Assembly (NCBI RefSeq): GCF_014138625.1
Contig: NZ_JACJHY010000023.1
Span: forward strand, 1-64,000
Direction: 5' to 3'
Origin: Aminobacter ciceronei
GTDB lineage: Bacteria; Pseudomonadota; Alphaproteobacteria; Rhizobiales; Rhizobiaceae
Length of the DNA stretch: 64,000 nt
A program made the translations under genes and the position numbers. This document shows, piece after piece, positions 1 through 64,000 of this stretch (within the stretch, counting starts at the first letter, position 1; each line of letters starts with the position of its first letter). Under the pieces are notes generated by a model. The model had not been told where the DNA came from and did no database searches. It was given only the letters and a program-made list of their open reading frames with translations.

Positions 1-1088
1 AATACAAGGGCTTCTGGCTGCCGCAGGAATTCGCCAAGGAGGGCGCCATCGCCGAATACTGGGCCTGCCGTGAGAAGGCGGTGGTGATGGATCTCAGTGC
101 CCTGCGCAAGTTCGAGGTCACCGGCCCTGATGCCGAAGCCCTGATGCAGTACACGCTGACCCGCGACGTCAAGAAGCTCGGTGTCGGTCAGGTCGTCTAC
201 ACCGCCATGTGCTACGAGCATGGCGGCATGGTCGACGACGGCACGCTGCTGCGTCTGGGCAAGGACAATTTCCGCTGGATCTGCGGCGATGACTATTCCG
301 GCGTCTGGCTGCGCGAGCAGGCGGAGAAACTCGGCCTCAAGGTGCTGGTCCGCTCCTCGACCGACCAGATGCACAACATCGCCGTCCAGGGCCCGAACAG
401 CCGCGACATCCTGAAGGAGATCGTCTGGACGCCGCCGCACCAGCCGGCGCTCAGTGAGCTCGAATGGTTCCGCTTCACCATCGGCCGCATCGGCGATGCA
501 CAGGGTGTCCCTGTGGTGGTGTCGCGCACGGGCTACACCGGCGAGCTCGGTTATGAGGTCTGGTGCCATCCGCGCGATGCCGAGATCGTCTTCGACGCGG
601 TGTGGGCAGCCGGCCAGCCGCATGGCTTGAAGCCGATGGGCTTTGCAGCCCTCGACATGGTGCGCATCGAGGCCGGCCTGATCTTTGCCAATTACGAGTT
701 CTCCGACCAGACCGACCCGTTCGAGGCCGGCATCGGCTTCACCGTGCCCTTGAAGACCAAGACCGACGACTTCATCGGCCGCGAGGCACTGATCCGGCGC
801 AAGGACAACCCGATCCACAAGCTTGTCGGCCTCGACATCGACGCCAATGTCGCTGTCGGCCATGGCGACTGCGTCCATATCGGCCGCGCCCAGATCGGCA
901 TCGTCACCTCGTCGATGCGCTCGCCGATCCTCGGCAAGAACATCGCACTCGCTCGCATCGAGGCAGCACATGCCGAGATCGGCACCGAGGTCGAGGTCGG
1001 CAAGCTCGACGGCCAGCAAAAGCGCCTGCCGGCCAGGATCGTGCCGTTCGCCCACTACGATCCCAAGAAGGAACGCCCACGCTCGTAG
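1..1088 (+). CDS. GcvT-family aminomethyltransferase, 5' truncated by window edge
   Basis: The reading frame is open from base 3, before the first in-window ATG at 81, so the gene starts upstream of the window and 362 codons are seen. It has the tetrahydrofolate-dependent aminomethyltransferase fold: the HGGMVDDGT segment carries the conserved Asp of GcvT proteins, and RTGYTGELGYE and RIEAG are family motifs. The family includes glycine-cleavage T protein and demethylases for dimethylglycine, DMSP and similar methylated compounds. No gcvH or gcvP is visible, so a dedicated demethylase is as likely as GcvT itself. The gene ends at a terminator shared with the convergent iron operon. Family assignment is firm; substrate is unknown. 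Confidence 0.85.
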   Translation, partial: YKGFWLPQEFAKEGAIAEYWACREKAVVMDLSALRKFEVTGPDAEALMQYTLTRDVKKLGVGQVVYTAMCYEHGGMVDDGTLLRLGKDNFRWICGDDYSGVWLREQAEKLGLKVLVRSSTDQMHNIAVQGPNSRDILKEIVWTPPHQPALSELEWFRFTIGRIGDAQGVPVVVSRTGYTGELGYEVWCHPRDAEIVFDAVWAAGQPHGLKPMGFAALDMVRIEAGLIFANYEFSDQTDPFEAGIGFTVPLKTKTDDFIGREALIRRKDNPIHKLVGLDIDANVAVGHGDCVHIGRAQIGIVTSSMRSPILGKNIALARIEAAHAEIGTEVEVGKLDGQQKRLPARIVPFAHYDPKKERPRS

Positions 1089-1124
1089 GCGCAACCGGCA
1101 CCACACATCACCTTCGACAACGCA

Positions 1125-1148
1125 AAAGCCCCGCAATCGCGGGGCTTT
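1125..1148. terminator. bidirectional intrinsic terminator
   Basis: A perfect 10-bp stem (AAAGCCCCGC / GCGGGGCTTT) with a 4-nt AATC loop lies between two convergent genes. A-rich sequence on one side and T-rich on the other let it work in both directions: for the aminomethyltransferase on the plus strand and for fbpC on the minus strand. Confidence 0.9.
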
Positions 1149-1175
1149 CTGTTGGTAGCGGCGGGATCAGCCTGA

Positions 1176-2270
1176 TCAGGCGGTGCCATCGAAGACGTGG
1201 GCCTTGCCGTGGACACTGATCCGTACGATCGCGCCCACCGTTGGCGCGTCGACGAAGGACCGGCGCAGGATGAGCGGGTGGTTGCCGATAACGGCGGCGT
1301 CGGGCGGGTCGAGACTGTTGAGTACACGCAACGCGACAGTGCTTACCGAGCCGGCGAACTCTGCCTCGATGATCTCGCCGAAGACCACGTTGGGTGGGGT
1401 ATTGGCGACGTCTGCCCGCGACGCCGGCTCAAGGAAGACCTGCTCCGGGCGCAGCATGATACGGGCGACGTCGCGCGGGCTCGTGCTGTCAGCGCCGATG
1501 TGGCCGATGGCGCATTCGGCGATGCCGCTTGAGATACGCGCCGGAAGGATGATGCTGTCGCCGAGGAACTCGGCGATCATCCGGTCCTTCGGGCGCAGAT
1601 AGAGGTCGCGTGGCGCGCCGACCTGCGAGAAGGCGCCGTCGCGCATGACAGCGACCTGGTCGGCGAAAGACAGGGCCTCGGCCTGGTCGTGGGTGACCAG
1701 GATCGTGGCGATGCCGGCCTGTTCGAGCAGTTCGGCGACGGCCTTGCGCATCGAGGCGCGCAAGCCCGTGTCGAGAGCCGAGAACGGTTCGTCGAGCAGC
1801 ATCAGGCGCGGCTTGCGCGCCATGGCACGGGCGAGTGCCACGCGTTGCTGCTGGCCGCCGGAGAGCTGGTGCGGGCGGCGCTTGAGGATGCCCCTGTCGA
1901 GGCCGACGACATAAGCGAGGTCGGCGATGCGTTCGTCGCGCGCATCCTCGTCGCGTTTCATGCCGAAGCCAATATTGTCGGCGATGCTGAGATGGGGAAA
2001 CAGCGCGCCGTCCTGCGCCACCACGCCGATGCCGCGGCGATGCGCCGGCACGACATCGCCATTGCCCGCGAGTTCGGTCCCATAAAGCACGATGCTGCCG
2101 GCATCGGGGGCCTCAAAACCGGCGATGAGACGCAACAGTGTGGTCTTGCCGCAGCCCGAGGGGCCGACGATGGCGGTGCGGCTTCCGACTGCGACCGCAA
2201 GCTCGATGCCGTCGACGGCGGTGACATTGCCATAGGCTTTGCGCAGGCCATGCAGGTGAAGAAAGCTCAT
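1176..2270 (-). CDS. fbpC: Ferric iron ABC transporter ATP-binding protein FbpC
   Basis: The ATPase subunit of a periplasmic Fe(III) importer; it couples ATP hydrolysis to iron entry through FbpB. Visible motifs are Walker A GPSGCGKT (residues 36-43), Q-loop Gln86, signature LSGGQ (136-140), Walker B LMLLDEP (156-162) and switch His194. A C-terminal TOBE-like region follows, giving 364 residues, normal for FbpC/PotA-type ATPases. Its ATG overlaps the fbpB stop by 4 bp, so it is the last gene of fbpA-fbpB-fbpC. The iron call rests mainly on the neighbouring FbpA; the ATPase alone could belong to a polyamine or thiamine importer. Confidence 0.9.
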
Positions 2271-3850
2271 CGGCCGGCCATCCGTCGCGACTGTACATAA
2301 AGGAGCCAGGTCAAGGGCAGCGACATCACCACCATGATCAGTGCGTAGGGTGCGGCTGCGGCATAGTCGAGTTCGTTGCTCATCGCCCAGAAGGCCATGG
2401 CGAGCGTGCGGGTGCCGTTGGGCGCGAGCATCTGGGTGGCGGTGAGTTCATTGGTGATGCCAAGCCCGACCAGGGCAATGCCGGCGGCGGCGCCCGGCGC
2501 GGAGAGGCGCACCGTCGTCGACCACAGCGCGCGCAGCGGGCTGCGGCCGAGGCTGCCGGCCGCCTGTTCGAGCTCGACCGGAGCCTGGGCGATGCTGGCG
2601 CGCAGCGACACCAGCGCCCGGGGCAGGAACATCAGCGCATAGGCGGCAAGGATGGTGGCGACGGTCTGGTAGAGCGGCATCGCGACACGCACAGTGACCG
2701 TGACCAGAGCGAGCGCGATGACCACGCCGGGCAAGGAGCCGACGATGTAGTTGCAGCTTTCGAGCAGGCGCGGCAGTGGGCCTGGGCGGCGGATCGACAG
2801 CCACGCCATTGGAATGGCGATGGCGACGGTGAGCAGCGCGCCGCCGAGCGCCAGCACGAGCGTCTGCCACAGCGCGAGGCTAATGACATCGAGGTTCCAG
2901 ACCCCGGCGCCACCGGCGACGAGCCAGCGGCCGACGGTCAGGAATGGCACGCCGAGCGCCAGTGATGCTGTGATCAGTGGCAAGGCGAGGCAAGGCACGG
3001 TGGCGCGGCCGAGGCTTGTGCGCACAGCGGTGCGCGCAGCACCCGAGCCGACGCGGGCGTAGCGCTCGCCGCCGCGCAGCATGGCTTCGAGCGCCAGGAG
3101 CACGAGGCAGCAGACGACCAGCACGCCGGCCAACATGTTGGCCGCCGGTCCGTTGAAGGTCGACTGGAACTGGTCGACGATTGCGGTGGTGAAGGTGTCG
3201 AAGCGGATGAAGACATAGAGGCCGTATTCGGCAAGCAGGTGCAGGCCAACGAGCAGCGCGCCGCCCAGCACGGCGAGCTTGAGCTGGGGCAGGACGACCC
3301 GAAGGAAAACGCGCCAAGGGGTGTTGCCGAGCGAGGCGGCAGCGTCTTCTAGCGCCGGATCGAGCCGGCGCAGCGTCGCTGCCACCGGCAGATAGATGAA
3401 GGGAAAATAGGCGATGACCGAAATCAGCACGCCGGCGAAAAGGCCGTGCATGGATGGAAACAGGGTGATCCAGGCATAAGAATGGACGAAGGCGGGAACG
3501 GCGAGCGGCGCTACCGACAGCCCCGACCAGAAACGTGCGCCGGGCAAGTCGCTGCGTTCGGTCAGCCAGGCCAGGGCCACCGACAAAAGCGCGGTGATCG
3601 GCACGACGAGGATGACGAGCGAAAGCGTGTTGACCAAGAGTTCACCGACGCGTGGCCGGAACACCAGCTGGGCAACTGAGGTCCAGCCGGTCTGGATCGC
3701 AACCCAGATGATGAAGCCGAGCGGCAAAAGGGCAAACAGCGACACCAGCACCGCCGCGACCGCGATCCAGGATGTCGGCAGCAGGCGGGACCAGGCTGCG
3801 GCTGGGGTCGATGGCCGCGAAGGATGATATTCAGCCGACGAAGGCGTCAC
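2267..3850 (-). CDS. fbpB: Ferric iron ABC transporter permease FbpB (fused two-domain permease)
   Basis: An inner-membrane permease with two tandem binding-protein-dependent permease domains, hence about 12 hydrophobic segments, as in FbpB/SfuB. The frame can be extended to a TTG at 3937, but that start lies directly against the hairpin behind fbpA and the added 29 residues are Arg-rich and unlike a permease. The GTG at 3850 has a GGGAG six bases upstream and gives a typical 527-residue protein, so I prefer it. It sits between fbpA and fbpC and overlaps fbpC by 4 bp. Confidence 0.88.
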
Positions 3851-3937
3851 TCCAGGCTCCCGGTTCGCCTCGCGGCGAGGAATAGATGACCATCCGGTGA
3901 AGGAATTCCGCCGTCTTGGCAAGCCCTTCAGGTGCAA

Positions 3938-3966
3938 AAGCTCCCGCGACCGTGTTGCGGGAGCTT
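3938..3966 (-). terminator. hairpin with T-run between fbpA and fbpB (partial terminator/attenuator)
   Basis: A perfect 10-bp stem AAGCTCCCGC / GCGGGAGCTT with a 9-nt loop begins 18 bases after the fbpA stop and is followed on the minus strand by TTTT. It resembles an intrinsic terminator placed inside the operon. It would let most transcripts stop after fbpA, giving an excess of binding protein over permease and ATPase. Confidence 0.75.
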
Positions 3967-3983
3967 GATTGGCGCAGTGGCAT

Positions 3984-4991
3984 TCAGAGCAGCCCGGCCG
4001 CCGTCATCAGCTCGGACACCTTCTTGCTGTCGAGCTTCGAGGCCTCGACCTTCGGCGCCTGCAGGTCCTTGAGTGGGGTGAGCTCCGGGTTGGACTCGTC
4101 GCCGGTGCCGACGGCATACTCGAACGAGGTGCCGGTCCTGAGGATGCCCTGGCCGGTCTTGCCAGTGATCCACTTGAGGAACGCCTGGGCTTCCTTGGGG
4201 TGTTTGCTGGACGCGAGGACCCCACCTCCAGAGATGCTGACGAAGGCGCCAGGATCCTGGTTCTTGAACAGATGCAGCGAGACATTCTTGCTGTTCTCGC
4301 CCGTCTTGGCCTGATCGCCATAGTAGTAATAGTGGTAGATCACGGCGCCATCGACCTCGCCGGCATTGACCGCCTTCATGGCGGTGCTGTTGCCGCGATA
4401 GGCGGTGAAATTGGCCTTCATGCCCTTCAGCCATTCGACGGTGGCTGCCTCGCCCTTCAGTTCGAGCAGCGCGCCGACAATGGCCTGGAAATCGGCGCCC
4501 GACGGCGAGGCCGCCCAGCGACCCTTCCAGCTCGGACCGGCCAGATCGAGCAGCGATTTCGGCAGCTTGTCGGCGGTGAGCTTGGTCTTGTCATAGGCAA
4601 AGACGGTGCTGCGCGCGGCAATGCCGGTCCAGTGGCCGTTGGCGGGACGGAATTCCTCGGGCACCTGCGCCAGCGTGTCGGCATCGACAGGCGCGAACAG
4701 CCCGGCATTGTCGACCAGCGCCATGGCCGGCGAGTTCTCGGTCAGGAAGACGTCGGCCGGCGACAGCTTGCCTTCGGCGACGATCTGGTTGCCGAACTCG
4801 GTGTCGCTGCCCTTGCGGATCGTCACCTTGATGCCGGTTTCCTTGGTGAAGGCTTCGGCCCACTCGTTGGTCAGGCTTTCGTGCTGGGCGTTATAGATGA
4901 CGATGCCTTTGGCATCCTGCGCCAGAGCGGACGAGGCGTAGAGGGCCAACAGCAGGGCGGCGCTGGTCAAAGCGAAATGGGTGGACTTCAC
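3984..4991 (-). CDS. fbpA: Periplasmic ferric iron-binding protein FbpA
   Basis: A solute-binding protein that captures Fe(III) in the periplasm for FbpBC. The GTG start at 4991 has AAGGAG seven bases upstream and gives a Sec signal peptide (hydrophobic [17 protein letters not shown], cleavage near AQD); longer upstream starts lack this logic. The mature protein opens with the family motif IYNAQHE and contains YHYYYYG, the Tyr cluster that coordinates iron in FbpA-type transferrins. At 335 residues it is family-typical. First gene of the fbp operon, transcribed from a region carrying a TGA-N9-TCA box. Confidence 0.92.
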
Positions 4992-5428
4992 GGGGGCACT
5001 CCTTGGAAGCTGAAGGTGTATGCTGGGCCGGACAGGCGGCAGCAATACATGAGTAGCGTAGTCAACATGGATGGACATGTCGACGCCAGGGAAGGCGTTG
5101 GCGAGGCGCATTCGGTGAACGATGCTGGGAGCTGGGCCGTATCGAGAAGGCTGCTGGAAACTTGAGCGAAGTCATTCGCTGTCGCGAAGTCAGACGTTAC
5201 TCGAACAAGCCAGGCCTGTCGGACTGGTGCTATGTTGATCGCAAGTGGAGAAAGCGTTGGACCCCGACCGCCAGATCCGCCGTTAGCCGGCGTTTCTTGG
5301 AAATTTGTGCCGACGCCGCACCGCGTGGCGGGGCGGTCAAGACAATCGGCTGCAAATCGTGACCCCGTTCCAGTGCGTCACGATTGCATTGCCCCAGGCG
5401 ATTTTCTTTTGGCCCAGACGATCTGCGG
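4992..5428. other. intergenic region upstream of fbpA
   Basis: This 437-bp stretch separates the fbpA start from the end of the GMC oxidoreductase gene, both on the minus strand. Short open frames here have no ribosome-binding site or recognisable family and I do not call them. It must hold the fbp promoter. The only signal I recognise is the IRO-type box listed separately; no clear terminator for the upstream operon was found. Confidence 0.6.
5050..5064 (-). promoter_or_regulatory. candidate RirA-binding IRO box upstream of fbpA
   Basis: TGAGTAGCGTAGTCA fits the rhizobial iron-responsive operator pattern TGA-N9-TCA, with extra dyad symmetry (TGAnTAnnnTAnTCA). It lies 59 bp upstream of the fbpA start codon, where RirA would repress under iron sufficiency. 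The match is short and could occur by chance, but placement before an iron importer raises its credibility. Confidence 0.6.
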
Positions 5429-7045
5429 CTAGGCGCGGCGGTCCCCGAGGATCATTTCGGCTGCCTTCTCGGCGATCATGATGACAGGCGAATTGGTGTT
5501 GCCGGAAACGATCGTCGGCATGATCGAGGCGTCGACGACACGCAATCCGTCGAGGCCGTGGACGCGCAGGCGGTCGTCGACCACGGACATTGTGTCAGAC
5601 CCCATCTTGCAGGTGCCGACCGGGTGGAAGATCGTCGTGCCGATGTCGCCGGCCTTGCGGATGAGATCGGCGTCGCTGTCGTACTGGGTCCCTGGAAGCA
5701 CTTCCTCAGGCGCGAAGCGCGCGACGGCCCTGGCCTTCATCAGGCGGCGGACATGGCGCAGCGAGGCAATGGCGGTGCTGCGGTCGCCGTCGGTGGAGAG
5801 ATAGTTCGGCCTGATCTTCGCTGCCTCGCGCGCGTCTGATGAAGCCATGTGCACGCTGCCGCGGCTTTCGGGACGCAGATTGCAGACCGACACCGTGACG
5901 GCTGGAAAGCGGTGCAACGGTTCGCCCAGCCGATCAGTGCTGAGCGGCTGAACGTGATATTCGAGATCGGGCGTTTCGAGACGCGGATCGCTCTTGGCGA
6001 AAATGCCGAGCTGGCTCGGCGCCATCGACAGCGGGCCGCTGCGCTTCACCGCATATTCGAGCCCCATGGCGGCGCGGCTGAACAGATTGTGGTAGCGCTG
6101 GTTGAGCGTCGCCGCCCCCGTTACCTTGAACACGGTCCGGATCTGCAGATGGTCCTGCAGGTTTTCGCCGACGCCGGCCAGCGCGTGACGGATTTCGATG
6201 CCGAGGCCTGAAAGCAGCTCGGGCCGGCCGACGCCGGAGAGCTCGAGAATCTTTGGCGAGTTGATGGCGCCGGCGGCGAGGATTGTCTGGCTTGCCTTGA
6301 CGCGATGCAACTGGCCGTCCTTGCGGAAGACGAGGCCGGTAACGCGCCTGCCGTCGAATTCGAGCTGCTCGGTCTCGGCGCCGGTGACGACACGCAGGTT
6401 GCTGCGGTCGGTTATGCCGCGCAGGAAGGCCTTGGAGGTGTTCCAGCGCACGCCGCCCCGCTGGTTGACCTCGAAATAGCCGGAACCTTCGTTGGTGCCG
6501 GTATTGAAGTCGTCGGTGCGCGGGATGCCGAGTTCCTCGGCGGCGTCGCGGAAGGCGTCGAGGATCGGCCAGGACAGGCGTTGTTTTTCGATGCGCCATT
6601 CGCCGCCCGACCCGTGCATGGCGCTCTTGCCGGCATGATGGTCTTCCGACTTCAGGAAGTAAGGCAGCACATCATCCCAACCCCAACCGACATTGCCGGA
6701 CTGGCGCCAGCCATCATAGTCGGCGGCCTGGCCACGCATGTAGATCATGCCGTTGATCGACGAGCAGCCGCCCAGCACCTTGCCCCGGGGGTAGTTCAGG
6801 CTGCGGCCATTGAGGCCGGCGTCTGGTTCGGTCTTCATCAGCCAGTCGGTGCGCGGATTGCCCATGCAGTAGAGGTAGCCGATCGGGATGTTGACCCAGT
6901 GATAGCGGTCGGAACCACCGGCTTCGAGCAAAAGCACGCGATTGCGGGGATCGGCGGACAGCCGATTGGCAAGCACGCAACCGGCGGAGCCTGCGCCGAC
7001 GATGACGTAGTCATAGTCGCCAAATGAGGAGGATGCTTCGGTCAC
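5429..7045 (-). CDS. GMC-family FAD-dependent alcohol/polyol dehydrogenase
   Basis: A glucose-methanol-choline oxidoreductase of 538 residues. Near the N terminus YDYVIVGAGSAGCVLANRL is the FAD-binding Rossmann motif, followed by LLLEAG; LNYPRGKVLGGCSSING is the GMC signature, and the C-terminal FHPVGTCKMG and GNTNSP segments carry the catalytic His/Asn region. No signal peptide, so cytoplasmic. Annotated relatives are often called choline dehydrogenases, but its ATG overlaps the kinase stop by 4 bp, tying it to sugar/polyol catabolism. Last gene of the operon; substrate unknown. Confidence 0.88.
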   Translation of the reverse strand: MTEASSSFGDYDYVIVGAGSAGCVLANRLSADPRNRVLLLEAGGSDRYHWVNIPIGYLYCMGNPRTDWLMKTEPDAGLNGRSLNYPRGKVLGGCSSINGMIYMRGQAADYDGWRQSGNVGWGWDDVLPYFLKSEDHHAGKSAMHGSGGEWRIEKQRLSWPILDAFRDAAEELGIPRTDDFNTGTNEGSGYFEVNQRGGVRWNTSKAFLRGITDRSNLRVVTGAETEQLEFDGRRVTGLVFRKDGQLHRVKASQTILAAGAINSPKILELSGVGRPELLSGLGIEIRHALAGVGENLQDHLQIRTVFKVTGAATLNQRYHNLFSRAAMGLEYAVKRSGPLSMAPSQLGIFAKSDPRLETPDLEYHVQPLSTDRLGEPLHRFPAVTVSVCNLRPESRGSVHMASSDAREAAKIRPNYLSTDGDRSTAIASLRHVRRLMKARAVARFAPEEVLPGTQYDSDADLIRKAGDIGTTIFHPVGTCKMGSDTMSVVDDRLRVHGLDGLRVVDASIMPTIVSGNTNSPVIMIAEKAAEMILGDRRA

Positions 7046-8565
7046 TGCGGTGCCTGCTTGGACTGCTCAATGGCGATGCGCTGCCAAATCGGGGCCATCG
7101 CCTGGTTGATCTCGCCATACAATCGATAGCGCCTGGCATAAACAGGGGCAATCGCGCCATTGGGCGTATAGTGGCGGGCGGCCGAGGTCATCGCCGTCGC
7201 ACCTTCAGCATAGTCGGCGAAGAGGCCAAAGCCGGTCGCGGCGGCAATGGCGGCGCCCAGCGCGCCGGTCTCGCGACTGCGAGCCACGGTGACCGGAACG
7301 CCGAGCACGTCGGCGAAGATCTGCGGCCAGACGGCGCTGCGCGAGCCGCCGCCCGACAATGTGACCTCGTCGAAGATGGCACCCGCCTTGCACAAGGTCT
7401 CGACGTGGCGCTTGTGCTCGAAGGCAACGCCCTCGAACAAGGCGCGCAACATATGGCCGCGCGTGTGCCAGCCGGCGACGCCGTAGAATCCGGCGCGGGC
7501 GTGGCCGTTCTGCTGCGAGCCATAGAGGAAGGGGTGGTAGATCGGAATGTCGCCATCGGGGTCGACAGACGCGACGAGTTCGCTGCACAATTCGAACGGC
7601 GAAGCGTCGCCGTCATGGCCATGCTCGAAGAACTCGCGGACGATCCATTCGAGATTGGCGGCCGAGGTGGCACTCGATTCGATCGCCAGATAGCGCCTGG
7701 GGTCGAAGGTCGACAGCATGAAAATCGAAGGGTCGCGGATCGGCTCGTCCGTAATGACCTGGTTGATGCTCCAGGTGCCGGCGATGATCGAGGCTGCGCC
7801 CGTGCGGGTGACGCCCGAGCCGACAGCGCTGGCAACTACATCGAACAGGCCTGCCACCACTGGCGTGCCGGCTCGCAGGCCGGTCTGGGCCGCGACCTCT
7901 GGCGTGACGTGGCCGGCGATCTCGGCCGATTCCAGCACAGGCGGCAGAAGCTCCATGCAGTCGCCAAGCCCGTAAGCGGCAAGCAGGTCTTGAGCGTAGC
8001 GGCGGCTGGGCATTTCAAGCAGGCCGCAGCCAGACATATCAGACGTATCGGTGGAGCGTGCGCCGGTCAGCCGGTTGACGACAAAATCCTTGCACAGAAA
8101 CACCGTGCCGATGCGGCTGAAAAGCTCGGGCGCATGGCGCTTGATCCAGGCGAGCAGGGTGGGCGTCTGTGCCGCCCACGGCTTTTGCAGGCAATGGGCG
8201 TAGGTGCGGTCACCGACATTCTGTTCGCCCCATTCGTCGACGATGCCTATGGCGCGCGTGTCGAGCGACTGGATGCCGATCAGCGGAGCGCCGTCGCGGT
8301 CGAGCGCATAGAGCCCGTTGCCATGTCCGGCACAGCCGATGGCAACGATGTCACCGGCGTCGATGCCGGCCTGGTCGATGCACTGGCCGATGACGGCAAT
8401 GGCGTTGCGCCAGAGCTCGTCGAGGTCGCGTTCGACATGGCCTGGCTTCGGCATGCAGGAGCGGCCGTCGCGGGCGGCGAGCGCAAGTTCGCGCCCTGAC
8501 GTGTCGAAGATGATCGCCTTGATGACGGTGTTGCCCGCATCTAGGCCAAGAATGTACGTGCCCAT
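7042..8565 (-). CDS. FGGY-family carbohydrate kinase (LyxK/EryA-like)
   Basis: A cytoplasmic kinase that phosphorylates a sugar or polyol. The ATG at 8565 has GGAGG five bases upstream and opens with LGLDAGNTVIKA, the N-terminal phosphate-binding motif; longer upstream frames are not coding. GLFDVVASAVGSG and LSGGGSRSAVWPQIFADV are the FGGY C-terminal motifs. At 507 residues it is a normal FGGY kinase and by eye closer to L-xylulose kinase LyxK and erythritol kinase EryA than to xylulokinase. It begins 23 bp after the aldolase gene and overlaps the GMC gene. Family firm, substrate inferred. Confidence 0.9.
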   Translation of the reverse strand: MGTYILGLDAGNTVIKAIIFDTSGRELALAARDGRSCMPKPGHVERDLDELWRNAIAVIGQCIDQAGIDAGDIVAIGCAGHGNGLYALDRDGAPLIGIQSLDTRAIGIVDEWGEQNVGDRTYAHCLQKPWAAQTPTLLAWIKRHAPELFSRIGTVFLCKDFVVNRLTGARSTDTSDMSGCGLLEMPSRRYAQDLLAAYGLGDCMELLPPVLESAEIAGHVTPEVAAQTGLRAGTPVVAGLFDVVASAVGSGVTRTGAASIIAGTWSINQVITDEPIRDPSIFMLSTFDPRRYLAIESSATSAANLEWIVREFFEHGHDGDASPFELCSELVASVDPDGDIPIYHPFLYGSQQNGHARAGFYGVAGWHTRGHMLRALFEGVAFEHKRHVETLCKAGAIFDEVTLSGGGSRSAVWPQIFADVLGVPVTVARSRETGALGAAIAAATGFGLFADYAEGATAMTSAARHYTPNGAIAPVYARRYRLYGEINQAMAPIWQRIAIEQSKQAPQ

Positions 8566-8588
8566 TGGCTCCTCCCGATGCCGCTGCT

Positions 8589-9431
8589 TCAAGCCTGCTT
8601 GTACAGGTCGAAGGCTGTGGCACCATCCGCGCCGTCGTGGATGATCGCCATCAGTCCGCGAACGACCGCGCTCGGATGGGCATGCTGGTAGATATTGCGA
8701 CCATAGACCATCCCCATCGCGCCTTGCGACATCAGCGCCGCCGACTTGTCGAAGACTGTGCGCAGATCCTCCTTGCCGCCGCCACGCACCAGGACCGGGC
8801 AGCGTGCCGCCTCGACCACGCGGTGGAAGTCGTTGGGATCGGTGGTCGGGTCGGCCTTGATGATGTCGGCGCCCATCTCGCGGGCGAGGCGGGTCAGCGT
8901 GACGATCTTTTCGGCATCGCCGTCGACCATGTAGCCGCCGCTCTGGTCGACGGGCAGCATCGCCAGCGGCTCGATCATCAGCGGCAGACCGTATTTCTCG
9001 CAGTCGGCGCGGACGCGTGCGATGTTCTGGACGCATTGCCGGAACAGGTCGGGCTCATCCGGCAGCATGAACAGATTGACCACGACGCAGGCCGCATCCA
9101 TCTCGATCGCACCGAGCAAAGGCTCGGCCTCGTTCTGAAGCACCGCCCACATCGCCCGATGGCGGATCTTGTTGTAGGGATTGCCCATGTCGATGCGCAT
9201 CACGAGTGCGGGCTTGTCCTTGCCCGGAACGGTCTGCAGCAGGTCGGCCTGGCCGTAGTTCATCTGGATGGCGTCGGGACGAGCCTTGACCAGCTGACCG
9301 ACGACGCTTGCCATGTCCTCAAGCCCATTGAGGAAACTCGGTTCGTTGCAGACGCCGTGATCGATGGCGACGTCGAGGCAGCGGCCACCGCCGAACAGCC
9401 TGTTCATGCGGACTTTGTGGTTCAGGCGCAT
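8589..9431 (-). CDS. Class I aldolase, DhnA/FbaB/LsrF type
   Basis: A TIM-barrel Schiff-base aldolase-family enzyme, 280 residues. The ATG at 9431 follows AAAGGAG at ideal distance and overlaps the end of the glpD-like gene by 10 bp. It opens RMNRLFGGGRCLDVAIDHG and later has EMGADIIKADPTT, whose Lys is the likely Schiff-base residue, and VLVRGGGKED and MGMVYGRNIYQ, the phosphate-binding GG and GRN motifs of the DhnA family. The overall pattern is close to E. coli LsrF. In context it probably cleaves a ketose phosphate made by the kinase and GlpD-like enzyme. Aldol cleavage versus LsrF-like thiolysis cannot be decided from sequence. Confidence 0.85.
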   Translation of the reverse strand: MRLNHKVRMNRLFGGGRCLDVAIDHGVCNEPSFLNGLEDMASVVGQLVKARPDAIQMNYGQADLLQTVPGKDKPALVMRIDMGNPYNKIRHRAMWAVLQNEAEPLLGAIEMDAACVVVNLFMLPDEPDLFRQCVQNIARVRADCEKYGLPLMIEPLAMLPVDQSGGYMVDGDAEKIVTLTRLAREMGADIIKADPTTDPNDFHRVVEAARCPVLVRGGGKEDLRTVFDKSAALMSQGAMGMVYGRNIYQHAHPSAVVRGLMAIIHDGADGATAFDLYKQA

Positions 9432-11128
9432 AGGGCGCTCCTTTTGTCGTTCGTCTGGGAGAGATCGGAAAGTGCGATGCCGTGCTGATGGGCGAGCAAG
9501 GCGAGAAAGGCGCTGCGCTCGGCGGCGGCCTCGGCGGCGCTCCAGCCTTTGTGGTTGGCCAGGATGGCGAGCACGGCCTCGATGAGCTGGAGGTTGAGCC
9601 CGCCCGAAATGGCGATGGTTGTGCGGCGCAGGAATATGTCGGCGAGGCATTCGACCTGCTCGCGCTCGACGATCATGCGGATTTCGCCGGTCGAATAGTC
9701 GGAGCCCACCAGCATCGGGTCGGAGGCAGCCGCGAAATCGACCGCCGAGGTGCCGTAACGCTCAAGCAGGGCATGCGCGCGTTCGATATTGAGACCGTGC
9801 TGTTCCGCCAGCTTTGCGCACCATGCATCCGAGGCGGCGGGAAATTCTCGTCCGCCACCGATGGCGAGGTCCTGGGTGCCGGTATGGCGCGTCAGGCCGA
9901 GGCGCTCGAGCGCCATGTCGGCCGCCATCTCGCCGAAGGAGCGGAAGGTCGTCCACTTGCCACCGATCATGCACAAGGTCGCCGGCAGGCCGCCGCTTGG
10001 TTCCACGAACTCGCAGAAATGGTCGCGCGGAATGCGCCCGGTGAAGCTGTCGTCGCTGGCAGGCAAGGGGCGCACGCCGGCAAAGCGGAAGACGATGTCT
10101 TCTTCGGCGATCACGATCGTGGGGAAAACAAAAGCGAGCGACTGCAGGATGTAGCTGCGTTCGTCGTCCTCACAGCGGACCTGGTCGGGATCATCGACGC
10201 GGATGTCGGTCGAACCGATCAGCACCTTGCCGAGATAAGGAAACAGGATGCAGATGCGGCCATCCTCGTTCTCGTAATAGACCATGTGGCCGCCAAGCGC
10301 GTCATGCAGCTCGGCATTGTCGACGATCAGGTGCGAGCCCTTGGTACCGCCCATCATGCGCGGGGCGGCCGCGCCAATGGCCTTGTTGGTGAGGTCGATC
10401 CAACCACCGGTGGCGTTGATGATCAGCTTGGGGCGGAGCTGCAGGACCTCGCCGGTCAAGCTGTCGGTAAGGGCGAGGCCGTCGTTGGATGCGGCGACCG
10501 CGGCATAGTTCAGGGCGTGCGCGGTGGGGCTCGATGCCAATGCGTCGAACAACATCTCCAGGCCGAGGCGCTCGGGACGGCTGACCCAGGCGTCGTAATA
10601 GGTGGCGGAGCTGCGGATATCGGAATTGATCGCGGGCCATGTCTTGAGGGTTTCGGCACGGCCGCGGAAGCGGTGCTTCGGCATCAATCGCCGTGCTGCC
10701 GTGAACAGGTCGTACATGGTCAGTCCGGCCTTGATCACCAGCGCGCCGCGGCGGCTGGGATTGCGCGTCAGGCCGAGGAAGCGGACCGCGCCGTTGGCGA
10801 TGCCGGAGAAGGTGTCGAAGATCGGCACCGTCGTCGGCAGCGGCGCGACATAGTGCGGGGCGTTCTTGAGCAGCCGGTCGCGCTCGACCAGCGATTCACG
10901 CACCAACTTGAACTCGCCGTTTTCGAGATAGCGAAGCCCGCCATGCACCATGCGCGACAGTGCAGCACTGGCGCCTGAGCAATAGTCGCCCTTGTCGGCG
11001 AGCACGACGTCGACGCCTTGCAGCGCGAGTTCGCGGAACACCGAGATGCCGTTGATGCCGCCGCCTATCACCAGCACGGCAATATCGGGCCGCTCTCGCA
11101 GAGCGGCGAGTGTGTCGTTGCGGTTCAT
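9422..11128 (-). CDS. GlpD-like FAD-dependent (polyol/glycerol) phosphate dehydrogenase
   Basis: A 568-residue FAD oxidoreductase of the aerobic glycerol-3-phosphate dehydrogenase family. IAVLVIGGGINGISVFRELA is the dinucleotide-binding motif; ALSRMVHGGLRYLENGEFKL, NATGGWID and GGTKGSHLIVDNAEL are classic GlpD segments, and a C-terminal DAO_C-like domain is present. I place the start at the ATG at 11128; the frame extends 107 residues upstream but that part is low-complexity shadow sequence. Besides GlpD, the family includes erythritol-phosphate dehydrogenase EryB. With the neighbouring kinase and aldolase, oxidation of a phosphorylated polyol is the likely role. Electrons presumably go to ubiquinone. 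Confidence 0.88.
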   Translation of the reverse strand: MNRNDTLAALRERPDIAVLVIGGGINGISVFRELALQGVDVVLADKGDYCSGASAALSRMVHGGLRYLENGEFKLVRESLVERDRLLKNAPHYVAPLPTTVPIFDTFSGIANGAVRFLGLTRNPSRRGALVIKAGLTMYDLFTAARRLMPKHRFRGRAETLKTWPAINSDIRSSATYYDAWVSRPERLGLEMLFDALASSPTAHALNYAAVAASNDGLALTDSLTGEVLQLRPKLIINATGGWIDLTNKAIGAAAPRMMGGTKGSHLIVDNAELHDALGGHMVYYENEDGRICILFPYLGKVLIGSTDIRVDDPDQVRCEDDERSYILQSLAFVFPTIVIAEEDIVFRFAGVRPLPASDDSFTGRIPRDHFCEFVEPSGGLPATLCMIGGKWTTFRSFGEMAADMALERLGLTRHTGTQDLAIGGGREFPAASDAWCAKLAEQHGLNIERAHALLERYGTSAVDFAAASDPMLVGSDYSTGEIRMIVEREQVECLADIFLRRTTIAISGGLNLQLIEAVLAILANHKGWSAAEAAAERSAFLALLAHQHGIALSDLSQTNDKRSALCA

Positions 11129-11147
11129 GTGGGCTGTGCCTTTTCGC

Positions 11148-12143
11148 TCAGGCATCCATGGCGGTGAGATGCGCGGCGATTGCCGTGTCGATGATTGCCA
11201 ATTCGTTCGTGCCAAGCGTGATCTCGCCGGCCCGTGCATTGTCGAGCGCCTGTTCGGCTGTGCGCGCGCCGCACAAGCCGAAAGTGATACCGGGCTGGGC
11301 GAGTGTCCATGCGATGACGATCTGGGCCATCGACGCCTTGTGCTGTTCAGCGACCGGCGCGATGGCCTGCTTGAGCTTTGCCACCTTCTGCCTGTTGGCG
11401 GCGGAAAAACGTGGATTGCCCTTGCGCTGGTCATCGCCGGTGAATTCACGCGAAGGATCGATCATCCCGGTCAACAGGCCGAGCGCCAGCGAGGAGTAGC
11501 TGAGCGTGGCGATGTCGTTGCGCTGGGTGATCGGCAGCAGGCTGGTCTCGATCTCACGATCGATCATCGAATAGCGTTCCTGGATCGCGTCGATCTGGCC
11601 AGCGGAGACATAAAGCTCGAGGTCCTCGGCGCTGACGTTGGAAGCACCGATGGCGCGGATCTTGCCCGCTGCCTTGAGCTTTTCCAGCGTCGCCATCGTT
11701 TCAGCAATCGGCGTCGTCGGATCCTGCCAGTGGGTGATGTAGAGGTCGATGTAGTCGGTGCCGAGGCGGTTGAGGCTCTGCTCGATCTCGTGGGCGATGC
11801 CGTCGGCGCCGAGATAGCGGTGCACCGGCTTGCCATCCTGGTCGAAGAAGTGGTTGCCCTTGCCGGAATGCCAGTTGAGACCGCATTTGGTGGCGATGAC
11901 CACCTTGTCGCGCTTGCCCTTGATCGCCTTGCCGACAATCTCCTCGCTGCGGCCGAGGCCATAGGCAGGCGCGGTGTCGATCAGGCTGATGCCTGATTCA
12001 ATCGAGGCTTCGATGGCGCGGATCGAGGCCTGCTCGTCGGTGCCGCCCCACATCCAGCCGCCGATCGCCCAGGTGCCGAGGCCGACGGCCGAAGCAGAGA
12101 CGCCGGAGCGGCCAATGGGGCGTTGGATCTGTCGGGAGCTCAT
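11148..12143 (-). CDS. Aldo/keto reductase
   Basis: An NADP(H)-dependent TIM-barrel reductase of 331 residues. LIDTAPAYGLGRSEEIVGKA contains the catalytic Asp and Tyr, IATKCGL the Lys and YITHWQDP the His of the AKR tetrad; GLCGARTAEQ near the C terminus is the cofactor-binding region. It resembles YajO/YghZ-type and L-glyceraldehyde-3-phosphate reductases. Its ATG overlaps the SorC regulator stop by 4 bp, so it is co-transcribed. It could reduce a sugar or aldehyde to the polyol used by the operon, or act on an aldolase product. Confidence 0.88.
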   Translation of the reverse strand: MSSRQIQRPIGRSGVSASAVGLGTWAIGGWMWGGTDEQASIRAIEASIESGISLIDTAPAYGLGRSEEIVGKAIKGKRDKVVIATKCGLNWHSGKGNHFFDQDGKPVHRYLGADGIAHEIEQSLNRLGTDYIDLYITHWQDPTTPIAETMATLEKLKAAGKIRAIGASNVSAEDLELYVSAGQIDAIQERYSMIDREIETSLLPITQRNDIATLSYSSLALGLLTGMIDPSREFTGDDQRKGNPRFSAANRQKVAKLKQAIAPVAEQHKASMAQIVIAWTLAQPGITFGLCGARTAEQALDNARAGEITLGTNELAIIDTAIAAHLTAMDA

Positions 12144-13120
12144 GCTGCCTCCTGTTCGGCAAGGTCGAGAATCTGGAGGCTTGTCGCCTCGTCGGTGACG
12201 ATGGTGTCGAGATGGTTGCCGCGCATGGCGCTGAGGATGGGCGCGGCCTTGCTCGGCCCGCTGGCGATGCCGATCGAGCGCGGTATGGTGGCGAATTCAT
12301 CCAAGGTCAGCGACACCAGCGACCGGTTGAGGGCGTAGCCGCAAAGCTTGCCGCGACTGTCGATCAGGTGGGCGAGCAACTCGCCCGATGCGCCCGACTG
12401 CTGGATGGCCTGCCGGTCGGCGCTCGATGATGGGTGCAGGTCGTAATAGCTGGAGTCGTCGGTCAAGATCGAGCCGATGCCGACAACCGCCACATCTGCC
12501 TCGCGCGCCTTGCGGAAGACATCGGCAACGGAACGCACGCCCATCAGCATTTCGCGCTGTTCCGGCGTGTCGGCAAACAAGGGCGCATGCACCTGGTAGG
12601 CGCGGCCGCCGAGCTTGTCGGCCATCAGCGATGCGACGTGGTTGACGTCGGTGTAGTGCTTGCCCTGGACGAGACCGGTGGCCGGGATGACCTCGACATC
12701 ATAGCTGCGACCGGGCTTCAGCCCGGCAACAAGTGCGCTGACGCCCTTGCCGCCGGTGATCGAGATGGTGTCGCCATCCTTGATGGTGTCGAGCAGCAGA
12801 CGGGCGGCGGCCTCGCCGACCCGCTGCAGCGCGGTCTGCGGATTGTCGGATACCGAGGGTACGACGACGGCGCGTTCGATGCCGCCGAGCGCGACAAGAC
12901 GCGTCTCGATGTCGACGAGATGGTCGATCGGCGACTTGATCTTGATCTCGACGAGGCCGAGCTGGTGGCCGCGCTTGATCAGCCGGTTGACGGTGGCGTG
13001 CGAGATGCCGAGTTCTTTGGCGATCTCGGCCTGGGTCTTGCCCTCGACATAGTGGAGCACGAGTGCCTGGTGCATCTGGCGGACGGTCGATATGTCGTCG
13101 CGGGTGTTGGGGGGAGCCAT
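12140..13120 (-). CDS. SorC-family sugar-responsive transcriptional regulator
   Basis: A 326-residue regulator with an N-terminal helix-turn-helix (KTQAEIAKELGISHATVNRL, about residues 29-48) and a C-terminal sugar-phosphate-binding domain (GDTISITGGKGVSALVAGL; VGIGSILTDDSSYYD). The SorC/DeoR-like family includes LsrR, EryD and SorC, which respond to phosphorylated products of the operon they control. It lies inside the operon, between the permease and the aldo/keto reductase. The likely operators are the palindromes at 16931-16968 upstream of the first gene, an inference from position. Confidence 0.9.
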   Translation of the reverse strand: MAPPNTRDDISTVRQMHQALVLHYVEGKTQAEIAKELGISHATVNRLIKRGHQLGLVEIKIKSPIDHLVDIETRLVALGGIERAVVVPSVSDNPQTALQRVGEAAARLLLDTIKDGDTISITGGKGVSALVAGLKPGRSYDVEVIPATGLVQGKHYTDVNHVASLMADKLGGRAYQVHAPLFADTPEQREMLMGVRSVADVFRKAREADVAVVGIGSILTDDSSYYDLHPSSSADRQAIQQSGASGELLAHLIDSRGKLCGYALNRSLVSLTLDEFATIPRSIGIASGPSKAAPILSAMRGNHLDTIVTDEATSLQILDLAEQEAA

Positions 13121-13142
13121 GATGGTGTCTCGTGCTTGATGC

Positions 13143-14129
13143 TCAGGACTTCTTGCGGTGCAGGAAGTGGTCGATGGAGACGGCCGCTAGAAGGATGCAG
13201 CCCTTGATCATGTCCTGCCAGTAGACGGAGACGTCGAGCAGGATCAGCGAGCTGGTGACCACCGAGAGCAGTGCCATACCGAGAATGGCGCCGAAGATGG
13301 TGCCCGAGCCGCCATTGAGAGATGCGCCGCCGATCACCGCCGCCGCGATGATGTTGAGCTCCATGCCGGCGCCGAAGGTGGGCGTCGCAGCACCAAAGCG
13401 GGCCATGTAGATGACACCCGCCAGCCCGGCGAGGGTCGAGCACAGCACCGTCACCCAGAACTTCACCTGCTTGGTCTTGATGCCGGAGAACTGCGCCGCC
13501 TTCTCGTTGGAGCCGGTGTAGAACACCTTGCGGAAGGCAGTGGCGCGGCGCAGCAGGAAGTCGAAGATCGCAACGACGACGACGAAGATGATGATGACAT
13601 AGGGCAGGCCGTGGAGGCTGCCCTGGCCGATGGCCTTGAATTCCGGTGGCAGCGAAAACAGCGACAGCGGCGTGCCCTTGGTGATGACCAGGCACAGGCC
13701 GCGGACGATGACCATCGCCGCAAGCGAAGTGATGAAGTGGTTGAGCCCGACCACGGTGACGAAAAAGCCCATGGCAGCGCCGATCAAGGCGCTTGTGCCG
13801 ATGCCGATCAGGCTCGCCGTCCACGGGTCCAGCCCGGCAAGGAACAGCGCGCCCGACACCACCATCGAGAAGCAGACCACCGAGCCGACCGACAGGTCGA
13901 TGCCGCCGACGATCAGCAGGATGGTCATACCGACCACGACGATGCCCTCGATCGAGAAGCTCATCAGCATGGCGCGGAAATTGCCCCATGTCAGGAAGTG
14001 TGGCGAGGCAAAGCTCATGGCGATGCACAGCGCCAGAATGATGACGATCAGGCCGGCTTCGCGCATCGAGGCGAGGCGGGCGAAGTTGATGCGCCCGGCG
14101 GTGTCGGGTGCCTTGATCTCGGCATGCAT
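13143..14129 (-). CDS. CUT2 sugar ABC transporter permease (RbsC-like)
   Basis: An inner-membrane permease of the BPD_transp_2 family with about 8-10 hydrophobic segments. VGGIDLSVGSVVCFSMVV and AAAVIGGASLNGGSGTIFGAILG are the hallmark RbsC motifs. The ATG at 14129 has GGAG eight bases upstream (328 residues); an alternative ATG at 14159 would overlap the ATPase stop but has a weak ribosome site. Only one permease gene is present, so the channel is presumably a homodimer as in ribose transport, unlike LsrC/LsrD. Confidence 0.9.
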   Translation of the reverse strand: MHAEIKAPDTAGRINFARLASMREAGLIVIILALCIAMSFASPHFLTWGNFRAMLMSFSIEGIVVVGMTILLIVGGIDLSVGSVVCFSMVVSGALFLAGLDPWTASLIGIGTSALIGAAMGFFVTVVGLNHFITSLAAMVIVRGLCLVITKGTPLSLFSLPPEFKAIGQGSLHGLPYVIIIFVVVVAIFDFLLRRATAFRKVFYTGSNEKAAQFSGIKTKQVKFWVTVLCSTLAGLAGVIYMARFGAATPTFGAGMELNIIAAAVIGGASLNGGSGTIFGAILGMALLSVVTSSLILLDVSVYWQDMIKGCILLAAVSIDHFLHRKKS

Positions 14130-14148
14130 CACGGTTTCTCCGGCTTCC

Positions 14149-15684
14149 CTAGGTGACATTTTGAGCCTGCTTTTCTTGATTTGAAGAGTTCTGGACGCCC
14201 GAGGCGAGCATGATGATGGCTTCCTCGCCGAGTGCGTCGGCGCCGAGTTCGCCGGCGATGCGGCCCTCGCGCACCACGATCACGCGGTCGCACAGGCCGA
14301 TCAGTTCCGGCAGTTCCGAGGAGATGACGACGATGCCGGTGCCCTTGGCTGCAAGCTGGCGCAGCAGGCGGTGAATCTCGACCTTGGCGCCGACGTCGAT
14401 GCCGCGCGTCGGTTCGTCCATGATGATGACCTTGGGATCGATCGACAATTGCTTGGCGATCGCCACCTTCTGCTGGTTGCCGCCGCTCAGCGTCGACACT
14501 TTGGCATCGATGCCGGCCATACGCACGCCGAGGCGCCTGGTCAGGTCCGTCGCTTGATTGTCCTCGGCCTTGCGGTCGAGCAGGCCGAGCGAACCGGTCA
14601 GCTTGCCCAGGTCGAGTGCGGAGACATTGGCCGCGATCGACATATCGAGAAACACGCCCGAGCCCTTGCGGTCTTCGGAGAGATAGACGAGGCCAGCCTT
14701 GACGGCATCGCTGTAGCTCGAGATGCGCAAGCTCTGGCGGTCAAGCGCGACGGTGCCCGACATCACGGGCCTGAGGCCACAGATGCTCTGGGCAATTTCA
14801 CTGCGGCCAGCGCCGATCAGGCCGCCGATACCGAGGATTTCTCCGGCCCGGAGCTCAAGATTGACGCCGCTGAAGCGGTCGCCATCCGATAGGCCTTCGA
14901 CCGAAAGCAGCTTGTGGCCCGGCTCCTGAGCCAGCTTGTCGGGATAGAGCTGGGTGATCTCGCGGCCGACCATCTTGCGCACGACGTCGTCGGGCGAACT
15001 TTTGGCAATGGGGTCGGTGGCGACATAGTGGCCGTCGCGGAAGACGGTGACACGGTCGCAGAGCGAGAAAATCTCGGCCATGCGATGGCTGATATAGACC
15101 ACCGAAATGCCGCGATCCCTGAGGCCGCGGACGATGGCAAACAGCCTTTGCGCTTCGTTTTCGGTCAGCGCCGCGGTCGGCTCGTCGAGCATCAGCACCT
15201 TGCAGTCCAGCGTCAGCGCCTTGGCGATCTCGACGAGCTGCTGGCTGGAAATGGAGAGGTCGGCGACCTTGGTGCGCACCGGAATGGGCGCGAGCAGGTC
15301 CATCACCTTCTGCGCGTCGGCATAGAGTTTCTGGAAATTCATCAGCGGCGCGCGACGGGCATTGATCGCGGCCATGTAGATATTTTCGGCGACCGTCGCG
15401 TCCTGGCAGAGCGCAATCTCCTGGTGGACGAGTGCTACGCCGAGACGCTGGGCTGCCGCCGGCGAGGGGATCGAAACGCTTGTGCCGTCGATCAGGATCT
15501 CGCCCCGGTCGGGCTGCAGCACGCCGGCGATCATGTTCATCAGCGTCGATTTGCCGGCGCCGTTTTCGCCACACAGCGCATGGATCTCCCCGCGCTTGAG
15601 CTCGAACTGCACGTCGCTGAGCGCCTTTACCGGCCCGAACGCCTTGGACAGGCCGCGTATTTCAAGAATGGGCGTCTCGGTCAC
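14149..15684 (-). CDS. CUT2 sugar ABC transporter ATPase (RbsA-like, two ABC domains)
   Basis: A fused double ATPase of 511 residues. The GTG at 15684 with AGGAG six bases upstream is a far better start than the upstream extension, which is Arg/Pro-rich shadow. The first domain has Walker [10 protein letters not shown] and Walker [12 protein letters not shown]; the second has a degenerate P-loop region (GLIGAGRSE), signature LSGGNQQK and [12 protein letters not shown]. This asymmetry is typical of RbsA/MglA/LsrA proteins. It energises the adjacent permease. Confidence 0.92.
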
Positions 15685-15714
15685 GCCATGCTCCTGCGAT
15701 GGGCGCCACAAAGG

Positions 15715-15738
15715 GGAAGGGGACCGGGGTCCCCTTCC
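15715..15738 (-). terminator. hairpin between binding-protein and ATPase genes
   Basis: A perfect 11-bp stem (GGAAGGGGACC / GGTCCCCTTCC) with a 2-nt loop lies 34 bp behind the binding-protein stop and 30 bp before the ATPase start. There is no strong T-run, so it is more likely an mRNA-stabilising or partially terminating structure than a full terminator. Confidence 0.65.
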
Positions 15739-15772
15739 GGGTTTTCTGCCGCGAGCGGCAAGGGATGCGACC

Positions 15773-16804
15773 TTATTCCTCGATGCCCTTGGTGCCGCGA
15801 CGCTTGAGATACTTGTCCCAATAGAAGTCGTCGGCATTTTCGGCTGTCACGATGGAGAAGCCGTTGTCGACGAAGGGCACGCTCATGCCGTTGGCGCCTG
15901 ACCGCTTCGTGTCGTTCATCGGGTCGATCAGGTTGGGATGCGCGGCCAGCCACAGCAGCATGAAGCCCATATAGCCCTGCATGCCCTGGTTGGGGTTGAC
16001 CGAACCGTAGATCTCGCCGGCCTTGATCATGTCAAGGATCTTGGCGTTGACGTCGGCGAGCATGACCTTGATCTTGCCGCCGCCTTCCTTGGCCGCCTGG
16101 GCAGCGCCGATGGCCGAGTTGGCTTCCGGCATGAACACCGCACCGAGGTCAGGATGCGCCTGGGCGAGGCTGAGAACGGCCTGATAGGCCTTGGTCGGGT
16201 CCTGGTTCGAGGCAGCGCGGCCGACCAGCTTCATGTCGGGCCATTTGGCTTCCATGCGGGCGATGAAGGCCGAGATGCGCTTGTCGTGGTTGTCCTGGCC
16301 GGGATTTTCCAGCACGGCATACTCGCCCTTGCCGTCCATCGCCTTGGCGACGGCATCGGCGGCATAGGTGCCTTCGGCCAGATTGTCCGAAGTGATGAAG
16401 GAGGTGCGCTTGGAGTTGGGTGAGTCGGCCGCGAAGGTGACGACGGCGGTGCCCTGCTCGATGGCGCGGTTGATCGGCTCGATGAACGGGTCGGAGTTCA
16501 TCGGGTGGACCAGGATGCCGGCCGGCTTCTGGGCGAGCGCCTGGTCGAAGGTGGCGATCTGCTTGTTGACGTCGTATTCGGGCGTGCCGGTGTATTCCGT
16601 CTCGCAACCGAACTGCTGGCCGGCCTGCTTGAACATCTCATAGACCGGGAACCAGTATTCGACGCCCGAGACCATGACGTTCATGACGTATTTCTCACCC
16701 GGCTCGCATTTGAACGGGTTGGCGGTTTCGGCAAGCGCCTGGGTCGAAGCCAAACAGGTCGACGCAGCCGCCGCGATTGCGAGCGTGCTCAGAAATTTGC
16801 GCAA
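15773..16804 (-). CDS. Periplasmic sugar-binding protein of a CUT2 ABC importer
   Basis: A type-I periplasmic binding protein (RbsB-like). The TTG at 16804 has GGGAGG four bases upstream and starts a clean signal peptide ([24 protein letters not shown]); an ATG at 16828 is possible but poorly served by a ribosome site. The mature part has the RbsB-like pattern: [19 protein letters not shown], then [21 protein letters not shown] and an [11 protein letters not shown] hinge region. First gene of the minus-strand operon and presumably its most abundant product. The ligand cannot be read from sequence; a polyol or pentose is inferred from the enzymes downstream. Confidence 0.88.
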
Positions 16805-17189
16805 GTTTCCTCCCTTGGCCGAAGCCATCCTCAATGACCGTCGCGGGCGCCCCAGGCGCCGCTATGTGGATTGATTGCCGCCGGACTTCCTCCCGAAAGC
16901 CGACGGTCTGGAGATTACAGCTCACCCAGCATATGTCAATAAAATTCATATACTGAAATATATTTCAGATCAAGCCTCGCGATTCTGAATTTGCGCCGGG
17001 GCTGGTCGGGTCTCTGTGGTCGCTACAAAGCTAGACCTTTGTGCCAGCGTGCTGCCATGGCCAACCTTCGCGGATGAGATTTTTCCACTTGCCAATCCAA
17101 TTAGAAAATATCACCTTCGCAATGTGATGCATCAGTTGCAAAATCCAGGACATCAAAGTCTGGCTGATCGCTCAATGGAGAGGGTTCTC
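16805..17189. other. divergent promoter region between two ABC-transporter operons
   Basis: A 385-bp region separates the minus-strand sugar operon (start 16804) from the plus-strand NMT1-type operon (start 17190). It is clearly more AT-rich than its surroundings around 16930-16970 and 17095-17150, as expected for promoters. The only organised element I see is the double dyad at 16931-16968. No credible small gene. Confidence 0.6.
16931..16968. promoter_or_regulatory. paired palindromes, candidate operator
   Basis: Two adjacent dyads occur: ATATG-N11-CATAT (16931-16951) and the perfect 16-bp palindrome CTGAAATATATTTCAG (16953-16968). They lie about 130-165 bp upstream of the sugar-binding protein start, in an AT-rich island. 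The SorC-family regulator of the operon is the natural candidate ligand; the GntR protein of the divergent operon is the alternative. Confidence 0.55.
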
Positions 17190-18206
17190 ATGGTTGCCGT
17201 CAATCGTCGCGGGTTTATTGTCTCGGCTCTCGCCGCGGGCCTTCTGGCCGGAGCCGCCAGCGGCGCGCTGGCTGAGGACAAGCCGAAGATCGAATTCCTC
17301 TATTCGCCCTTTGCCGACTATGCGCCGTTCTTCCTCGCCGAGGACCTCGGCTATTTCGACGAATACGGCGTCGACGTGACCCTGTCGCCGAAGAGCGGCA
17401 CTGCCGAGACGATCCAGATGCTGGCCTCAGGCAACGTCCAGGCGGGCGCTGCGACCTGGGGTGCCGGGCTGTTCAATTCGATCAATGCGGGCGCCACGGT
17501 CGCCATCGTCGCGACCTCGGCCAAGATGCCCGACACCGTGCCGTCGCCGTCGCCCTTCATGGTCTCGCAGAAGGCCTGGGACGAAGGCATCAAGACGGTC
17601 GCCGACCTCAAGGGCAAGCGTGTCGGTATTCCAGGGCCTGGCGGCTTTGGCATGTATTCGGTCGCCAAGGCGCTGGAAAAGGGTGGTCTGACCGTCGACG
17701 ACGTCGAGGCGATCTACCTGCCGCCGCCTGCGACTGCCGCCGCCTTCGCCAATGGCGGCCTCGAGGCCGGCTGGAGCATCGAACCCTTCGCCCTGCAGCT
17801 CGAGCGCGAAGGCTTGGGTCGTCGCCTCGTCGAGGACCATACCTTCGGCACCGAACTTGGCTTCATCGCGTTCAACAAGGAGTTCGTGGAGGGCCACGAG
17901 GATGCCGTCGTCAATTTCCTCGCTGCCTATCTCAAGGCTGCGCGCCAGCTCGACAATGGCGGTTGGAAGGACGAGAAGGTGCTCGACATCGTCGCCCGCT
18001 ACACCGGCACGGAAAAATCGCTGCTGCAGGGCATAGCCTACACCATTCGTTCGGAAGACGGGTCGATCGACTTGAACTCCGTGCGTGAGCAGGAGGCATT
18101 CTTCCGCAAGCGCGGCGACCTCGAATACAAGGGCGACGTCGACATCTCCTCGGTCTATCGCAGCGACCTGCTGAAGCGCGCCAACGAACTGGTGGGCAAG
18201 AAGTGA
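17190..18206 (+). CDS. NMT1/SsuA-type ABC transporter substrate-binding protein
   Basis: A periplasmic binding protein of 338 residues in the NMT1/THI5-like (SsuA/TauA) group. The ATG at 17190, behind GGAGAGG, begins a signal peptide with VNRRGFIVSALAAGLLAGAASGALA, which looks Tat-like (RR). Mature motifs are IEFLYSPFADYAPFFLAEDLGYFDEYGVDV, LKGKRVGIPGPGGFGMYSV and ATAAAFANGGLEAGWSIEPFA. The family binds alkanesulfonates, taurine, nitrate, thiamine precursors or aromatic acids; the ligand here is unknown. Stop and ATPase start overlap by 4 bp. Confidence 0.88.
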   Translation: MVAVNRRGFIVSALAAGLLAGAASGALAEDKPKIEFLYSPFADYAPFFLAEDLGYFDEYGVDVTLSPKSGTAETIQMLASGNVQAGAATWGAGLFNSINAGATVAIVATSAKMPDTVPSPSPFMVSQKAWDEGIKTVADLKGKRVGIPGPGGFGMYSVAKALEKGGLTVDDVEAIYLPPPATAAAFANGGLEAGWSIEPFALQLEREGLGRRLVEDHTFGTELGFIAFNKEFVEGHEDAVVNFLAAYLKAARQLDNGGWKDEKVLDIVARYTGTEKSLLQGIAYTIRSEDGSIDLNSVREQEAFFRKRGDLEYKGDVDISSVYRSDLLKRANELVGKK

Positions 18207-19009
18207 CCCAGGCCGCGTTGCCGCAAGGGGCGGGTACGATGAGCGAAACGGCGATCGAGGTGCGCAACCTCACCAAGGCCTTCTACGACGCCGACAGCGA
18301 CCGCACGACCGTCGCTGCCTACGAGGTCGAGTTCGAGGTCAAGCGCGGCGAATTCGTCTGCATCGTCGGTCCCAGCGGCTGCGGCAAGACGACGGTGCTG
18401 CGCATCCTCGCCGGGCTTGAAAGCAAGCTCGGCGGCAGCATCGACATGCGGAGCGAAAACCCGCCAGCGATGGTGTTCCAGGAGGCGTCGGTGCTGCCCT
18501 GGCTCACCGTGCGCGAGAATGTCGGCTTTCCGCTCAGCCTGAAGGGCGTTTCTGCCGAAAAGCGGCGGATGCGCGTCGACGAACTGCTCGAACTGACCGG
18601 GCTGACCGACTTTGCCGATGCGCTGCCGCACCGGCTGTCCGGCGGCATGAAGCAGCGCGTCTCGGTGGCGCGCGCGCTTGTCGACGACCGCGAGATCCTG
18701 TTGATGGACGAGCCGTTCGGCGCACTCGACGAACAGACGCGGCTGGTGCTGCAGCAGGAATTGCTGCGCATCTGGGAGACGACGGGCAAGACCGTCGTGT
18801 TCATCACCCACAGCGTCGACGAAGCGCTGACACTGGCCGACCGGGTGTTGGTGATGTCGCCGCGCCCCGGCACCATTATCGCCGATCTCACTGTCCCCTT
18901 CGACCGGCCGCGCGACGTCGTAGAGATGCGCCGCGACAAGCGTTTCTGGGACCTCACCTATGAGGTCTGGCGGCTGTTGGCCTCAACTTCGCCGGAGCGC
19001 CACGCATGA
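18203..19009 (+). CDS. ABC transporter ATPase (SsuB/TauB-like)
   Basis: A 268-residue ATPase of the nitrate/sulfonate/taurine importer class. Walker [11 protein letters not shown]-loop VFQEASVLPWLTV, signature LSGGMKQR, Walker B ILLMDEPFGALD and switch His in FITHSVDEAL are all present; LPWLTV after the Q-loop is typical of SsuB/TauB. A GTG at 18203 overlaps the preceding stop, while an ATG at 18239 (after GGGGCGGG) is an equally good start giving 256 residues. Confidence 0.9.
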   Translation: MTQAALPQGAGTMSETAIEVRNLTKAFYDADSDRTTVAAYEVEFEVKRGEFVCIVGPSGCGKTTVLRILAGLESKLGGSIDMRSENPPAMVFQEASVLPWLTVRENVGFPLSLKGVSAEKRRMRVDELLELTGLTDFADALPHRLSGGMKQRVSVARALVDDREILLMDEPFGALDEQTRLVLQQELLRIWETTGKTVVFITHSVDEALTLADRVLVMSPRPGTIIADLTVPFDRPRDVVEMRRDKRFWDLTYEVWRLLASTSPERHA

Positions 19010-19821
19010 GCCTCATCACCGCAAAGCTGACCGAAGAACAGATCCGCCAGCTCAAGGCTCCGGCCCAGCGTGAGCGGCTGTTCCGCACCATCTCCTATTT
19101 CAGCCCGATCCTGTTGTTGTTGCTATGGGAGATCGCCTCGCAGCTCAATGTCATCGACCGGCGCTTCTTCCCCCCGCCGAGTGCCATTGCCGGCACCGCC
19201 TGGCAGATGATCGCCAGCTTCGAAATTTTCGACCATATCGGTGCCACGCTGCGCCGCGTCTCGGTCGGCTATGTCATGGGTGCCGTACCGGGCATTCTGC
19301 TCGGCCTGATCCTCGGCCTGTCGCAGCCGGCGCGGCGGGTGCTCGGGCCGATCTTCGCCGCACTCTATCCGGTGCCGAAGATCGCCATTTTGCCGCTGAT
19401 CCTGTTGATCTTCGGCGTCGGAGACGCCTCGAAATTCGTCGTCATCGCCATCGGCGTGTTCTTCCTCTTGCTCTACAACACGATGGGCGGGGTGATGCAG
19501 ACGCCGCAGATCTATCTCGACGTTGCCAAGAACGCCGGCGCTACGCGCTTCCAGACATTTTTCCGCATTGCACTGCCGTCGGCTCTGCCCAACATCTTCA
19601 CCGGGCTCCGGCTGGCCGCGGGGTCGTCCTACATCATCATCGCGGCGGCGGAATTCCTTGGCGCGCGCAGCGGCGTCGGCTTCTTCATCTGGGCGTCGTG
19701 GCAGACCTTTGCGGTGTCGCGCATGTTCGTCGGCATCGTGGTGATCTCGGCCCTGGGTTATCTCACCATTCTCGCGCTCGAGGCGCTGGAACGGCGTTTC
19801 GTGCCCTGGGCAAAACACTGA
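19006..19821 (+). CDS. ABC transporter permease (SsuC/TauC-like)
   Basis: A 271-residue inner-membrane permease with about six hydrophobic segments. The cytoplasmic loop carries the EAA-like sequence DVAKNAGATRFQTFFRIALPSALPNIFTGLRLA, characteristic of SsuC/TauC/NrtB permeases. The start codon overlaps the ATPase stop (ATGA), so the three transport genes are translationally coupled. Confidence 0.9.
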   Translation: MSLITAKLTEEQIRQLKAPAQRERLFRTISYFSPILLLLLWEIASQLNVIDRRFFPPPSAIAGTAWQMIASFEIFDHIGATLRRVSVGYVMGAVPGILLGLILGLSQPARRVLGPIFAALYPVPKIAILPLILLIFGVGDASKFVVIAIGVFFLLLYNTMGGVMQTPQIYLDVAKNAGATRFQTFFRIALPSALPNIFTGLRLAAGSSYIIIAAAEFLGARSGVGFFIWASWQTFAVSRMFVGIVVISALGYLTILALEALERRFVPWAKH

Positions 19822-19842
19822 GGGGCTGAGGAGCACAAGCTC

Positions 19843-20556
19843 ATGATCGTCGACGCCGACCCCACCGTGAATGCACCCGTTTCCGAGCGCATCTATCTGG
19901 CGCTCCGCCAGGAGATCATGCGTTGCGAGATCGTGCCGGGGACGACGCTTGATGCTGCCTCAATCGCCGGCAAGTACGAGGTGTCGAAGACGCCAGTGCG
20001 CGATGCCATGCAGAAGCTTGCCGCCGATGGACTGGTTACGATCCTGCCGCGCAGCGGCTATCGCGTCGCTCCCATCACCTTCCAGGCGGTGCACGACATC
20101 CTCGACATGCGCGCCGCGATCGGACCGCATGCCGCGCGGCAGGCGGCACGTTACGCCACGCCGGCGGAAATCGCGCTGCTGCGCCAGATCGTGAGGGAAT
20201 ATGCCCAGCCGATGGATATCGGCACCATGCAGCAGGTGGCTCGGCGCTTTCACCTCGCCATTGCCCGCTGCAGCCGCAACAAGCGTGTCGTCGCGCTTTC
20301 GGAGACCCTGTTCGACGAGCTCGAACGCCTGCTGCGCTTTGCCATCGATTTCACCGTCAAGGCAGGCGAGCATTCCGACGAGCACACGGCACTGGTCGAT
20401 GCGATTGCGGCCGGCGACGGCGAGCGGGCCGCGGCGATAGAGTTCGCCCATATCAAGCACTCCAGGGAGTTCCTGATCGAGCGTCTGATGACGCTGGGCT
20501 ACCTCTCGGCAAGCGAGATCCAGCTTGGCGGCGCAGCGCGGAGCCCGGCCGAATGA
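19843..20556 (+). CDS. GntR-family (FadR/FCD) transcriptional regulator
   Basis: A 237-residue regulator. The N-terminal winged helix-turn-helix includes VSERIYLALRQEIM and YEVSKTPVRDAMQKL followed by GYRVAPI; the all-alpha FCD ligand domain follows, with DILDMRAAIGPHAAR and the metal-site-type FHLAIARCSRN and DEHTALVDAIAAGD segments. FCD regulators usually sense an organic acid that is substrate or product of the operon. It follows the permease by 21 bp behind GAGGAG and its stop overlaps the next gene by 4 bp, so it is embedded in the operon it probably controls. Confidence 0.9.
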   Translation: MIVDADPTVNAPVSERIYLALRQEIMRCEIVPGTTLDAASIAGKYEVSKTPVRDAMQKLAADGLVTILPRSGYRVAPITFQAVHDILDMRAAIGPHAARQAARYATPAEIALLRQIVREYAQPMDIGTMQQVARRFHLAIARCSRNKRVVALSETLFDELERLLRFAIDFTVKAGEHSDEHTALVDAIAAGDGERAAAIEFAHIKHSREFLIERLMTLGYLSASEIQLGGAARSPAE

Positions 20557-21467
20557 TCGCGATCCCTGATGCGGCCGGCCGGTTGGCGGCAGCACTTGGC
20601 GGCGGCCCGGCAGCGCAGCTCGCGGCTTCGGCGCTGGTCGAGGCCGATGCTCTCGGCCTGCCGCGTTTCGGCATCGCCATGCTCGACGAATGGACTGTCG
20701 ATGCAGCGCCGGTGCCGGCACGCGAGAGCTCGCAGGCCATAGGCTGGCTCGACTGTGCCTCATGCTTTGCACCGCTGGCGGTCGCCAGCGCCACGCTCGA
20801 CCTTGCCGAGGCCGCCAGGCAGTTCGGCGTCGCCGCGGTGTTCCTGCGCGGTGTCAGGGGCTTTGGCCGGCTCGCACCCTTTGTTCGCCATCTCGCAGAT
20901 GGCGGCCTGCTCGGCATCGCCGGTGCGGAAGGCCCGCCTTTCGTCGCGCCACATGGCGGTACCCGTCCGGTGATCGGCACCAATCCGCTGGCGCTTGCCA
21001 TAGGGCAGGGTTCCGAACGCGTCGTCATCGATGTCGCCACCAGCACGGCAACCATGGCCGATATCCGCAACGCCCGTGCTTCGGGCGCGCCCTTGCCTGA
21101 GGGGATCGCCCTGGATGGCGAAGGACGGCCGACCAGAATCGCCGCCGAGGTTGCGGCATTGCTGCCGCGTGGCGGCCAGATCGGCTCGCTGCTCGGATTG
21201 GTGGTCGAGCTCATGGCCGGCGTCGCGGGTGGCGGCAGGGGAGATCCGAAAGGCCGGGGCGTGTTCCTGCTTGCCTTCGATCCGTCACGCGCGGGTGAAG
21301 GCATCGACTGGCAAGCCAGGCTGGCCGGGCTGAAGGGCGACTGGATCGAGGGCGGCGGTCACTGGCCGCGTGGCGGCCGCGCGGCACCCGAGGCCGTGCT
21401 GGACGACGATTTCGTCCAGCGTCTCGACACCTCTCTCGCCCGCATGACGATCCAGCCAGGCCGATGA
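20553..21467 (+). CDS. Atypical Ldh-family (malate/L-lactate dehydrogenase-like) protein
   Basis: A 304-residue member of the Ldh/YlbC/AllD NAD(P)H-dependent oxidoreductase family. Recognisable segments are VAPHGGTRPVIGTNPLALAI, VIDVATSTATMADI, PLPEGIALDGEGRPT and LLGLVVELMAGVAGGG. It is shorter than the usual 330-350 residues. The N-terminal HSHG motif with the catalytic His and the NHFG motif are absent: the matching places read LGLPRFG and GVRGFGRLAPF. It may have altered chemistry or be non-catalytic. It overlaps the GntR gene by 4 bp. Confidence 0.8.
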   Translation: MIAIPDAAGRLAAALGGGPAAQLAASALVEADALGLPRFGIAMLDEWTVDAAPVPARESSQAIGWLDCASCFAPLAVASATLDLAEAARQFGVAAVFLRGVRGFGRLAPFVRHLADGGLLGIAGAEGPPFVAPHGGTRPVIGTNPLALAIGQGSERVVIDVATSTATMADIRNARASGAPLPEGIALDGEGRPTRIAAEVAALLPRGGQIGSLLGLVVELMAGVAGGGRGDPKGRGVFLLAFDPSRAGEGIDWQARLAGLKGDWIEGGGHWPRGGRAAPEAVLDDDFVQRLDTSLARMTIQPGR

Positions 21468-21504
21468 CCACGCCGGTCAACCAGATGCAGAGTTTGTAAG
21501 CCAG

Positions 21505-22845
21505 ATGACCACAAAGCCCGTTTCAGCACCTGTCTTTTCCATCGATGTCTTGGACGGCCTGATCGACGAGCCGCGGCAGATCGTCGTCTCCGGCCTCGTC
21601 CCTGACGAACTCGTCGCCGTCTCTGCCCGCACCGAGCGGGCGCATGGCGTGACCTGGATGAGCCAGGCGACCTTCTTGGCGGACGCCGACGGCGTGGTCG
21701 ACCTGGCCCGCGACGCGCCGGTCGGCGGAGACTATGCCGAAGTTGCAGCCATGGGCCTGATCTGGAGCCAGCAGCCGGTCGACAGCACCAGCGCCGAGCT
21801 CTTCGCCGACGATATCATGCAGCCCATGGCGACGACGCTGACAGCCGAAACCGCCGGTGGCGTGCGGGCCGAGGCCAGGCTTTTTCAGGCTTTCGCCGCG
21901 CCTGGAGTGGAGCGATGCGAGATCCGCGACGACGGATTGGTCGGCACGCTGTTCACGCCCGCCGGGCCGGGACCGCATCCGGTCGTCATGGTGCTCAACG
22001 GCTCGGGCGGCGGCATTAACGAACCGCGCGCAGCACTGCTTGCGTCCCGTGGTTACCAGGCCTTTGCGCTCGGCTACTTCAAGGCGCCGGGGTTGTCGCC
22101 CTTCATCACCGAAACACCGCTCGAATATCTCGAGGCCGGCCTGCGCTGGGCGCGTCGAGAGCTCCAGCCGAAAGACGGCTTCGTTGCTGTCAGCGGCCAG
22201 TCGCGCGGCGGCGAACTCGCGCTGCTGCTCGGCGCCACGTTCCCTGAACTGGTCTCCGCCGTGATTGCTTTCGTGCCAGGTGCTGTGGTCCATGGCGCCC
22301 AGGGCGCGGGCGATCCGGCACGTGGCGGCTGGCAAGGCACGACCTGGACAAGGGGCGGCGTTCCGCTGCCCCATCTGTGGCAGGACAATGCCGCCGTGCA
22401 CTGGCATCCCTGGGCCGGCGAGGCTCCGCCCAGCCGGCATCACTCGGTCTTCTTCGAAGGCTTGAAGGACACCAAGCTTGCGGCCCGCGCGCGCATTCCA
22501 GTCGAGAACATTGCGGGTCCGGTGCTGCTGATCTCGGGCCGTGACGACCGCGCCTGGCCGTCCAGCCTCTATTCCCGCATGGTCGCTTCGGCCTTGCGGA
22601 AGCACGACCATCGTCATCTGGTCAGGCATCTCGATTTCGACGATGCCGGTCACGCCATCAACCTGCCGATTGTGCCGTCGACCCAGATCAGTCGCCTGCA
22701 TCCGGTGTCGAAGGTCCCTTACACCAATGGCGGCACGCCCTCCGGCAACTCGAGGGCCGACACCGGCTCTTGGCGCGGCATGCTCGCCTTCCTGGACGAG
22801 ATCACCGGGGCCGCCACCCACCAGAATGCCCACGCAAAAAGCTGA
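21505..22845 (+). CDS. BAAT/acyl-CoA thioesterase-family alpha/beta hydrolase
   Basis: A 446-residue protein with the two-domain layout of bile acid-CoA:amino acid N-acyltransferases and type I acyl-CoA thioesterases. An N-terminal beta-rich Bile_Hydr_Trans domain (about residues 10-130) is followed by a BAAT_C alpha/beta hydrolase domain. The nucleophile elbow is SGQSRGGELAL, with Ser as in thioesterases rather than the Cys of BAAT; SGRDDRAWPS and DDAGHAIN supply the likely acid and His. Bacterial members have few known substrates. It follows the Ldh-like gene by 37 bp and precedes the DUF1684 gene by 22 bp. Confidence 0.82.
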   Translation: MTTKPVSAPVFSIDVLDGLIDEPRQIVVSGLVPDELVAVSARTERAHGVTWMSQATFLADADGVVDLARDAPVGGDYAEVAAMGLIWSQQPVDSTSAELFADDIMQPMATTLTAETAGGVRAEARLFQAFAAPGVERCEIRDDGLVGTLFTPAGPGPHPVVMVLNGSGGGINEPRAALLASRGYQAFALGYFKAPGLSPFITETPLEYLEAGLRWARRELQPKDGFVAVSGQSRGGELALLLGATFPELVSAVIAFVPGAVVHGAQGAGDPARGGWQGTTWTRGGVPLPHLWQDNAAVHWHPWAGEAPPSRHHSVFFEGLKDTKLAARARIPVENIAGPVLLISGRDDRAWPSSLYSRMVASALRKHDHRHLVRHLDFDDAGHAINLPIVPSTQISRLHPVSKVPYTNGGTPSGNSRADTGSWRGMLAFLDEITGAATHQNAHAKS

Positions 22846-22867
22846 ATTCTTCGAAAGGGAGACGAAC

Positions 22868-23755
22868 ATGCCCACAAGAGAACATTTGGAAGGCCAGTGG
22901 CGCGAATGGCGCTACGCTCATGTCGCCAAGATGTTCCGGCCTTATGGCTGGACCTCGCTGGTCGCCCAGTACTGGCTGGAAGCCGGCGACAAGGACGTCA
23001 GCTTCGACCTGCTCCCCGGAACCTGGTCGGTCGAGGACACCAAGGTCATGTTCACCCCGCCCGCTTCGGGGCCGAACCTCTCCGTCAATGGCACCTATCC
23101 GACCGAGCCGATCGAGATCATTCCGGGCCGCAACCAGACCTATGGCCACGGCAAAAGCGAGCCCGTCTATTTCGGTGTCAACGAGGTCGAAGCTATCCTG
23201 CGCAGCAGGAATGACGGCAAGTCGCTTTATGGTGTGCGCGTGCGCGATCCGCGCGTGGCGACGACGGTGGAGGAGGCGGGCGTTTCCGCATTCGACTACG
23301 ATCCAGCATGGCGTATTCCCGGCGTCTACACGCCGACTGATATCACCGAATACGAGGCGGAAACCGTCGAAGCCGGTGTGCGTGAATCGACGCCGCGGAT
23401 CGGCACCTTCACCTTCGAGCACAATGGCAAGAGCTATACCATCGAGCTGATCGGCAAGGACACGGCAACGGGCGTGCAGCCGGTGGCCCACGTCCGCGAC
23501 AAGACCAGTGGCCCCGTCACCTACGGTGCCGGCCGCGTCATCGAACTGCAGTTCACCGACGGCACCAACAGCCGCATCGACTGGATCGATTTCAACTATG
23601 CGGTGGCGCTGCCATGCGCCTTCACCAACTTCGTCACCTGTCCGCTGGTCCCGCGCGAGAACCAGCTCGATTTCGAGGTTCTCGCCGGTGAAAAGCGCCC
23701 GGCGCGGGACGTGGTCAGGACGATGACCTATCAGGCTGGCACAGACGCCGCCTGA
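22868..23755 (+). CDS. DUF1684 family protein
   Basis: A 295-residue protein started by an ATG behind AAAGGGAG. The signature C-terminal segment ALPCAFTNFVTCPLVPRENQL, preceded by VTYGAGRVIEL and IDWIDFNYA, identifies the DUF1684 family; KSLYGVRVRDPR is also typical. Function is unknown. No signal peptide or membrane segment. Last gene of the operon beginning at 17190, so it probably acts on the imported compound together with the BAAT-type hydrolase and Ldh-like protein. Confidence 0.85.
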   Translation: MPTREHLEGQWREWRYAHVAKMFRPYGWTSLVAQYWLEAGDKDVSFDLLPGTWSVEDTKVMFTPPASGPNLSVNGTYPTEPIEIIPGRNQTYGHGKSEPVYFGVNEVEAILRSRNDGKSLYGVRVRDPRVATTVEEAGVSAFDYDPAWRIPGVYTPTDITEYEAETVEAGVRESTPRIGTFTFEHNGKSYTIELIGKDTATGVQPVAHVRDKTSGPVTYGAGRVIELQFTDGTNSRIDWIDFNYAVALPCAFTNFVTCPLVPRENQLDFEVLAGEKRPARDVVRTMTYQAGTDAA

Positions 23756-23852
23756 CAGGCATTTGCCGCTCACGCGTGCGGTTCCCGATGTGGTGGGGTG
23801 ACAGACACCTCGCCATTTGCAATCACTTCTGTTTCGACAGGAGGCGCGGGCG

Positions 23853-24155
23853 ATGATGACGGGAGCGATGTGCAGGGCGGCGCGTGCGCTGGTGGAAATC
23901 AGCCGGCAAAGACTGGCTGTGGCCTCCAGCGTCGACGAGGCCGATATCGAGGCCTTCGAACGCAAGACCGGCATCCCGGACGATGCCGCCATTGGCGCGC
24001 TTCAGGCGGCATTGGAACATTACGGCGCCGTCTTCATCCCCGAGGAGGGCGGCAATGGCGCGGGCGTGCGCCTGAAGTTCAGCCGGTCGGTGACCAAAAG
24101 ACTGTCGATGCTCGAGGGCGAGGGCGGGCCTGCCGCCAGCGACGACGTTCCCTGA
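23853..24155 (+). CDS. Small XRE-like helix-turn-helix protein
   Basis: A 100-residue protein (99 if the adjacent ATG at 23856 is used). AGGAGG lies eight bases upstream of the first [38 protein letters not shown] and [16 protein letters not shown] form the pattern of short rhizobial XRE-type regulators. The HTH is degenerate compared with classical Cro/CI proteins. It stands alone between the DUF1684 operon and a lipase-like gene; no target is evident. Confidence 0.7.
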
Positions 24156-24210
24156 GGCGGCTCATGATCTCGTCCTTGAGGCTATCGGGCAATCCGGTCT
24201 AGCTTCACGC

Positions 24211-24939
24211 ATGCGACTGTTGTCTGCCCTGTTGTTGTCGCTTGTGTCGTCGGCCGCCTTTGCGCAAGACTGCGTCGTGCTGCTGCATGGCCTCGCGCGC
24301 TCCGACGTGTCCTTCCTGCTGATGGAAGAGACATTCACCAAACTCGACTACGCCGTCGTCAGCGACACTTATCCTTCGGTCGAGGCGCCAATCGGGCAGT
24401 TGATCGCCCATGTCGGTGCGTCGGCGGCAAAGTGCGGTCCGGCAGCCAGGGTCAACTTCGTCACCCATTCGATGGGCGGTATCCTGCTCCGGGCCTGGCT
24501 GAAGGACAACCGGCCGCCAAATCTCGGCCGGGTGGTGATGCTTGCGCCGCCCAACCACGGCTCCGAGGTCGTCGACACGCTCGGCGGCCTCAAGTTGTTC
24601 GAGATGCTCAATGGCCCCGCCGGCATGCAGCTCGGCACGGGGCCGGACAGCGTTCCGAACCAGCTCGGTGCTGCGGATTTCGAGGTCGGCATCATCGCCG
24701 GTGACCGCAGCGTGAACCCGATCCTGTCGACGATGTTCGACGGGCCCAATGACGGCAAGGTGTCGGTGGAAAGCACCAGGCTCGCCGGCATGGTCGACCA
24801 CATCGTGCTGCCGACCACCCACACCTTCATGATGAACAATCCGCTGGTCATCGCCCAGACGATCAACTTCCTGCGCGACGGACGGTTCGACCACCAGCTG
24901 ACATTGGGCGAACTGCTGCGGCGCGGGCTGGGCAACTGA
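24211..24939 (+). CDS. Exported lipase-like alpha/beta hydrolase
   Basis: A 242-residue protein with a clear Sec signal peptide ([19 protein letters not shown]). The mature protein opens with [10 protein letters not shown] (oxyanion region); THSMGGI is the nucleophile elbow, and TTHTFMM near the end supplies the likely catalytic His. It resembles small triacylglycerol lipase/esterase-like proteins of Rhizobiales. Probably periplasmic. No operon partners are obvious. Confidence 0.82.
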
Positions 24940-25008
24940 GCGGGGAAGGCCCGGCGAGTTGGTTGCTGCAAAAGTCCTGAACAGCTGGCAGGAAGTGCCG
25001 CATCGGCG

Positions 25009-26097
25009 TCACTCGCTGTGGTAGTCGTCGATGAGCATGCGCTCGAAATCGAGCCCGCGCTGCCAGTTGTTGAGACGGCGATAGACGGCGTGGCCATAGT
25101 CGTCAGGCAGGTCGACCCGGCCATCGGTCTCCACCAGGACGCAGGCGCGCAGCCGCTTGCGATGTTCGTGGACCTTGGCAAGCGTGACGGCGCGGACGCG
25201 CTCGCGCGGCACGTTCCGCGCTTTCATCTGAGCGACGCCGTCGCGAACCGCTTCTTCAGTGGGTTCCACTGTCAGCCATGTCTCGGGGTCGCCGAAGATA
25301 TGGCGGCCGCCGATCGAGGGCGTCGAGACGACGGGCAGCCCGGCAAGCAGGTATTCGATGCTGGCATACATCGCGCCTTCTTCCGCCGACAGGCACAGGC
25401 CGGTGGCGCTTGCCGCCATGACCGAATTGATCGCCCGCCAATCGAGCTTCTCGATGCGGTGGCCATCGTGCGGGTTGAGAAAGTGATGCGCTGGCATCAT
25501 GCGCTTGAGCTCGTCGAGCAGATCGGCGGTCTTCTGTCGTCCGGTGAGGCGCGATTCGTAGAAGACGTGCGCGGCGCTTGGCACCAACCGGGCCAGGTGA
25601 CGGCGTTTCCAGGGACTGATCATGGCGTTGTAGAAGGCATCGTAGGTGTTCTCGACACCAGATACGGGCTTGAACGTCTGTTCGTCGGCCAGGGCATTGT
25701 GGCTGCAGAACAGCGCGTTCAGTCCATTCTCGCGAAATAGCGCGACTTCCTCGAGTTCGTTGCACATGAAGACGAAGCGATGCTCGGGAAAGCGGCGGCG
25801 ATAGAGCCGCTCAGCGGTCAGCGTCCGCAGGACCTGCCGCTCCTTGCGCATCGCCCAAGTGAACCAGACGAGAAACAGGGCAGGGCGGGCGGCCAAGCGA
25901 GATCCAAGATAGTTCGCAACGCCGAGTGGCGCGTGATTGAGCATCGAGGAGGTAAATACGGGGCACGAGCCGTCGTCGAGCCGCCCCGCTGCCATCCTGA
26001 GTTCTGCTCCAGCCCTTGTCGCTGCATCAGGTGCAAAGCCGGGTCCGGCGTGGATTCGGGTTCGGTAAGCTAGCCTCAGCTTGTTCTTCAGTCGCAT
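25009..26097 (-). CDS. Glycosyltransferase-like protein (GT-B type)
   Basis: A protein of about 362 residues with a GT-B-like C-terminal half: LCLSAEEGAMYASIEYLLAGLPVVSTPSIGG resembles the nucleotide-sugar-binding EX7E region of family 1/4 glycosyltransferases. The N-terminal half is not recognisable to me. I choose the ATG at 26097; a GTG at 26130 is possible and neither has a strong ribosome site. It is divergent from the PqqD/HprK-like cluster with 224 bp between and, given the two GT2 genes there, probably belongs to the same island. Confidence 0.72.
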   Translation of the reverse strand: MRLKNKLRLAYRTRIHAGPGFAPDAATRAGAELRMAAGRLDDGSCPVFTSSMLNHAPLGVANYLGSRLAARPALFLVWFTWAMRKERQVLRTLTAERLYRRRFPEHRFVFMCNELEEVALFRENGLNALFCSHNALADEQTFKPVSGVENTYDAFYNAMISPWKRRHLARLVPSAAHVFYESRLTGRQKTADLLDELKRMMPAHHFLNPHDGHRIEKLDWRAINSVMAASATGLCLSAEEGAMYASIEYLLAGLPVVSTPSIGGRHIFGDPETWLTVEPTEEAVRDGVAQMKARNVPRERVRAVTLAKVHEHRKRLRACVLVETDGRVDLPDDYGHAVYRRLNNWQRGLDFERMLIDDYHSE

Positions 26098-26321
26098 GTT
26101 GCCCACAAGCCGTGCCCATCCAAGGCTCACCTATCGCATGGGAACCACCCGACAGAGAAGGGCCACGGAGAGGTGCCGAAAATTGCCACCAAAAACAATC
26201 TGGACGCGAGTATTGCGTTTTGCAATGCAACCCTATAGATATCCCGGCCCGCAGCTGTTGCTTATATGTGCATTTGCTTGATAAGCAGTTTGCCGGGAAA
26301 AAACCTAGGGGTAGGGCAGGC
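26098..26321. other. divergent promoter region of the PqqD/HprK-like island
   Basis: A 224-bp gap between the divergent glycosyltransferase and the PqqD-like gene. It turns AT-rich from about 26170 and contains an imperfect dyad TTGCAATGCAA near 26220. I searched both strands for a short peptide gene of the RiPP-precursor kind with a ribosome site and found none convincing. Confidence 0.5.
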
Positions 26322-26747
26322 GTGGGGTATTCGACAATTTACGCGGTCTCGGGCAACGACATCGTCTATGAGACGTTCGATGGTGACGCGGTCGTTCTCG
26401 ACCTCGCCAGCGGCAGGTATTTCGGCTTCTCCGACAGCGGCAGCTGTGTATGGGAAGCGCTGATCGCACAGGTTCCGCCGGCAAGTCTGGTCGGCCGCAC
26501 CTGCGGCAGCGGACAGCTTTCCGCCGCCGACCTGGATGCTTTCATTGCCAGGCTGAACGAGTATGGACTGCTTTCGCCTGCGACCGGCATGGCATCGGCC
26601 GCATTGTCGCCCGAGCTCGCGCAGCGCCTGGCGGCGGCCCGCGAGGCGCTCAAGATCGACATGCACGACGAGCTCGCCGACCTGGTGATGGTCGACCCGA
26701 TCCACGACGTCGACGAGCCTGCCGGCTGGCCGGCGGTGAAGCAGTAG
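26322..26747 (+). CDS. PqqD-related protein (HPr-rel-A system type)
   Basis: A small protein of about 141 residues. The N-terminal half (YETFDGDAVVLDLASGRYFGF, then SGSCVWEALIAQ) is the PqqD/RRE fold that binds leader peptides in RiPP pathways. I place the start at the GTG at 26322, with only a weak AGGG upstream; the frame is open further upstream but not coding-like. The C-terminal half is Ala-rich and unfamiliar. No PqqA/B/C/E or radical-SAM partner is present, so this is not PQQ synthesis. The next gene is an HprK-like kinase, the pairing seen in HPr-rel-A systems. Confidence 0.8.
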   Translation: MGYSTIYAVSGNDIVYETFDGDAVVLDLASGRYFGFSDSGSCVWEALIAQVPPASLVGRTCGSGQLSAADLDAFIARLNEYGLLSPATGMASAALSPELAQRLAAAREALKIDMHDELADLVMVDPIHDVDEPAGWPAVKQ

Positions 26748-26795
26748 CGCCGGTTTCCGGCGCATTTCGATACCACTTGCTGCCTTCAGGTTCCG

Positions 26796-27848
26796 ATGCG
26801 ACGTGTAACCCTTGACGATCTTGCCGACTATGCGCGCGAGCTCCTCGCCGCCTGCGAGGCGAATGCCGATGCCTTTCCCGGGAAAAGCCGGGTCGAGCTG
26901 CCCGGCCTGGCGATCGACGTGTTTTCCGATCACGGCGAACTGGCGAGGGCGCTTGGCCATGGCATGGTTGCAGAGATAGCTGCCGGACGACCGGCGACGC
27001 CGGGGCGGATTTTTCTCGCCCACCCTGGCATTGGCTCGATTCCGCAGCCGGCGTTGTGGGGCGAGGCGCTGTTTCATCCGAACATGTTTTCCGAGCGGCT
27101 CGAAGCCAACGGCCTGCGCGGCCATTACTTCCACGACCTCAGCTACTGGCAGTTCTACGATGTCGAAAAGCGGCTGGGCGTGCAGCTCATGCGGTCCGCC
27201 GACGGCTGCCCGCCATGGGAGTTCGGTGCCCCGCTGCGCTGCTTCCTGCATTGGGAATATGCGGCGCGCGGCATGCGCCTCACGCATGCCGGAACGCTCG
27301 GCAAGGGCGGCAGGGGCGTGCTGCTGGCCGGGGCCGGCGGCGCCGGCAAGTCGGGCACGGTCGCCTCGGGCCTGCTTGCCGGGCTCGACAGCGTCGGTGA
27401 CGACTACGTGCTGGTCGAATTCGACGGTGACCGTTCGCTGGCGCGCCCATTGTTCACGACGCTGAAGCAGGACCAGGCGGGTTTCGACCGACTTGGGCTA
27501 GCTCGGCTGTTGCCCGATCCAGGCCTCCTCAACTGGCAAGGCAAGTACCAGTTCAGGGTCCAGGATCTTTGCCCGCGTGGCGTCGCCAGTGAACTCGACA
27601 TCGTGGCGCTGCTTGTGCCGCAGATATCGGGCGCCGCGCAAAGCACCATCACGCCGCTTTCGCGCAAGGACGCGCTTATGGCGCTGGCGCCGTCCGGCAT
27701 CGCGCAGATGCCGGGCGAACGCGAAAGCGGATTTCGTTTCTTTGGCGAGCTGACACGTCGGTTGCCGTGCTACACTTTGACACTGGGCACGCGCGGCAAC
27801 GAGATCGCGGAGACGATCGCCGCGTTTCTGGATAGGGGCAATTCATGA
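26796..27848 (+). CDS. HprK-related kinase (HprK-related kinase A type)
   Basis: A 350-residue protein with a P-loop LLAGAGGAGKSG (GAGGAGKSG at 179-187) followed by SVGDDYVLVE, the pattern of the HPr kinase/phosphorylase catalytic domain. The N-terminal ~165 residues are not the usual HprK N domain. No HPr, PTS or PTS regulatory gene is nearby, so the target is unlikely to be HPr. Related kinases occur in lasso-peptide and PqqD-containing clusters. The stop overlaps the next gene by 4 bp. Kinase fold is well supported; substrate unknown. Confidence 0.82.
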   Translation: MRRVTLDDLADYARELLAACEANADAFPGKSRVELPGLAIDVFSDHGELARALGHGMVAEIAAGRPATPGRIFLAHPGIGSIPQPALWGEALFHPNMFSERLEANGLRGHYFHDLSYWQFYDVEKRLGVQLMRSADGCPPWEFGAPLRCFLHWEYAARGMRLTHAGTLGKGGRGVLLAGAGGAGKSGTVASGLLAGLDSVGDDYVLVEFDGDRSLARPLFTTLKQDQAGFDRLGLARLLPDPGLLNWQGKYQFRVQDLCPRGVASELDIVALLVPQISGAAQSTITPLSRKDALMALAPSGIAQMPGERESGFRFFGELTRRLPCYTLTLGTRGNEIAETIAAFLDRGNS

Positions 27849-28606
27849 AGCTGGGCATCGTGCTGCCCGTCTACAACCGCGAGAGCTACATCGGCTCGGC
27901 GCTGCGCTCGGTTTTGCGACAGAGCGACGCCGCGCAGCTCGACATCATCGTCATCGACGACGGCTCGGTCGACGGTACCGTGGCGGCTGTGCGGTCATTC
28001 ATCGCCGACGGCGCGCCGATCCGCCTGTTCTCACAAGCCAATTCAGGCGTGACCAAGGCGCGCAATGCCGGCCTGCGCCGGCTCTCTGACGACACCGAGT
28101 TCGTCTCCTTCATCGATTCCGACGACATCTCACCCGCCGGGCGCTTTGCCGCCGACCTTGCCTATTTCAAGACCGATCCGGCGCTCGAACTCACCTATTC
28201 CTACATGCGCATGGTCGACCAGATCGACGACGAGACGCTCGAGCCGGTTGCAGGATGCGACGACCGCATCTTTCGCGGCGTGCATCTGTCGGCCGGCATC
28301 TATCGGCGCAGCCTGATCGCGCGGATCGGCGATTTCGACGAGGAGCTGGCGCAGGCAGAGGACACCGACTTCCTGTTTCGCATCTTCGAGCAGAGGGCGC
28401 GATTTGTCTTTCCCGACACGATCGCGCTCTACTACCGCCGCCATGAACACAATCTGACCCGGAACGTCGCCGAGTCGCGGCGGGAGTTCCTCAAGGCGAT
28501 GCAGAAATCGATGCGCCGCCGCAAGGCCGACCCGACGCTCGGCGACCTCAGAGGTTTCATCCAGGTGGCGCATCCGTCGGGCGATGGGGCGCCGCTGCGG
28601 TCATGA
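27845..28606 (+). CDS. Family 2 glycosyltransferase
   Basis: A 253-residue GT-A enzyme. LGIVLPVYNRESYIGSALRS and IIVIDDGSVDGT form the nucleotide-binding strand, SFIDSDD is the metal-binding DXD-like motif, and LAQAEDTDFLFRI resembles the ED catalytic-base region. No membrane segment, so cytoplasmic, using a nucleotide sugar. It overlaps the genes on both sides by 4 bp. Confidence 0.88.
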   Translation: MKLGIVLPVYNRESYIGSALRSVLRQSDAAQLDIIVIDDGSVDGTVAAVRSFIADGAPIRLFSQANSGVTKARNAGLRRLSDDTEFVSFIDSDDISPAGRFAADLAYFKTDPALELTYSYMRMVDQIDDETLEPVAGCDDRIFRGVHLSAGIYRRSLIARIGDFDEELAQAEDTDFLFRIFEQRARFVFPDTIALYYRRHEHNLTRNVAESRREFLKAMQKSMRRRKADPTLGDLRGFIQVAHPSGDGAPLRS

Positions 28607-29277
28607 GCTACAGCGTCGTCATTCCCGCCTGGAACGCGGCCCGCACGATCGCCGAGACGCTGCGCTCGGTTGCCGCGCAGACAGTGCCGCCTGCCGAGAT
28701 CATCGTCGTCGATGACGGCTCGACCGACGAGACCGAGGCGGTGACGCGGCAATCGGGCGTTCCGGTCCGATATGTCAGGCAGGACAACTCCGGACCGGGC
28801 AGTGCCACGACGCGCGGCTTCGCGCTGGCCAGGGCGCCCTTCATTGCAACTGTCGACGCCGACGATCTGTGGCTTGGCGACAAGATCGAGCGTCAGTTTC
28901 GCAGGCTGGAAGAGGCGCCGCAGCTGGCTGCCGTGTTCACGCAGTGGCGAACCTTTCGGCATGGCGAACCAGACGATGGCACCGGCAAGGTGACGCCCGG
29001 CTGGTCGCGCACGACGATGTTGTTCCGTAGCCAGGTGGCGCTTTCCGTCGGCCCGGTGATCGACCCGCCAGGCAACCGCGGTGAAATGGTCGACTGGCTT
29101 GGCCGGGCCCGCGAAGACGGCCACCAGCTCGGCATGATCGATGAGGTCCTGGCCCTGCGCCGGATCCTGCCGGGAAGCATGTCCTACGGCCGCGATCCCG
29201 AGCGCGACCGTAGCTATCTCGAGGTCGCAAGAATGGCCATGCTGCGGCGCAAGCTCAAGAACGCCGGACAGGGCTGA
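28603..29277 (+). CDS. Family 2 glycosyltransferase
   Basis: A 224-residue GT-A enzyme paralogous to its upstream neighbour but shorter. SVVIPAWNAARTIAETLRSV, IIVVDDGSTDET and ATVDADDLW (DXD-like) are visible; NRGEMVDWLGRAREDG takes the place of the usual ED base region. The stop overlaps the next ATG by one base (TGATG). Its place between the HprK-like kinase and the nucleotidyltransferase implies co-function in one biosynthetic unit. Confidence 0.85.
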   Translation: MSYSVVIPAWNAARTIAETLRSVAAQTVPPAEIIVVDDGSTDETEAVTRQSGVPVRYVRQDNSGPGSATTRGFALARAPFIATVDADDLWLGDKIERQFRRLEEAPQLAAVFTQWRTFRHGEPDDGTGKVTPGWSRTTMLFRSQVALSVGPVIDPPGNRGEMVDWLGRAREDGHQLGMIDEVLALRRILPGSMSYGRDPERDRSYLEVARMAMLRRKLKNAGQG

Positions 29278-30758
29278 TGGCATCCACGTCACGCCGCATC
29301 GGCCGGCGCTTCCCCGACTATGGCTGGGCATGGCCAACCAACGGTCTCGACCAGTTGCTCAAGGCGGTGCTGTTGCCGGACCATGCGGTCGCGCAGACGC
29401 AGGCCTTGCGGTGGCTCGATGCCAACGACATCGATGCCGTCGAGTTCCGCGAGCACAGGCTGCTTGCCGCGATCGCCGACCGGTTCGGCAAGGCGCTGGC
29501 GATGCATCCCGCCTATCCGCGTCTCGCTGGCCTGCAGAAGATGCTGTGGACCAAGTCGCGGCTTGCCATGCGCGAGGCCGAGCCCGCACTGAGGGCCATC
29601 GTCGCGGCCGGCGTGCCGATCATGCTGCTCAAGGGCGCGAGCCGCATCGCGGTGGAGCCGGCGGCACAGCGCGGCCGGGTGGCGCACGACATCGACATCC
29701 TTGTGCACCCCGAGCACATGGTGGCCGCCTTCGACATGCTGCGTCATGGCGACTGGCAGGTGTCGACAGGGGTCAGTCCCCAATATCTCAAGCCGCGGTT
29801 AGCTGCGGTGCGGTCGATGAATTTCTTCAAGGGCAGCTATGGCGACATCGATCTGCACCAGGTCGCTTATGACTGGTCGCAGGCAGATGAGGCGGACGAC
29901 GCTGCGGTTTGGCAGCGCGCCACGCCGGCCTCCTTCACCAGTCTCGACGTGCTGGTCCCTTCGACCGCCGACCGGGTGACGCTGGCGATCGGCCATGGCG
30001 GCCTCGACGCTCATACCCACAGCGACTGGCTGGTCGACACGGCCTCGGCGATCCGCGCCGGCGGCGTCGACTGGGCCGTGCTTTGCGACGTCGTCGCCCG
30101 CAGGCACCTTGCCGTGCCGACGGCGGTGGCGCTGAGCTATCTGAAAGCAGAGATGTCGGTGCCGGTTCCCGACGATGTGCTGGAGCAGGTGGTCGACATG
30201 GCCGATCGCGCCGGCGCCGCCCGTATCGCTGCCTTGCTGCAGGCCAAGCCGCGGACCGACTTCAAGGGTCTGACCTGGCTGTCACGCGGTGTCGCCAAGC
30301 AGTTGCGCATGCGCAAGAAACGCGCTGTCCGTGAGCGCGAGCTGCCCGGCGTCGTCTGGCACGGTCGGCGCACACAGGCGGGCGATGGTGCGGGGCAGGT
30401 CACCCCGGCACTGGCGCAGCAGGTGCCGTTGCCGCCGGCGGCAGTTGGCGGTGCGCCTGCCGAGATCGACATTGTCGTGCGGCTGGACGTGCCGCCGGTG
30501 CGCCGTCGCATCGAGATGGAGCTGAATGGCGGCGAATGCCATTTCGCGCGGTTGCGCTATCGCAAGCTGGGTAAATCAGGCGGCCGGCTGACCTTGCGGT
30601 TTCGCGGTACCATCCGGCCGGACCAGGCGGATGGCGCGTTGGTGCTGTCGGCGCGGCCGTCGCGACAGTTCCGCGCGTGGGAGCATGAGCAGACGGTCGC
30701 CACCTATGGTGCGGTGCCGTTCCAGATCGTCTCGGTGACCGTTTCGCCGGCTCGCTGA
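29277..30758 (+). CDS. NTP_transf_5-family nucleotidyltransferase
   Basis: A 493-residue protein. IMLLKGASRIAVEPAAQRGRVAHDIDILVHPEHM is the hallmark of the NTP_transf_5 group (LKG, then R and DID metal-binding residues), a nucleotidyltransferase family that recurs with lasso-peptide, PqqD and HprK-like genes. The C-terminal ~110 residues look beta-rich and are unassigned. Last gene of the plus-strand island; 120 bp downstream a cobalamin riboswitch starts an unrelated operon. Confidence 0.82.
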   Translation: MASTSRRIGRRFPDYGWAWPTNGLDQLLKAVLLPDHAVAQTQALRWLDANDIDAVEFREHRLLAAIADRFGKALAMHPAYPRLAGLQKMLWTKSRLAMREAEPALRAIVAAGVPIMLLKGASRIAVEPAAQRGRVAHDIDILVHPEHMVAAFDMLRHGDWQVSTGVSPQYLKPRLAAVRSMNFFKGSYGDIDLHQVAYDWSQADEADDAAVWQRATPASFTSLDVLVPSTADRVTLAIGHGGLDAHTHSDWLVDTASAIRAGGVDWAVLCDVVARRHLAVPTAVALSYLKAEMSVPVPDDVLEQVVDMADRAGAARIAALLQAKPRTDFKGLTWLSRGVAKQLRMRKKRAVRERELPGVVWHGRRTQAGDGAGQVTPALAQQVPLPPAAVGGAPAEIDIVVRLDVPPVRRRIEMELNGGECHFARLRYRKLGKSGGRLTLRFRGTIRPDQADGALVLSARPSRQFRAWEHEQTVATYGAVPFQIVSVTVSPAR

Positions 30759-30877
30759 GCCGGAGAACAGTTTGCGCTGCCTGCAGTTCCGCGCAACCTG
30801 GTCTCAGCATCGTCGCGGCTCAGGCAAATGCCGCCCTGTATAGTCCCGGATGGCAACTTGACTTTACCTTGGCCGTC

Positions 30878-31056
30878 GATAGGTTGGCGCCGTCATGGTC
30901 TTCCGCCGCGAGGTGGAAGCTAAGAGGGAATCCGGTGCGAAACCGGAGCTGTCCCGCAACTGTAAGCGGTGAGCCTATTGCCCCTGTGTCACTGGCATTC
31001 GTGCCGGGAAGACGGGCGACAAGGCTAGGACCCGCGAGCCAGGAGACCTGCCTGAC
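30878..31056 (+). ncRNA. Cobalamin riboswitch
   Basis: The conserved B12-aptamer landmarks appear in order: AAGAGGGAATCC near 30922, a GGTGCGAAACC hairpin, CCCGCAACTGTAAGCGG, a GGGAAG segment, and the 3' box GCCAGGAGACCTGCC at 31038-31052. It precedes a corrinoid/iron-type importer. Adenosylcobalamin binding is expected to lower expression of the four-gene operon. The 280 nt from the aptamer to the first start codon is long and should contain the expression platform; I could not pick one terminator or sequester helix with certainty. Confidence 0.95.
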
Positions 31057-31336
31057 AGAGTGAGATTCCGTGGTCGGGGTGTGCCACAGGAATGCCGGTT
31101 CCCGTCCGGAAGCCCGTTTGCGGCTTTTGCCAGGTCTGCATTTCCGCATCCCCGCCAGGGCAGTCAGAGGTTGGCGCGGCGATGTCGGGAAGAACGGTTT
31201 CCCCAGAATATCGAAAGTTTGGGCGGACGCATTCGTCGCCTGCTGCCGTGGCATCGCGCCTCTACCTATTGTCCCGGACGCCTTCCGGGCATGGCAACGC
31301 CAGGCGTTGCGCACCCCTTTCAAGCAAGGAGAGATC

Positions 31337-32386
31337 ATGAACATCAGACATTGGATCCTTTGGCTCGGGCTCGCCGCGGCATCCGCCATTGGCCTTGCGC
31401 CGGCGGCCGCGGATAGCTTCACGGACGATGCCGGCCGAACGGTCGAGCTGGAACTGCCGATCAAGCGGGCGGTGATCTTCAACCGCTACGCGGTCGAGTT
31501 CGCCCGCGCCATTGGCGCCATCGACAAGGTCGTTGGCGTCGATGCCAGCACGATGCGGGATCCGACCTACTGGCCGCAGTTCAAGGAAGCCGACATTGTC
31601 GGCCAAGGCCAGACGCAGCCCAATTACGAGGCGATCGTTGCGCTCAAGCCGGACCTGGTCATCATCCCTCGCAACGGCGTCTATGAGGAGGCAGCCAAGC
31701 AGCTCGAAGCCTTCGACATTCCGGTGCTGGTCGTCACCGCCTGGGACACGCTGCAGCATGTCGAAAACGTGACATTGTTCGGCAAGCTGTTCGACGAGAA
31801 GGAAAAAGCCGATGCGCTGAACGCCTACTACACCAAGTACATGGACCTGCTGGCCGAGCGTCTGAAGGGCGTCGAGCGTAAGAAGGTTTATCTTGAAGAG
31901 GTCCGTGATCTCGTGACCGTCACGCCCGGCTCAGGCTGGCACGACATGATCGAGGCCGGCGGCGGCACCAATGTCTTCGGCGACATCGACATCAAGAAGG
32001 AGCCGTCGTCGCGCGGCAACGAAAACAGCTTCACCGTCGATCCCGAGGAGATCATCGCGCGCAAGCCCGACCTGGTGATCAAGCTGCAGCCCGGCTCCTA
32101 CCAGACCATCCCGGAGGCAAAATTCGCCGAGAGCTGGAGGGCGATCGTCGCGCGCGAGGAAATATCAGGCACGCCGGCAGGGCAGGCGGGCGATGTCCGC
32201 CTGATCAACTACTACCTCGCCGGCGGCTCGTCCAAGGTCACCGGCGCGCTGCAGGTCGCCAAGTGGCTCTATCCCGACCTCTTCACCGACGTCGATCCCG
32301 AGGCTGCGATGAAGGAATGGATCGAGATCTACCAGGGGCTGCCGTTCCAGGGCGGCATGACCTACCAGGGCACAGCCTCCAACTGA
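31337..32386 (+). CDS. Cobalamin/siderophore-type ABC substrate-binding protein (BtuF/FecB-like)
   Basis: A type-III periplasmic binding protein of 349 residues, started by an ATG behind AAGGAGAG. The signal peptide is IRHWILWLGLAAASAIGLAPAAA. DDAGRTVELELPIKRAVI is the typical opening of the Peripla_BP_2 family, and YEAIVALKPDLVI and ARKPDLVIKL are the lobe motifs. The family binds corrinoids, ferric siderophores or haem. The B12 riboswitch upstream argues for a corrinoid or cobalt-related ligand. First gene of the riboswitch operon. Confidence 0.88.
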   Translation: MNIRHWILWLGLAAASAIGLAPAAADSFTDDAGRTVELELPIKRAVIFNRYAVEFARAIGAIDKVVGVDASTMRDPTYWPQFKEADIVGQGQTQPNYEAIVALKPDLVIIPRNGVYEEAAKQLEAFDIPVLVVTAWDTLQHVENVTLFGKLFDEKEKADALNAYYTKYMDLLAERLKGVERKKVYLEEVRDLVTVTPGSGWHDMIEAGGGTNVFGDIDIKKEPSSRGNENSFTVDPEEIIARKPDLVIKLQPGSYQTIPEAKFAESWRAIVAREEISGTPAGQAGDVRLINYYLAGGSSKVTGALQVAKWLYPDLFTDVDPEAAMKEWIEIYQGLPFQGGMTYQGTASN

Positions 32387-32395
32387 TCGACCAGC

Positions 32396-32422
32396 ACGCC
32401 GCCGCCCGTCAGGCGGCGGCGT
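32396..32422 (+). terminator. hairpin between binding-protein and permease genes
   Basis: A perfect 11-bp GC-rich stem (ACGCCGCCGCC / GGCGGCGGCGT) with loop CGTCA starts 10 bp after the binding-protein stop. No T-run follows, so it probably stabilises the upstream mRNA or reduces readthrough rather than terminating completely. Confidence 0.65.
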
Positions 32423-32448
32423 ACCCTCTCAATCCGGAGCCTTAGACC

Positions 32449-33552
32449 ATGGACATCGCAAGCAGTGCCGGTTTGGCGCGTGGCCAATCCGACGGCATTT
32501 CCAGCCTCTACCGCCGAGCTGGCTATCGCAAGGCGGCTGTCATCTTGTGGTCGCTGCTTGTGCTGCTGCTCGTCGCCGGCGGCGTTGCCATCGTCGGCAT
32601 CGCCGAGACGGGGCTGGTGACGCTGCTCATGGTCATCCTGCAAAAGGTCTCGTTCGGCCATTTCGTCGCCGAGGTCGATCCGCAGCAGGCGCGGGTGCTC
32701 GTTTATCTGCGCCTGCCGCGCGTCGTCATGGCCATGGTAGCCGGTGGGTCACTGGCATTCGCCGGTGTTTTGATGCAGGCGATCACCCGCAATCCGCTGG
32801 TTAGCCCCTACACGATCGGCGTGTCCTCGGCGGCGGCCTTCGGTGCCTCGATCGCCATCATGTTCGGCATAGGCTTCAGCGCCGCCGGGCTCTATTTCGT
32901 GCCGCTGACGGCATTTCTGTTCGCGCTCGGCTGCGCCGTGCTGGTGTTCTCCATGGCCTGGCTGCGCGGCATGGGGGCACAGACGATGGTGTTGACCGGC
33001 ATTGCCCTGATGTACCTGTTCAGCGCCATGACTGCAGCCGTGCAGTTCGTCGCCACCCAGGAGCAACTGGCCCGGGTCGTGCACTGGACGTTCGGCAGCC
33101 TGAACGGCATCGGCTGGGATGCGGTTGCCGTCTCTGGTGCGGCACTGCTGGTCGCCCTGCCGCTGGCGCAGTCGCGGGCCTGGCAATTCAACGCGTTGAC
33201 GAGCGCCGGCGACGACGTTTCGCGTTCGCTCGGCATCAATGTCGCGCTGCTGCGCGGCATCGCCGTCGTGCTGTCGGTGGTGGTCTCGGCGGTGGTCATC
33301 AGCTTCACCGGCGTGATCGGCTTTGTCGGGTTGATCGGGCCGCATGTCGCCCGGCTGCTGATCGGCAGCGACCATCGCCATCTCATCCCGTTTTCGGCGA
33401 TCTGCGGCGCCATGCTGCTGCTTCTGGCCGACACTGTCGGGCGCATGGCGTTCAGCCCGACAGTCATTCCGGTCGGCATCGTCGTCGCCTTCGTCGGCGT
33501 GCCGCTGTTCCTGCACCTGATCCTGTCCAGGCGCTCGGAGTATTTTTCATGA
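32449..33552 (+). CDS. FecCD/BtuC-family ABC permease
   Basis: A 367-residue inner-membrane permease with about ten hydrophobic segments. RLPRVVMAMVAGGSLAFAGVLMQAITRNPLVSPYTIGVSSAAAFGA is the FecCD hallmark, and FVGLIGPHVARLL the C-terminal one. It imports the ligand delivered by the upstream binding protein. It overlaps the ATPase start by 4 bp. Confidence 0.92.
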   Translation: MDIASSAGLARGQSDGISSLYRRAGYRKAAVILWSLLVLLLVAGGVAIVGIAETGLVTLLMVILQKVSFGHFVAEVDPQQARVLVYLRLPRVVMAMVAGGSLAFAGVLMQAITRNPLVSPYTIGVSSAAAFGASIAIMFGIGFSAAGLYFVPLTAFLFALGCAVLVFSMAWLRGMGAQTMVLTGIALMYLFSAMTAAVQFVATQEQLARVVHWTFGSLNGIGWDAVAVSGAALLVALPLAQSRAWQFNALTSAGDDVSRSLGINVALLRGIAVVLSVVVSAVVISFTGVIGFVGLIGPHVARLLIGSDHRHLIPFSAICGAMLLLLADTVGRMAFSPTVIPVGIVVAFVGVPLFLHLILSRRSEYFS

Positions 33553-34322
33553 GCGACTATCTTTCCGTCGACAAGGTCAGCTTCGGTTATGGCAGCCGCC
33601 CCGTGCTGCGCGAGGTCTCGGTCGGGCTGACGAAGGGCGACATACTCGGCCTCATCGGCCCCAATGGTGCCGGCAAGTCGACCCTGGTGCGGACCGTGCT
33701 CGGCCTTGCCACGCCGTCGTCGGGGCGGATCCTGCTCGACGGCCACGACATCCGCGCAATGTCGCCCAAAGTCCGCGCCCGCCGGATCGCCTATGTGCCG
33801 CAATCCTCGCCGCTCAGCTTTCCAGCGACGGTGTTCGAGACCTGCCTGCTCGGTCGCACACCGCATATGGGGGCGAGCCCGAGCCGTGGTGATCTCGCCG
33901 TCGTCGAGGACATGCTCAGGCGGCTGCGCCTCGAGGATTTCGCCTTCCGTCCGATGTCGGAGCTCAGCGGCGGCGAACGCCAGCGTGTGATGCTTGCGCG
34001 TGCCCTGGCGCAGGAGACCGAGGTGCTGGTGCTCGACGAGCCGACGAGCGCGCTCGATATCGGCAACCAGCTATTCACCCTGCGCGTGGTGGCCGAGATC
34101 GCGCGCGAACGAGGTGTGACGGCACTGGTCGCCATTCATGACCTGTCGCTCGCCGCCCGCTTTTCCGACAGCCTGCTCCTGCTCGACAAGGGCGCCGTTG
34201 TCGGCCATGGCAACTGGCGGAGCACGTTGACCGAACAGACGGTGCGCGACGTCTATGGCGTCAATGTAGAGATCGGGCTGCTGCGCGACATTCCCGTTTT
34301 TGCCCCGCACGAGCTGACCTGA
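33549..34322 (+). CDS. BtuD/FecE-type ABC ATPase
   Basis: A 257-residue ATPase. Walker A GPNGAGKST, signature LSGGERQRVML, Walker B VLVLDEPTSALD and the switch His in AIHDLSLAARF are all present. The order permease then ATPase and the strong FecE/BtuD pattern fit corrinoid/siderophore import. The stop overlaps the following ATG by one base (TGATG). Confidence 0.92.
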   Translation: MSDYLSVDKVSFGYGSRPVLREVSVGLTKGDILGLIGPNGAGKSTLVRTVLGLATPSSGRILLDGHDIRAMSPKVRARRIAYVPQSSPLSFPATVFETCLLGRTPHMGASPSRGDLAVVEDMLRRLRLEDFAFRPMSELSGGERQRVMLARALAQETEVLVLDEPTSALDIGNQLFTLRVVAEIARERGVTALVAIHDLSLAARFSDSLLLLDKGAVVGHGNWRSTLTEQTVRDVYGVNVEIGLLRDIPVFAPHELT

Positions 34323-35317
34323 TGCGGCTCGACATTTCAGGCTTTGCGCGAGGGGGAAGGGCCCAGAGCCACGCTTCGGTGTTGCGGCTCTGCGAAGACG
34401 TCGAGCGCATGGGCTTCGACGGCATCTGGTTCAACGAGTTTCATTTCCAGAACCCGCCGCAGGCTTATCCGTCGACCTTGATCCTCGCCTCCGCCATCCT
34501 TGCCCGGACGCAGCACCTGCGGGGCGGCACCTCCATCGTGGTGACGCCGCTATACCATCCATTCCTCTTGGCTGAGGAGGTGGCACAGTTGCACTGGCAG
34601 AGCGGCGGCCGCATCGACCTGGGCATCGGCCGTGGCACACATCCGGCGACGCTTGCCGCGCTGGGCATCGCCGCCGAGAGCACCAGGGCTCGTTTCGAGG
34701 ACTCCTACCGGATCATGCGCGATGCCTGGACATCAGGCGCAAGGATCGAAGAGGGCGCGTGCTGGCCGGCTTCGGAGGTTTCGGTTGGACCGCTTCTTCC
34801 AGGCGAGACGGTACCGGTCTATGTCGCCGGCACCTCGCGCGACACGCTTGGCTTCGCCGCCCGCGAGGGATTGCCGTTGCTGCTCAGTCTCGATCCGCCT
34901 GAAGTCGGGCAGCTTGCCACCTACCAGGCAATCCTCGAGGAGGAGGGCCATGCCTGCCGTCTGCGGGCGTCGCAACTGTCTCGCTATGTCTGCATCGCTC
35001 CGACGACGGTGCAGGCGATGGGCAAGCTCGACGAGCTCGTGCCGCGGCTGTTCGAACGTCGGGTTGCGTCGGCAAAGGCCGCAGGGCGGTCTACTGACCA
35101 GATCGTGATGCCCGACCGGCAGACGGCCATGGCGCGGCAGGTGATTGCAGGCTCGCCGGACGATTGTGTGGCGCAGCTCAAGGCGCTGGCGGCAGTTACG
35201 GGTATCGATGCCATGCGCCTGGTCTTCAACGGCAACGGCATCGTCGACATGGCGGCGGCGCTCGCCGACATGGAGTTTTTCGGACGCGAGGTGCTGCCAG
35301 CCTTGCGGCCCGCCTGA
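34322..35317 (+). CDS. LLM-class (luciferase-like) flavin-dependent oxidoreductase
   Basis: A 331-residue luciferase-like monooxygenase. GFDGIWFNEFHF, IVVTPLYHPFLLAEEVAQLHWQSGGRIDLGIGRG and YVAGTSRDTLGFAAREG are family motifs of the TIM-barrel FMNH2- or F420-using enzymes. It starts within the ATPase stop codon, so it is translationally coupled to a B12-riboswitch-controlled importer. It may release or modify the imported corrinoid/siderophore or its ligand, or replace a B12-dependent step. Substrate unknown. Confidence 0.85.
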   Translation: MRLDISGFARGGRAQSHASVLRLCEDVERMGFDGIWFNEFHFQNPPQAYPSTLILASAILARTQHLRGGTSIVVTPLYHPFLLAEEVAQLHWQSGGRIDLGIGRGTHPATLAALGIAAESTRARFEDSYRIMRDAWTSGARIEEGACWPASEVSVGPLLPGETVPVYVAGTSRDTLGFAAREGLPLLLSLDPPEVGQLATYQAILEEEGHACRLRASQLSRYVCIAPTTVQAMGKLDELVPRLFERRVASAKAAGRSTDQIVMPDRQTAMARQVIAGSPDDCVAQLKALAAVTGIDAMRLVFNGNGIVDMAAALADMEFFGREVLPALRPA

Positions 35318-35324
35318 GCGCGTC

Positions 35325-36569
35325 TCAGGCGGCCTTGTCGGCCGCATCGGCACGGTCTGCCTTGCGCGCCACCACCCAGCCCAGCAGGGCCGCGCCGAAA
35401 AGCACGACCGCCGCGAGGTAGAAGGCGAGGCCGGGATAGGGCAGCGGCGTGCCGTCGCGCACCGTCCAGGCATAGACCGCGCCGAAGAACAGCGGCGAGG
35501 CGACGCCGGCGATGCTCGCCACGCTCATGTTGGCGCCTTGCAACTGGCCCTGCTCGAATTCGGAAACGCGCTGGGTCATCAGCGACTGCGTCGTCGGCAT
35601 GGCGAGGCCCCAGAGCGCGTTCGGAATGATCGCCAGCGAGAACCAGAATCCCGTAGGCGCAAGGCCCATGCAGGCGATGCCGAAGGCGCCGGCAAACAGG
35701 CCGAACACCATCGTAGCGCGATCGCCAAAGCGCTTGACGGTCGGGCCGACGATCAGACCCTGGACGATCATGTCGAGCACCCCGACCATTGCCAGCAGCG
35801 TGCCGACCTCCCAGGCATGCCAGTTGTAGCGATAGGTGGCATAGAGCACGAACACCGCCGAAAAGACGTGATGGGCGAAATGCAGCAGGAAGGTCACTGC
35901 GGCGAGCCCGGTGAGCTCAGGGTGCGAACGCAGCAGCATCATCGCGCCGAAAGGATTGGCGCGGCGCCAGGAAAACGACATGCGCTTTTCGCGCGGCAGA
36001 GATTCCGGCAGCACGAAGGCACCATAGAGGAACGCGAGCCCACTCATTGCCGCCGCCACCCAGAACGGCGCGCGTGGCGAGATCTCGCCGAGGAAGCCGC
36101 CCATCAGCGGACCGGCGACGAAACCGGCGCTGAAGGCAGCACCGATCAGGCCGTAGGCGCGGGCGCGGCCCTCGGGCGGGGTAATGTCGGCCATATAGGC
36201 GAAGACGGTTGTGAAGCTCGACGAGGTGATGCCGGCGACGATGCGGCCAAGCGCCAGCCACCACAGGTTCGGCGCCAGTGCCATCAGCACGTAATCGGCG
36301 GCAAGGCCCGCCGTCGACAAAAGGATGACGGGACGGCGACCATAGCGGTCGGACAGCGAGCCGATGATCGGCGAGCAGACGAACTGCATGAAAGCCCACA
36401 GCGCGATGAAGACACCGTTGATCCAGCCAGCATCGGCGTTGGACCCGGCGAACTCCTCGATCAGCGAAGGCAGCACCGGAATGATGATGCCCATGGCGAC
36501 GATGTCGAGAACGGCGGTGACGAAGATGAAGGCGATTGCCGCCTGGCGCCGCGACGCTGTGATGGACAT
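35325..36569 (-). CDS. MFS drug/proton antiporter (TetA-like)
   Basis: A 414-residue 12-helix major facilitator. VLDIVAMGIIIPVLPSLIEEF and motif A GSLSDRYGRRP (70-80) are very close to the TetA/DHA1 group, and GRIVAGITSSSFTTVFAYMADITPP is motif C-like. Chromosomal rhizobial members are seldom shown to export tetracycline, so the compound exported is unknown. Convergent with the monooxygenase gene and divergent from the aldehyde dehydrogenase, with 293 bp of upstream sequence in which I recognise no operator and no tetR gene. Confidence 0.87.
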   Translation of the reverse strand: MSITASRRQAAIAFIFVTAVLDIVAMGIIIPVLPSLIEEFAGSNADAGWINGVFIALWAFMQFVCSPIIGSLSDRYGRRPVILLSTAGLAADYVLMALAPNLWWLALGRIVAGITSSSFTTVFAYMADITPPEGRARAYGLIGAAFSAGFVAGPLMGGFLGEISPRAPFWVAAAMSGLAFLYGAFVLPESLPREKRMSFSWRRANPFGAMMLLRSHPELTGLAAVTFLLHFAHHVFSAVFVLYATYRYNWHAWEVGTLLAMVGVLDMIVQGLIVGPTVKRFGDRATMVFGLFAGAFGIACMGLAPTGFWFSLAIIPNALWGLAMPTTQSLMTQRVSEFEQGQLQGANMSVASIAGVASPLFFGAVYAWTVRDGTPLPYPGLAFYLAAVVLFGAALLGWVVARKADRADAADKAA

Positions 36570-36862
36570 GATGGTGGCCTCGATGGACGTGCCTTATAAA
36601 ACAACCTGACGCGCGATCCAGCCGTGGCGGCGTATATTGTCCAAACCTACTGACATTGGGGCAAGAGCACCGAAGCGCTGAACCAAGTCTTCACGCCTTG
36701 AAAAAGCCGACCTACAAATGCGGTCGGATTCGAGACACGGGCGCGCCGCGCGCCGTTCTACAAGACTGCCGACACTACTGCGCCGCGCGTCGAATTGGGT
36801 GCGCAAAGGACGCTGTAGCATTGTGAAACCGTGCATGATCCCCATGCACCAAGGAGCCTGCC

Positions 36863-38311
36863 ATGCTGCGCAAGACGGATTTCTTCATCGACGGAAAGTG
36901 GGTCGCGCCGACGGTCGCCAAAGAGCTCGACGTCATCAACCCGGCCGACGAGCAGCCCTTCGCGGTGATCTCGCTGGGATCCGCCGCCGACGTCGACAAG
37001 GCGGTTGCCGCAGCGCAGCGCGCCTTCCCGGCGTGGAGCGCCACAAGCCGCGAACAACGTATCGCGCTCTTGGAAAAGCTGCTCGCCGCCTACAACAGGC
37101 GAGTGCGAGACATGGCCCAGGCGATTTCCTGGGAGATGGGCGCGCCGATCAAGCTGGCGCTGGAACAGCAGGCAGCCAGCGGCTCGGGCCACATCAAGAG
37201 CTTCATCGAGGTGCTGAAAAGCTTCGAATTCGAGGAGCCGCTCAACGACAAGAACCCGCAGGAGCGCATCGTGCGCGAGCCGATCGGTGTCTGCGGGCTG
37301 ATCACGCCGTGGAACTGGCCGATGAACCAGGTGGCGTTGAAGGTCGTGCCGGCGCTGGCAGCCGGCTGCACGGTGGTGCTGAAGCCGTCTGAGATCGCGC
37401 CGATGTCGTCGATCGTGTTTGCCGAGATGATGGAGGAAGCAGGCTTCCCGGCCGGTGTCTTCAACATGGTCAATGGCGACGGGCCGACAGTCGGCGAGGC
37501 GATGTCGCGCCATCCCGGCATCGACATGATGTCCTTCACCGGTTCGACCCGCGCGGGCGTGGCCGTGACCAAGGCTTCCGCCGAGACGGTCAAGCGCGTG
37601 GCGCTGGAACTGGGCGGCAAGTCGCCCAACATCGTCTTCGACGACGCTGACCTCACCGACGCGGTGACGCGTGGGCTGGCGCATTGCTTCGAGAATACCG
37701 GCCAGTCCTGCAACGCCCCGACACGTATGCTGGTGCAGCGCCCGGTCTATGCCAAGGCGGTCGACATCGCGGCGAAATATGCCGCTACCGTCAAGGTCGG
37801 CAACCCGGCCGAGGATGGCGACCACATCGGCCCGCTGTCGTCCGACGTACAGTTCGAAAAGGTACAGGGCATGATCGATGCCGGTATCAAGGAGGGCGCG
37901 CGTGTCGTTGCCGGCGGCCTCGGTCGGCCCGAAGGTTTCAACCGCGGCTATTATGTACGCCCGACGGTGTTTGCCGACGCCAACAACGACATGCGCATCG
38001 CCCGCGAGGAGATTTTCGGCCCTGTCGTGGCGATGATCCCGTTCGAAACGGAAGAGGAAGCCATCGCCATCGCCAACGATACGCCCTACGGCCTGTCGGC
38101 CTATGTCCAGACCGGCGACAAGGCGCGCGCCCAACGCGTGGCGCGCAAGCTCCGTGCCGGCATGGTGCAGATCAACGGCACCGACCGCCCCTATGGCAGC
38201 CCCTTCGGCGGCTACAAGCAGTCCGGCCTCGGCCGCGAGGGCGGCAAATGGGGCATCGAGGATTTCCTCGAGGTCAAGGCGATCAGCGGGTTCGAGGAAG
38301 GTCTGGGCTGA
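36863..38311 (+). CDS. NAD(P)+-dependent aldehyde dehydrogenase
   Basis: A 482-residue class of ALDH that oxidises aldehydes to acids. The ATG follows AAGGAG at good distance. LITPWNWPMNQ is the cofactor-binding turn, SFTGSTRAG the Rossmann loop, LELGGKSP the catalytic Glu motif and FENTGQSCNAPTRM the catalytic Cys loop; FGGYKQSGLGREGG is C-terminal. Substrate not predictable. It stands alone, followed by a repeat-containing gap. Confidence 0.92.
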   Translation: MLRKTDFFIDGKWVAPTVAKELDVINPADEQPFAVISLGSAADVDKAVAAAQRAFPAWSATSREQRIALLEKLLAAYNRRVRDMAQAISWEMGAPIKLALEQQAASGSGHIKSFIEVLKSFEFEEPLNDKNPQERIVREPIGVCGLITPWNWPMNQVALKVVPALAAGCTVVLKPSEIAPMSSIVFAEMMEEAGFPAGVFNMVNGDGPTVGEAMSRHPGIDMMSFTGSTRAGVAVTKASAETVKRVALELGGKSPNIVFDDADLTDAVTRGLAHCFENTGQSCNAPTRMLVQRPVYAKAVDIAAKYAATVKVGNPAEDGDHIGPLSSDVQFEKVQGMIDAGIKEGARVVAGGLGRPEGFNRGYYVRPTVFADANNDMRIAREEIFGPVVAMIPFETEEEAIAIANDTPYGLSAYVQTGDKARAQRVARKLRAGMVQINGTDRPYGSPFGGYKQSGLGREGGKWGIEDFLEVKAISGFEEGLG

Positions 38312-38336
38312 TCTCTTTTCGTCTCAAGAGGTTCCC

Positions 38337-38525
38337 CCTCTCCGTCACGGCTTCGCCGTGCCACCTCTCCCCCACGTTGTGGGGGCGAGGAACCCAAGTT
38401 TCTGCGAGGTCGCACTCTACCTGTGCAGACCAGTCAATTTCGCTAGGGCCTGCGTGATTGGCGTTTCCTCTCCCTCACGGAGTGGGGAAAAGGTGGCTCG
38501 GGCGAAGCCCGACACGGAGAGGGGC
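38337..38525. repeat. two inverted copies of a palindromic intergenic repeat
   Basis: Between the ALDH and MBL-fold genes are two diverged copies in opposite orientation, at about 38337-38390 and 38462-38525. The first holds CACGGCTTCGCCGTG (38346-38360) and CCCCCAC/GTGGGGG (38369-38385); the second, read on the other strand, has the same order CCTCTCCGTG, GGGCTTCGCCC, GCCACC, TTTCCCC. Such elements are common in rhizobial intergenic DNA. They may also terminate transcription of the convergent flanking genes. Confidence 0.7.
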
Positions 38526-38545
38526 TTCAAGCGAAACCGCCTCTC

Positions 38546-39271
38546 TTAACCCCCGTTCCGCCTCAAATATTCCATGGCAATCTTACGCATCCTTGTGCCA
38601 TCGATGCTGTCGGCGTGGCCGCCATGGGCGATGCTTACCGGCAGATCGATGAGGCGCCGCATGGTGGCACAATAGGCGGTGCGGTCGGAATCCGGCATGT
38701 CGTCGACCAGAAGCCCACAATGGATGGCGTCGCCCGAGAACAGCGTGCCGTCATGGCAGTCGAACAGGCCGATCGAACCGGGCGAATGGCCGGGCAGATG
38801 CAGCACGGTAAAGCTGCGATCGCCAAGCTCGATGACATCGCCCTCTTCAAGCAGGCGGTCAAGCGGCGCAGGCACAATGGCATAGTCGGCGGAGCTCCAG
38901 CCGGGCCAGGGCAGTTCCGAAACCGCGCCGGGAAAATTGCGGAACATATTGGCATAGGTGGCCTCGTCGGGCATCGTCGCGAAGAATTCCGCTTCGACGC
39001 GGGGGCCGGCACGCCAGGCAAATTCGTGCAGCGAACCGACATGGTCGAGATGCACGTGGGTTGCTACGGCGAGCAGCGGCTTGCCCGGCGTGATGTCGAT
39101 TTCGGGTGCGAGCGCACAGATGCCCATGCCGGTGTCGACAAGCATGTCGAGGTCGCGGCCGCGCACCAGCCACATATTGGCGCGACAATAGTCAGTGACG
39201 AAGGGCTCGCTCAGCATCGTCGTCGTCGCGTCGACGATGGTTCTCGAAAACCAGCCGGGACGGGGCTTCAC
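38546..39271 (-). CDS. Metallo-beta-lactamase-fold hydrolase
   Basis: A 241-residue MBL-fold protein. The di-metal motif THVHLDHVG has His72, His74, Asp76 and His77; LPGHSPGS, FSGDAI and HGGH supply the remaining ligands. The group includes glyoxalase II, lactonases and phosphoesterases. Its ATG overlaps the phosphofructokinase stop by 4 bp, so the two are co-transcribed, an unusual pairing. No signal peptide. Confidence 0.87.
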   Translation of the reverse strand: MKPRPGWFSRTIVDATTTMLSEPFVTDYCRANMWLVRGRDLDMLVDTGMGICALAPEIDITPGKPLLAVATHVHLDHVGSLHEFAWRAGPRVEAEFFATMPDEATYANMFRNFPGAVSELPWPGWSSADYAIVPAPLDRLLEEGDVIELGDRSFTVLHLPGHSPGSIGLFDCHDGTLFSGDAIHCGLLVDDMPDSDRTAYCATMRRLIDLPVSIAHGGHADSIDGTRMRKIAMEYLRRNGG

Positions 39272-40434
39272 ACGAAGGGCCTGCCGATCTTGAAGCGGCC
39301 GGGCACCAACCGCCTGAGATAGTCCATGCCCTTTTCGGACAGATGGTTGACGTCTGGCAACATGTAGTCGTCGGGCATGTGCCGGGTCTTGCCGGCGACA
39401 TTGGCCAGCGGCACCAGCTTCAACACGGTCTTGCCGCCCTCATATTTCAGCGCCACCGAGCCGCCGCCCTTGTCGGCCGCATCGACGGCGAAGACGCCGG
39501 CGTCGAAGGCCTCCTGCGCGTCGACGGCATTGACCGCGCCGATGTAGCCGCGCGGCATGTAACCGAGCGCGTCGACACGGGCGCGCTTGCCCGGCAGGCC
39601 TTCGGCGAGCGCGTTCTCGAAGGCGCGGCTCAGGTCGCTGCCCGAAAGCTTGATGTTGCCATGGGCGTCGCGCTCAAGCTTGTCGGCAGGCACGATGCTC
39701 TCGACCAACGCCTTGCCGTCGGCGGTGCTGACGCCTTCGGAAACCGCAACGACGCAACGACGATGGCGGGCCAGCGTCTCCTTCACCTCGTCGATGAAGC
39801 GCGGCACGGAGAAGGCACGCTCCGGAACGTAGATCAGGTGCGGCCCATCGGTGTCTTCGTCGCGCCATGCGGCGGCGGCGGCGGTCAGGAAGCCGGCATG
39901 ACGGCCCATGACGATGCCGACATAGATGCCGGGCAAGGCGCGGAAATCGAGATCGACCGAGAGGAAGGCGCCGGCGACGAATTCCGCCGCCGAAATGAAG
40001 CCCGGAGTGTGGTCGTTTTCCTTGAGGTCGTTGTCGATGGTCTTGGGCGCGTGCACGAAGGCGATACTGCCCTGGGCCGCATCCGTCAGGATCTGCTGGG
40101 TGCCGGCGGTGTCGTTGCCGCCAATATAGATGAAAGCGCGCGCATCGGCCTTCTTCAGGCCTTCGAGCACGAGATCGCAATAGGCGGCATCAGGCTTGTC
40201 GCGCGTGCTGCCGAGGGCCGCGCCCGGGGTCGCCGCGATGCGCAGCAACTGCTCCTCAGGGATGTCGGTCAAGTCGACATAGTCACCGTCGCGGATACCG
40301 CGCACGCCGTGCCGCGAGCCGAGGACCCGCGCCTTGGGATGGCGGCGGCGGATTTCGAGCACGGCACCCGCCATGGTCTGGTTGATGACGGCGGTCGGTC
40401 CGCCGCCTTGCGCAATCACGAATGTCGAGGGCAT
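39268..40434 (-). CDS. 6-phosphofructokinase (probably pyrophosphate-type)
   Basis: A 388-residue PfkA-fold enzyme. The ATG at 40434 with GGGAGG upstream opens FVIAQGGGPTAVINQTMAG, the N-terminal phosphate-binding loop; longer frames add non-coding residues. YIGGNDTAGTQ replaces the GGDGS of ATP-dependent enzymes, as in PPi-dependent groups, and GIYVGIVMGRHAGFLTAAAA is also family-typical. It phosphorylates fructose 6-phosphate. Many Rhizobiales use Entner-Doudoroff rather than Embden-Meyerhof glycolysis, so a reversible PPi enzyme is plausible. Confidence 0.87.
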   Translation of the reverse strand: MPSTFVIAQGGGPTAVINQTMAGAVLEIRRRHPKARVLGSRHGVRGIRDGDYVDLTDIPEEQLLRIAATPGAALGSTRDKPDAAYCDLVLEGLKKADARAFIYIGGNDTAGTQQILTDAAQGSIAFVHAPKTIDNDLKENDHTPGFISAAEFVAGAFLSVDLDFRALPGIYVGIVMGRHAGFLTAAAAAWRDEDTDGPHLIYVPERAFSVPRFIDEVKETLARHRRCVVAVSEGVSTADGKALVESIVPADKLERDAHGNIKLSGSDLSRAFENALAEGLPGKRARVDALGYMPRGYIGAVNAVDAQEAFDAGVFAVDAADKGGGSVALKYEGGKTVLKLVPLANVAGKTRHMPDDYMLPDVNHLSEKGMDYLRRLVPGRFKIGRPFV

Positions 40435-40588
40435 GGTCGTCCTCCCCAAGGGTGCCGGAAATCGCCGTCGGAATGGCGCTGTTTTCCGGCACATTCGCCC
40501 TTCTGGCGAAGCGACGCAATGGGAGATTCAACCGGTTCGTAAGGTTTCGGAGATGAGCGGGCCGGAGCTTCCGCTCCGGCCGTCTGCT

Positions 40589-41320
40589 TTAGCCGACGAC
40601 GATCGGCGTCTTGCCGTTGACGCGGCTGTAGAGGTCAATGACGTCCTGGTTGATCATGCGCACACACCCCGACGACATCGCCTGGCCGATGGTCCACCAT
40701 TCGGGCGAGCCATGGACGCGGTAGCCGGTGTCCTGGCCGTTCTGGAAGATGTAGAGGGCACGCGCCCCGAGTGGATTGTCGAGGCCGCCTGGCTGGCCAC
40801 CGGCCCATTTCACCAGCTCCGGCTTGCGCGCGATCATCTCGCGCGGCGGCGTCCAGGTCGGCCACTTCTTGCCATACTGGATGTTGGCGCGTCCGCTCCA
40901 CAGGAAGCCGTCGCGACCTATGCCGACGCCGTAGCGGATGGCTTCGCCGCCGGGCTGGACAAGATAGAGGAAACGTTCCTGCAGCTTGACGACGATGGTG
41001 CCGGGGGCTTCGCCGGTCGGATCGACGACGATCTGGCGGCGGAATTTCGGATCGACCTTGGCAAAGGGGATTTCCGGCAGCTGGAATCCTTCGTCGGTGA
41101 AGGACGCATACATCACATTCGGGCTGGTGACCTGCTTGTCGACGCTGATCTGCGGGCGGACCGAACCGGTGACGGTGTTGTCCAGGCCCATCGCCGGCAA
41201 CTCGAAGTCCATGGCACGGCTGCAGCCGGCGACCAGGCCAGCGGCACCGAGGCCGAACAGCACGTTGCGACGCGAGGCAAGTTTCGAAAATTCGGTCTTC
41301 GGAGCAGGCGACTTCGACAC
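40589..41320 (-). CDS. L,D-transpeptidase (YkuD domain), lipoprotein-like
   Basis: A 243-residue peptidoglycan-modifying enzyme. The C-terminal YkuD motif is HGSPEWWTIGQAMSSGCVRM, with His203 and catalytic Cys219. The N terminus has SRRNVLFGLGAAGLVAGC, combining a twin-Arg-like pair with a lipobox (LVAGC), so it is probably an exported lipoprotein. Such enzymes form 3-3 cross-links or attach proteins to peptidoglycan in alphaproteobacteria. Monocistronic. Confidence 0.9.
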   Translation of the reverse strand: MSKSPAPKTEFSKLASRRNVLFGLGAAGLVAGCSRAMDFELPAMGLDNTVTGSVRPQISVDKQVTSPNVMYASFTDEGFQLPEIPFAKVDPKFRRQIVVDPTGEAPGTIVVKLQERFLYLVQPGGEAIRYGVGIGRDGFLWSGRANIQYGKKWPTWTPPREMIARKPELVKWAGGQPGGLDNPLGARALYIFQNGQDTGYRVHGSPEWWTIGQAMSSGCVRMINQDVIDLYSRVNGKTPIVVG

Positions 41321-41499
41321 GGCACAATTCCACTCTATACGCGGGGCGGCCAGGCACCGGAGTGAAACTCCGGCTGTGGATCGCGTGTATTTTCACCATT
41401 CATGGTTGAAAAAGCATGAACGCCGCCTGCCGCGCGTTAAGGGCTTTACATCGGCGCGGAGCCGGAGCTTGATCCCGCATCCAATGAGGGAGAGTTGCC

Positions 41500-42123
41500 A
41501 TGTCGTTTGAAAGCTGGGCCGCCTTTGCCGCCGCGTCCGCGGTGCTTCTCGTCATCCCGGGGCCCACGATCCTGCTCGTCGTATCCTACGCGCTCGGCCA
41601 GGGCTGGCGCACGGCACTGCCGATGGCCGTCGGCGTGGCGCTGGGCGATTTCACCGCCATGACGCTGTCAATGCTGGGCATCGGCGCGCTGCTTGCCGCG
41701 TCCGCCACAGTCTTCACCATCGTCAAGTGGATCGGTGCCGCCTATCTGATCTATCTCGGCATCAAGCTGTTCCGCGCCGGTGGCACGCTGGACGCCAAAC
41801 CGCGCACGGATGCCGCGTCTGCCGCCAAGATGATGGCGCATGCCTGGATCGTGACCGCGCTGAACCCCAAGAGCATCACCTTTTTCGTGGCCTTCCTGCC
41901 GCAGTTCCTCGACCGCAGCGGCGATTTCTGGACGCAGATGGTGATCTTCGAGCTGACCTTCCTGACGCTCGCCTTCGCCAACGCCTTCGGCTACGCGCTG
42001 GTGGCTGCACGGGCGCGAAGTGTCGTGTCCAATCCTCGCGCGATCCGCATTTTCAACCGTACCGGTGGCACGCTTCTGGTCGGCGCCGGCATTGCCGCTG
42101 CGGCCACCCGCTCCGGGCACTGA
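41500..42123 (+). CDS. LysE/RhtB-family amino acid exporter
   Basis: A 207-residue membrane protein with about six hydrophobic segments. VLLVIPGPTILLVVSYALGQGWRTALPMAVGVALGD is the family-defining N-terminal motif (PGP), and AWIVTALNPKSITFFVAFLPQF the second. It likely exports amino acids or derivatives. AGGGAG-like sequence precedes the ATG. The next gene begins 10 bp downstream. Confidence 0.9.
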   Translation: MSFESWAAFAAASAVLLVIPGPTILLVVSYALGQGWRTALPMAVGVALGDFTAMTLSMLGIGALLAASATVFTIVKWIGAAYLIYLGIKLFRAGGTLDAKPRTDAASAAKMMAHAWIVTALNPKSITFFVAFLPQFLDRSGDFWTQMVIFELTFLTLAFANAFGYALVAARARSVVSNPRAIRIFNRTGGTLLVGAGIAAAATRSGH

Positions 42124-42133
42124 GGAAGCTGTG

Positions 42134-43456
42134 ATGGTGAAGGACGGGCTCGGGCTTGCGCTGAGCGGCGCCGATGCGGCGGCGGCTGCGCACTACGAGC
42201 GCGGGGTGAGCGAACTCCAGCGCTTTGTCGGCGATCCGGTCGGATCGGTCGACAAAGCGATCGCGACCGCGCCCGACTTTACCATGGCGCATGTACTCAA
42301 GGGCTGGCTCTATGGCCTCTCCACTGAACTTGAGGCGATGGCGGTGGCGCGGGATTGCCACGCTGCGGCTGCAGGGCTCGCGGCGACGGCGAGGGAAAAG
42401 GCCCATGTCGCGGCTCTCGGACGCCTCGCTAGCGGGCATTGGCATGAGGCCGGGCGTATCCTCAGCGAGCTGACGGCGGAGCATCCCACCGATGCATTGG
42501 CGTTGCAGGCCGGGCACCAGATCGATTTCTTCACCGGAAACGCCCCGATGCTGCGCGATCGTATCGCCAGGGCGCTATCGTCATGGGGCATGGGCATGCC
42601 CGGTTATCACGCCATACTCGGCATGCAGGCCTTCGGTTTCGAGGAGATGGGCGACTATGCCAGGGCCGAGGCGTTGGGGCGCGAGGCGGTCGAGCTCGAG
42701 CCGCGCGACGGCTGGGCCCAGCATGCGGTGGCGCATGTGATGGAGATGCAGAGCCGCCAGCGCGATGGCATCGCCTGGATGCGCGGCAACACCGACGCGT
42801 GGACGAAGGAGAGCTTTCTCCAGGTCCACAACTGGTGGCACTTGGCGCTGTTTCACTACGATCTCGGCGAGACCGACGAGGTGCTGGCGCTTTATGACGG
42901 ACCGATCTACGGCGCGCAATCGAAGCTGGCGCTCAACATGGTCGATGCCTCGGCGATCCTGTGGCGGCTCAATCTCGGCGGTGTCGATGTCGGCGAGCGC
43001 TGGGCGAGCCTTGCCGCCAACTGGGCACCGAAGGCCGCGGCCGGCAACTATGCCTTCAACGATGCACACGCGATGATGGCCTTTGTCGGCGCCGGGCTGG
43101 AAGCGCCGGCTAAGGCGATGCTCTATGCCCAGCGCGAGGCGATTGCCCGCGACGATGACAACGCCGCATTCGCCCGGGATGTCGGCCATCCCGTCACATT
43201 GGCGATCAAGGCCTTCGGGGAAGGGCGTTATGGCGAGACGGTGCGGCTGCTCGAGCCTGTCCGGACCATCGCCCACCGTTTCGGTGGCAGCCATGCCCAG
43301 CGCGACGTGATCGAACTGACGCTGATCGAGGCGGCCCTGCGCGACGGCAACGATGCGCTTGCCGTGAAGCTTGCCTCCGCCCGTAACAACGCGCGGCCGG
43401 CCAGTCCGCTCTCGAGCCTGTTCGTCCAGCGCGCCGCGCTGCTCGCGCATGGCTGA
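42134..43456 (+). CDS. TTC38-like tetratricopeptide repeat protein
   Basis: A 440-residue all-alpha protein. Degenerate TPR-like helices run through it, e.g. GYHAILGMQAFGFEEMGDYARAEALGREAVELEPRDGWA and VQVHNWWHLALFHYDLGE-like segments at the centre. This matches the bacterial tetratricopeptide repeat protein 38 family, whose function is unknown. I use the ATG at 42134 with GAGGAAG upstream. No signal peptide. It follows the LysE gene closely and may share its transcript. Confidence 0.83.
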   Translation: MVKDGLGLALSGADAAAAAHYERGVSELQRFVGDPVGSVDKAIATAPDFTMAHVLKGWLYGLSTELEAMAVARDCHAAAAGLAATAREKAHVAALGRLASGHWHEAGRILSELTAEHPTDALALQAGHQIDFFTGNAPMLRDRIARALSSWGMGMPGYHAILGMQAFGFEEMGDYARAEALGREAVELEPRDGWAQHAVAHVMEMQSRQRDGIAWMRGNTDAWTKESFLQVHNWWHLALFHYDLGETDEVLALYDGPIYGAQSKLALNMVDASAILWRLNLGGVDVGERWASLAANWAPKAAAGNYAFNDAHAMMAFVGAGLEAPAKAMLYAQREAIARDDDNAAFARDVGHPVTLAIKAFGEGRYGETVRLLEPVRTIAHRFGGSHAQRDVIELTLIEAALRDGNDALAVKLASARNNARPASPLSSLFVQRAALLAHG

Positions 43457-43489
43457 TCTGGGCTGACAGCGCTTTCCGAGGCGTTTGAT

Positions 43490-43516
43490 TTTATTTTTTG
43501 CGAGTTCCGAAATAAA
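43490..43516. promoter_or_regulatory. AT-rich dyad upstream of xylB, possible operator
   Basis: TTTATTT (43490-43496) and AAATAAA (43510-43516) form an inverted repeat with a 13-nt spacer in an AT-rich patch 150-180 bp before xylB. The arms are low in complexity, so chance is a real alternative. No xylR-type gene lies in the window. Confidence 0.3.
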
Positions 43517-43671
43517 TGTCGACCCGACCCCGGAATGTTTGCTAATAAGCAGCGTCCGTCGGAGGAACGGGACGATGGCCTGGCCGTTTCTGCCTGTTGG
43601 CGATGAAGGCCGGCCAATGACGTGAGAGGATGGACGCTTGCCGTCCGCGTCGCTCATTCGGGAGGAATGGC

Positions 43672-45123
43672 ATGTATCTGGGGCTCGATCTCGGCACGTC
43701 AGGCGTGAAGGCACTGCTGATGGACGCCGACCAAAAGATCATTGGTTCCGGCCATGGTTCGCTCGACGTCTCCAGGCCGCATCACGGCTGGTCCGAGCAG
43801 GACCCTGCCGAATGGATCCGCGCCGCAGAAGAGGCGGTCGCCGAGCTCAGGTCCGCGCATCCAACAGAACTTGCCGCCGTGCGTGGCATCGGCCTCTCCG
43901 GCCAGATGCATGGCGCAACGCTGCTCGACGCCGCGGGAAAGGTGCTGCGCCCCTGCATCCTCTGGAACGACACGCGCAGCTTTGCCGAGGCGGCCAGCCT
44001 CGACGCCGATCCGCGCTTCCGCAAGATCACCGGCAACATCGTATTCCCTGGCTTCACCGCCCCCAAGCTCGCCTGGGTGCAGGCCAACGAGCCCGACATC
44101 TTCGCCAAGGTGGCAAAGGTGCTCCTGCCCAAGGACTACCTCAGGCTCTGGCTGTCAGGCGAATACATCTCCGAAATGTCCGACGCGGCCGGCACTTCCT
44201 GGCTCGACGTCGCGGTGAGGCGCTGGTCGCCGGAGCTGCTCGCCGCCACTGGCCTTAGCACCGACCATATGCCGTCGCTGGTCGAGGGTACCGACCAGGC
44301 AGGCACGCTGCGCGGCGAACTGGCTTCGAAATGGGGCATGGGGCAGGGCGTGGTGATATCAGGCGGTGCGGGCGACAATGCCGCCTCCGCCTGCGGGATG
44401 GGCACCGTCAAGCCGGGTGCTGCCTTCGTGTCGCTCGGTACGTCGGGTGTGCTGTTTGCGGCCAATGGCGCTTACCTGCCCAACCCGGAAAGTGCCGTTC
44501 ACACCTTCTGCCATGCGTTGCCGCAGGCTTGGCACCAGATGGGCGTCATCCTGTCGGCGACGGATTCGCTCAACTGGCTGAGCACCATATCGGGCAAGGA
44601 CGCGGCCGAGTTGACACGCGAACTCGGCGACGAATTGCGCGCTCCCTCAGGTGTCACCTTCCTCCCCTATCTCTCGGGCGAACGGACCCCACACAATGAC
44701 GCGGTGATCCGCGGCTCGTTTACCGGCCTGGCCCATGAGATCGACCGCGCGGGCCTGACCCAGGCCGTGCTCGAAGGCGTTGCCTTCGCTTTCCGCGACA
44801 GTCTTGAAGCGCTGGCGTCGGCTGGAACGACGCTGACGCGGGTGACCGCCATCGGCGGCGGCTCACGCTCGCGCTACTGGCTGAAGGCGATCGCCACTGC
44901 CCTCAGCGTGCCGGTCGACATTCCCGCCGACGGCGATTTCGGGGCTGCCTTCGGCGCTGCGCGTCTCGGCCTGATCGCTGCCGAAGGTGCTGACCCGCAC
45001 CAGGTTTGCACGCCGCCTGATACCGCCGAAACCATCGAACCTGTGGGAGCACTGGCAGGCGCCTATGACGAGGCCTACCAGCGCTATCGTAAGCTCTATG
45101 CGGCGATCCGGGGGACAATGTGA
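43672..45123 (+). CDS. xylB: Xylulokinase
   Basis: Phosphorylates D-xylulose to D-xylulose 5-phosphate for the pentose phosphate pathway. The ATG at 43672 follows GGGAGG and starts MYLGLDLGTSGVKALLMD. ISGGAGDNAASACGMG carries the catalytic Asp region, GIGLSGQMHGATLLD is diagnostic of XylB, and AIGGGSRSRYWLKAIA is the C-terminal FGGY motif. At 483 residues it is family-typical. xylA follows in the same direction after an oppositely oriented SnoaL-like gene. Confidence 0.93.
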   Translation: MYLGLDLGTSGVKALLMDADQKIIGSGHGSLDVSRPHHGWSEQDPAEWIRAAEEAVAELRSAHPTELAAVRGIGLSGQMHGATLLDAAGKVLRPCILWNDTRSFAEAASLDADPRFRKITGNIVFPGFTAPKLAWVQANEPDIFAKVAKVLLPKDYLRLWLSGEYISEMSDAAGTSWLDVAVRRWSPELLAATGLSTDHMPSLVEGTDQAGTLRGELASKWGMGQGVVISGGAGDNAASACGMGTVKPGAAFVSLGTSGVLFAANGAYLPNPESAVHTFCHALPQAWHQMGVILSATDSLNWLSTISGKDAAELTRELGDELRAPSGVTFLPYLSGERTPHNDAVIRGSFTGLAHEIDRAGLTQAVLEGVAFAFRDSLEALASAGTTLTRVTAIGGGSRSRYWLKAIATALSVPVDIPADGDFGAAFGAARLGLIAAEGADPHQVCTPPDTAETIEPVGALAGAYDEAYQRYRKLYAAIRGTM

Positions 45124-45140
45124 ACGCCGAGCGTGCCAGA

Positions 45141-45500
45141 TCAGCCCGGCACCTTGTCAAGAAAGCCGGTGATGAGGCTCAGGCGCCCGTCCTTGATGGT
45201 GGCGAAGTCAGAGCCTTCTATCACGGCTTCCGCGCCATCGGGACCAAGGCCCCAGGAAAAGCGGATGTTGTCGCCGAAGCCGTCGGCCTTGCCCTTCAGC
45301 TTGAAGCGGAAGCCGGGAAACTGGCCGTGCACGCCGGTGATGAGCGCGTCGATGCCGGCATGGCCGTCGCCCTGCATGATCGGGTCGCGATAGCTGACGC
45401 CGGTGGCGAAGGCAGCTTCGACAAGTCCCTTGCGGGCGGCGGCGTCGGTCTCGTTCCAGGCGACGAAATAGGCCTCGGCGATGGCGTTGTAGTCGGTCAT
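45141..45500 (-). CDS. SnoaL-like / NTF2-fold protein
   Basis: A 119-residue protein with a cone-shaped SnoaL fold pattern: YNAIAEAYFVAWNETDAAAR at the start, YRDPIMQGDGHAGIDAL, GFRFKLKGKADGFGDNIRFSWGLG and IEGSDFATIKDGRLSLITGFLD. The ATG at 45500 has GGAGAG upstream. Members are enzymes or small-molecule binders; function unknown. It is inserted antisense between xylB and xylA, convergent with xylB. Confidence 0.8.
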   Translation of the reverse strand: MTDYNAIAEAYFVAWNETDAAARKGLVEAAFATGVSYRDPIMQGDGHAGIDALITGVHGQFPGFRFKLKGKADGFGDNIRFSWGLGPDGAEAVIEGSDFATIKDGRLSLITGFLDKVPG

Positions 45501-45651
45501 TTCTGCTCTCCGTCTGACACGTCTTGGTTGACGCCACCCTTGTCGCAGCGGGCGCGAATGAAACCAATTACGCCTGAGGTAATCGAACACGGAAATTCGG
45601 CGACCGCCCCAAAACGGGCGGTCATGCGTATTCACTGAAAGGAGTTTTGCC

Positions 45652-46962
45652 ATGAGCACCGGCTATTTCGGCGACATCAAGCCCGTCCGCTACGAAGGCC
45701 CCGACAGCACCAATCCGCTGGCCTATCGCCATTACAACGCCGACGAGGTGGTGCTGGGCAAAAGGCTGGAAGACCATCTGCGCTTCGCCGTTGCCTACTG
45801 GCATACATTCGCCTGGCCGGGCGGCGATCCGTTCGGCGGCCAGACCTTCGAGCGGCCCTGGTTTGGCGAGACGATGGAGAACGCCAGGCTGAAGGCCGAT
45901 GTCGCCTTCGAGCTGTTTTCGCTGCTGGGCGTTCCCTACTATTGCTTCCACGATGCCGATGTGCGGCCGGAGGGTGCCAACTTCACCGAGAGTGCAAAGC
46001 GCCTCGACGAGATCGCCGACTATTTCGAAGCCAAGATGGCCAAGACAGGCGTCAAGCTTTTGTGGGGCACTGCGAACCTGTTCTCCAACCGCCGCTTCAT
46101 GGCGGGTGCCGCGACCAACCCCGATCCCGATGTCTTTGCTTATGCGGCGGCGACGGTGAAGCATTGCATGGATGTCACCAAGCGGCTCAAGGGCGAGAAC
46201 TACGTGTTGTGGGGCGGTCGCGAGGGCTACGAGACTCTGCTCAACACCGACATGGGCCGTGAGCTCGACCAGCTCGGGCGCTTCCTCAATCTGGTCGTCG
46301 ACTACAAGCACAGAAGCGGCTTCACCGGCACCATCCTGATCGAACCCAAGCCGCAGGAGCCGACCAAGCACCAGTACGATTACGACGTCGCCACCGTCTA
46401 TGGCTTCCTCAGGAAGTACGGGCTGGAGAACGAGGTGAAGGTCAATATCGAGCAGGGGCACGCGATCCTGGCCGGCCACTCCTTCGAGCACGAACTGGCG
46501 ACCGCCAATGCGCTCGGCATCTTCGGCTCCATCGACATGAACCGCAACGACTACCAGTCGGGCTGGGACACCGACCAGTTCCCCAACAACGTGCCTGAAA
46601 TGGCGCTTGCCTATTACCACGTGCTTGCCGGTGGCGGCTTCAAGTCAGGCGGCACCAATTTCGACGCCAAGCTGCGCCGCCAGTCGCTCGACGCCGAAGA
46701 CCTGCTGGTCGCCCATATCGGCGGCATGGACGCTTGCGCGCGCGGCCTCAAGGCCGCGGCGAAGATGATCGAGGACAAGGCGCTGTCGGGTCCGCTCGAG
46801 GCGCGTTACGCCGGCTGGAATTCGGCTGAAGCCAAGGCGATGCTGGCTGGCGAACGCAGCCTCGAGCAGATCGCCGCGCGCGTCGTCGCCGCCGGCATTG
46901 AGCCGCAGCCGAAGTCGGGCCGGCAGGAATATCTGGAGAACGTCGTCAACCGCTACGTCTGA
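45652..46962 (+). CDS. xylA: Xylose isomerase
   Basis: Converts D-xylose to D-xylulose using two divalent metals. At 436 residues it is a class II enzyme. [10 protein letters not shown] holds catalytic His100 and Asp103, [16 protein letters not shown] and [19 protein letters not shown] the metal and substrate ligands, and [19 protein letters not shown] the second metal site. AAAGGAG precedes the ATG. The gene ends at a strong terminator. With xylB it gives the complete xylose isomerase route; no xylose importer is linked here. Confidence 0.96.
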
Positions 46963-46986
46963 CGGCTTCGCACGACGATGAACGAC

Positions 46987-47018
46987 GGCGCCGGCCCCGA
47001 GGGCTGGCGCCATTTCTT
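46987..47018 (+). terminator. intrinsic terminator of xylA
   Basis: An 11-bp GC-rich stem GGCGCCGGCCC / GGGCTGGCGCC (one G-U pair) with loop CGA, followed by ATTTCTTGT. It lies 24 bp after the xylA stop. Confidence 0.8.
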
Positions 47019-47087
47019 GTCCGCACTGTCCGATGCCCAAACGCAGTCCTGCTGCTAGATGGACGCCTGGAAAGCAGGAGAGAGAGC

Positions 47088-47576
47088 ATGGACATGCGCA
47101 ACATCTTGGTGCGGCCGGCGAATACAGAGGACTTCGCCGCGGTAAAGCAGGTGTTGGCCGACACGTTCGAGAGCACCTGGCGGCCGGAGATCACCGAAGC
47201 GGCTGCCGAACGCTACCTCTCGTCCGATGTCGGCGGCCGTTATGTCGATGAAAACGGCCCCGCCTTCTGGGTCGCGGAAGTCGACGGCCAGGTCGCCGGC
47301 ATGGTCCACTGGAGTGGCGACTTCATCGAAGCATTGCACGTCTCCGGCAGATTCCAGCGCCTCGGCCTCGGCAGGCTGCTGCTGGCGCGGGCCGAACAGG
47401 AGATCGGCAAGGCCGGTTTGCCGAAAGTACGGCTCGAAACCGATACGTTCAACCAGCAGAGCCAGGCCTTCTACCGCGCGCTCGGCTATGTCGAGACGGC
47501 AAATTATCCCGACGAGGAATGGGACAGCGGGCTGACCACTGTGCTGTTCGAAAAGTCGCTCGGTCGCGGACGGTGA
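47088..47576 (+). CDS. GNAT-family N-acetyltransferase
   Basis: A 162-residue acetyl-CoA-dependent acetyltransferase. ILVRPANTEDFAAVKQVL opens the fold; EALHVSGRFQRLGLGRLLLARAEQEI contains the acetyl-CoA-binding R/Q-x-x-G-x-G/A loop, and NQQSQAFYRALGYVE is the C-terminal motif B. The ATG follows GGAGAGAG. Substrate unknown; no operon partners. Confidence 0.88.
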   Translation: MDMRNILVRPANTEDFAAVKQVLADTFESTWRPEITEAAAERYLSSDVGGRYVDENGPAFWVAEVDGQVAGMVHWSGDFIEALHVSGRFQRLGLGRLLLARAEQEIGKAGLPKVRLETDTFNQQSQAFYRALGYVETANYPDEEWDSGLTTVLFEKSLGRGR

Positions 47577-47655
47577 CAGGACAGGAATCGCATGGGTTGA
47601 GCCCCGGTGCGCAGGTGCACGCCTGCCCCTGAATTGCCTCTTTCTCGCCCTCAAG

Positions 47656-47916
47656 ATGCCAGTCGAATCAGCGACTTACCGCGCCATGAGACGGGAACAA
47701 GAGACTTTCATCACACATGGCCACGAACCGGCGATCGACGCCCTGCTAAACAGGTCGGAGACCGGTTCGATCGTCGACCGGCTGATGGCATTACCGCCGT
47801 TGCTGGAGCCTGAGCTTTCCGACGAATGGACCCGGGCGGTTGCGTCACGCCTCGAGGCCATATTGGCCCAGAGCATGCGTTCGCGCATCGACGGCGTCGT
47901 CAACCAGGCGGCCTGA
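47656..47916 (+). CDS. Small hypothetical protein
   Basis: An 86-codon frame with coding-like codon use (strong G/C at third positions in its second half) between two plus-strand genes. I recognise no family; the sequence is helical and charged (TGSIVDRLMALPPLLEPEL, then EAILAQSMRSRIDG). No good ribosome site precedes the ATG, which lowers confidence. Confidence 0.45.
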   Translation: MPVESATYRAMRREQETFITHGHEPAIDALLNRSETGSIVDRLMALPPLLEPELSDEWTRAVASRLEAILAQSMRSRIDGVVNQAA

Positions 47917-47966
47917 TCCCAACAGCGTGGTTTGACGAAGCCAGGGCGGTCGGCCATCCTCCTTGC

Positions 47967-48737
47967 ATGATACGCGCGGTGCTGCTCGATCTCTCGGGCG
48001 TCGTTTATGACGGCGACACGCCGATACCGGGCGCGGTCGCTGCCATCGGGCGGCTCCGCGCCGAGGGCTTGCCGATCCGCTTCGTCAGCAACACGACGCG
48101 TTCATCGCACGGGGCGATCATTGCACAACTTGCCAACCTTGGCGTCTCCGTCAGCAGTGACGAGCTGTTCACGCCGGCGCGTGCTGCGGTCGATTGGCTC
48201 GCCCGCGGAGGCTGCGCGCCCCATCTCCTGGTGCATCCCGACCTCGTGCCCGAATTCGCCGGCAACATGTTCGGCGACAGGAAGGCGGTGGTGGTTGGCG
48301 ATGCCGCCGAGGCCTTCACCTATGCAGCGATGAACGCCGCCTTCCGCCAGCTGATCGATGGTGCTGAGTTTCTCGCGCTTGCCGTCAACCGCACCTTCAA
48401 GGATGCCGATGGCGGGCTCAGCCTCGATGCGGGCGCCTTCGTCGCGGCGCTCGAATTTGCGGCCGGCAAGCAGGCGACGGTGCTGGGCAAGCCTGCGCGG
48501 GACTTCTTCCATGCCGCGTTGGCCGGGTTGGACTGCCTGCCGGGACAGGCGGTGATGGTCGGCGACGATGCCGAAAGCGATGTTGCGGGTGCCTTGAGGG
48601 CGGGTGTCGGCTCGGCGCTTCTGGTGCGCACCGGCAAATATCGCGCCGGCGACGAAAGCCGCCACGCGCCGCATCCGAATGCCGTCGTCGACGATCTCGC
48701 GGCGGCGGTCGAGTGGATTCTCGCCCGCCGGGGCTAA
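47967..48737 (+). CDS. HAD-superfamily phosphatase, subfamily IIA
   Basis: A 256-residue hydrolase. LLDLSGVVYDGDTPIPGA is HAD motif I (here D-L-S in place of the usual D-x-D), FVSNTTRSS motif II, VLGKPARDFF motif III and VMVGDDAESDVAGALRAG motif IV. It belongs to the NagD/LHPP-like group, small-molecule phosphatases. The second motif I Asp being Ser-like is also seen in LHPP-type proteins. No clear ribosome site at 47967. Its 3' end overlaps the convergent AraC-type regulator by 4 bp. Confidence 0.82.
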   Translation: MIRAVLLDLSGVVYDGDTPIPGAVAAIGRLRAEGLPIRFVSNTTRSSHGAIIAQLANLGVSVSSDELFTPARAAVDWLARGGCAPHLLVHPDLVPEFAGNMFGDRKAVVVGDAAEAFTYAAMNAAFRQLIDGAEFLALAVNRTFKDADGGLSLDAGAFVAALEFAAGKQATVLGKPARDFFHAALAGLDCLPGQAVMVGDDAESDVAGALRAGVGSALLVRTGKYRAGDESRHAPHPNAVVDDLAAAVEWILARRG

Positions 48738-49714
48738 CCCTTGCGCATTCTCACCGGTGGTGTGCCGAATGCATGCGAGAAGCTGCGCGAGAATGCGGCA
48801 GCCGATGAAAAGCCGGTGCGCTCCGCCACTTCGGCCATGCTGACACGCGTGTCGACCACCAGCCGCCTGGCCGCGTTCAGTCTCAGCCTGAGATAATAGG
48901 CGCCGGGCGTCTCGCCGATCGAGCCGCGGAAAATGCTTTCGAGCGTGCGTGCCGTCACGCCCGCACGCCTTGCGATTGCTGCAATCGTCAGCGGCTGGTC
49001 GACATGTGCTTCCATCAGCCGGATCGCCTGGGCGAGGCGCGGGTCGTAGCCGTCGAGCCGGCCAAGCGAGACCAGCGGCTGCGCGTCGGTGGCGGCACGC
49101 GACTGGTCGTAGATGAAGACGCTGGCGACATCGAGCGCGGTGGCCATGCCGAGCCGCGAGCGTACCAGATGCAGCATCAGGTCGAAGGTCGGAGCCGCAC
49201 CGCCCGAGGTGAAGACAGGGCCGTCGATGATGTAGCGGTCGGGGCGGACCTCGACGTCGGGGAAGGCGGCGGCGAAATCCTCCATGTCTTCCCAATGGGT
49301 GGTGGCGGCACGGCCTTCCAAAAGCCCGGCACGCGCGACCAGCCAGGTGCCGGCCTCGATGCCTCCGGCCGCTCGCGCCTGGCGGGCACAGCGCCTGATG
49401 CCGCCGAGCAGCTTCGAGGTGGTGTAGCCTTGGGTGCCGAAGCCGGCGATGACCATCAGCACGTCGCAGGGCTCGTCTGGGTCGAAGGCGCCGGATACCG
49501 CTACCGGCAGGCCGCAGGTGGTGATCGCCGGCTCGCCCGTGGCGGATACCAGCCGAAAGTCGAAATGCGTCTCACCTGATATGCGGTTGGCCGCACGCAG
49601 CGGGTCGACGGCTGATGCCACGCACATGATCGACGCGCCGGAGAAAACCAGCATCGTCACCTTGAGCGGCGAGCGCTCCTCGCGAAAGATTGTCGGCTTT
49701 TCGCTTTTTGCCAT
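48734..49714 (-). CDS. cdhR: GlxA/CdhR-type AraC-family regulator, probable carnitine regulator
   Basis: A 326-residue protein with an N-terminal DJ-1/PfpI-like amidotransferase domain (VTMLVFSGASIMCVASAVDPLRAANR; GLLEGRAATTHWE) and a C-terminal AraC helix-turn-helix (LTIAAIARRAGVTARTLESIF; VSMAEVAERTGFSSAAAFSRSF). This layout is shared by GbdR, CdhR and ArgR-type regulators of quaternary-amine catabolism. It is divergent from the carnitine genes with 76 bp between, so it probably activates them in response to carnitine. CdhR is inferred from context plus family. Confidence 0.82.
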   Translation of the reverse strand: MAKSEKPTIFREERSPLKVTMLVFSGASIMCVASAVDPLRAANRISGETHFDFRLVSATGEPAITTCGLPVAVSGAFDPDEPCDVLMVIAGFGTQGYTTSKLLGGIRRCARQARAAGGIEAGTWLVARAGLLEGRAATTHWEDMEDFAAAFPDVEVRPDRYIIDGPVFTSGGAAPTFDLMLHLVRSRLGMATALDVASVFIYDQSRAATDAQPLVSLGRLDGYDPRLAQAIRLMEAHVDQPLTIAAIARRAGVTARTLESIFRGSIGETPGAYYLRLRLNAARRLVVDTRVSMAEVAERTGFSSAAAFSRSFSHAFGTPPVRMRKG

Positions 49715-49790
49715 TTGGCTTTCGTAAAACGCAAAACAAGACGACGCAAGCGGCGCAATGATCCGTCAAGTTTCGTAAGGGAGGAATGCG

Positions 49791-50708
49791 ATGCCGCTCG
49801 AGATGAACCGTGAGGTTTTCATTACCTGTGCCGTTACCGGGTCCGGCGGCACGCAGGATCGCAGCCATCTGGTGCCGCGTTCGCCCAAGCAGATCGCCGA
49901 CTCGGCTATCGAGGCAGCCAAGGCCGGTGCTGCCATCGTCCACTGCCACGTCCGCGACCCGGAGACCGGCAAGCCGCGCCGCGACATCCATCTCTACCGC
50001 GAGGTGACCGAGCGCATCCGTGAAGCCAATGTCGACGTGGTGTTGAACCTCACCGCCGGCATGGGCGGCGACATGGTGTTTGGCGGCGTCGAAAGCCCGC
50101 TGCCGCTCAAGGAAGCCGGCACCGACATGGGCGGCGCCACCAACCGCGTCGAGCATGTGCGCCAGTGTCTGCCGGAGATCTGCACGCTCGACTGCGGCAC
50201 GATGAACTTCGCCGAGGCCGACTACGTCATGACCAACACGCCGGGCATGCTGCGCGCCATGGGCGGCATGATGACCGCGATGGGCGTGAAGCCCGAGATC
50301 GAGGCCTTTGACACCGGTCATCTATGGTTTGCCAAGCAGCTGGTCGAGGAGGGCGTGCTTGCGCCCGACGCGCTGGTGCAGCTGTGCATGGGCGTGCCGT
50401 GGGGTGCGCCCGACGACCTCAATACCTTCATGGCGATGGTCAACAACGTGCCGAAGAGCTGGACCTTCTCGGCCTTCTCGCTGGGCCGCAACCAGATGGC
50501 CTATGCGGCCGCAGCGGTGCTGGCCGGCGGTAATGTGCGCGTCGGCCTCGAGGACAATCTCTGGCTCGACAAGGGCGTGCTCGCCACCAATGCGCAACTG
50601 GTCGAGAAGGCGGTCGCCGTCGTCGAGACCCTGGGCGCGCGGGTCATCGGACCGGAAGAGGTGCGTAAGAAGCTCAACCTCGTCAAGCGCGCGCCGCTGG
50701 CGGCCTGA
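49791..50708 (+). CDS. cdhC: Beta-keto acid cleavage enzyme, 3-dehydrocarnitine type (BKACE)
   Basis: A 305-residue zinc enzyme of the BKACE (DUF849) family that condenses a beta-keto acid with acetyl-CoA to give acetoacetate and a new CoA ester. For dehydrocarnitine the products are acetoacetate and betainyl-CoA. AAIVHCHVRDPETGKPRRD has the zinc-binding HxH, VLNLTAGMGGD and VRVGLEDNLWLDKG carry substrate and catalytic residues. GGGAGG precedes the ATG. The dehydrocarnitine role follows from the adjoining carnitine dehydrogenase gene. Confidence 0.88.
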   Translation: MPLEMNREVFITCAVTGSGGTQDRSHLVPRSPKQIADSAIEAAKAGAAIVHCHVRDPETGKPRRDIHLYREVTERIREANVDVVLNLTAGMGGDMVFGGVESPLPLKEAGTDMGGATNRVEHVRQCLPEICTLDCGTMNFAEADYVMTNTPGMLRAMGGMMTAMGVKPEIEAFDTGHLWFAKQLVEEGVLAPDALVQLCMGVPWGAPDDLNTFMAMVNNVPKSWTFSAFSLGRNQMAYAAAAVLAGGNVRVGLEDNLWLDKGVLATNAQLVEKAVAVVETLGARVIGPEEVRKKLNLVKRAPLAA

Positions 50709-50745
50709 TGGCCGCAAGTCCAAATCTGCCGGGAGGGGCATGTTC

Positions 50746-51837
50746 ATGAACACAATTTCCAAAGCAGCCGCCATTGGCGGCGGGGTGATCGGCGCGGGCT
50801 GGGTGGCGCGGCTGCTGCTCAACGGCATCGACGTGTCGATCTTCGATCCCGACCCGGAGGCAACCCGCAAAGTCAGCGAGGTGATGAAGGGGGCGCGCCG
50901 CGCCTACAAGCAGATGGTGCCCGGCGGGCTGCCCAAAGAAGGCAAGCTGACCTATGCCAAGACAATTGCCGAGGCGGTGGCAGACGCCGATTTCATCCAG
51001 GAAAGCGTGCCTGAGCGACTCGATCTCAAGCACAAGGTGCTGGCCGAGATCGACATGCACGCGCCAGCCAATGCGATCATCGGCTCGTCGACCTCGGGCA
51101 TCAAGCCGTCTGACATGCAGGTGGCGATGAAGAATCACCCTGAAAGACTGGTTGTCGGCCATCCGTTCAACCCGGTCTATCTTCTGCCGATCGTCGAGAT
51201 TGTCGGCGGTATCAAGACGTTCCCCGAGGCCATCGAGGTCGCCAAGGAGATCTATTCTTCGATCGGCATGAAGCCGGTTGTCATCCGCAAGGAGATCGAG
51301 GCCTTTGTCGGCGACCGCCTGCTCGAAGCGGCCTGGCGCGAGGCGCTGTGGCTGATCAAGGACGGAATCTGCTCGGTCGAGGAACTCGACGACATCATGC
51401 GCTACGGGTTCGGCCTGCGCTGGGCTCAGATGGGCATGTTCCAGGTCTATCGCATTGCCGGCGGCGAAGCGGGCATGCGCCACTTCATGGCCCAGTTCGG
51501 GCCCTGCCTGCAGTGGCCGTGGACCAAGCTGATGGATGTGCCGGAGTTCAACGACGAACTCGTCGACCTGATCGCCGGCCAGTCCGACGACCAATCAAGC
51601 AAGTGGTCGATCCGCGAGCTGGAGAAGATCCGCGACGACAATCTTGTCGCGATCATGGATGCGCTGTCGAAGCAGAACAAGGGCAAGGGCTGGGGCGCCG
51701 GCGCGCTCTACAAGGACTACACCAAACAGCTCGCCGCCCTGGCCAAGCCGAAGGTCTCGAAGGCCGCCGAAAAGGCCAAGGCGAGCAAGCCGGTTAAGAA
51801 GGCTCTGAAAAAGGCTCCGGCCAAGAAGAAGGGCTAA
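50746..51837 (+). CDS. lcdH: L-carnitine 3-dehydrogenase with Lys-rich C-terminal tail
   Basis: An NAD+-dependent enzyme oxidising L-carnitine to 3-dehydrocarnitine. The second ATG (50746), nine bases after GGGAGG, fits better than the ATG at 50740. AAIGGGVIGAGWVARLLL is the NAD-binding loop; IQESVPERLDLK, GSSTSGIKPSDM, HPFNPVYLLPIVE and GEAGMRHFMAQFGP match carnitine dehydrogenases closely. In some Rhizobiales the enzyme is fused to a betainyl-CoA thioesterase. Here the last ~40 residues are a Lys/Ala-rich tail (KKALKKAPAKKKG) instead, with no thioesterase domain. Confidence 0.9.
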   Translation: MNTISKAAAIGGGVIGAGWVARLLLNGIDVSIFDPDPEATRKVSEVMKGARRAYKQMVPGGLPKEGKLTYAKTIAEAVADADFIQESVPERLDLKHKVLAEIDMHAPANAIIGSSTSGIKPSDMQVAMKNHPERLVVGHPFNPVYLLPIVEIVGGIKTFPEAIEVAKEIYSSIGMKPVVIRKEIEAFVGDRLLEAAWREALWLIKDGICSVEELDDIMRYGFGLRWAQMGMFQVYRIAGGEAGMRHFMAQFGPCLQWPWTKLMDVPEFNDELVDLIAGQSDDQSSKWSIRELEKIRDDNLVAIMDALSKQNKGKGWGAGALYKDYTKQLAALAKPKVSKAAEKAKASKPVKKALKKAPAKKKG

Positions 51838-51840
51838 GCC

Positions 51841-53004
51841 ATGCATTTCGGTCTGTCCGAGGAACAGCAACTCATCGTCGACACGACGCGTGCCTTCGTC
51901 GAGAACGAGCTCTATCCGCATGAGCAGGAGGTCGAGCGCACGGGTCATCTCCGGCGCGAGCTGATCGAGGACATCAAGGCAAAGGCGATCACGGCTGGGC
52001 TTTATGCTGCCAACATGCCGGCGGATGTCGGCGGTGCCGGGCTCGATACGCTGACCTGGCTGCTTTACGAAAAGGAGCTCGGCCGCGCCAACTATGCGTT
52101 GCACTGGACCTGCGTGGCGCGCCCGTCCAACATCCTGCTCGCCGGCACGTCGGAGCAGCGCGAGAAGTATCTTTTCCCTTGCATCCGCGGCGAGAAGTCG
52201 GACTGTCTAGCCATGACCGAGCCGGGTGCGGGTTCCGACCTGCGCGGCATGAGAGCGACTGCCGTCCAGGATGGCAGCGACTGGGTGCTCAACGGCACCA
52301 AGCATTTCATCTCCCACGCCGACATTGCCGATTTCGCCATCGTCTTCATGGCCTCGGGCGAAGAGGACAGTCCGCGTGGAAAACGCAAGAAGATCACCGC
52401 GTTCTTCGTCGACAAGGGCACGCCTGGCTTCACCGTGCGCGACGGCTATCGCAACGTCTCGCATCGCGGCTACACCAATTCGGTGCTGGAGTTCGACGAC
52501 TGCCGCCTGCCGGCGAGCCAGGTCCTTGGCGAGGTGCACAAGGGTTTTGAAGTCGCCAACAGCTGGCTGGGCGCAACGCGCCTGCAGGTCGGCGCCACCT
52601 GCCTCGGCCGCGCCGAACGCGCATTGAACCATGCCGTCGAATACGCCGCCCAGCGCCAGCAGTTCGGCCAGCAGATCGGCAAGTTCCAGGGCGTGTCGTT
52701 CAAGCTGGCCGACATGGCGACCGAGCTCAAGGCTGCCGAGCTGATGGTGATGGAGGCAGGCTGGAAATACGACCAGGGCACGGTCACCGACCAGGACATG
52801 GCGATGGCCAAGCTCAAGGCTACCGAGATGCTGGCATTCGTCGCCGATGAAGCGATCCAGATCCACGGCGGCATGGGCCTTATGGACGACCTGCCGCTGG
52901 AGCGCATCTGGCGCGACGCCCGCGTCGAGCGCATCTGGGAAGGCACTTCGGAGATCCAGCGCCACATCATCTCCCGCGCGCTGCTCAGGGCGGTGGGCGG
53001 ATGA
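51841..53004 (+). CDS. Acyl-CoA dehydrogenase, probable gamma-butyrobetainyl-CoA dehydrogenase
   Basis: A 387-residue FAD flavoprotein. AMTEPGAGSDLRGM is the N-terminal ACAD signature, FISHADIADFAIVF and QQFGQQIGKFQGVSFKLADMA follow, and IWEGTSEIQRHI holds the catalytic Glu (about residue 367). Members oxidise acyl-CoA to enoyl-CoA. Between carnitine dehydrogenase and a CaiD-like hydratase, the likely substrate is gamma-butyrobetainyl-CoA, giving crotonobetainyl-CoA. The gene starts 4 bp after the carnitine dehydrogenase gene. Confidence 0.88.
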   Translation: MHFGLSEEQQLIVDTTRAFVENELYPHEQEVERTGHLRRELIEDIKAKAITAGLYAANMPADVGGAGLDTLTWLLYEKELGRANYALHWTCVARPSNILLAGTSEQREKYLFPCIRGEKSDCLAMTEPGAGSDLRGMRATAVQDGSDWVLNGTKHFISHADIADFAIVFMASGEEDSPRGKRKKITAFFVDKGTPGFTVRDGYRNVSHRGYTNSVLEFDDCRLPASQVLGEVHKGFEVANSWLGATRLQVGATCLGRAERALNHAVEYAAQRQQFGQQIGKFQGVSFKLADMATELKAAELMVMEAGWKYDQGTVTDQDMAMAKLKATEMLAFVADEAIQIHGGMGLMDDLPLERIWRDARVERIWEGTSEIQRHIISRALLRAVGG

Positions 53005-53085
53005 TCTCGGGGCTGCGCAGGCGGCAAAAAAGTTTGACCTTGCTCTTCGGGGCAAGGTGGCCCGCAGGGCCGGGTGGGGGTGGAA

Positions 53086-55215
53086 ATGAGTAGCTCGACT
53101 TTGACCACCTCCACCCCGAAGCCAGCAGGGCGAACGCGGCTCGAGCGTTTGCTGCGACCGAAGTCGATTGCCGTTTTCGGCGGCTCGCAAGCCGCCGCCG
53201 TGGTCAAGCAGTGCCTGAAGATGGGCTTTGCCGGCGACATCTGGCCGGTGCATCCGACAAAGGGTGAGGTCGAGGGCATCAAAACCTTTCGCTCGGTGGC
53301 AGAGCTGCCGGCGGCGCCCGACGCCGCCTTCGTTGGCGTCAACCGCTTCCTGACCATCGAGGTGATCGCGCAACTCGCCGCGCGTGGCGCGGGCGGGGCG
53401 ATCTGCTTTGCCTCGGGCTTCCTCGAGGCCGGCAACGACGATGCCGATGGTGAGCGGCTGCAGACCGAGCTGGTAAAAGCCGCCGGTGCGATGCCCGTCA
53501 TCGGACCCAATTGCTATGGCCTGATCAACTATGCCGACGGCGCACTGTTGTGGCCCGACCAGCACGGTGGCCAGAGGCTTGCGCCTAATGGGCGCGGCGT
53601 TGCCATCATCACGCAATCGTCCAACATCGCCTGCAACCTGACCATGCAGAAGCGAGGCCTGCCGGTTGCCTTCCTGATGACGGCCGGCAACCAGGCGCAG
53701 ACCGGCCTCTCCGAGATGGCGTTGGGCCTGATCGAGGACGAGCGCGTGTCGTGCCTCGGCCTGCACATCGAGGGTTTCGACACGGTCGACGGCTTCGAGC
53801 GGCTGGCTGTGCGCGCACGTGAACTGAACAAGCCGATCGTCGCCATGAAGGTTGGCCGCTCCGAGCAGGCGCGCAAGGCGACGATATCGCACACCGCGTC
53901 GCTCGCCGGCTCCGACACCGCGTCGGATGCCTTCCTCAAACGGCTGGGCATCGCCCGTGTCGATACCATCCCGTCACTGCTCGAAACGCTGAAACTGCTG
54001 CATGCCTTGGGACCGCTGCCCGGCTTCACGCTGTCGTCGATGAGTTGTTCGGGTGGCGAGGCCTCCGTCATGGCCGACAGTGCCGAGGGCCGGCGGGTGC
54101 GTTTCCCGGCGCTTAAGCCTGACCACTATGCGCGGATAAAATCGACGCTCGGCGCTTTTGTGGCGGTCGCCAATCCGCTCGACTACCACACCTTCATCTG
54201 GAACGACGAACCGGCGATGACGGCCACTTTCACCGCCATGGCATCTGATAGCTTTGACCTCAACATGCTGGTGCTCGACTTCCCGCGTAACGACCGTTGC
54301 TCGGATGCCGACTGGTGGCCGACGGTGCGCGCCTTCGAGGCGGCGCTGAAAGCCAATGGCGCGTCTGGCGCGGTGGTGGCGTCGATGTCGGAGAACCTGA
54401 CCGAGGAGCACGCCGCCGACCTGTTTGCGCGCGGCATCGTGCCGCTGCAGGGCATAGCGGAGGCGATGGACGCGGCAGAGGCTGCCGCGTTTGTCGGCGA
54501 GGCGTGGCGTAGGCCGGTTGCTGCGGCGGTAGGGCGTGGTGCTGATGCATCCCGCTCCGGCGAAAGGCTACAAAGGGGCGACGCCAAGGCGATATTTGAC
54601 GAAGCCGCCGCCAAGTTCCTGCTGCGCGACGCCGGCCTGGCCGTGCCGAGCGGCCGTCGCGCGGCAAGCGTTGCGGAGGCCATCGCGGCTGCGGAGTCGC
54701 TGGGCTATCCGGTTGCGCTCAAGGCGCTCGGCGTGACCCACAAGAGCGAACTCGGTGCCGTCAGGCTCAACCTGCGGACCGGCAAGGAGGTCGGCGCGGC
54801 GGCTGCAGCCCTTTTGCTGCTCGGCTCCGGCCTCTATGTCGAAAAGATGGTCTTGGGCGGTGTGGCCGAGTTGATCGTCGGTGTCACCAGCGATCCGCTG
54901 TTCGGGCCCGTCATGACCATCGGCAGCGGCGGTGTACTGGTCGAGCTGATGAAAGACAGTGCCACGCTGCTTTTGCCCGCCTCGCGCGGCGAGGTTGCAG
55001 CGGCGCTCACGGGGCTGAAGATGTACCCGTTGCTCCAAGGCTATCGCGGCCGCGCCAGGGCTGATGTCGGTGCCGCAATCGATGCGATCATGGCCATATC
55101 AGGCTTCGTGTCCCATCATGGCGATGCAATCGAGGAACTCGATATCAATCCGCTGATCGTCTGTGGTGAGGGGCAGGGCGCCTGGATTGCGGATGCGCTG
55201 CTGGTGACGGCCTAG
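53086..55215 (+). CDS. ADP-forming acyl-CoA synthetase (acetate-CoA ligase family)
   Basis: A 709-residue NDP-forming acyl-CoA ligase. The N-terminal CoA-binding domain (LLRPKSIAVFGGSQAAAVV) and succinyl-CoA-ligase-like domains (VIGPNCYGLIN; ISHTASLAGSD with the phospho-His) are followed by an ATP-grasp domain (about 490-709: PVALKALGVTHKSELGAV, EKMVLGGVAELIVGV, ELDINPLIV). In this cluster it probably activates gamma-butyrobetaine or crotonobetaine to the CoA ester. It lies 81 bp after the dehydrogenase gene. Confidence 0.87.
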   Translation: MSSSTLTTSTPKPAGRTRLERLLRPKSIAVFGGSQAAAVVKQCLKMGFAGDIWPVHPTKGEVEGIKTFRSVAELPAAPDAAFVGVNRFLTIEVIAQLAARGAGGAICFASGFLEAGNDDADGERLQTELVKAAGAMPVIGPNCYGLINYADGALLWPDQHGGQRLAPNGRGVAIITQSSNIACNLTMQKRGLPVAFLMTAGNQAQTGLSEMALGLIEDERVSCLGLHIEGFDTVDGFERLAVRARELNKPIVAMKVGRSEQARKATISHTASLAGSDTASDAFLKRLGIARVDTIPSLLETLKLLHALGPLPGFTLSSMSCSGGEASVMADSAEGRRVRFPALKPDHYARIKSTLGAFVAVANPLDYHTFIWNDEPAMTATFTAMASDSFDLNMLVLDFPRNDRCSDADWWPTVRAFEAALKANGASGAVVASMSENLTEEHAADLFARGIVPLQGIAEAMDAAEAAAFVGEAWRRPVAAAVGRGADASRSGERLQRGDAKAIFDEAAAKFLLRDAGLAVPSGRRAASVAEAIAAAESLGYPVALKALGVTHKSELGAVRLNLRTGKEVGAAAAALLLLGSGLYVEKMVLGGVAELIVGVTSDPLFGPVMTIGSGGVLVELMKDSATLLLPASRGEVAAALTGLKMYPLLQGYRGRARADVGAAIDAIMAISGFVSHHGDAIEELDINPLIVCGEGQGAWIADALLVTA

Positions 55216-55229
55216 AGGGAGAGAAAAAA

Positions 55230-56012
55230 ATGTCCGATGTCGTGAAAACCCGTCGCGAGGGTGCGATCCTCGAAGTCACGCTCGACCGGCCCAAGGCCAA
55301 TGCCATCGATCTCGCGACGTCACGGCTGCTGGGCGAGACCTTCAAGACCTTTCGCGACGATGACGGCCTGCGCGTCGCCATCGTCAGGACGGCGGGGGAA
55401 AAATTCTTCTCGGCCGGGTGGGACCTGAAGGCCGCCGCCAGTGGCGATGCGGTCGACGGCCACTACGGCGTCGGCGGCTTCGGCGGGCTGCAGGAACTGC
55501 GTGACCTCAACAAGCCGGTGATTGCCTGCGTCAACGGCATGGCGGTGGGCGGCGGCTTCGAACTGGCGCTGTCCTGCGACCTGATCTACGCGTCCGAGCA
55601 TTCGAGCTTCGCACTGCCCGAGATCCGTGCGGGCACGCTCGCCGACGCCGCGACCATCAAGCTGCCCAAGCGCATTCCCTACCACGTGGCGATGGACCTT
55701 CTGCTCACCGGCCGCTGGATGGACGTCGCTGAGGCGCATCGCTGGGGCCTGGTCAACGAGGTGCTGCCGGCCGACAGGCTCGAGGATCGTGTCTGGGAGA
55801 TCGCCCGCCTGCTCGCCGGCGGTCCGCCGCTGGTCTTCGCCGCCATCAAGGAGGTGGCGCGCGCGGCCGAGGGCACCTGCTTCCAGGAAACGATGAACCG
55901 CATCACCAAGCGGCAATTCCGAACGGTCGACGAACTCTACGCCTCGGAGGACAATCTCGAAGGCTTCAAGGCGTTTGCGGAGAAGCGCGATCCGGTGTGG
56001 AAGGGGAAGTAG
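55230..56012 (+). CDS. caiD: Carnitinyl-CoA dehydratase-like enoyl-CoA hydratase
   Basis: A 260-residue crotonase-fold enzyme strikingly close to E. coli CaiD: TLDRPKANAIDLATS, GEKFFSAGWDLKAAA, GGGFELALSCDLI and the C-terminal EGFKAFAEKRDPVWKGK. The catalytic pair falls at Glu111 and Glu131, the same numbers as in E. coli CaiD. It should hydrate crotonobetainyl-CoA to L-carnitinyl-CoA. AGAGGGAG precedes the ATG, and the gene starts 14 bp after the acyl-CoA synthetase gene. Confidence 0.9.
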   Translation: MSDVVKTRREGAILEVTLDRPKANAIDLATSRLLGETFKTFRDDDGLRVAIVRTAGEKFFSAGWDLKAAASGDAVDGHYGVGGFGGLQELRDLNKPVIACVNGMAVGGGFELALSCDLIYASEHSSFALPEIRAGTLADAATIKLPKRIPYHVAMDLLLTGRWMDVAEAHRWGLVNEVLPADRLEDRVWEIARLLAGGPPLVFAAIKEVARAAEGTCFQETMNRITKRQFRTVDELYASEDNLEGFKAFAEKRDPVWKGK

Positions 56013-56088
56013 GGAAGCCTAACGTCATGGTCGAGTCCCGTCATGCCCCCACGAGGCGCGCTCAGGAGTGCTACCGGAGCCTGCGCCA

Positions 56089-57030
56089 ATGACCGACTAT
56101 ACAAAACTCATCGATGCCGAGACCTGGGCCTTCATCGAGCGCACCAACGCCTGTTATCCGCCCGATACCATCGACTACACCATTGTCCAGCAGCGTGAGA
56201 TCTACGATCGCATGTGCCGGGAGTTCTTCGCCGGCTATCCCGAGGGCGTGTCGGCCGAGACGACGGCAATCACGGCGCCAGCTCACGACGTGCCTATCCG
56301 CATCTACCGCCTGGCCGGCAAGGCGCCGGAAGCGGTGGTGCTCTATTTCCATGGCGGCGGCTTCATCCTTGGCGGGCTCGACAGCCATGACGATGTCTGT
56401 GCCGAGCTGTGTGGCCGCACCGGCTACGAGGTCGTGTCGATCGACTACCGGCTGGCGCCCGAGCACCGGCATCCGGCCGCTTTCGATGACGCCATGGCAG
56501 CCTTCGAATGGGCTACGGCCAAATACAGCCAGCCAATCGTGCTCGCCGGCGACAGCGCCGGCGGCAACATTGCAGCCGCCGTCAGCCAAGCGACGCGCGG
56601 CCACAAGCGTCGTCCGGTCGGGCAAGTGTTGGTCTACCCGGGCCTTGGCGGCGATCGCGCACGCGGTTCCTATGTCGTTCACGCCGAGGCGCCGATGCTG
56701 ACCATGCGCGACCTCGAATTCTACAAGGACATCCGCACCGGTGGCGAGGACCGCACCGGCGACATCACCCTGTCGCCACTGGCCGACGCCGACTTCGCCA
56801 ATTTGCCGCCGACAGTCGTCGTCACGGCCGAATGCGACCCGCTGTCGTCTGATGGTGAGGCCTATGGCGAACGCATTGTTGCCGCTGGCGGCAAGGCCTT
56901 CTGGCACGAGGAGCCGGGATTGGTGCACGGCTATCTGCGCGCTCGCCACACCGTCGGCCGCGCCCGGGCAAGTTTCACGCGCATCGTCGATGCTGTGGCG
57001 GCGCTGGGGCGCGGTGAGTGGGTATGGTGA
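56089..57030 (+). CDS. HSL-family alpha/beta hydrolase (acetyl hydrolase type)
   Basis: A 313-residue carboxylesterase of the hormone-sensitive lipase family. LYFHGGGFILGGLDSHD is the oxyanion HGGG motif, LAGDSAGGNIAAAV the nucleophile elbow, TAECDPLSSDGEAY the Asp and GLVHGYLRAR the His. The ATG at 56089 has GGAG nine bases upstream. 76 bp after caiD in the same direction, so possibly in the carnitine operon, e.g. for hydrolysing acyl-carnitines, but that is speculative. Confidence 0.87.
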   Translation: MTDYTKLIDAETWAFIERTNACYPPDTIDYTIVQQREIYDRMCREFFAGYPEGVSAETTAITAPAHDVPIRIYRLAGKAPEAVVLYFHGGGFILGGLDSHDDVCAELCGRTGYEVVSIDYRLAPEHRHPAAFDDAMAAFEWATAKYSQPIVLAGDSAGGNIAAAVSQATRGHKRRPVGQVLVYPGLGGDRARGSYVVHAEAPMLTMRDLEFYKDIRTGGEDRTGDITLSPLADADFANLPPTVVVTAECDPLSSDGEAYGERIVAAGGKAFWHEEPGLVHGYLRARHTVGRARASFTRIVDAVAALGRGEWVW

Positions 57031-57037
57031 TTGGCTT

Positions 57038-57164
57038 CCTTCTCCCCGTTCACGGGGAGAAGGTGCCGGCAGGCGGATGAGGGGCGGCGCCACTTCCTCA
57101 AACGTAGAGCTGCCCTTCACCCAACCGCTGCGCGGCCACCCTCTCCCCGTGAACGGGGAGAGGG
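57038..57164. repeat. pair of inverted palindromic repeats
   Basis: Two near-identical hairpins flank the gap between convergent genes: CCTTCTCCCCGT/ACGGGGAGAAGG (57038-57063, loop TC) and CCCTCTCCCCGT/ACGGGGAGAGGG (57139-57164, loop GA). The spacer GGTGCCGGCAGGCGGATGAG is typical of dispersed rhizobial palindromic repeats. They may double as transcription terminators for the esterase and dpp genes. Confidence 0.75.
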
Positions 57165-57177
57165 AAGGGCCTCCGCT

Positions 57178-58836
57178 TCAATTCCCAGCGCTTGCCATCC
57201 TGCGTCCGCCGATCGCCTTTTCCAGCCAGCCGATCTCCATCTCCGGCACCGACGACAGCAGCAGGTCGGTGTAGGCGTCGAAGGGCGGCTTCAGCACTTC
57301 GGATTTCGGCCCGTAGCGGACCACTTCGCCGCGATACATGACGGCGATGGAGTCGGCGATCGACTTCACCGTCGCCAGATCGTGGGTGATGAACAGATAG
57401 GCGACGCCTTCCTCGGCCTGTAGCCCGAGCAGCAGCTTGAGGATGCCGTTGGCGACCAGCGGGTCGAGGGCGCTCGTCACCTCGTCGCAGATGATCAGTC
57501 TCGGTTTGGCGGCAAGCGCACGGGCGATACAGACGCGTTGTTTCTGGCCGCCGGAGAGCTCGGCCGGGTAGCGATCGATGAAACCGCGCCCCATCTCGAT
57601 CTTGTCGAGCAGTTCGGCGACCTTGGCATCACGCTCCTTGCCGCCCATGCCGAAATAGAACTCCAGCGGACGGCCGATGATGGTGCCCACGGTTTGGCGT
57701 GGGTTCATCGCCACGTCGGCCATCTGGTAGATCATCTGCAACTCGCGCAGGTCGTCGCGGCTGCGGTCGGCGAGACGGTTGCCGAGTGCGCGCCCGGCAA
57801 AGGTGATGCTGCCTTCCTCGGGCGGCAAAAGGCCTGTTATGGCGCGCGCCAGGGTCGACTTGCCCGAGCCGGATTCGCCGACGACGGCGAGCGTCTGGCC
57901 GGGCAGGATGTCGACCGAGACGTTCTTCAGCACCTTGATCTTGCCGCCGCCATAGGCGGCCGTCACGTTCCTGACCGACAGGAAGGGGGAAGCGCCCGGC
58001 TTCTTTTCCTCGTGCGCGATCTCGTGCACCGAGACCAGCGCCGAGGTGTATTCCTGGCGCGGCTCCTTGATGATCTGCTGCGTGCCGCCCCATTCGACCA
58101 GCTTGCCGTGGCGCAGCACCATGATCTCGTCCGAGACCTGGGCGACGACGGCAAGGTCGTGGCTGATGTAGAGGGCGGCGACACCGGTGTCGCGGATCGC
58201 CTCCTTGATGGCGGCAAGCACGTCGATCTGGGTGGTGACGTCGAGCGCCGTCGTCGGCTCGTCGAAGACGATCAGGTCAGGCTCAGAGCACAGCGCCATG
58301 GCGGTCATGACGCGCTGCAACTGGCCGCCCGAGACCTGGTGGGGGAAGCGCTTGCCGATGTTTTCCGGATCGGGAAGGCTGAGCTTCTTGAACAGCGCAA
58401 CCGCGCGCCGCTCGGCCTCTGCTCGGCTCGACACGCCGTGCAGGATCGAGGCTTCGATCACCTGGTCCATCAGGCGATGCGCCGGGTTGAAGGCCGCCGC
58501 CGCCGACTGCGCGACATAACAGACCTCGCGCCCGCGCAAAGCGCGGATGCCTTGCGTGCCGCCCTTTCGGATGTCGCGGCCGTTGAGGATGATCTCGCCG
58601 CCGGTGATCTTCACGCCGCCGCGGCCATAAGCCATGGACGACAAGCCGATCGTCGACTTGCCGGCGCCGGATTCGCCGATCAGGCCGAGCACCTTGCCCT
58701 TTTCGAGCGTCAGCGACACGTCGTGCACCAGCGTGATGGTGCGTGGCGCTTCGCCAGGCGGATAGACCTTGGCCTCGATCCTGAGGTCGCGGATGTCGAG
58801 CAGTGGGCCAGAGCCGTTCGCAGGTGCCTTAGCCAT
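57178..58836 (-). CDS. Fused dipeptide/oligopeptide ABC ATPase (DppD-DppF)
   Basis: A 552-residue protein with two ABC domains of the peptide/nickel class. The first has Walker A GESGAGKST, signature VSGGQLQRV and IVFDEPTTALD; the second has GESGSGKSTLARAI, LSGGQKQRV and IICDEVTSALDPLV, where the usual Pro after Glu is Val. The ATG at 58836 follows GGGAGG and overlaps the permease stop by 8 bp. It powers import of the DppA-type ligand. Last gene of the operon. Confidence 0.9.
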   Translation of the reverse strand: MAKAPANGSGPLLDIRDLRIEAKVYPPGEAPRTITLVHDVSLTLEKGKVLGLIGESGAGKSTIGLSSMAYGRGGVKITGGEIILNGRDIRKGGTQGIRALRGREVCYVAQSAAAAFNPAHRLMDQVIEASILHGVSSRAEAERRAVALFKKLSLPDPENIGKRFPHQVSGGQLQRVMTAMALCSEPDLIVFDEPTTALDVTTQIDVLAAIKEAIRDTGVAALYISHDLAVVAQVSDEIMVLRHGKLVEWGGTQQIIKEPRQEYTSALVSVHEIAHEEKKPGASPFLSVRNVTAAYGGGKIKVLKNVSVDILPGQTLAVVGESGSGKSTLARAITGLLPPEEGSITFAGRALGNRLADRSRDDLRELQMIYQMADVAMNPRQTVGTIIGRPLEFYFGMGGKERDAKVAELLDKIEMGRGFIDRYPAELSGGQKQRVCIARALAAKPRLIICDEVTSALDPLVANGILKLLLGLQAEEGVAYLFITHDLATVKSIADSIAVMYRGEVVRYGPKSEVLKPPFDAYTDLLLSSVPEMEIGWLEKAIGGRRMASAGN

Positions 58837-59659
58837 TGCCGCGTCCTCCCTTGAGATCGGTGGTGCGGTTGAGCACCCAGTCGGCGACGAGATTGACCGA
58901 GATGGCAAGCGCTGCGATCGCGGCGGCCGGTATCAGAGCTGCCGGGATGCCAAAGACGATGCCGTCCTTGTTTTCCTTGACCATGCCACCCCAGTCGGCA
59001 TCCGGCGGCTGCACGCCGAGGCCGAGGAAGGACAGTGCCGACAGGAACAACACGGCATAGATGAAGCGCAGACCGAGTTCGGAAATCAGCGGTGACAGCG
59101 CGTTGGGCAATATCTCGCGGAAAATGATCCAGCCCTTGCCTTCGCCGCGCAGCTTGGCTGCCTCGACGAAATCCATGACGTTGATGTCGACGGCCACCGC
59201 CCGCGACAGGCGGTAGACACGGGTGGCGTCGAGGATGCCCATGACCAGGATCAGCGTCACCAATGTCGATGGCAGCACCGACAGCACGACGAGCGCGAAG
59301 ATCAGCGTCGGAATTGCCATCAACAGATCGACGAAGCGCGACATGCCCGTGTCGAACCAGCCGCCGACGACGGCCGCGGTGAAGCCGAGGATCGCGCCCA
59401 GCGAAAACGACAACGCCGTCGCCATCACGGCGATGAAGATCGTCGTGCGCGCGCCGAAGATCATGCGCGAGAGCAGGTCGCGGCCAAGATTGTCGGTGCC
59501 GAGCAGGAACTGCGACGACATCGGGGCCCAGACGTCGCCGACGATCTCGCCCAGGCCGTAAGGTGCGATCAGCGGCGCGAAGATCGCCGCAATCAGGAAC
59601 AGTGCGGTCAGCACCAGCCCGATCGCGGCGCCAAGGGGAATACGTTTCAGGTCAAGCAT
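58829..59659 (-). CDS. Peptide ABC transporter permease (DppC-like)
   Basis: A 276-residue inner-membrane permease. APLIAPYGLGEIVGDVW and LLGTDNLGRDLLSRMIFGART are the DppC/OppC N-terminal hallmark, and GILDATRVYRLSRAVAVDIN with FVEAAKLRGEGKGWIIFREI the EAA loop. The ATG at 59659 has GAGGGG upstream; the longer frame is not supported. Pairs with the DppB-like permease 10 bp upstream. Confidence 0.9.
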   Translation of the reverse strand: MLDLKRIPLGAAIGLVLTALFLIAAIFAPLIAPYGLGEIVGDVWAPMSSQFLLGTDNLGRDLLSRMIFGARTTIFIAVMATALSFSLGAILGFTAAVVGGWFDTGMSRFVDLLMAIPTLIFALVVLSVLPSTLVTLILVMGILDATRVYRLSRAVAVDINVMDFVEAAKLRGEGKGWIIFREILPNALSPLISELGLRFIYAVLFLSALSFLGLGVQPPDADWGGMVKENKDGIVFGIPAALIPAAAIAALAISVNLVADWVLNRTTDLKGGRGNG

Positions 59660-59669
59660 GGTGCGCCCC

Positions 59670-60629
59670 TCACTTCGGATGCCTGAGGCGCGGATTGGCC
59701 ACGATGGCGGCAATGTCGGCGATGATGTTGAGGCCGATATAGACGGCAGCGAAGATCAGCCCGACTGCCTGCACCACCGGCACGTCGCGCTTGGCGACAT
59801 GGTCGACCAGGTATTGCCCCATGCCGGGATAGACGAAGATCACCTCGATGACGACGACGCCGACGATGAGGAAGGCGAGGTTGAGCATCACGACGTTGAT
59901 GACCGGCGCAATCGCATTGGGGAAGGCGTGCTTGCGGATGATCTCGAAGGGCGACAGGCCCTTGAGCTCGGCGGTCTCGATATAAGCCGACTGCATGACG
60001 TTGAGGATAGCCGCCCGCGTCATGCGCATCATGTGGGCGAGCACCACCAGCGTGAGTGCGGTCGCCGGCAGGGCGATGGCCTTCATGCGCTCAAGGAACG
60101 GCATGCCGTCATAGACGGTGGAGATGCCGGGGAAGATCTGCCACTTCACGGCGAAGAAGTAGACGAGCAGGTAGCCGACGAAAAACTCCGGCAACGAGGT
60201 CGAGGCCAGCGCCAGGCCGGAAATGGTCTTGTCGATCCAGCCGTTGCGGTAGCGCACGGCAAGCAGGCCGAGGATGATGGCCAGCGGGATCGACACGATC
60301 GCCGCCCAGAAGGCGAGGAACAGCGTATTCCACAGCCGGCCGCCAATGGCGGTGGCAATGTCCTGCCGGCTCGAGAGGGCGGTGCCGAGGTCTCCGGTCA
60401 AGACGCCGCCGAGCCAGCGGAAATACCTGACATAGGCGGGCGCGTTGAGGCCGAGTTCCTCGCGCAGATTGGCGAGCGCCTGCGGTGTGGCCGACTGGCC
60501 GAGAATGGATTGGGCGACGTCGCCGGGCAGGATCTGGGTGCCGGCGAAGATCAGGACCGAAACGGCCAGAAGCAAGAGAAGGCCCAGCGCAATGCGCTGG
60601 GCGATCAGTTTCAGGATCGGATTGGACAT
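59670..60629 (-). CDS. Peptide ABC transporter permease (DppB-like)
   Basis: A 319-residue inner-membrane permease with about six hydrophobic segments. LILAVSVLIFAGTQILPGDV-type N terminus and RMTRAAILNVMQSAYIETAELKGLSPFEIIRKHAFPNAIAPV, the EAA loop, are diagnostic; FVYPGMGQYLVDHVAKRDVPVVQ is C-terminal. 15 bp separate it from the binding-protein gene. Confidence 0.9.
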   Translation of the reverse strand: MSNPILKLIAQRIALGLLLLLAVSVLIFAGTQILPGDVAQSILGQSATPQALANLREELGLNAPAYVRYFRWLGGVLTGDLGTALSSRQDIATAIGGRLWNTLFLAFWAAIVSIPLAIILGLLAVRYRNGWIDKTISGLALASTSLPEFFVGYLLVYFFAVKWQIFPGISTVYDGMPFLERMKAIALPATALTLVVLAHMMRMTRAAILNVMQSAYIETAELKGLSPFEIIRKHAFPNAIAPVINVVMLNLAFLIVGVVVIEVIFVYPGMGQYLVDHVAKRDVPVVQAVGLIFAAVYIGLNIIADIAAIVANPRLRHPK

Positions 60630-60644
60630 GCGCTCAATGCCCTA

Positions 60645-62228
60645 TCAGGCGTTGAGCCAGCACTTGGACAGTGCGTAGCCGCCCATCATCTCCTGGTTGC
60701 CGTCATCGACCCAGCCGCCGACTTTGGCGCTGGTGGCGTCGATGAAGTCGTTGAACATCGGCGTGATGACGCCGCCTTCGTCGCGCACGATCTGGCCCAT
60801 GTCGGCATAGATCTTCTTGCGCTTCTCCGGATCGAGTTCCGAACGCGCGGCAAACAGCATCTTGTCGAAGTCCTCGCGCTGGAAGCGCGTGTCGTTCCAC
60901 TCGGCCTTCGAATAATAGGCGGTCGAGTACATCTGATCCTGCGTCGGGCGTCCGCCCCAGTAGGAGGCCGAGAAGGGCTGCTTGTTCCAGACTTCCGACC
61001 AGTAGCCGTCGCCGGGCTCGCGCTTGACCTCGAGCGTGATGCCGGCCTTGGCGGCGCTCTGCTGGTAGAGTTGGGCGGCGTCGACAGCACCTGGGAAGGC
61101 GACGTCGGAGGTGCGCAGCAGCACCGAGCCGGAATGGCCCGACTTCTTGTAGTGGAAGGCGGCCTTGTCGGGATCGAACTTGCGCTGCTCCATTTCGGTG
61201 AACAGCGGATAGGCCTTGTTGATCGGCGTGTCGTTGCCGACCGAGCCGTAGCCCATCAGGATCTTCTGCAGCATCTCCTCGCGGTCGAGCGCGTATTTCA
61301 GCGCCAGCCGGAGGTCGTTGTTGTCGAAGGGCGCGGTGTTGCAATGAGCGATGAAGACGTAGTGGCCACGGCCGGCGACATTGCGGATGACAACGCCCGG
61401 TACGCGCTTGATCAGCTCGACGATCTTCGGCTCGACGCGGTTGATGATGTCGACCTGGCCACCCTGCAATGCAGAGGTGCGAGCCGTGGCATCGTTGATG
61501 ACGATGATCTCGATCTGGTCGGCAAAGCCGCGGTCGTCGCGCCAGTAGTTGGCGAACTTCTCGCCGCCGAGGCGCACGCCGGCCTCGTTGACGGTGATCT
61601 TGTAGGGGCCGGTGCCGATGCCGGCGTCGGGCTTGTCCTTGCCGCCATTGGGCTGGATCATCAAATGGTAGTCGTCGAGCAGGAAGGGCAGGTCGGCGTT
61701 GGCGTCCTTCAGTTCGAAGATGACGTTCTGGCCGTCGGCCTTGACCGAGGCGATACCGCCCATCAGGCCGAGCGCGCCGGACTTCGCCTTCTCGTCGGAG
61801 TGGCGTTCGATGGTGGCCACGACGTCAGCCGGCGTCATCTCCTGGCCGTTGTGGAACTGCACGCCCTTGCGGATCTTGAAGGTCCAGGTCTTGGCGTCGT
61901 CGGACGCGCCCCATTCCTCGGCCAGCGCCGGCTTGGGCTCGCCCTCGGGCGAGATCTGCACCAGCTGCTCGCCCCACTGGCGGCCGAAGAAATAAGGCAC
62001 CTGGCTCGACCAGGATGCCGGGTCGAGGCTGTCGGTGGCCGCACCACCCTGCATGCCGGCGCGCAGGATGCCGCCTTTCACAGGACCTTCGGCCTTGGCG
62101 GCGCTGGCCAGCAACGAGTTGGCGAAGGTTGCCGTGACGCCCAAGGCCGCGGCGCGGCCCAGGAAATCGCGACGGTTCAATTTGCCCGCAGCGACTCGGC
62201 GGCTCAGATATTCCAGTTCATTTGACAT
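60645..62228 (-). CDS. Peptide-type ABC substrate-binding protein (DppA-like) with Tat signal
   Basis: A 527-residue family 5 solute-binding protein. The N terminus has LNRRDFLGRAAALGVTATFA, a twin-arginine (Tat) signal, so it is exported folded. LAEEWGASDDAKTWTFKIRKGVQFHNGQEMTPADVV is the SBP_bac_5 signature. GAGGAG precedes the ATG. The ligand could be a di/oligopeptide, opine or other amide; the neighbouring CocE-type hydrolase suggests an ester or amide substrate. First gene of dppABC-DF. Confidence 0.9.
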   Translation of the reverse strand: MSNELEYLSRRVAAGKLNRRDFLGRAAALGVTATFANSLLASAAKAEGPVKGGILRAGMQGGAATDSLDPASWSSQVPYFFGRQWGEQLVQISPEGEPKPALAEEWGASDDAKTWTFKIRKGVQFHNGQEMTPADVVATIERHSDEKAKSGALGLMGGIASVKADGQNVIFELKDANADLPFLLDDYHLMIQPNGGKDKPDAGIGTGPYKITVNEAGVRLGGEKFANYWRDDRGFADQIEIIVINDATARTSALQGGQVDIINRVEPKIVELIKRVPGVVIRNVAGRGHYVFIAHCNTAPFDNNDLRLALKYALDREEMLQKILMGYGSVGNDTPINKAYPLFTEMEQRKFDPDKAAFHYKKSGHSGSVLLRTSDVAFPGAVDAAQLYQQSAAKAGITLEVKREPGDGYWSEVWNKQPFSASYWGGRPTQDQMYSTAYYSKAEWNDTRFQREDFDKMLFAARSELDPEKRKKIYADMGQIVRDEGGVITPMFNDFIDATSAKVGGWVDDGNQEMMGGYALSKCWLNA

Positions 62229-62310
62229 TGGAAAGGCTCCTCACTCTGGCGGTCGTTATTGCTCGACTTCTGGTGGCAATATTGACCGTAACGTAAGGGC
62301 ATCGGCAAGG

Positions 62311-62353
62311 CCGAATGCGACATCGAGTGGCGCATTCGCCATGTCGCATTCGG
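62311..62353 (-). repeat. 13-bp perfect inverted repeat between hydrolase and dppA
   Basis: CCGAATGCGACAT (62311-62323) and ATGTCGCATTCGG (62341-62353) are perfect reverse complements around a 17-nt spacer that itself repeats GCGCATTCGCC-like sequence. It lies 17 bp after the hydrolase stop and 82 bp before the dppA start. No T-run follows, so an operator or a processing hairpin is as likely as a terminator. Confidence 0.65.
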
Positions 62354-62370
62354 AACAGTCGTTCTGAACG

Positions 62371-64000
62371 TCAGATGTGGTCGCGAGCGACGATCTCGCT
62401 GAAATTGCGCTCGAAAACCAGAATCTCGCCTTCATAGGCCTCGATGCGGCCGGTGAGATGGAAATTCTCACCGTCCGAACGCATGGTGGTGAAGGTTTCG
62501 GTCCTGACCGACCAATTGTCGCGTTTCAGCGTCTGGGTCCAATGGGTCTCGCCATGGGCCGCGAGAGGGTCGGCAGGATCGATGCTCCAGGACTCGCGGG
62601 CGACCTCACCGACCGCCAGTCCATGGTCGAGATCGCGGGTCTCGCCGAAGTCGTCGACGATGCGAAGAGTGACCTTGCCGTCCGCGCGTTCGACCTTGCG
62701 GAGGTGGCTGTCCTCGCGCAGTGTTTCGATCTGCCAGGGGGTGGCGCCCTCCGGTTCCTGGAACGTCCATTCGTCGCCTTTGCCCGAGGCCCGCACCGGC
62801 AGCTCGATCGCGCCACCGTGGATCGTCAGCGTCACCTCTTCCGGCGATGGCCAGACCAGCGGCCAGTAGGTCGAGGATATGGAGACGCGCAGCCGGTTAC
62901 CTGCAGCGACGCGGTAGGCGATGTCGTCGAGCTTGAATGCGATCTCCATCGTCTCGCCTGACACCACGTCCTCGGGGAACTCATGGCTGTTGCGCTGGCA
63001 GAGGTTGAGCACGCCATAGGTGACACGCGTCGAGGCACCGTCGGGCTGGACGTCGCACAGGCGCACCGCCACCATCGCACGCCGGCGGTCGGCGGCTAGC
63101 TTCAGCCGGATGACCGGGCTGCCGACGATGTCGAGCGGTGCCTCGAGTGCGGCACCGTCGAAGCAGGCCGACTTGGCGTCGTCGGCGCGCTGGTCTCCCG
63201 GCAGTTCCGGCCCGAGCCAGATGGCGCAGTATTCGCCACCATCCATGCCGCAATCCTGCGGCGAGTTGATCGACACCGGCGCCTCCAGCTCGACGCCCTC
63301 GGCCAACATGCCGTTGGTGCCGAGCGCCAGGGTCCTGGTCGCGATCTCTGGCGAAGGCCATTGCCGCTCGGCGATCCAGCGGCCCTGGCGCTCCAGATAC
63401 CACTCGCGCGGTGGCTCGGACTCCATGAGGTAGAGCCGCATCGCCGGATCGTCTTCGACGCCGGTCTCCCTGCCCTTCAACCAGTGGTCCCACCAGCGCA
63501 AAGCCTCTTGCAGGAAGCCGATGGCCGGCTTCGGCACGGCGAAATGCGGATATTTGTGCACCCATGGCCCGGCGATGCCCTTGACCGGCGCCTTGAGGTT
63601 GCTGACCAGGCGCGAGACGGTGTTCTTGTAGGAGTCGCCCCAGCCGCCGATGGCGAGCACGGCGGCCTTGATGGCCGAGTAGTCCTCGTTGACCGAGCCG
63701 CGCTTCCAGTAGGCGTCGCGACGTTGGTGGTTCAGCCAGTGTGCGGGCAGGAAGGGCTCATGCTCCAGCCGGTCTAGCCACATATCGCGCCACTTTTCAC
63801 CGACCAGCGCCGGATCCGGCGGCCTGGAGGAGTAGGACAGCATGGTTGCGCCCCAGCCCATGTTCTCGTTCAACAGCAGGCCGCCCTTGTAGTGGATGTC
63901 GTCGGCGTAGCGATCGTCGGTCGAGCACAGCGTGATGATCGCCTTCAGCGCCTTGGGCTGGAGGGCCGCCACCTGCAGGCCGTTGAAGCCGCCCCAGGAG
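62371..64000 (-). CDS. CocE/NonD-family hydrolase (X-Pro dipeptidyl-peptidase type), 5' truncated by window edge
   Basis: A large alpha/beta hydrolase; 543 codons are visible and the frame continues past the window end. The first complete codon in the window (63997-63999) is the Ser of SWGGFNGLQVAALQP, i.e. the nucleophile of the GxSWGG elbow. ITLCSTDDRYADDIHYKGG and GIAGPWVHKYPH follow; the C-terminal half is the beta jelly-roll of the family (AGNRLRVSISSTYWPLVWPSPE). Relatives cleave esters such as cocaine, or X-Pro and beta-lactam amides. It precedes the dpp operon, so it may process the imported compound. Confidence 0.88.
   Translation of the reverse strand, partial: SWGGFNGLQVAALQPKALKAIITLCSTDDRYADDIHYKGGLLLNENMGWGATMLSYSSRPPDPALVGEKWRDMWLDRLEHEPFLPAHWLNHQRRDAYWKRGSVNEDYSAIKAAVLAIGGWGDSYKNTVSRLVSNLKAPVKGIAGPWVHKYPHFAVPKPAIGFLQEALRWWDHWLKGRETGVEDDPAMRLYLMESEPPREWYLERQGRWIAERQWPSPEIATRTLALGTNGMLAEGVELEAPVSINSPQDCGMDGGEYCAIWLGPELPGDQRADDAKSACFDGAALEAPLDIVGSPVIRLKLAADRRRAMVAVRLCDVQPDGASTRVTYGVLNLCQRNSHEFPEDVVSGETMEIAFKLDDIAYRVAAGNRLRVSISSTYWPLVWPSPEEVTLTIHGGAIELPVRASGKGDEWTFQEPEGATPWQIETLREDSHLRKVERADGKVTLRIVDDFGETRDLDHGLAVGEVARESWSIDPADPLAAHGETHWTQTLKRDNWSVRTETFTTMRSDGENFHLTGRIEAYEGEILVFERNFSEIVARDHI

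Follow-up and report, generated by a model that had tools for sequence, protein, structure and literature searches.

What do the products of five adjoining genes in Aminobacter ciceronei act upon, when kinase, glycosyltransferase and nucleotidyltransferase-like enzymes are encoded together beside a small PqqD-like protein? The genes lie in the window, by which we mean the whole stretch of 64,000 nucleotides that was analysed. The features of the locus are as follows.

25009..26130, minus strand: GT-B-like gene, divergent, an optional neighbour outside the core (weak Pfam match, 21.0 bits, cut-off 27)
26322..26747, plus strand: D, a PqqD-like protein of 141 residues with a GTG start (PF05402, 25.7 bits, cut-off 23.4)
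26640..26657, plus strand: place of the leader-like segment, D residues 107–112 (register −18 to −13 from DPIH)
26682..26732, plus strand: conserved tail core of D, residues 121–137, LVMVDPIHDVDEPAGWP
26796..27848, plus strand: K, an HprK/PEPCK-superfamily kinase of 350 residues (weak HprK-type matches)
27330..27356, plus strand: P-loop of K, GAGGAGKSG
27845..28606, plus strand: GT2 glycosyltransferase a (PF00535, 81.8 bits)
28603..29277, plus strand: GT2 glycosyltransferase b (PF00535, 103.7 bits)
29277..30758, plus strand: N, NTP_transf_5 nucleotidyltransferase-like (PF14907, 57.3 bits, cut-off 31.2), with a C-terminal region without family assignment

The ORF coordinates and family matches confirm the description in the first-pass annotation of tightly packed plus-strand genes, the last four overlapping. 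A gap of 48 nt separates D from K, while K and GT2a, and GT2a and GT2b, overlap by 4 nt each and GT2b and N by 1 nt. A cobalamin riboswitch (30879–31068) lies directly after the end of the five-gene unit and heads the next operon. The family scan of the window covered 20 proteins (17016–36569). A defence system was considered and rejected, PADLOC giving no matches for the six proteins of the locus.

The five-gene set recurs, little changed, in other genera and in several phyla, which indicates that the arrangement is more than chance. Of 80 loci with a tailed D (the tail is described below), 79 also have K and 74 keep the order D-K-GT2-GT2(-GT2)-N, in agreement with the earlier view that these genes belong together. 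The exception without K is L119, which also lacks N; its tailed D is adjoined by a GT2 and a GT8. K was likewise found at all 11 further distant loci retrieved through D, and five loci (L133, L199, L214, L215 and L216) encode it as a fusion with a GT2. Exporter-type ABC genes within the cluster were identified at L133 and L199 only, a minority of the flanks having been Pfam-scanned; L054 has an annotated ABC ATP-binding gene. The GT-B gene, which had been counted as part of the island, adjoins the cassette at just 4/80 named loci and 5/19 kinase-retrieved loci and does not belong to the core.

D consists of a lasso-B1-type RRE followed by a C-terminal peptide. The RRE domain, of a type expected in lasso-peptide clusters, spans approximately residues 14–88 and gives a profile match to TbiB1 with an E value of 3.8e-14, and the top fold matches of the D model are TbiB1–leader complexes (Foldseek E 0.007). 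We note that both the identity of this domain and the peptide had been overlooked earlier. The peptide has the consensus ...DDLADLxxxDPIHxVxExxGWP. Its core is better conserved than the domain that precedes it, with a mean commonest-residue frequency of 0.79 compared with 0.54 for the RRE domain (kinase-retrieved set, n = 19); the value for residues 112–137 is 0.739, compared with at most 0.684 for the best other 26-column stretch within residues 1–111. All 19 D proteins from loci retrieved with the kinase alone as query carry the tail, so that it is not a selection effect in that set. The tail is absent from all five RREs that adjoin lasso B2 genes. Residues 120–136 have pLDDT values below 50 and are predicted to be disordered, with a strand predicted at 112–115; the position of the tail on the RRE is not readable from the model.

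Residues with a side-chain hydroxyl are scarce in the conserved part of the tail. In 70 of 88 distinct tails the first 14 residues counted from DPIH contain no Ser, Thr or Tyr, and none occurs anywhere in the last 35 residues of the window's D; these amino acids form the majority at none of the columns of the tail alignment. Over the longer stretch from −12 to the C-terminus, just 20/88 tails are without them. A terminal Ser, as in paeninodin, is found in 27/88; the window's tail ends otherwise. Stand-alone copies of the tail were sought, and the window tail as query gave one match, a PqqD protein on a plasmid record, while the L054 tail matched itself alone. In genome samples of 398, 337 and 296, all 17 matches that reach the end of the tail also span the RRE. 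One further match (G741) is partial, covering 19–131 with an internal stop.

Nine of 13 distant D proteins contain [YF]xxPx[LIVMF] with its first residue exactly 18 positions ahead of DPIH. The first distant set has it there in 8/10 sequences, compared with an average of 0.53 in shuffles, none of 5000 reaching 8; the motif had been spotted by eye in the same ten sequences, so this count is post hoc. Among the three sequences of the later test set one has the full motif and the other two have LxxLx[LI]. These results show that in most distant D proteins the peptide starts with the motif bound by B1-type RREs in leaders. The full motif is missing from all 78 other distinct tails, which retain a relic of it at most; the window's tail is among these, and its segment has neither the aromatic residue nor the proline. 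The accessible portions of two RRE surveys (PMC12710340 and PMC7470986) describe no RRE with a leader motif of its own, and a literature search returned no paper linking PqqD with an HPr kinase in Mesorhizobium.

K scores below every Pfam cut-off. It retains counterparts of the His-Lys-Asp-Asp residues that serve catalysis in lasso-precursor kinases, H164, K185, D202 and D203 being invariant in 57 aligned sequences. Its model (pLDDT 93.1) most closely resembles PEPCK, with HprK appearing from rank 36 onward. In a kinase tree the kinases of the cassettes (25 from the 57 in set A7, plus 11 distant ones) split with support 94/91 from 17 other HprK-like kinases, of which 11 come from PF13471 loci. 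The 17 were drawn from the 26 loci where a match to the K profile lies outside a cassette; L001 (a true HprK), L023, L025, L026, L031, L032, L034, L171 and L174 were omitted. In N, D138, D140 and D192 are invariant (16 sequences), and a PDB search gave no relative.

The HPr-rel-A set consists of a TIGR04352 kinase and a PqqD-like partner, an arrangement that the cassette shares, and the first-pass annotation had pointed to this class. TIGR04352 is matched by all 19 family members scanned (best E 4.3e-9), but K reaches 30.1 bits against an equivalog cut-off of 200. The PqqD-like model of HPr-rel-A does not match D; two lasso PqqD models alone do so, at 21 bits and under their cut-offs. We therefore reject membership in this class.

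The closest published kin are the LPP and paeninodin-type systems, which combine an RRE, an HprK-like kinase and an NTP transferase. HprK-like kinases are described as phosphorylating precursors with RRE-binding leaders in the accessible parts of two reports (PMC13381572; PMC10368454). LPP denotes a linear polyphosphorylated peptide (Popov et al. 2026, PMC13381572), a class marked by phosphorylation of Ser3 of the precursor; counted by hand on the published motif, the distance from its Tyr to the Ser that is targeted is 18 residues. As far as that text goes, the LPP systems, from Bacillota, share with the cassette a discrete RRE, the kinase and the NTP transferase, an exporter-type ABC gene (paralleled at L133 and L199), a [Y/W]xxPx[L/V/I/F/A]-like motif (paralleled in distant members) and the lack of any cyclase seen alongside. 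They differ from the cassette in that it occurs in other phyla, has no separate precursor that we could find, includes two GT2s in its core and joins a leader-like motif and a conserved peptide to its RRE in one protein; the 20 window proteins that were scanned include neither the SpI peptidase nor the exporter of LPP systems. The authors of that work state that the final LPP product could not be identified. The phosphorylated lasso peptides paeninodin, pseudomycoidin and Bsf likewise involve a B1-type RRE, an HprK-like kinase with the HKDD motif and an NTP-transferase-type protein (PMC9266682 and PMC10368454); the HKDD motif and hexose transfer by PsmN are described in PMC9266682. The cassette resembles the tailoring half of lasso-peptide pathways. 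Unlike those loci, it contains GT2s and no precursor gene was found, and the B2 protease family PF13471 has no match in this genome. No Asn synthetase-like cyclase occurs among the 20 proteins scanned, for which the earlier statement that lasso enzymes are lacking holds. A peptide in cis with pathway machinery has a parallel in the borosins, whose precursors are fused to their enzyme, a methyltransferase rather than an RRE.

A linked acceptor was sought at the 80 loci by clustering ORFs of at least 80 residues and, in addition, small ORFs. No small-ORF cluster occurs in at least four organism groups, and thus neither the conserved small ORF proposed at first pass nor a family of LPP-type separate precursors (YxxPxVLxHQ motif) emerged from this comparison. 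Six clusters of the larger ORFs reach at least four groups; the largest (12 groups) comprises ABC ATPases, and by eye the others are permeases, an epimerase-like enzyme and an apparent antisense ORF. An acceptor-like family among flanking or small ORFs is therefore rejected for these loci, and no peptidase was found among the 20 window proteins. The acceptor had been suggested to be either missing or one of the proteins themselves; the C-terminal peptide of D is now the candidate.

In our view, held with slightly better than even confidence, the island modifies a peptide or protein as a self-contained cassette of the RRE/HprK-like kinase/NTP-transferase kind with two added GT2s, its peptide part being built into the RRE protein. 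Most likely, it is a variant of such systems in which leader and acceptor or docking peptide are fused to the RRE, the peptide being the candidate acceptor. The RRE of D would hold its own tail in cis as a leader and display DPIHxVxExxGWP to the enzymes; the GT2s, K and N might then assemble a glycosylated, phosphorylated and perhaps nucleotidylated group. The leading sub-case is that this group would be built directly on the tail; in the other, the tail would dock the enzymes, which would modify a molecule bound in trans. A more specific proposal, which we offer tentatively and rate as unlikely, is that D is a precursor fused to its own recognition element and that DPIHxVxExxGWP receives a sugar, phosphate or nucleotidyl group on His, Asp or Trp, not Ser, which would yield a peptide cofactor, bound to the protein or released from it later, whose core is nearly invariant across phyla. 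Several observations sit uneasily with the preferred reading: published relatives phosphorylate Ser, yet most tails have no hydroxyl residue near DPIH, and the motif-less tails, the lack of a peptidase in the scanned proteins and the PEPCK fold also count against it.

It is possible, if on the unlikely side, that the acceptor, be it a peptide, a protein or a component of the envelope, is not linked to the cassette and that the tail is a pseudo-leader occupying the groove until displaced by the true substrate. Peptide binding by RREs is normally in trans, and the scarcity of Ser, Thr and Tyr in most tail cores would fit. Moreover, an invariant Asp lies 18 residues past [YF] in motif-bearing tails, the spacing of the LPP target Ser in the accessible text (PMC13381572); the DPIH Asp would then take the place of that Ser, making the tail a pseudosubstrate. 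Such an acceptor would, however, have to be as widespread as the unit, which spans several phyla, and no acceptor-like family is common to the flanks or small ORFs. The fold matches of K to PEP carboxykinases make a small-molecule substrate possible, and several distant loci have three to six GT2s and others GT4 and TPR-GT genes. A phosphorylated oligosaccharide or other small molecule as product, with K acting on a sugar or small acid and D a mere scaffold, nevertheless seems improbable to us, since it leaves the B1-type RRE and the near-invariant tail with its leader motif unexplained.

Very improbable is a decayed or split lasso-peptide locus with precursor, B2 and cyclase elsewhere. The paeninodin-type loci do hold the same three components, and PF13471 occurs away from the cassette in 11/19 cassette genomes compared with 1/10 cassette-free genomes. 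It is nonetheless missing in all five cassette-bearing genomes of the genus, this one included, and in eight of nine further genomes or records (one being a plasmid record only); this distribution, the separation of the kinases in the tree and the tailless RREs beside B2 genes disfavour a lasso remnant. That K is an HPr kinase regulating a PTS, the objection foreseen at first pass, is hardly credible despite the HprK-type motifs that it shares, and is rejected: K scores 14.1 bits against the hpr-ser model TIGR00679 (cut-off 240), and the genome has its own set elsewhere, on contig C14, where EIIA and HPr genes accompany an HprK that is short but scores above its Pfam cut-off, at 47.2 bits.

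Peptide-modifying loci with uncharacterized end products repeatedly contain HprK-like kinases and NTP transferases. The cassette offers such a locus in a compact, widespread form of five genes, for which no additional precursor came to light and a single candidate site stands out, so that expression of these genes could reveal what the NTP transferase and the glycosyltransferases do. If the reading preferred here is true, an RRE bearing its own leader motif would be an unusual architecture.

The five plus-strand genes described in the first-pass annotation (26322-30758) were confirmed at their coordinates. The first gene, D, is separated by 48 nt from the kinase gene K, and the later junctions overlap by 4, 4 and 1 nt. 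Pfam identifies D as PqqD (25.7 bits versus a cut-off of 23.4), the third and fourth genes as GT2 and the fifth (N) as NTP_transf_5; K falls below every Pfam cut-off, and a divergent gene (25009-26130) gives a weak GT-B match. The 3' border of the unit is clear, because a cobalamin riboswitch (30879-31068) heads the next operon. There the riboswitch is followed by a periplasmic binding protein, an FecCD permease, an ABC ATPase and a luciferase-like monooxygenase, and this region (30879-35317) is an uptake operon of the B12 or metallophore type that includes a luciferase-family gene.

Full-length relatives of K are present in five of the ten genomes of the genus, the window genome included, and, at E < 1e-50, in 17 of the family's 297 genomes (31 match at E 0.001). 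The view that these genes belong together is borne out: D is found in all 19 loci retrieved with the kinase, and K in 79 of the 80 loci with a tailed D. The latter set comes from a scan of genome contigs with D (226 relatives, 79 loci), supplemented by a Crinalium plasmid locus (L054). The order D-K-GT2-GT2-N is kept in 18 of the 19 kinase-retrieved loci, the exception being the rearranged L053, and the flanking genes vary from genus to genus. Among the 80 loci the order D-K-GT2-GT2(-GT2)-N is seen in 74, a few with one additional model-matching neighbour, and a third GT2 in 31. The following loci depart from this order.

L113: D, K and one GT2; the contig stops shortly afterwards
L131 and L132: N absent nearby
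L133 and L054: a different gene order
L119: D and a GT2, without K and without N

At L119 (8980-11072; Mesorhizobium sp. ES1-1) a second tailed D precedes GT2 and GT8 genes, with neither kinase nor NTP_transf_5; this strain also carries a full cassette (L061). Since the tail was one of the two search patterns, the 80-locus scan alone is no proof of tail conservation, which can be demonstrated from the 19 kinase-retrieved loci.

A profile of D searched against the PDB finds lasso B1 proteins (TbiB1 at 3.8e-14), and the top fold matches of the D model are TbiB1-leader complexes, but with a Foldseek E value of just 0.007. In the 19 kinase-retrieved D proteins the commonest residue of a column has an average frequency of 0.54 in the RRE (residues 14-88), 0.42 in the linker and 0.74 in the tail (112-137); the best 26-column stretch within residues 1-111 reaches 0.684, below the tail. 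Leu121, Asp125, Pro126, His128, Gly135 and Trp136 of the tail are invariant in this set. AlphaFold2 assigns pLDDT values below 50 to residues 120-136, with a short strand at 112-115. A tail that is conserved yet predicted to be disordered suggests a binding or substrate peptide. All five RREs found next to B2 genes are without it.

In 57 K sequences His164, Lys185, Asp202 and Asp203 are invariant and align with HprK residues; a catalytic His-Lys-Asp-Asp set is described for lasso-precursor kinases in PMC9266682. Assignment of K to HprK_rel_A (30.1 bits versus 200 needed) or hpr-ser (14.1 versus 240) was rejected. The K model (pLDDT 93.1) best matches ATP-dependent PEPCK (E 2.5e-9, TM approximately 0.5 by query length), with HprK appearing from rank 36 onwards, and thus the unfamiliar N domain of K may resemble that of PEPCK. 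When 36 cassette kinases were placed in a tree with 17 further HprK-like kinases, 11 of which come from loci with PF13471 (the lasso B2 protease family), but not with the window genome's true HprK, the cassette kinases all fell on one side of a branch (94/91), the placement of the long branches L201, L203 and L024 being unsure. That true HprK is encoded on contig C14 beside genes for EIIA and HPr; a sensor histidine kinase, a short HprK, EIIA-man and HPr lie in a row there (L001:199-2792).

Tailed D proteins also occur in Chlorobiaceae (L130), Puniceicoccaceae (L133), a Solimonas (L069) and on a cyanobacterial plasmid (L054). Counting only matches that extend to the tail end, they are found in 6 of the 398 genomes sampled from the window's phylum, in 7 of 337 from the L133 phylum and in 4 of 296 from the L130 phylum. 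Eleven distant loci were fetched; K is present in every one, a GT2 in ten (missing from L196) and an N-type gene in ten (missing from L202). L133, L199, L214, L215 and L216 carry K as a fusion with a GT2 and form a single clade in the kinase tree (98/96), consistent with one fusion event. In L133 and L199 the interval between N and K contains ABC genes encoding membrane and ATPase domains, and L054 has an annotated ABC ATP-binding protein at greater distance from the cassette. Distant relatives of the cassette adjoin GT4 glycosyltransferases in L198 and TPR-containing glycosyltransferases in L200. The Chlorobiaceae kinase falls among mainly alphaproteobacterial kinases, as would be expected of horizontal transfer.

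PF13471 is absent from all five cassette-bearing genomes of the genus, the window genome included; of the family's 19 cassette genomes 11 have it somewhere, versus one of ten cassette-free genomes, and it is found in one of nine further genomes or records. The conserved small ORF that the first-pass annotation had hoped to find by neighbourhood comparison did not emerge: among ORFs of 18-79 aa in the 80 loci, taken from an interval that starts 2.5 kb ahead of the matched genes and ends 1.5 kb beyond them, no family is common to at least four groups. Among longer ORFs in the flanks, six families reach at least four groups in these loci (ABC ATPases 12, the others 4 or 5), none of them acceptor-like as judged by eye.

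The tail itself offers a candidate. In eight of ten distant D proteins the motif [YF]xxPx[LIVMF] begins exactly 18 residues ahead of DPIH; shuffled segments gave a mean of 0.53 and never reached 8 in 5000, although this test is post hoc, the motif having first been noticed on viewing the distant tails. Of three L130-phylum loci fetched later, one has the motif and two have LxxLx[LI] at the same place. Lasso and LPP (linear polyphosphorylated peptide) leaders are described as bearing [Y/W]xxPx[L/V/I/F/A] (PMC13381572), and W/Y/LxxP/L/I is reported across many RRE groups (PMC12710340). Neither an aromatic residue at -18 (counted back from DPIH) nor the full motif occurs in the remaining 78 distinct tails; across the full set of 88 tails, 45 carry Pro and 37 carry Leu at position -15, and 83 have one of Val, Leu, Ile, Met or Phe at -13. 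The window's tail therefore retains no more than a relic of this leader motif, next to a fully kept core.

Ser3, the phosphorylated residue of the LPP motif YxxPxVLxHQxIxFETxxS, lies 18 residues past Tyr, as counted by hand from PMC13381572, and in BsfA, with YxxPxL at -17 to -12, Ser3 is reported as phosphorylated in a variant, 19 residues after (PMC10368454). In motif-bearing D tails the invariant Asp of DPIH follows the aromatic residue by 18. This register suggests that the DPIH peptide is located where LPP/Bsf-type kinases act, as acceptor or pseudosubstrate. Evidence against simple serine phosphorylation comes from 70 of the 88 tails, where the 14 residues starting at DPIH include neither Ser nor Thr nor Tyr; 20, the window's included, have none of the three from -12 to the C-terminus. 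A C-terminal Ser, the residue that paeninodin kinases are described as modifying (PMC9266682), ends 27 of the 88 tails, many from Mesorhizobium (L058-L098); the window's tail ends in Gln.

The D tail may serve as acceptor or as docking site. In our view the cassette is an RRE/HprK-like kinase/NTP-transferase system, sharing these three components with LPP and paeninodin-type tailoring and akin to both, but with features of its own: leader-like and conserved peptide parts are fused to the RRE within D, and the GT2s belong to the core.
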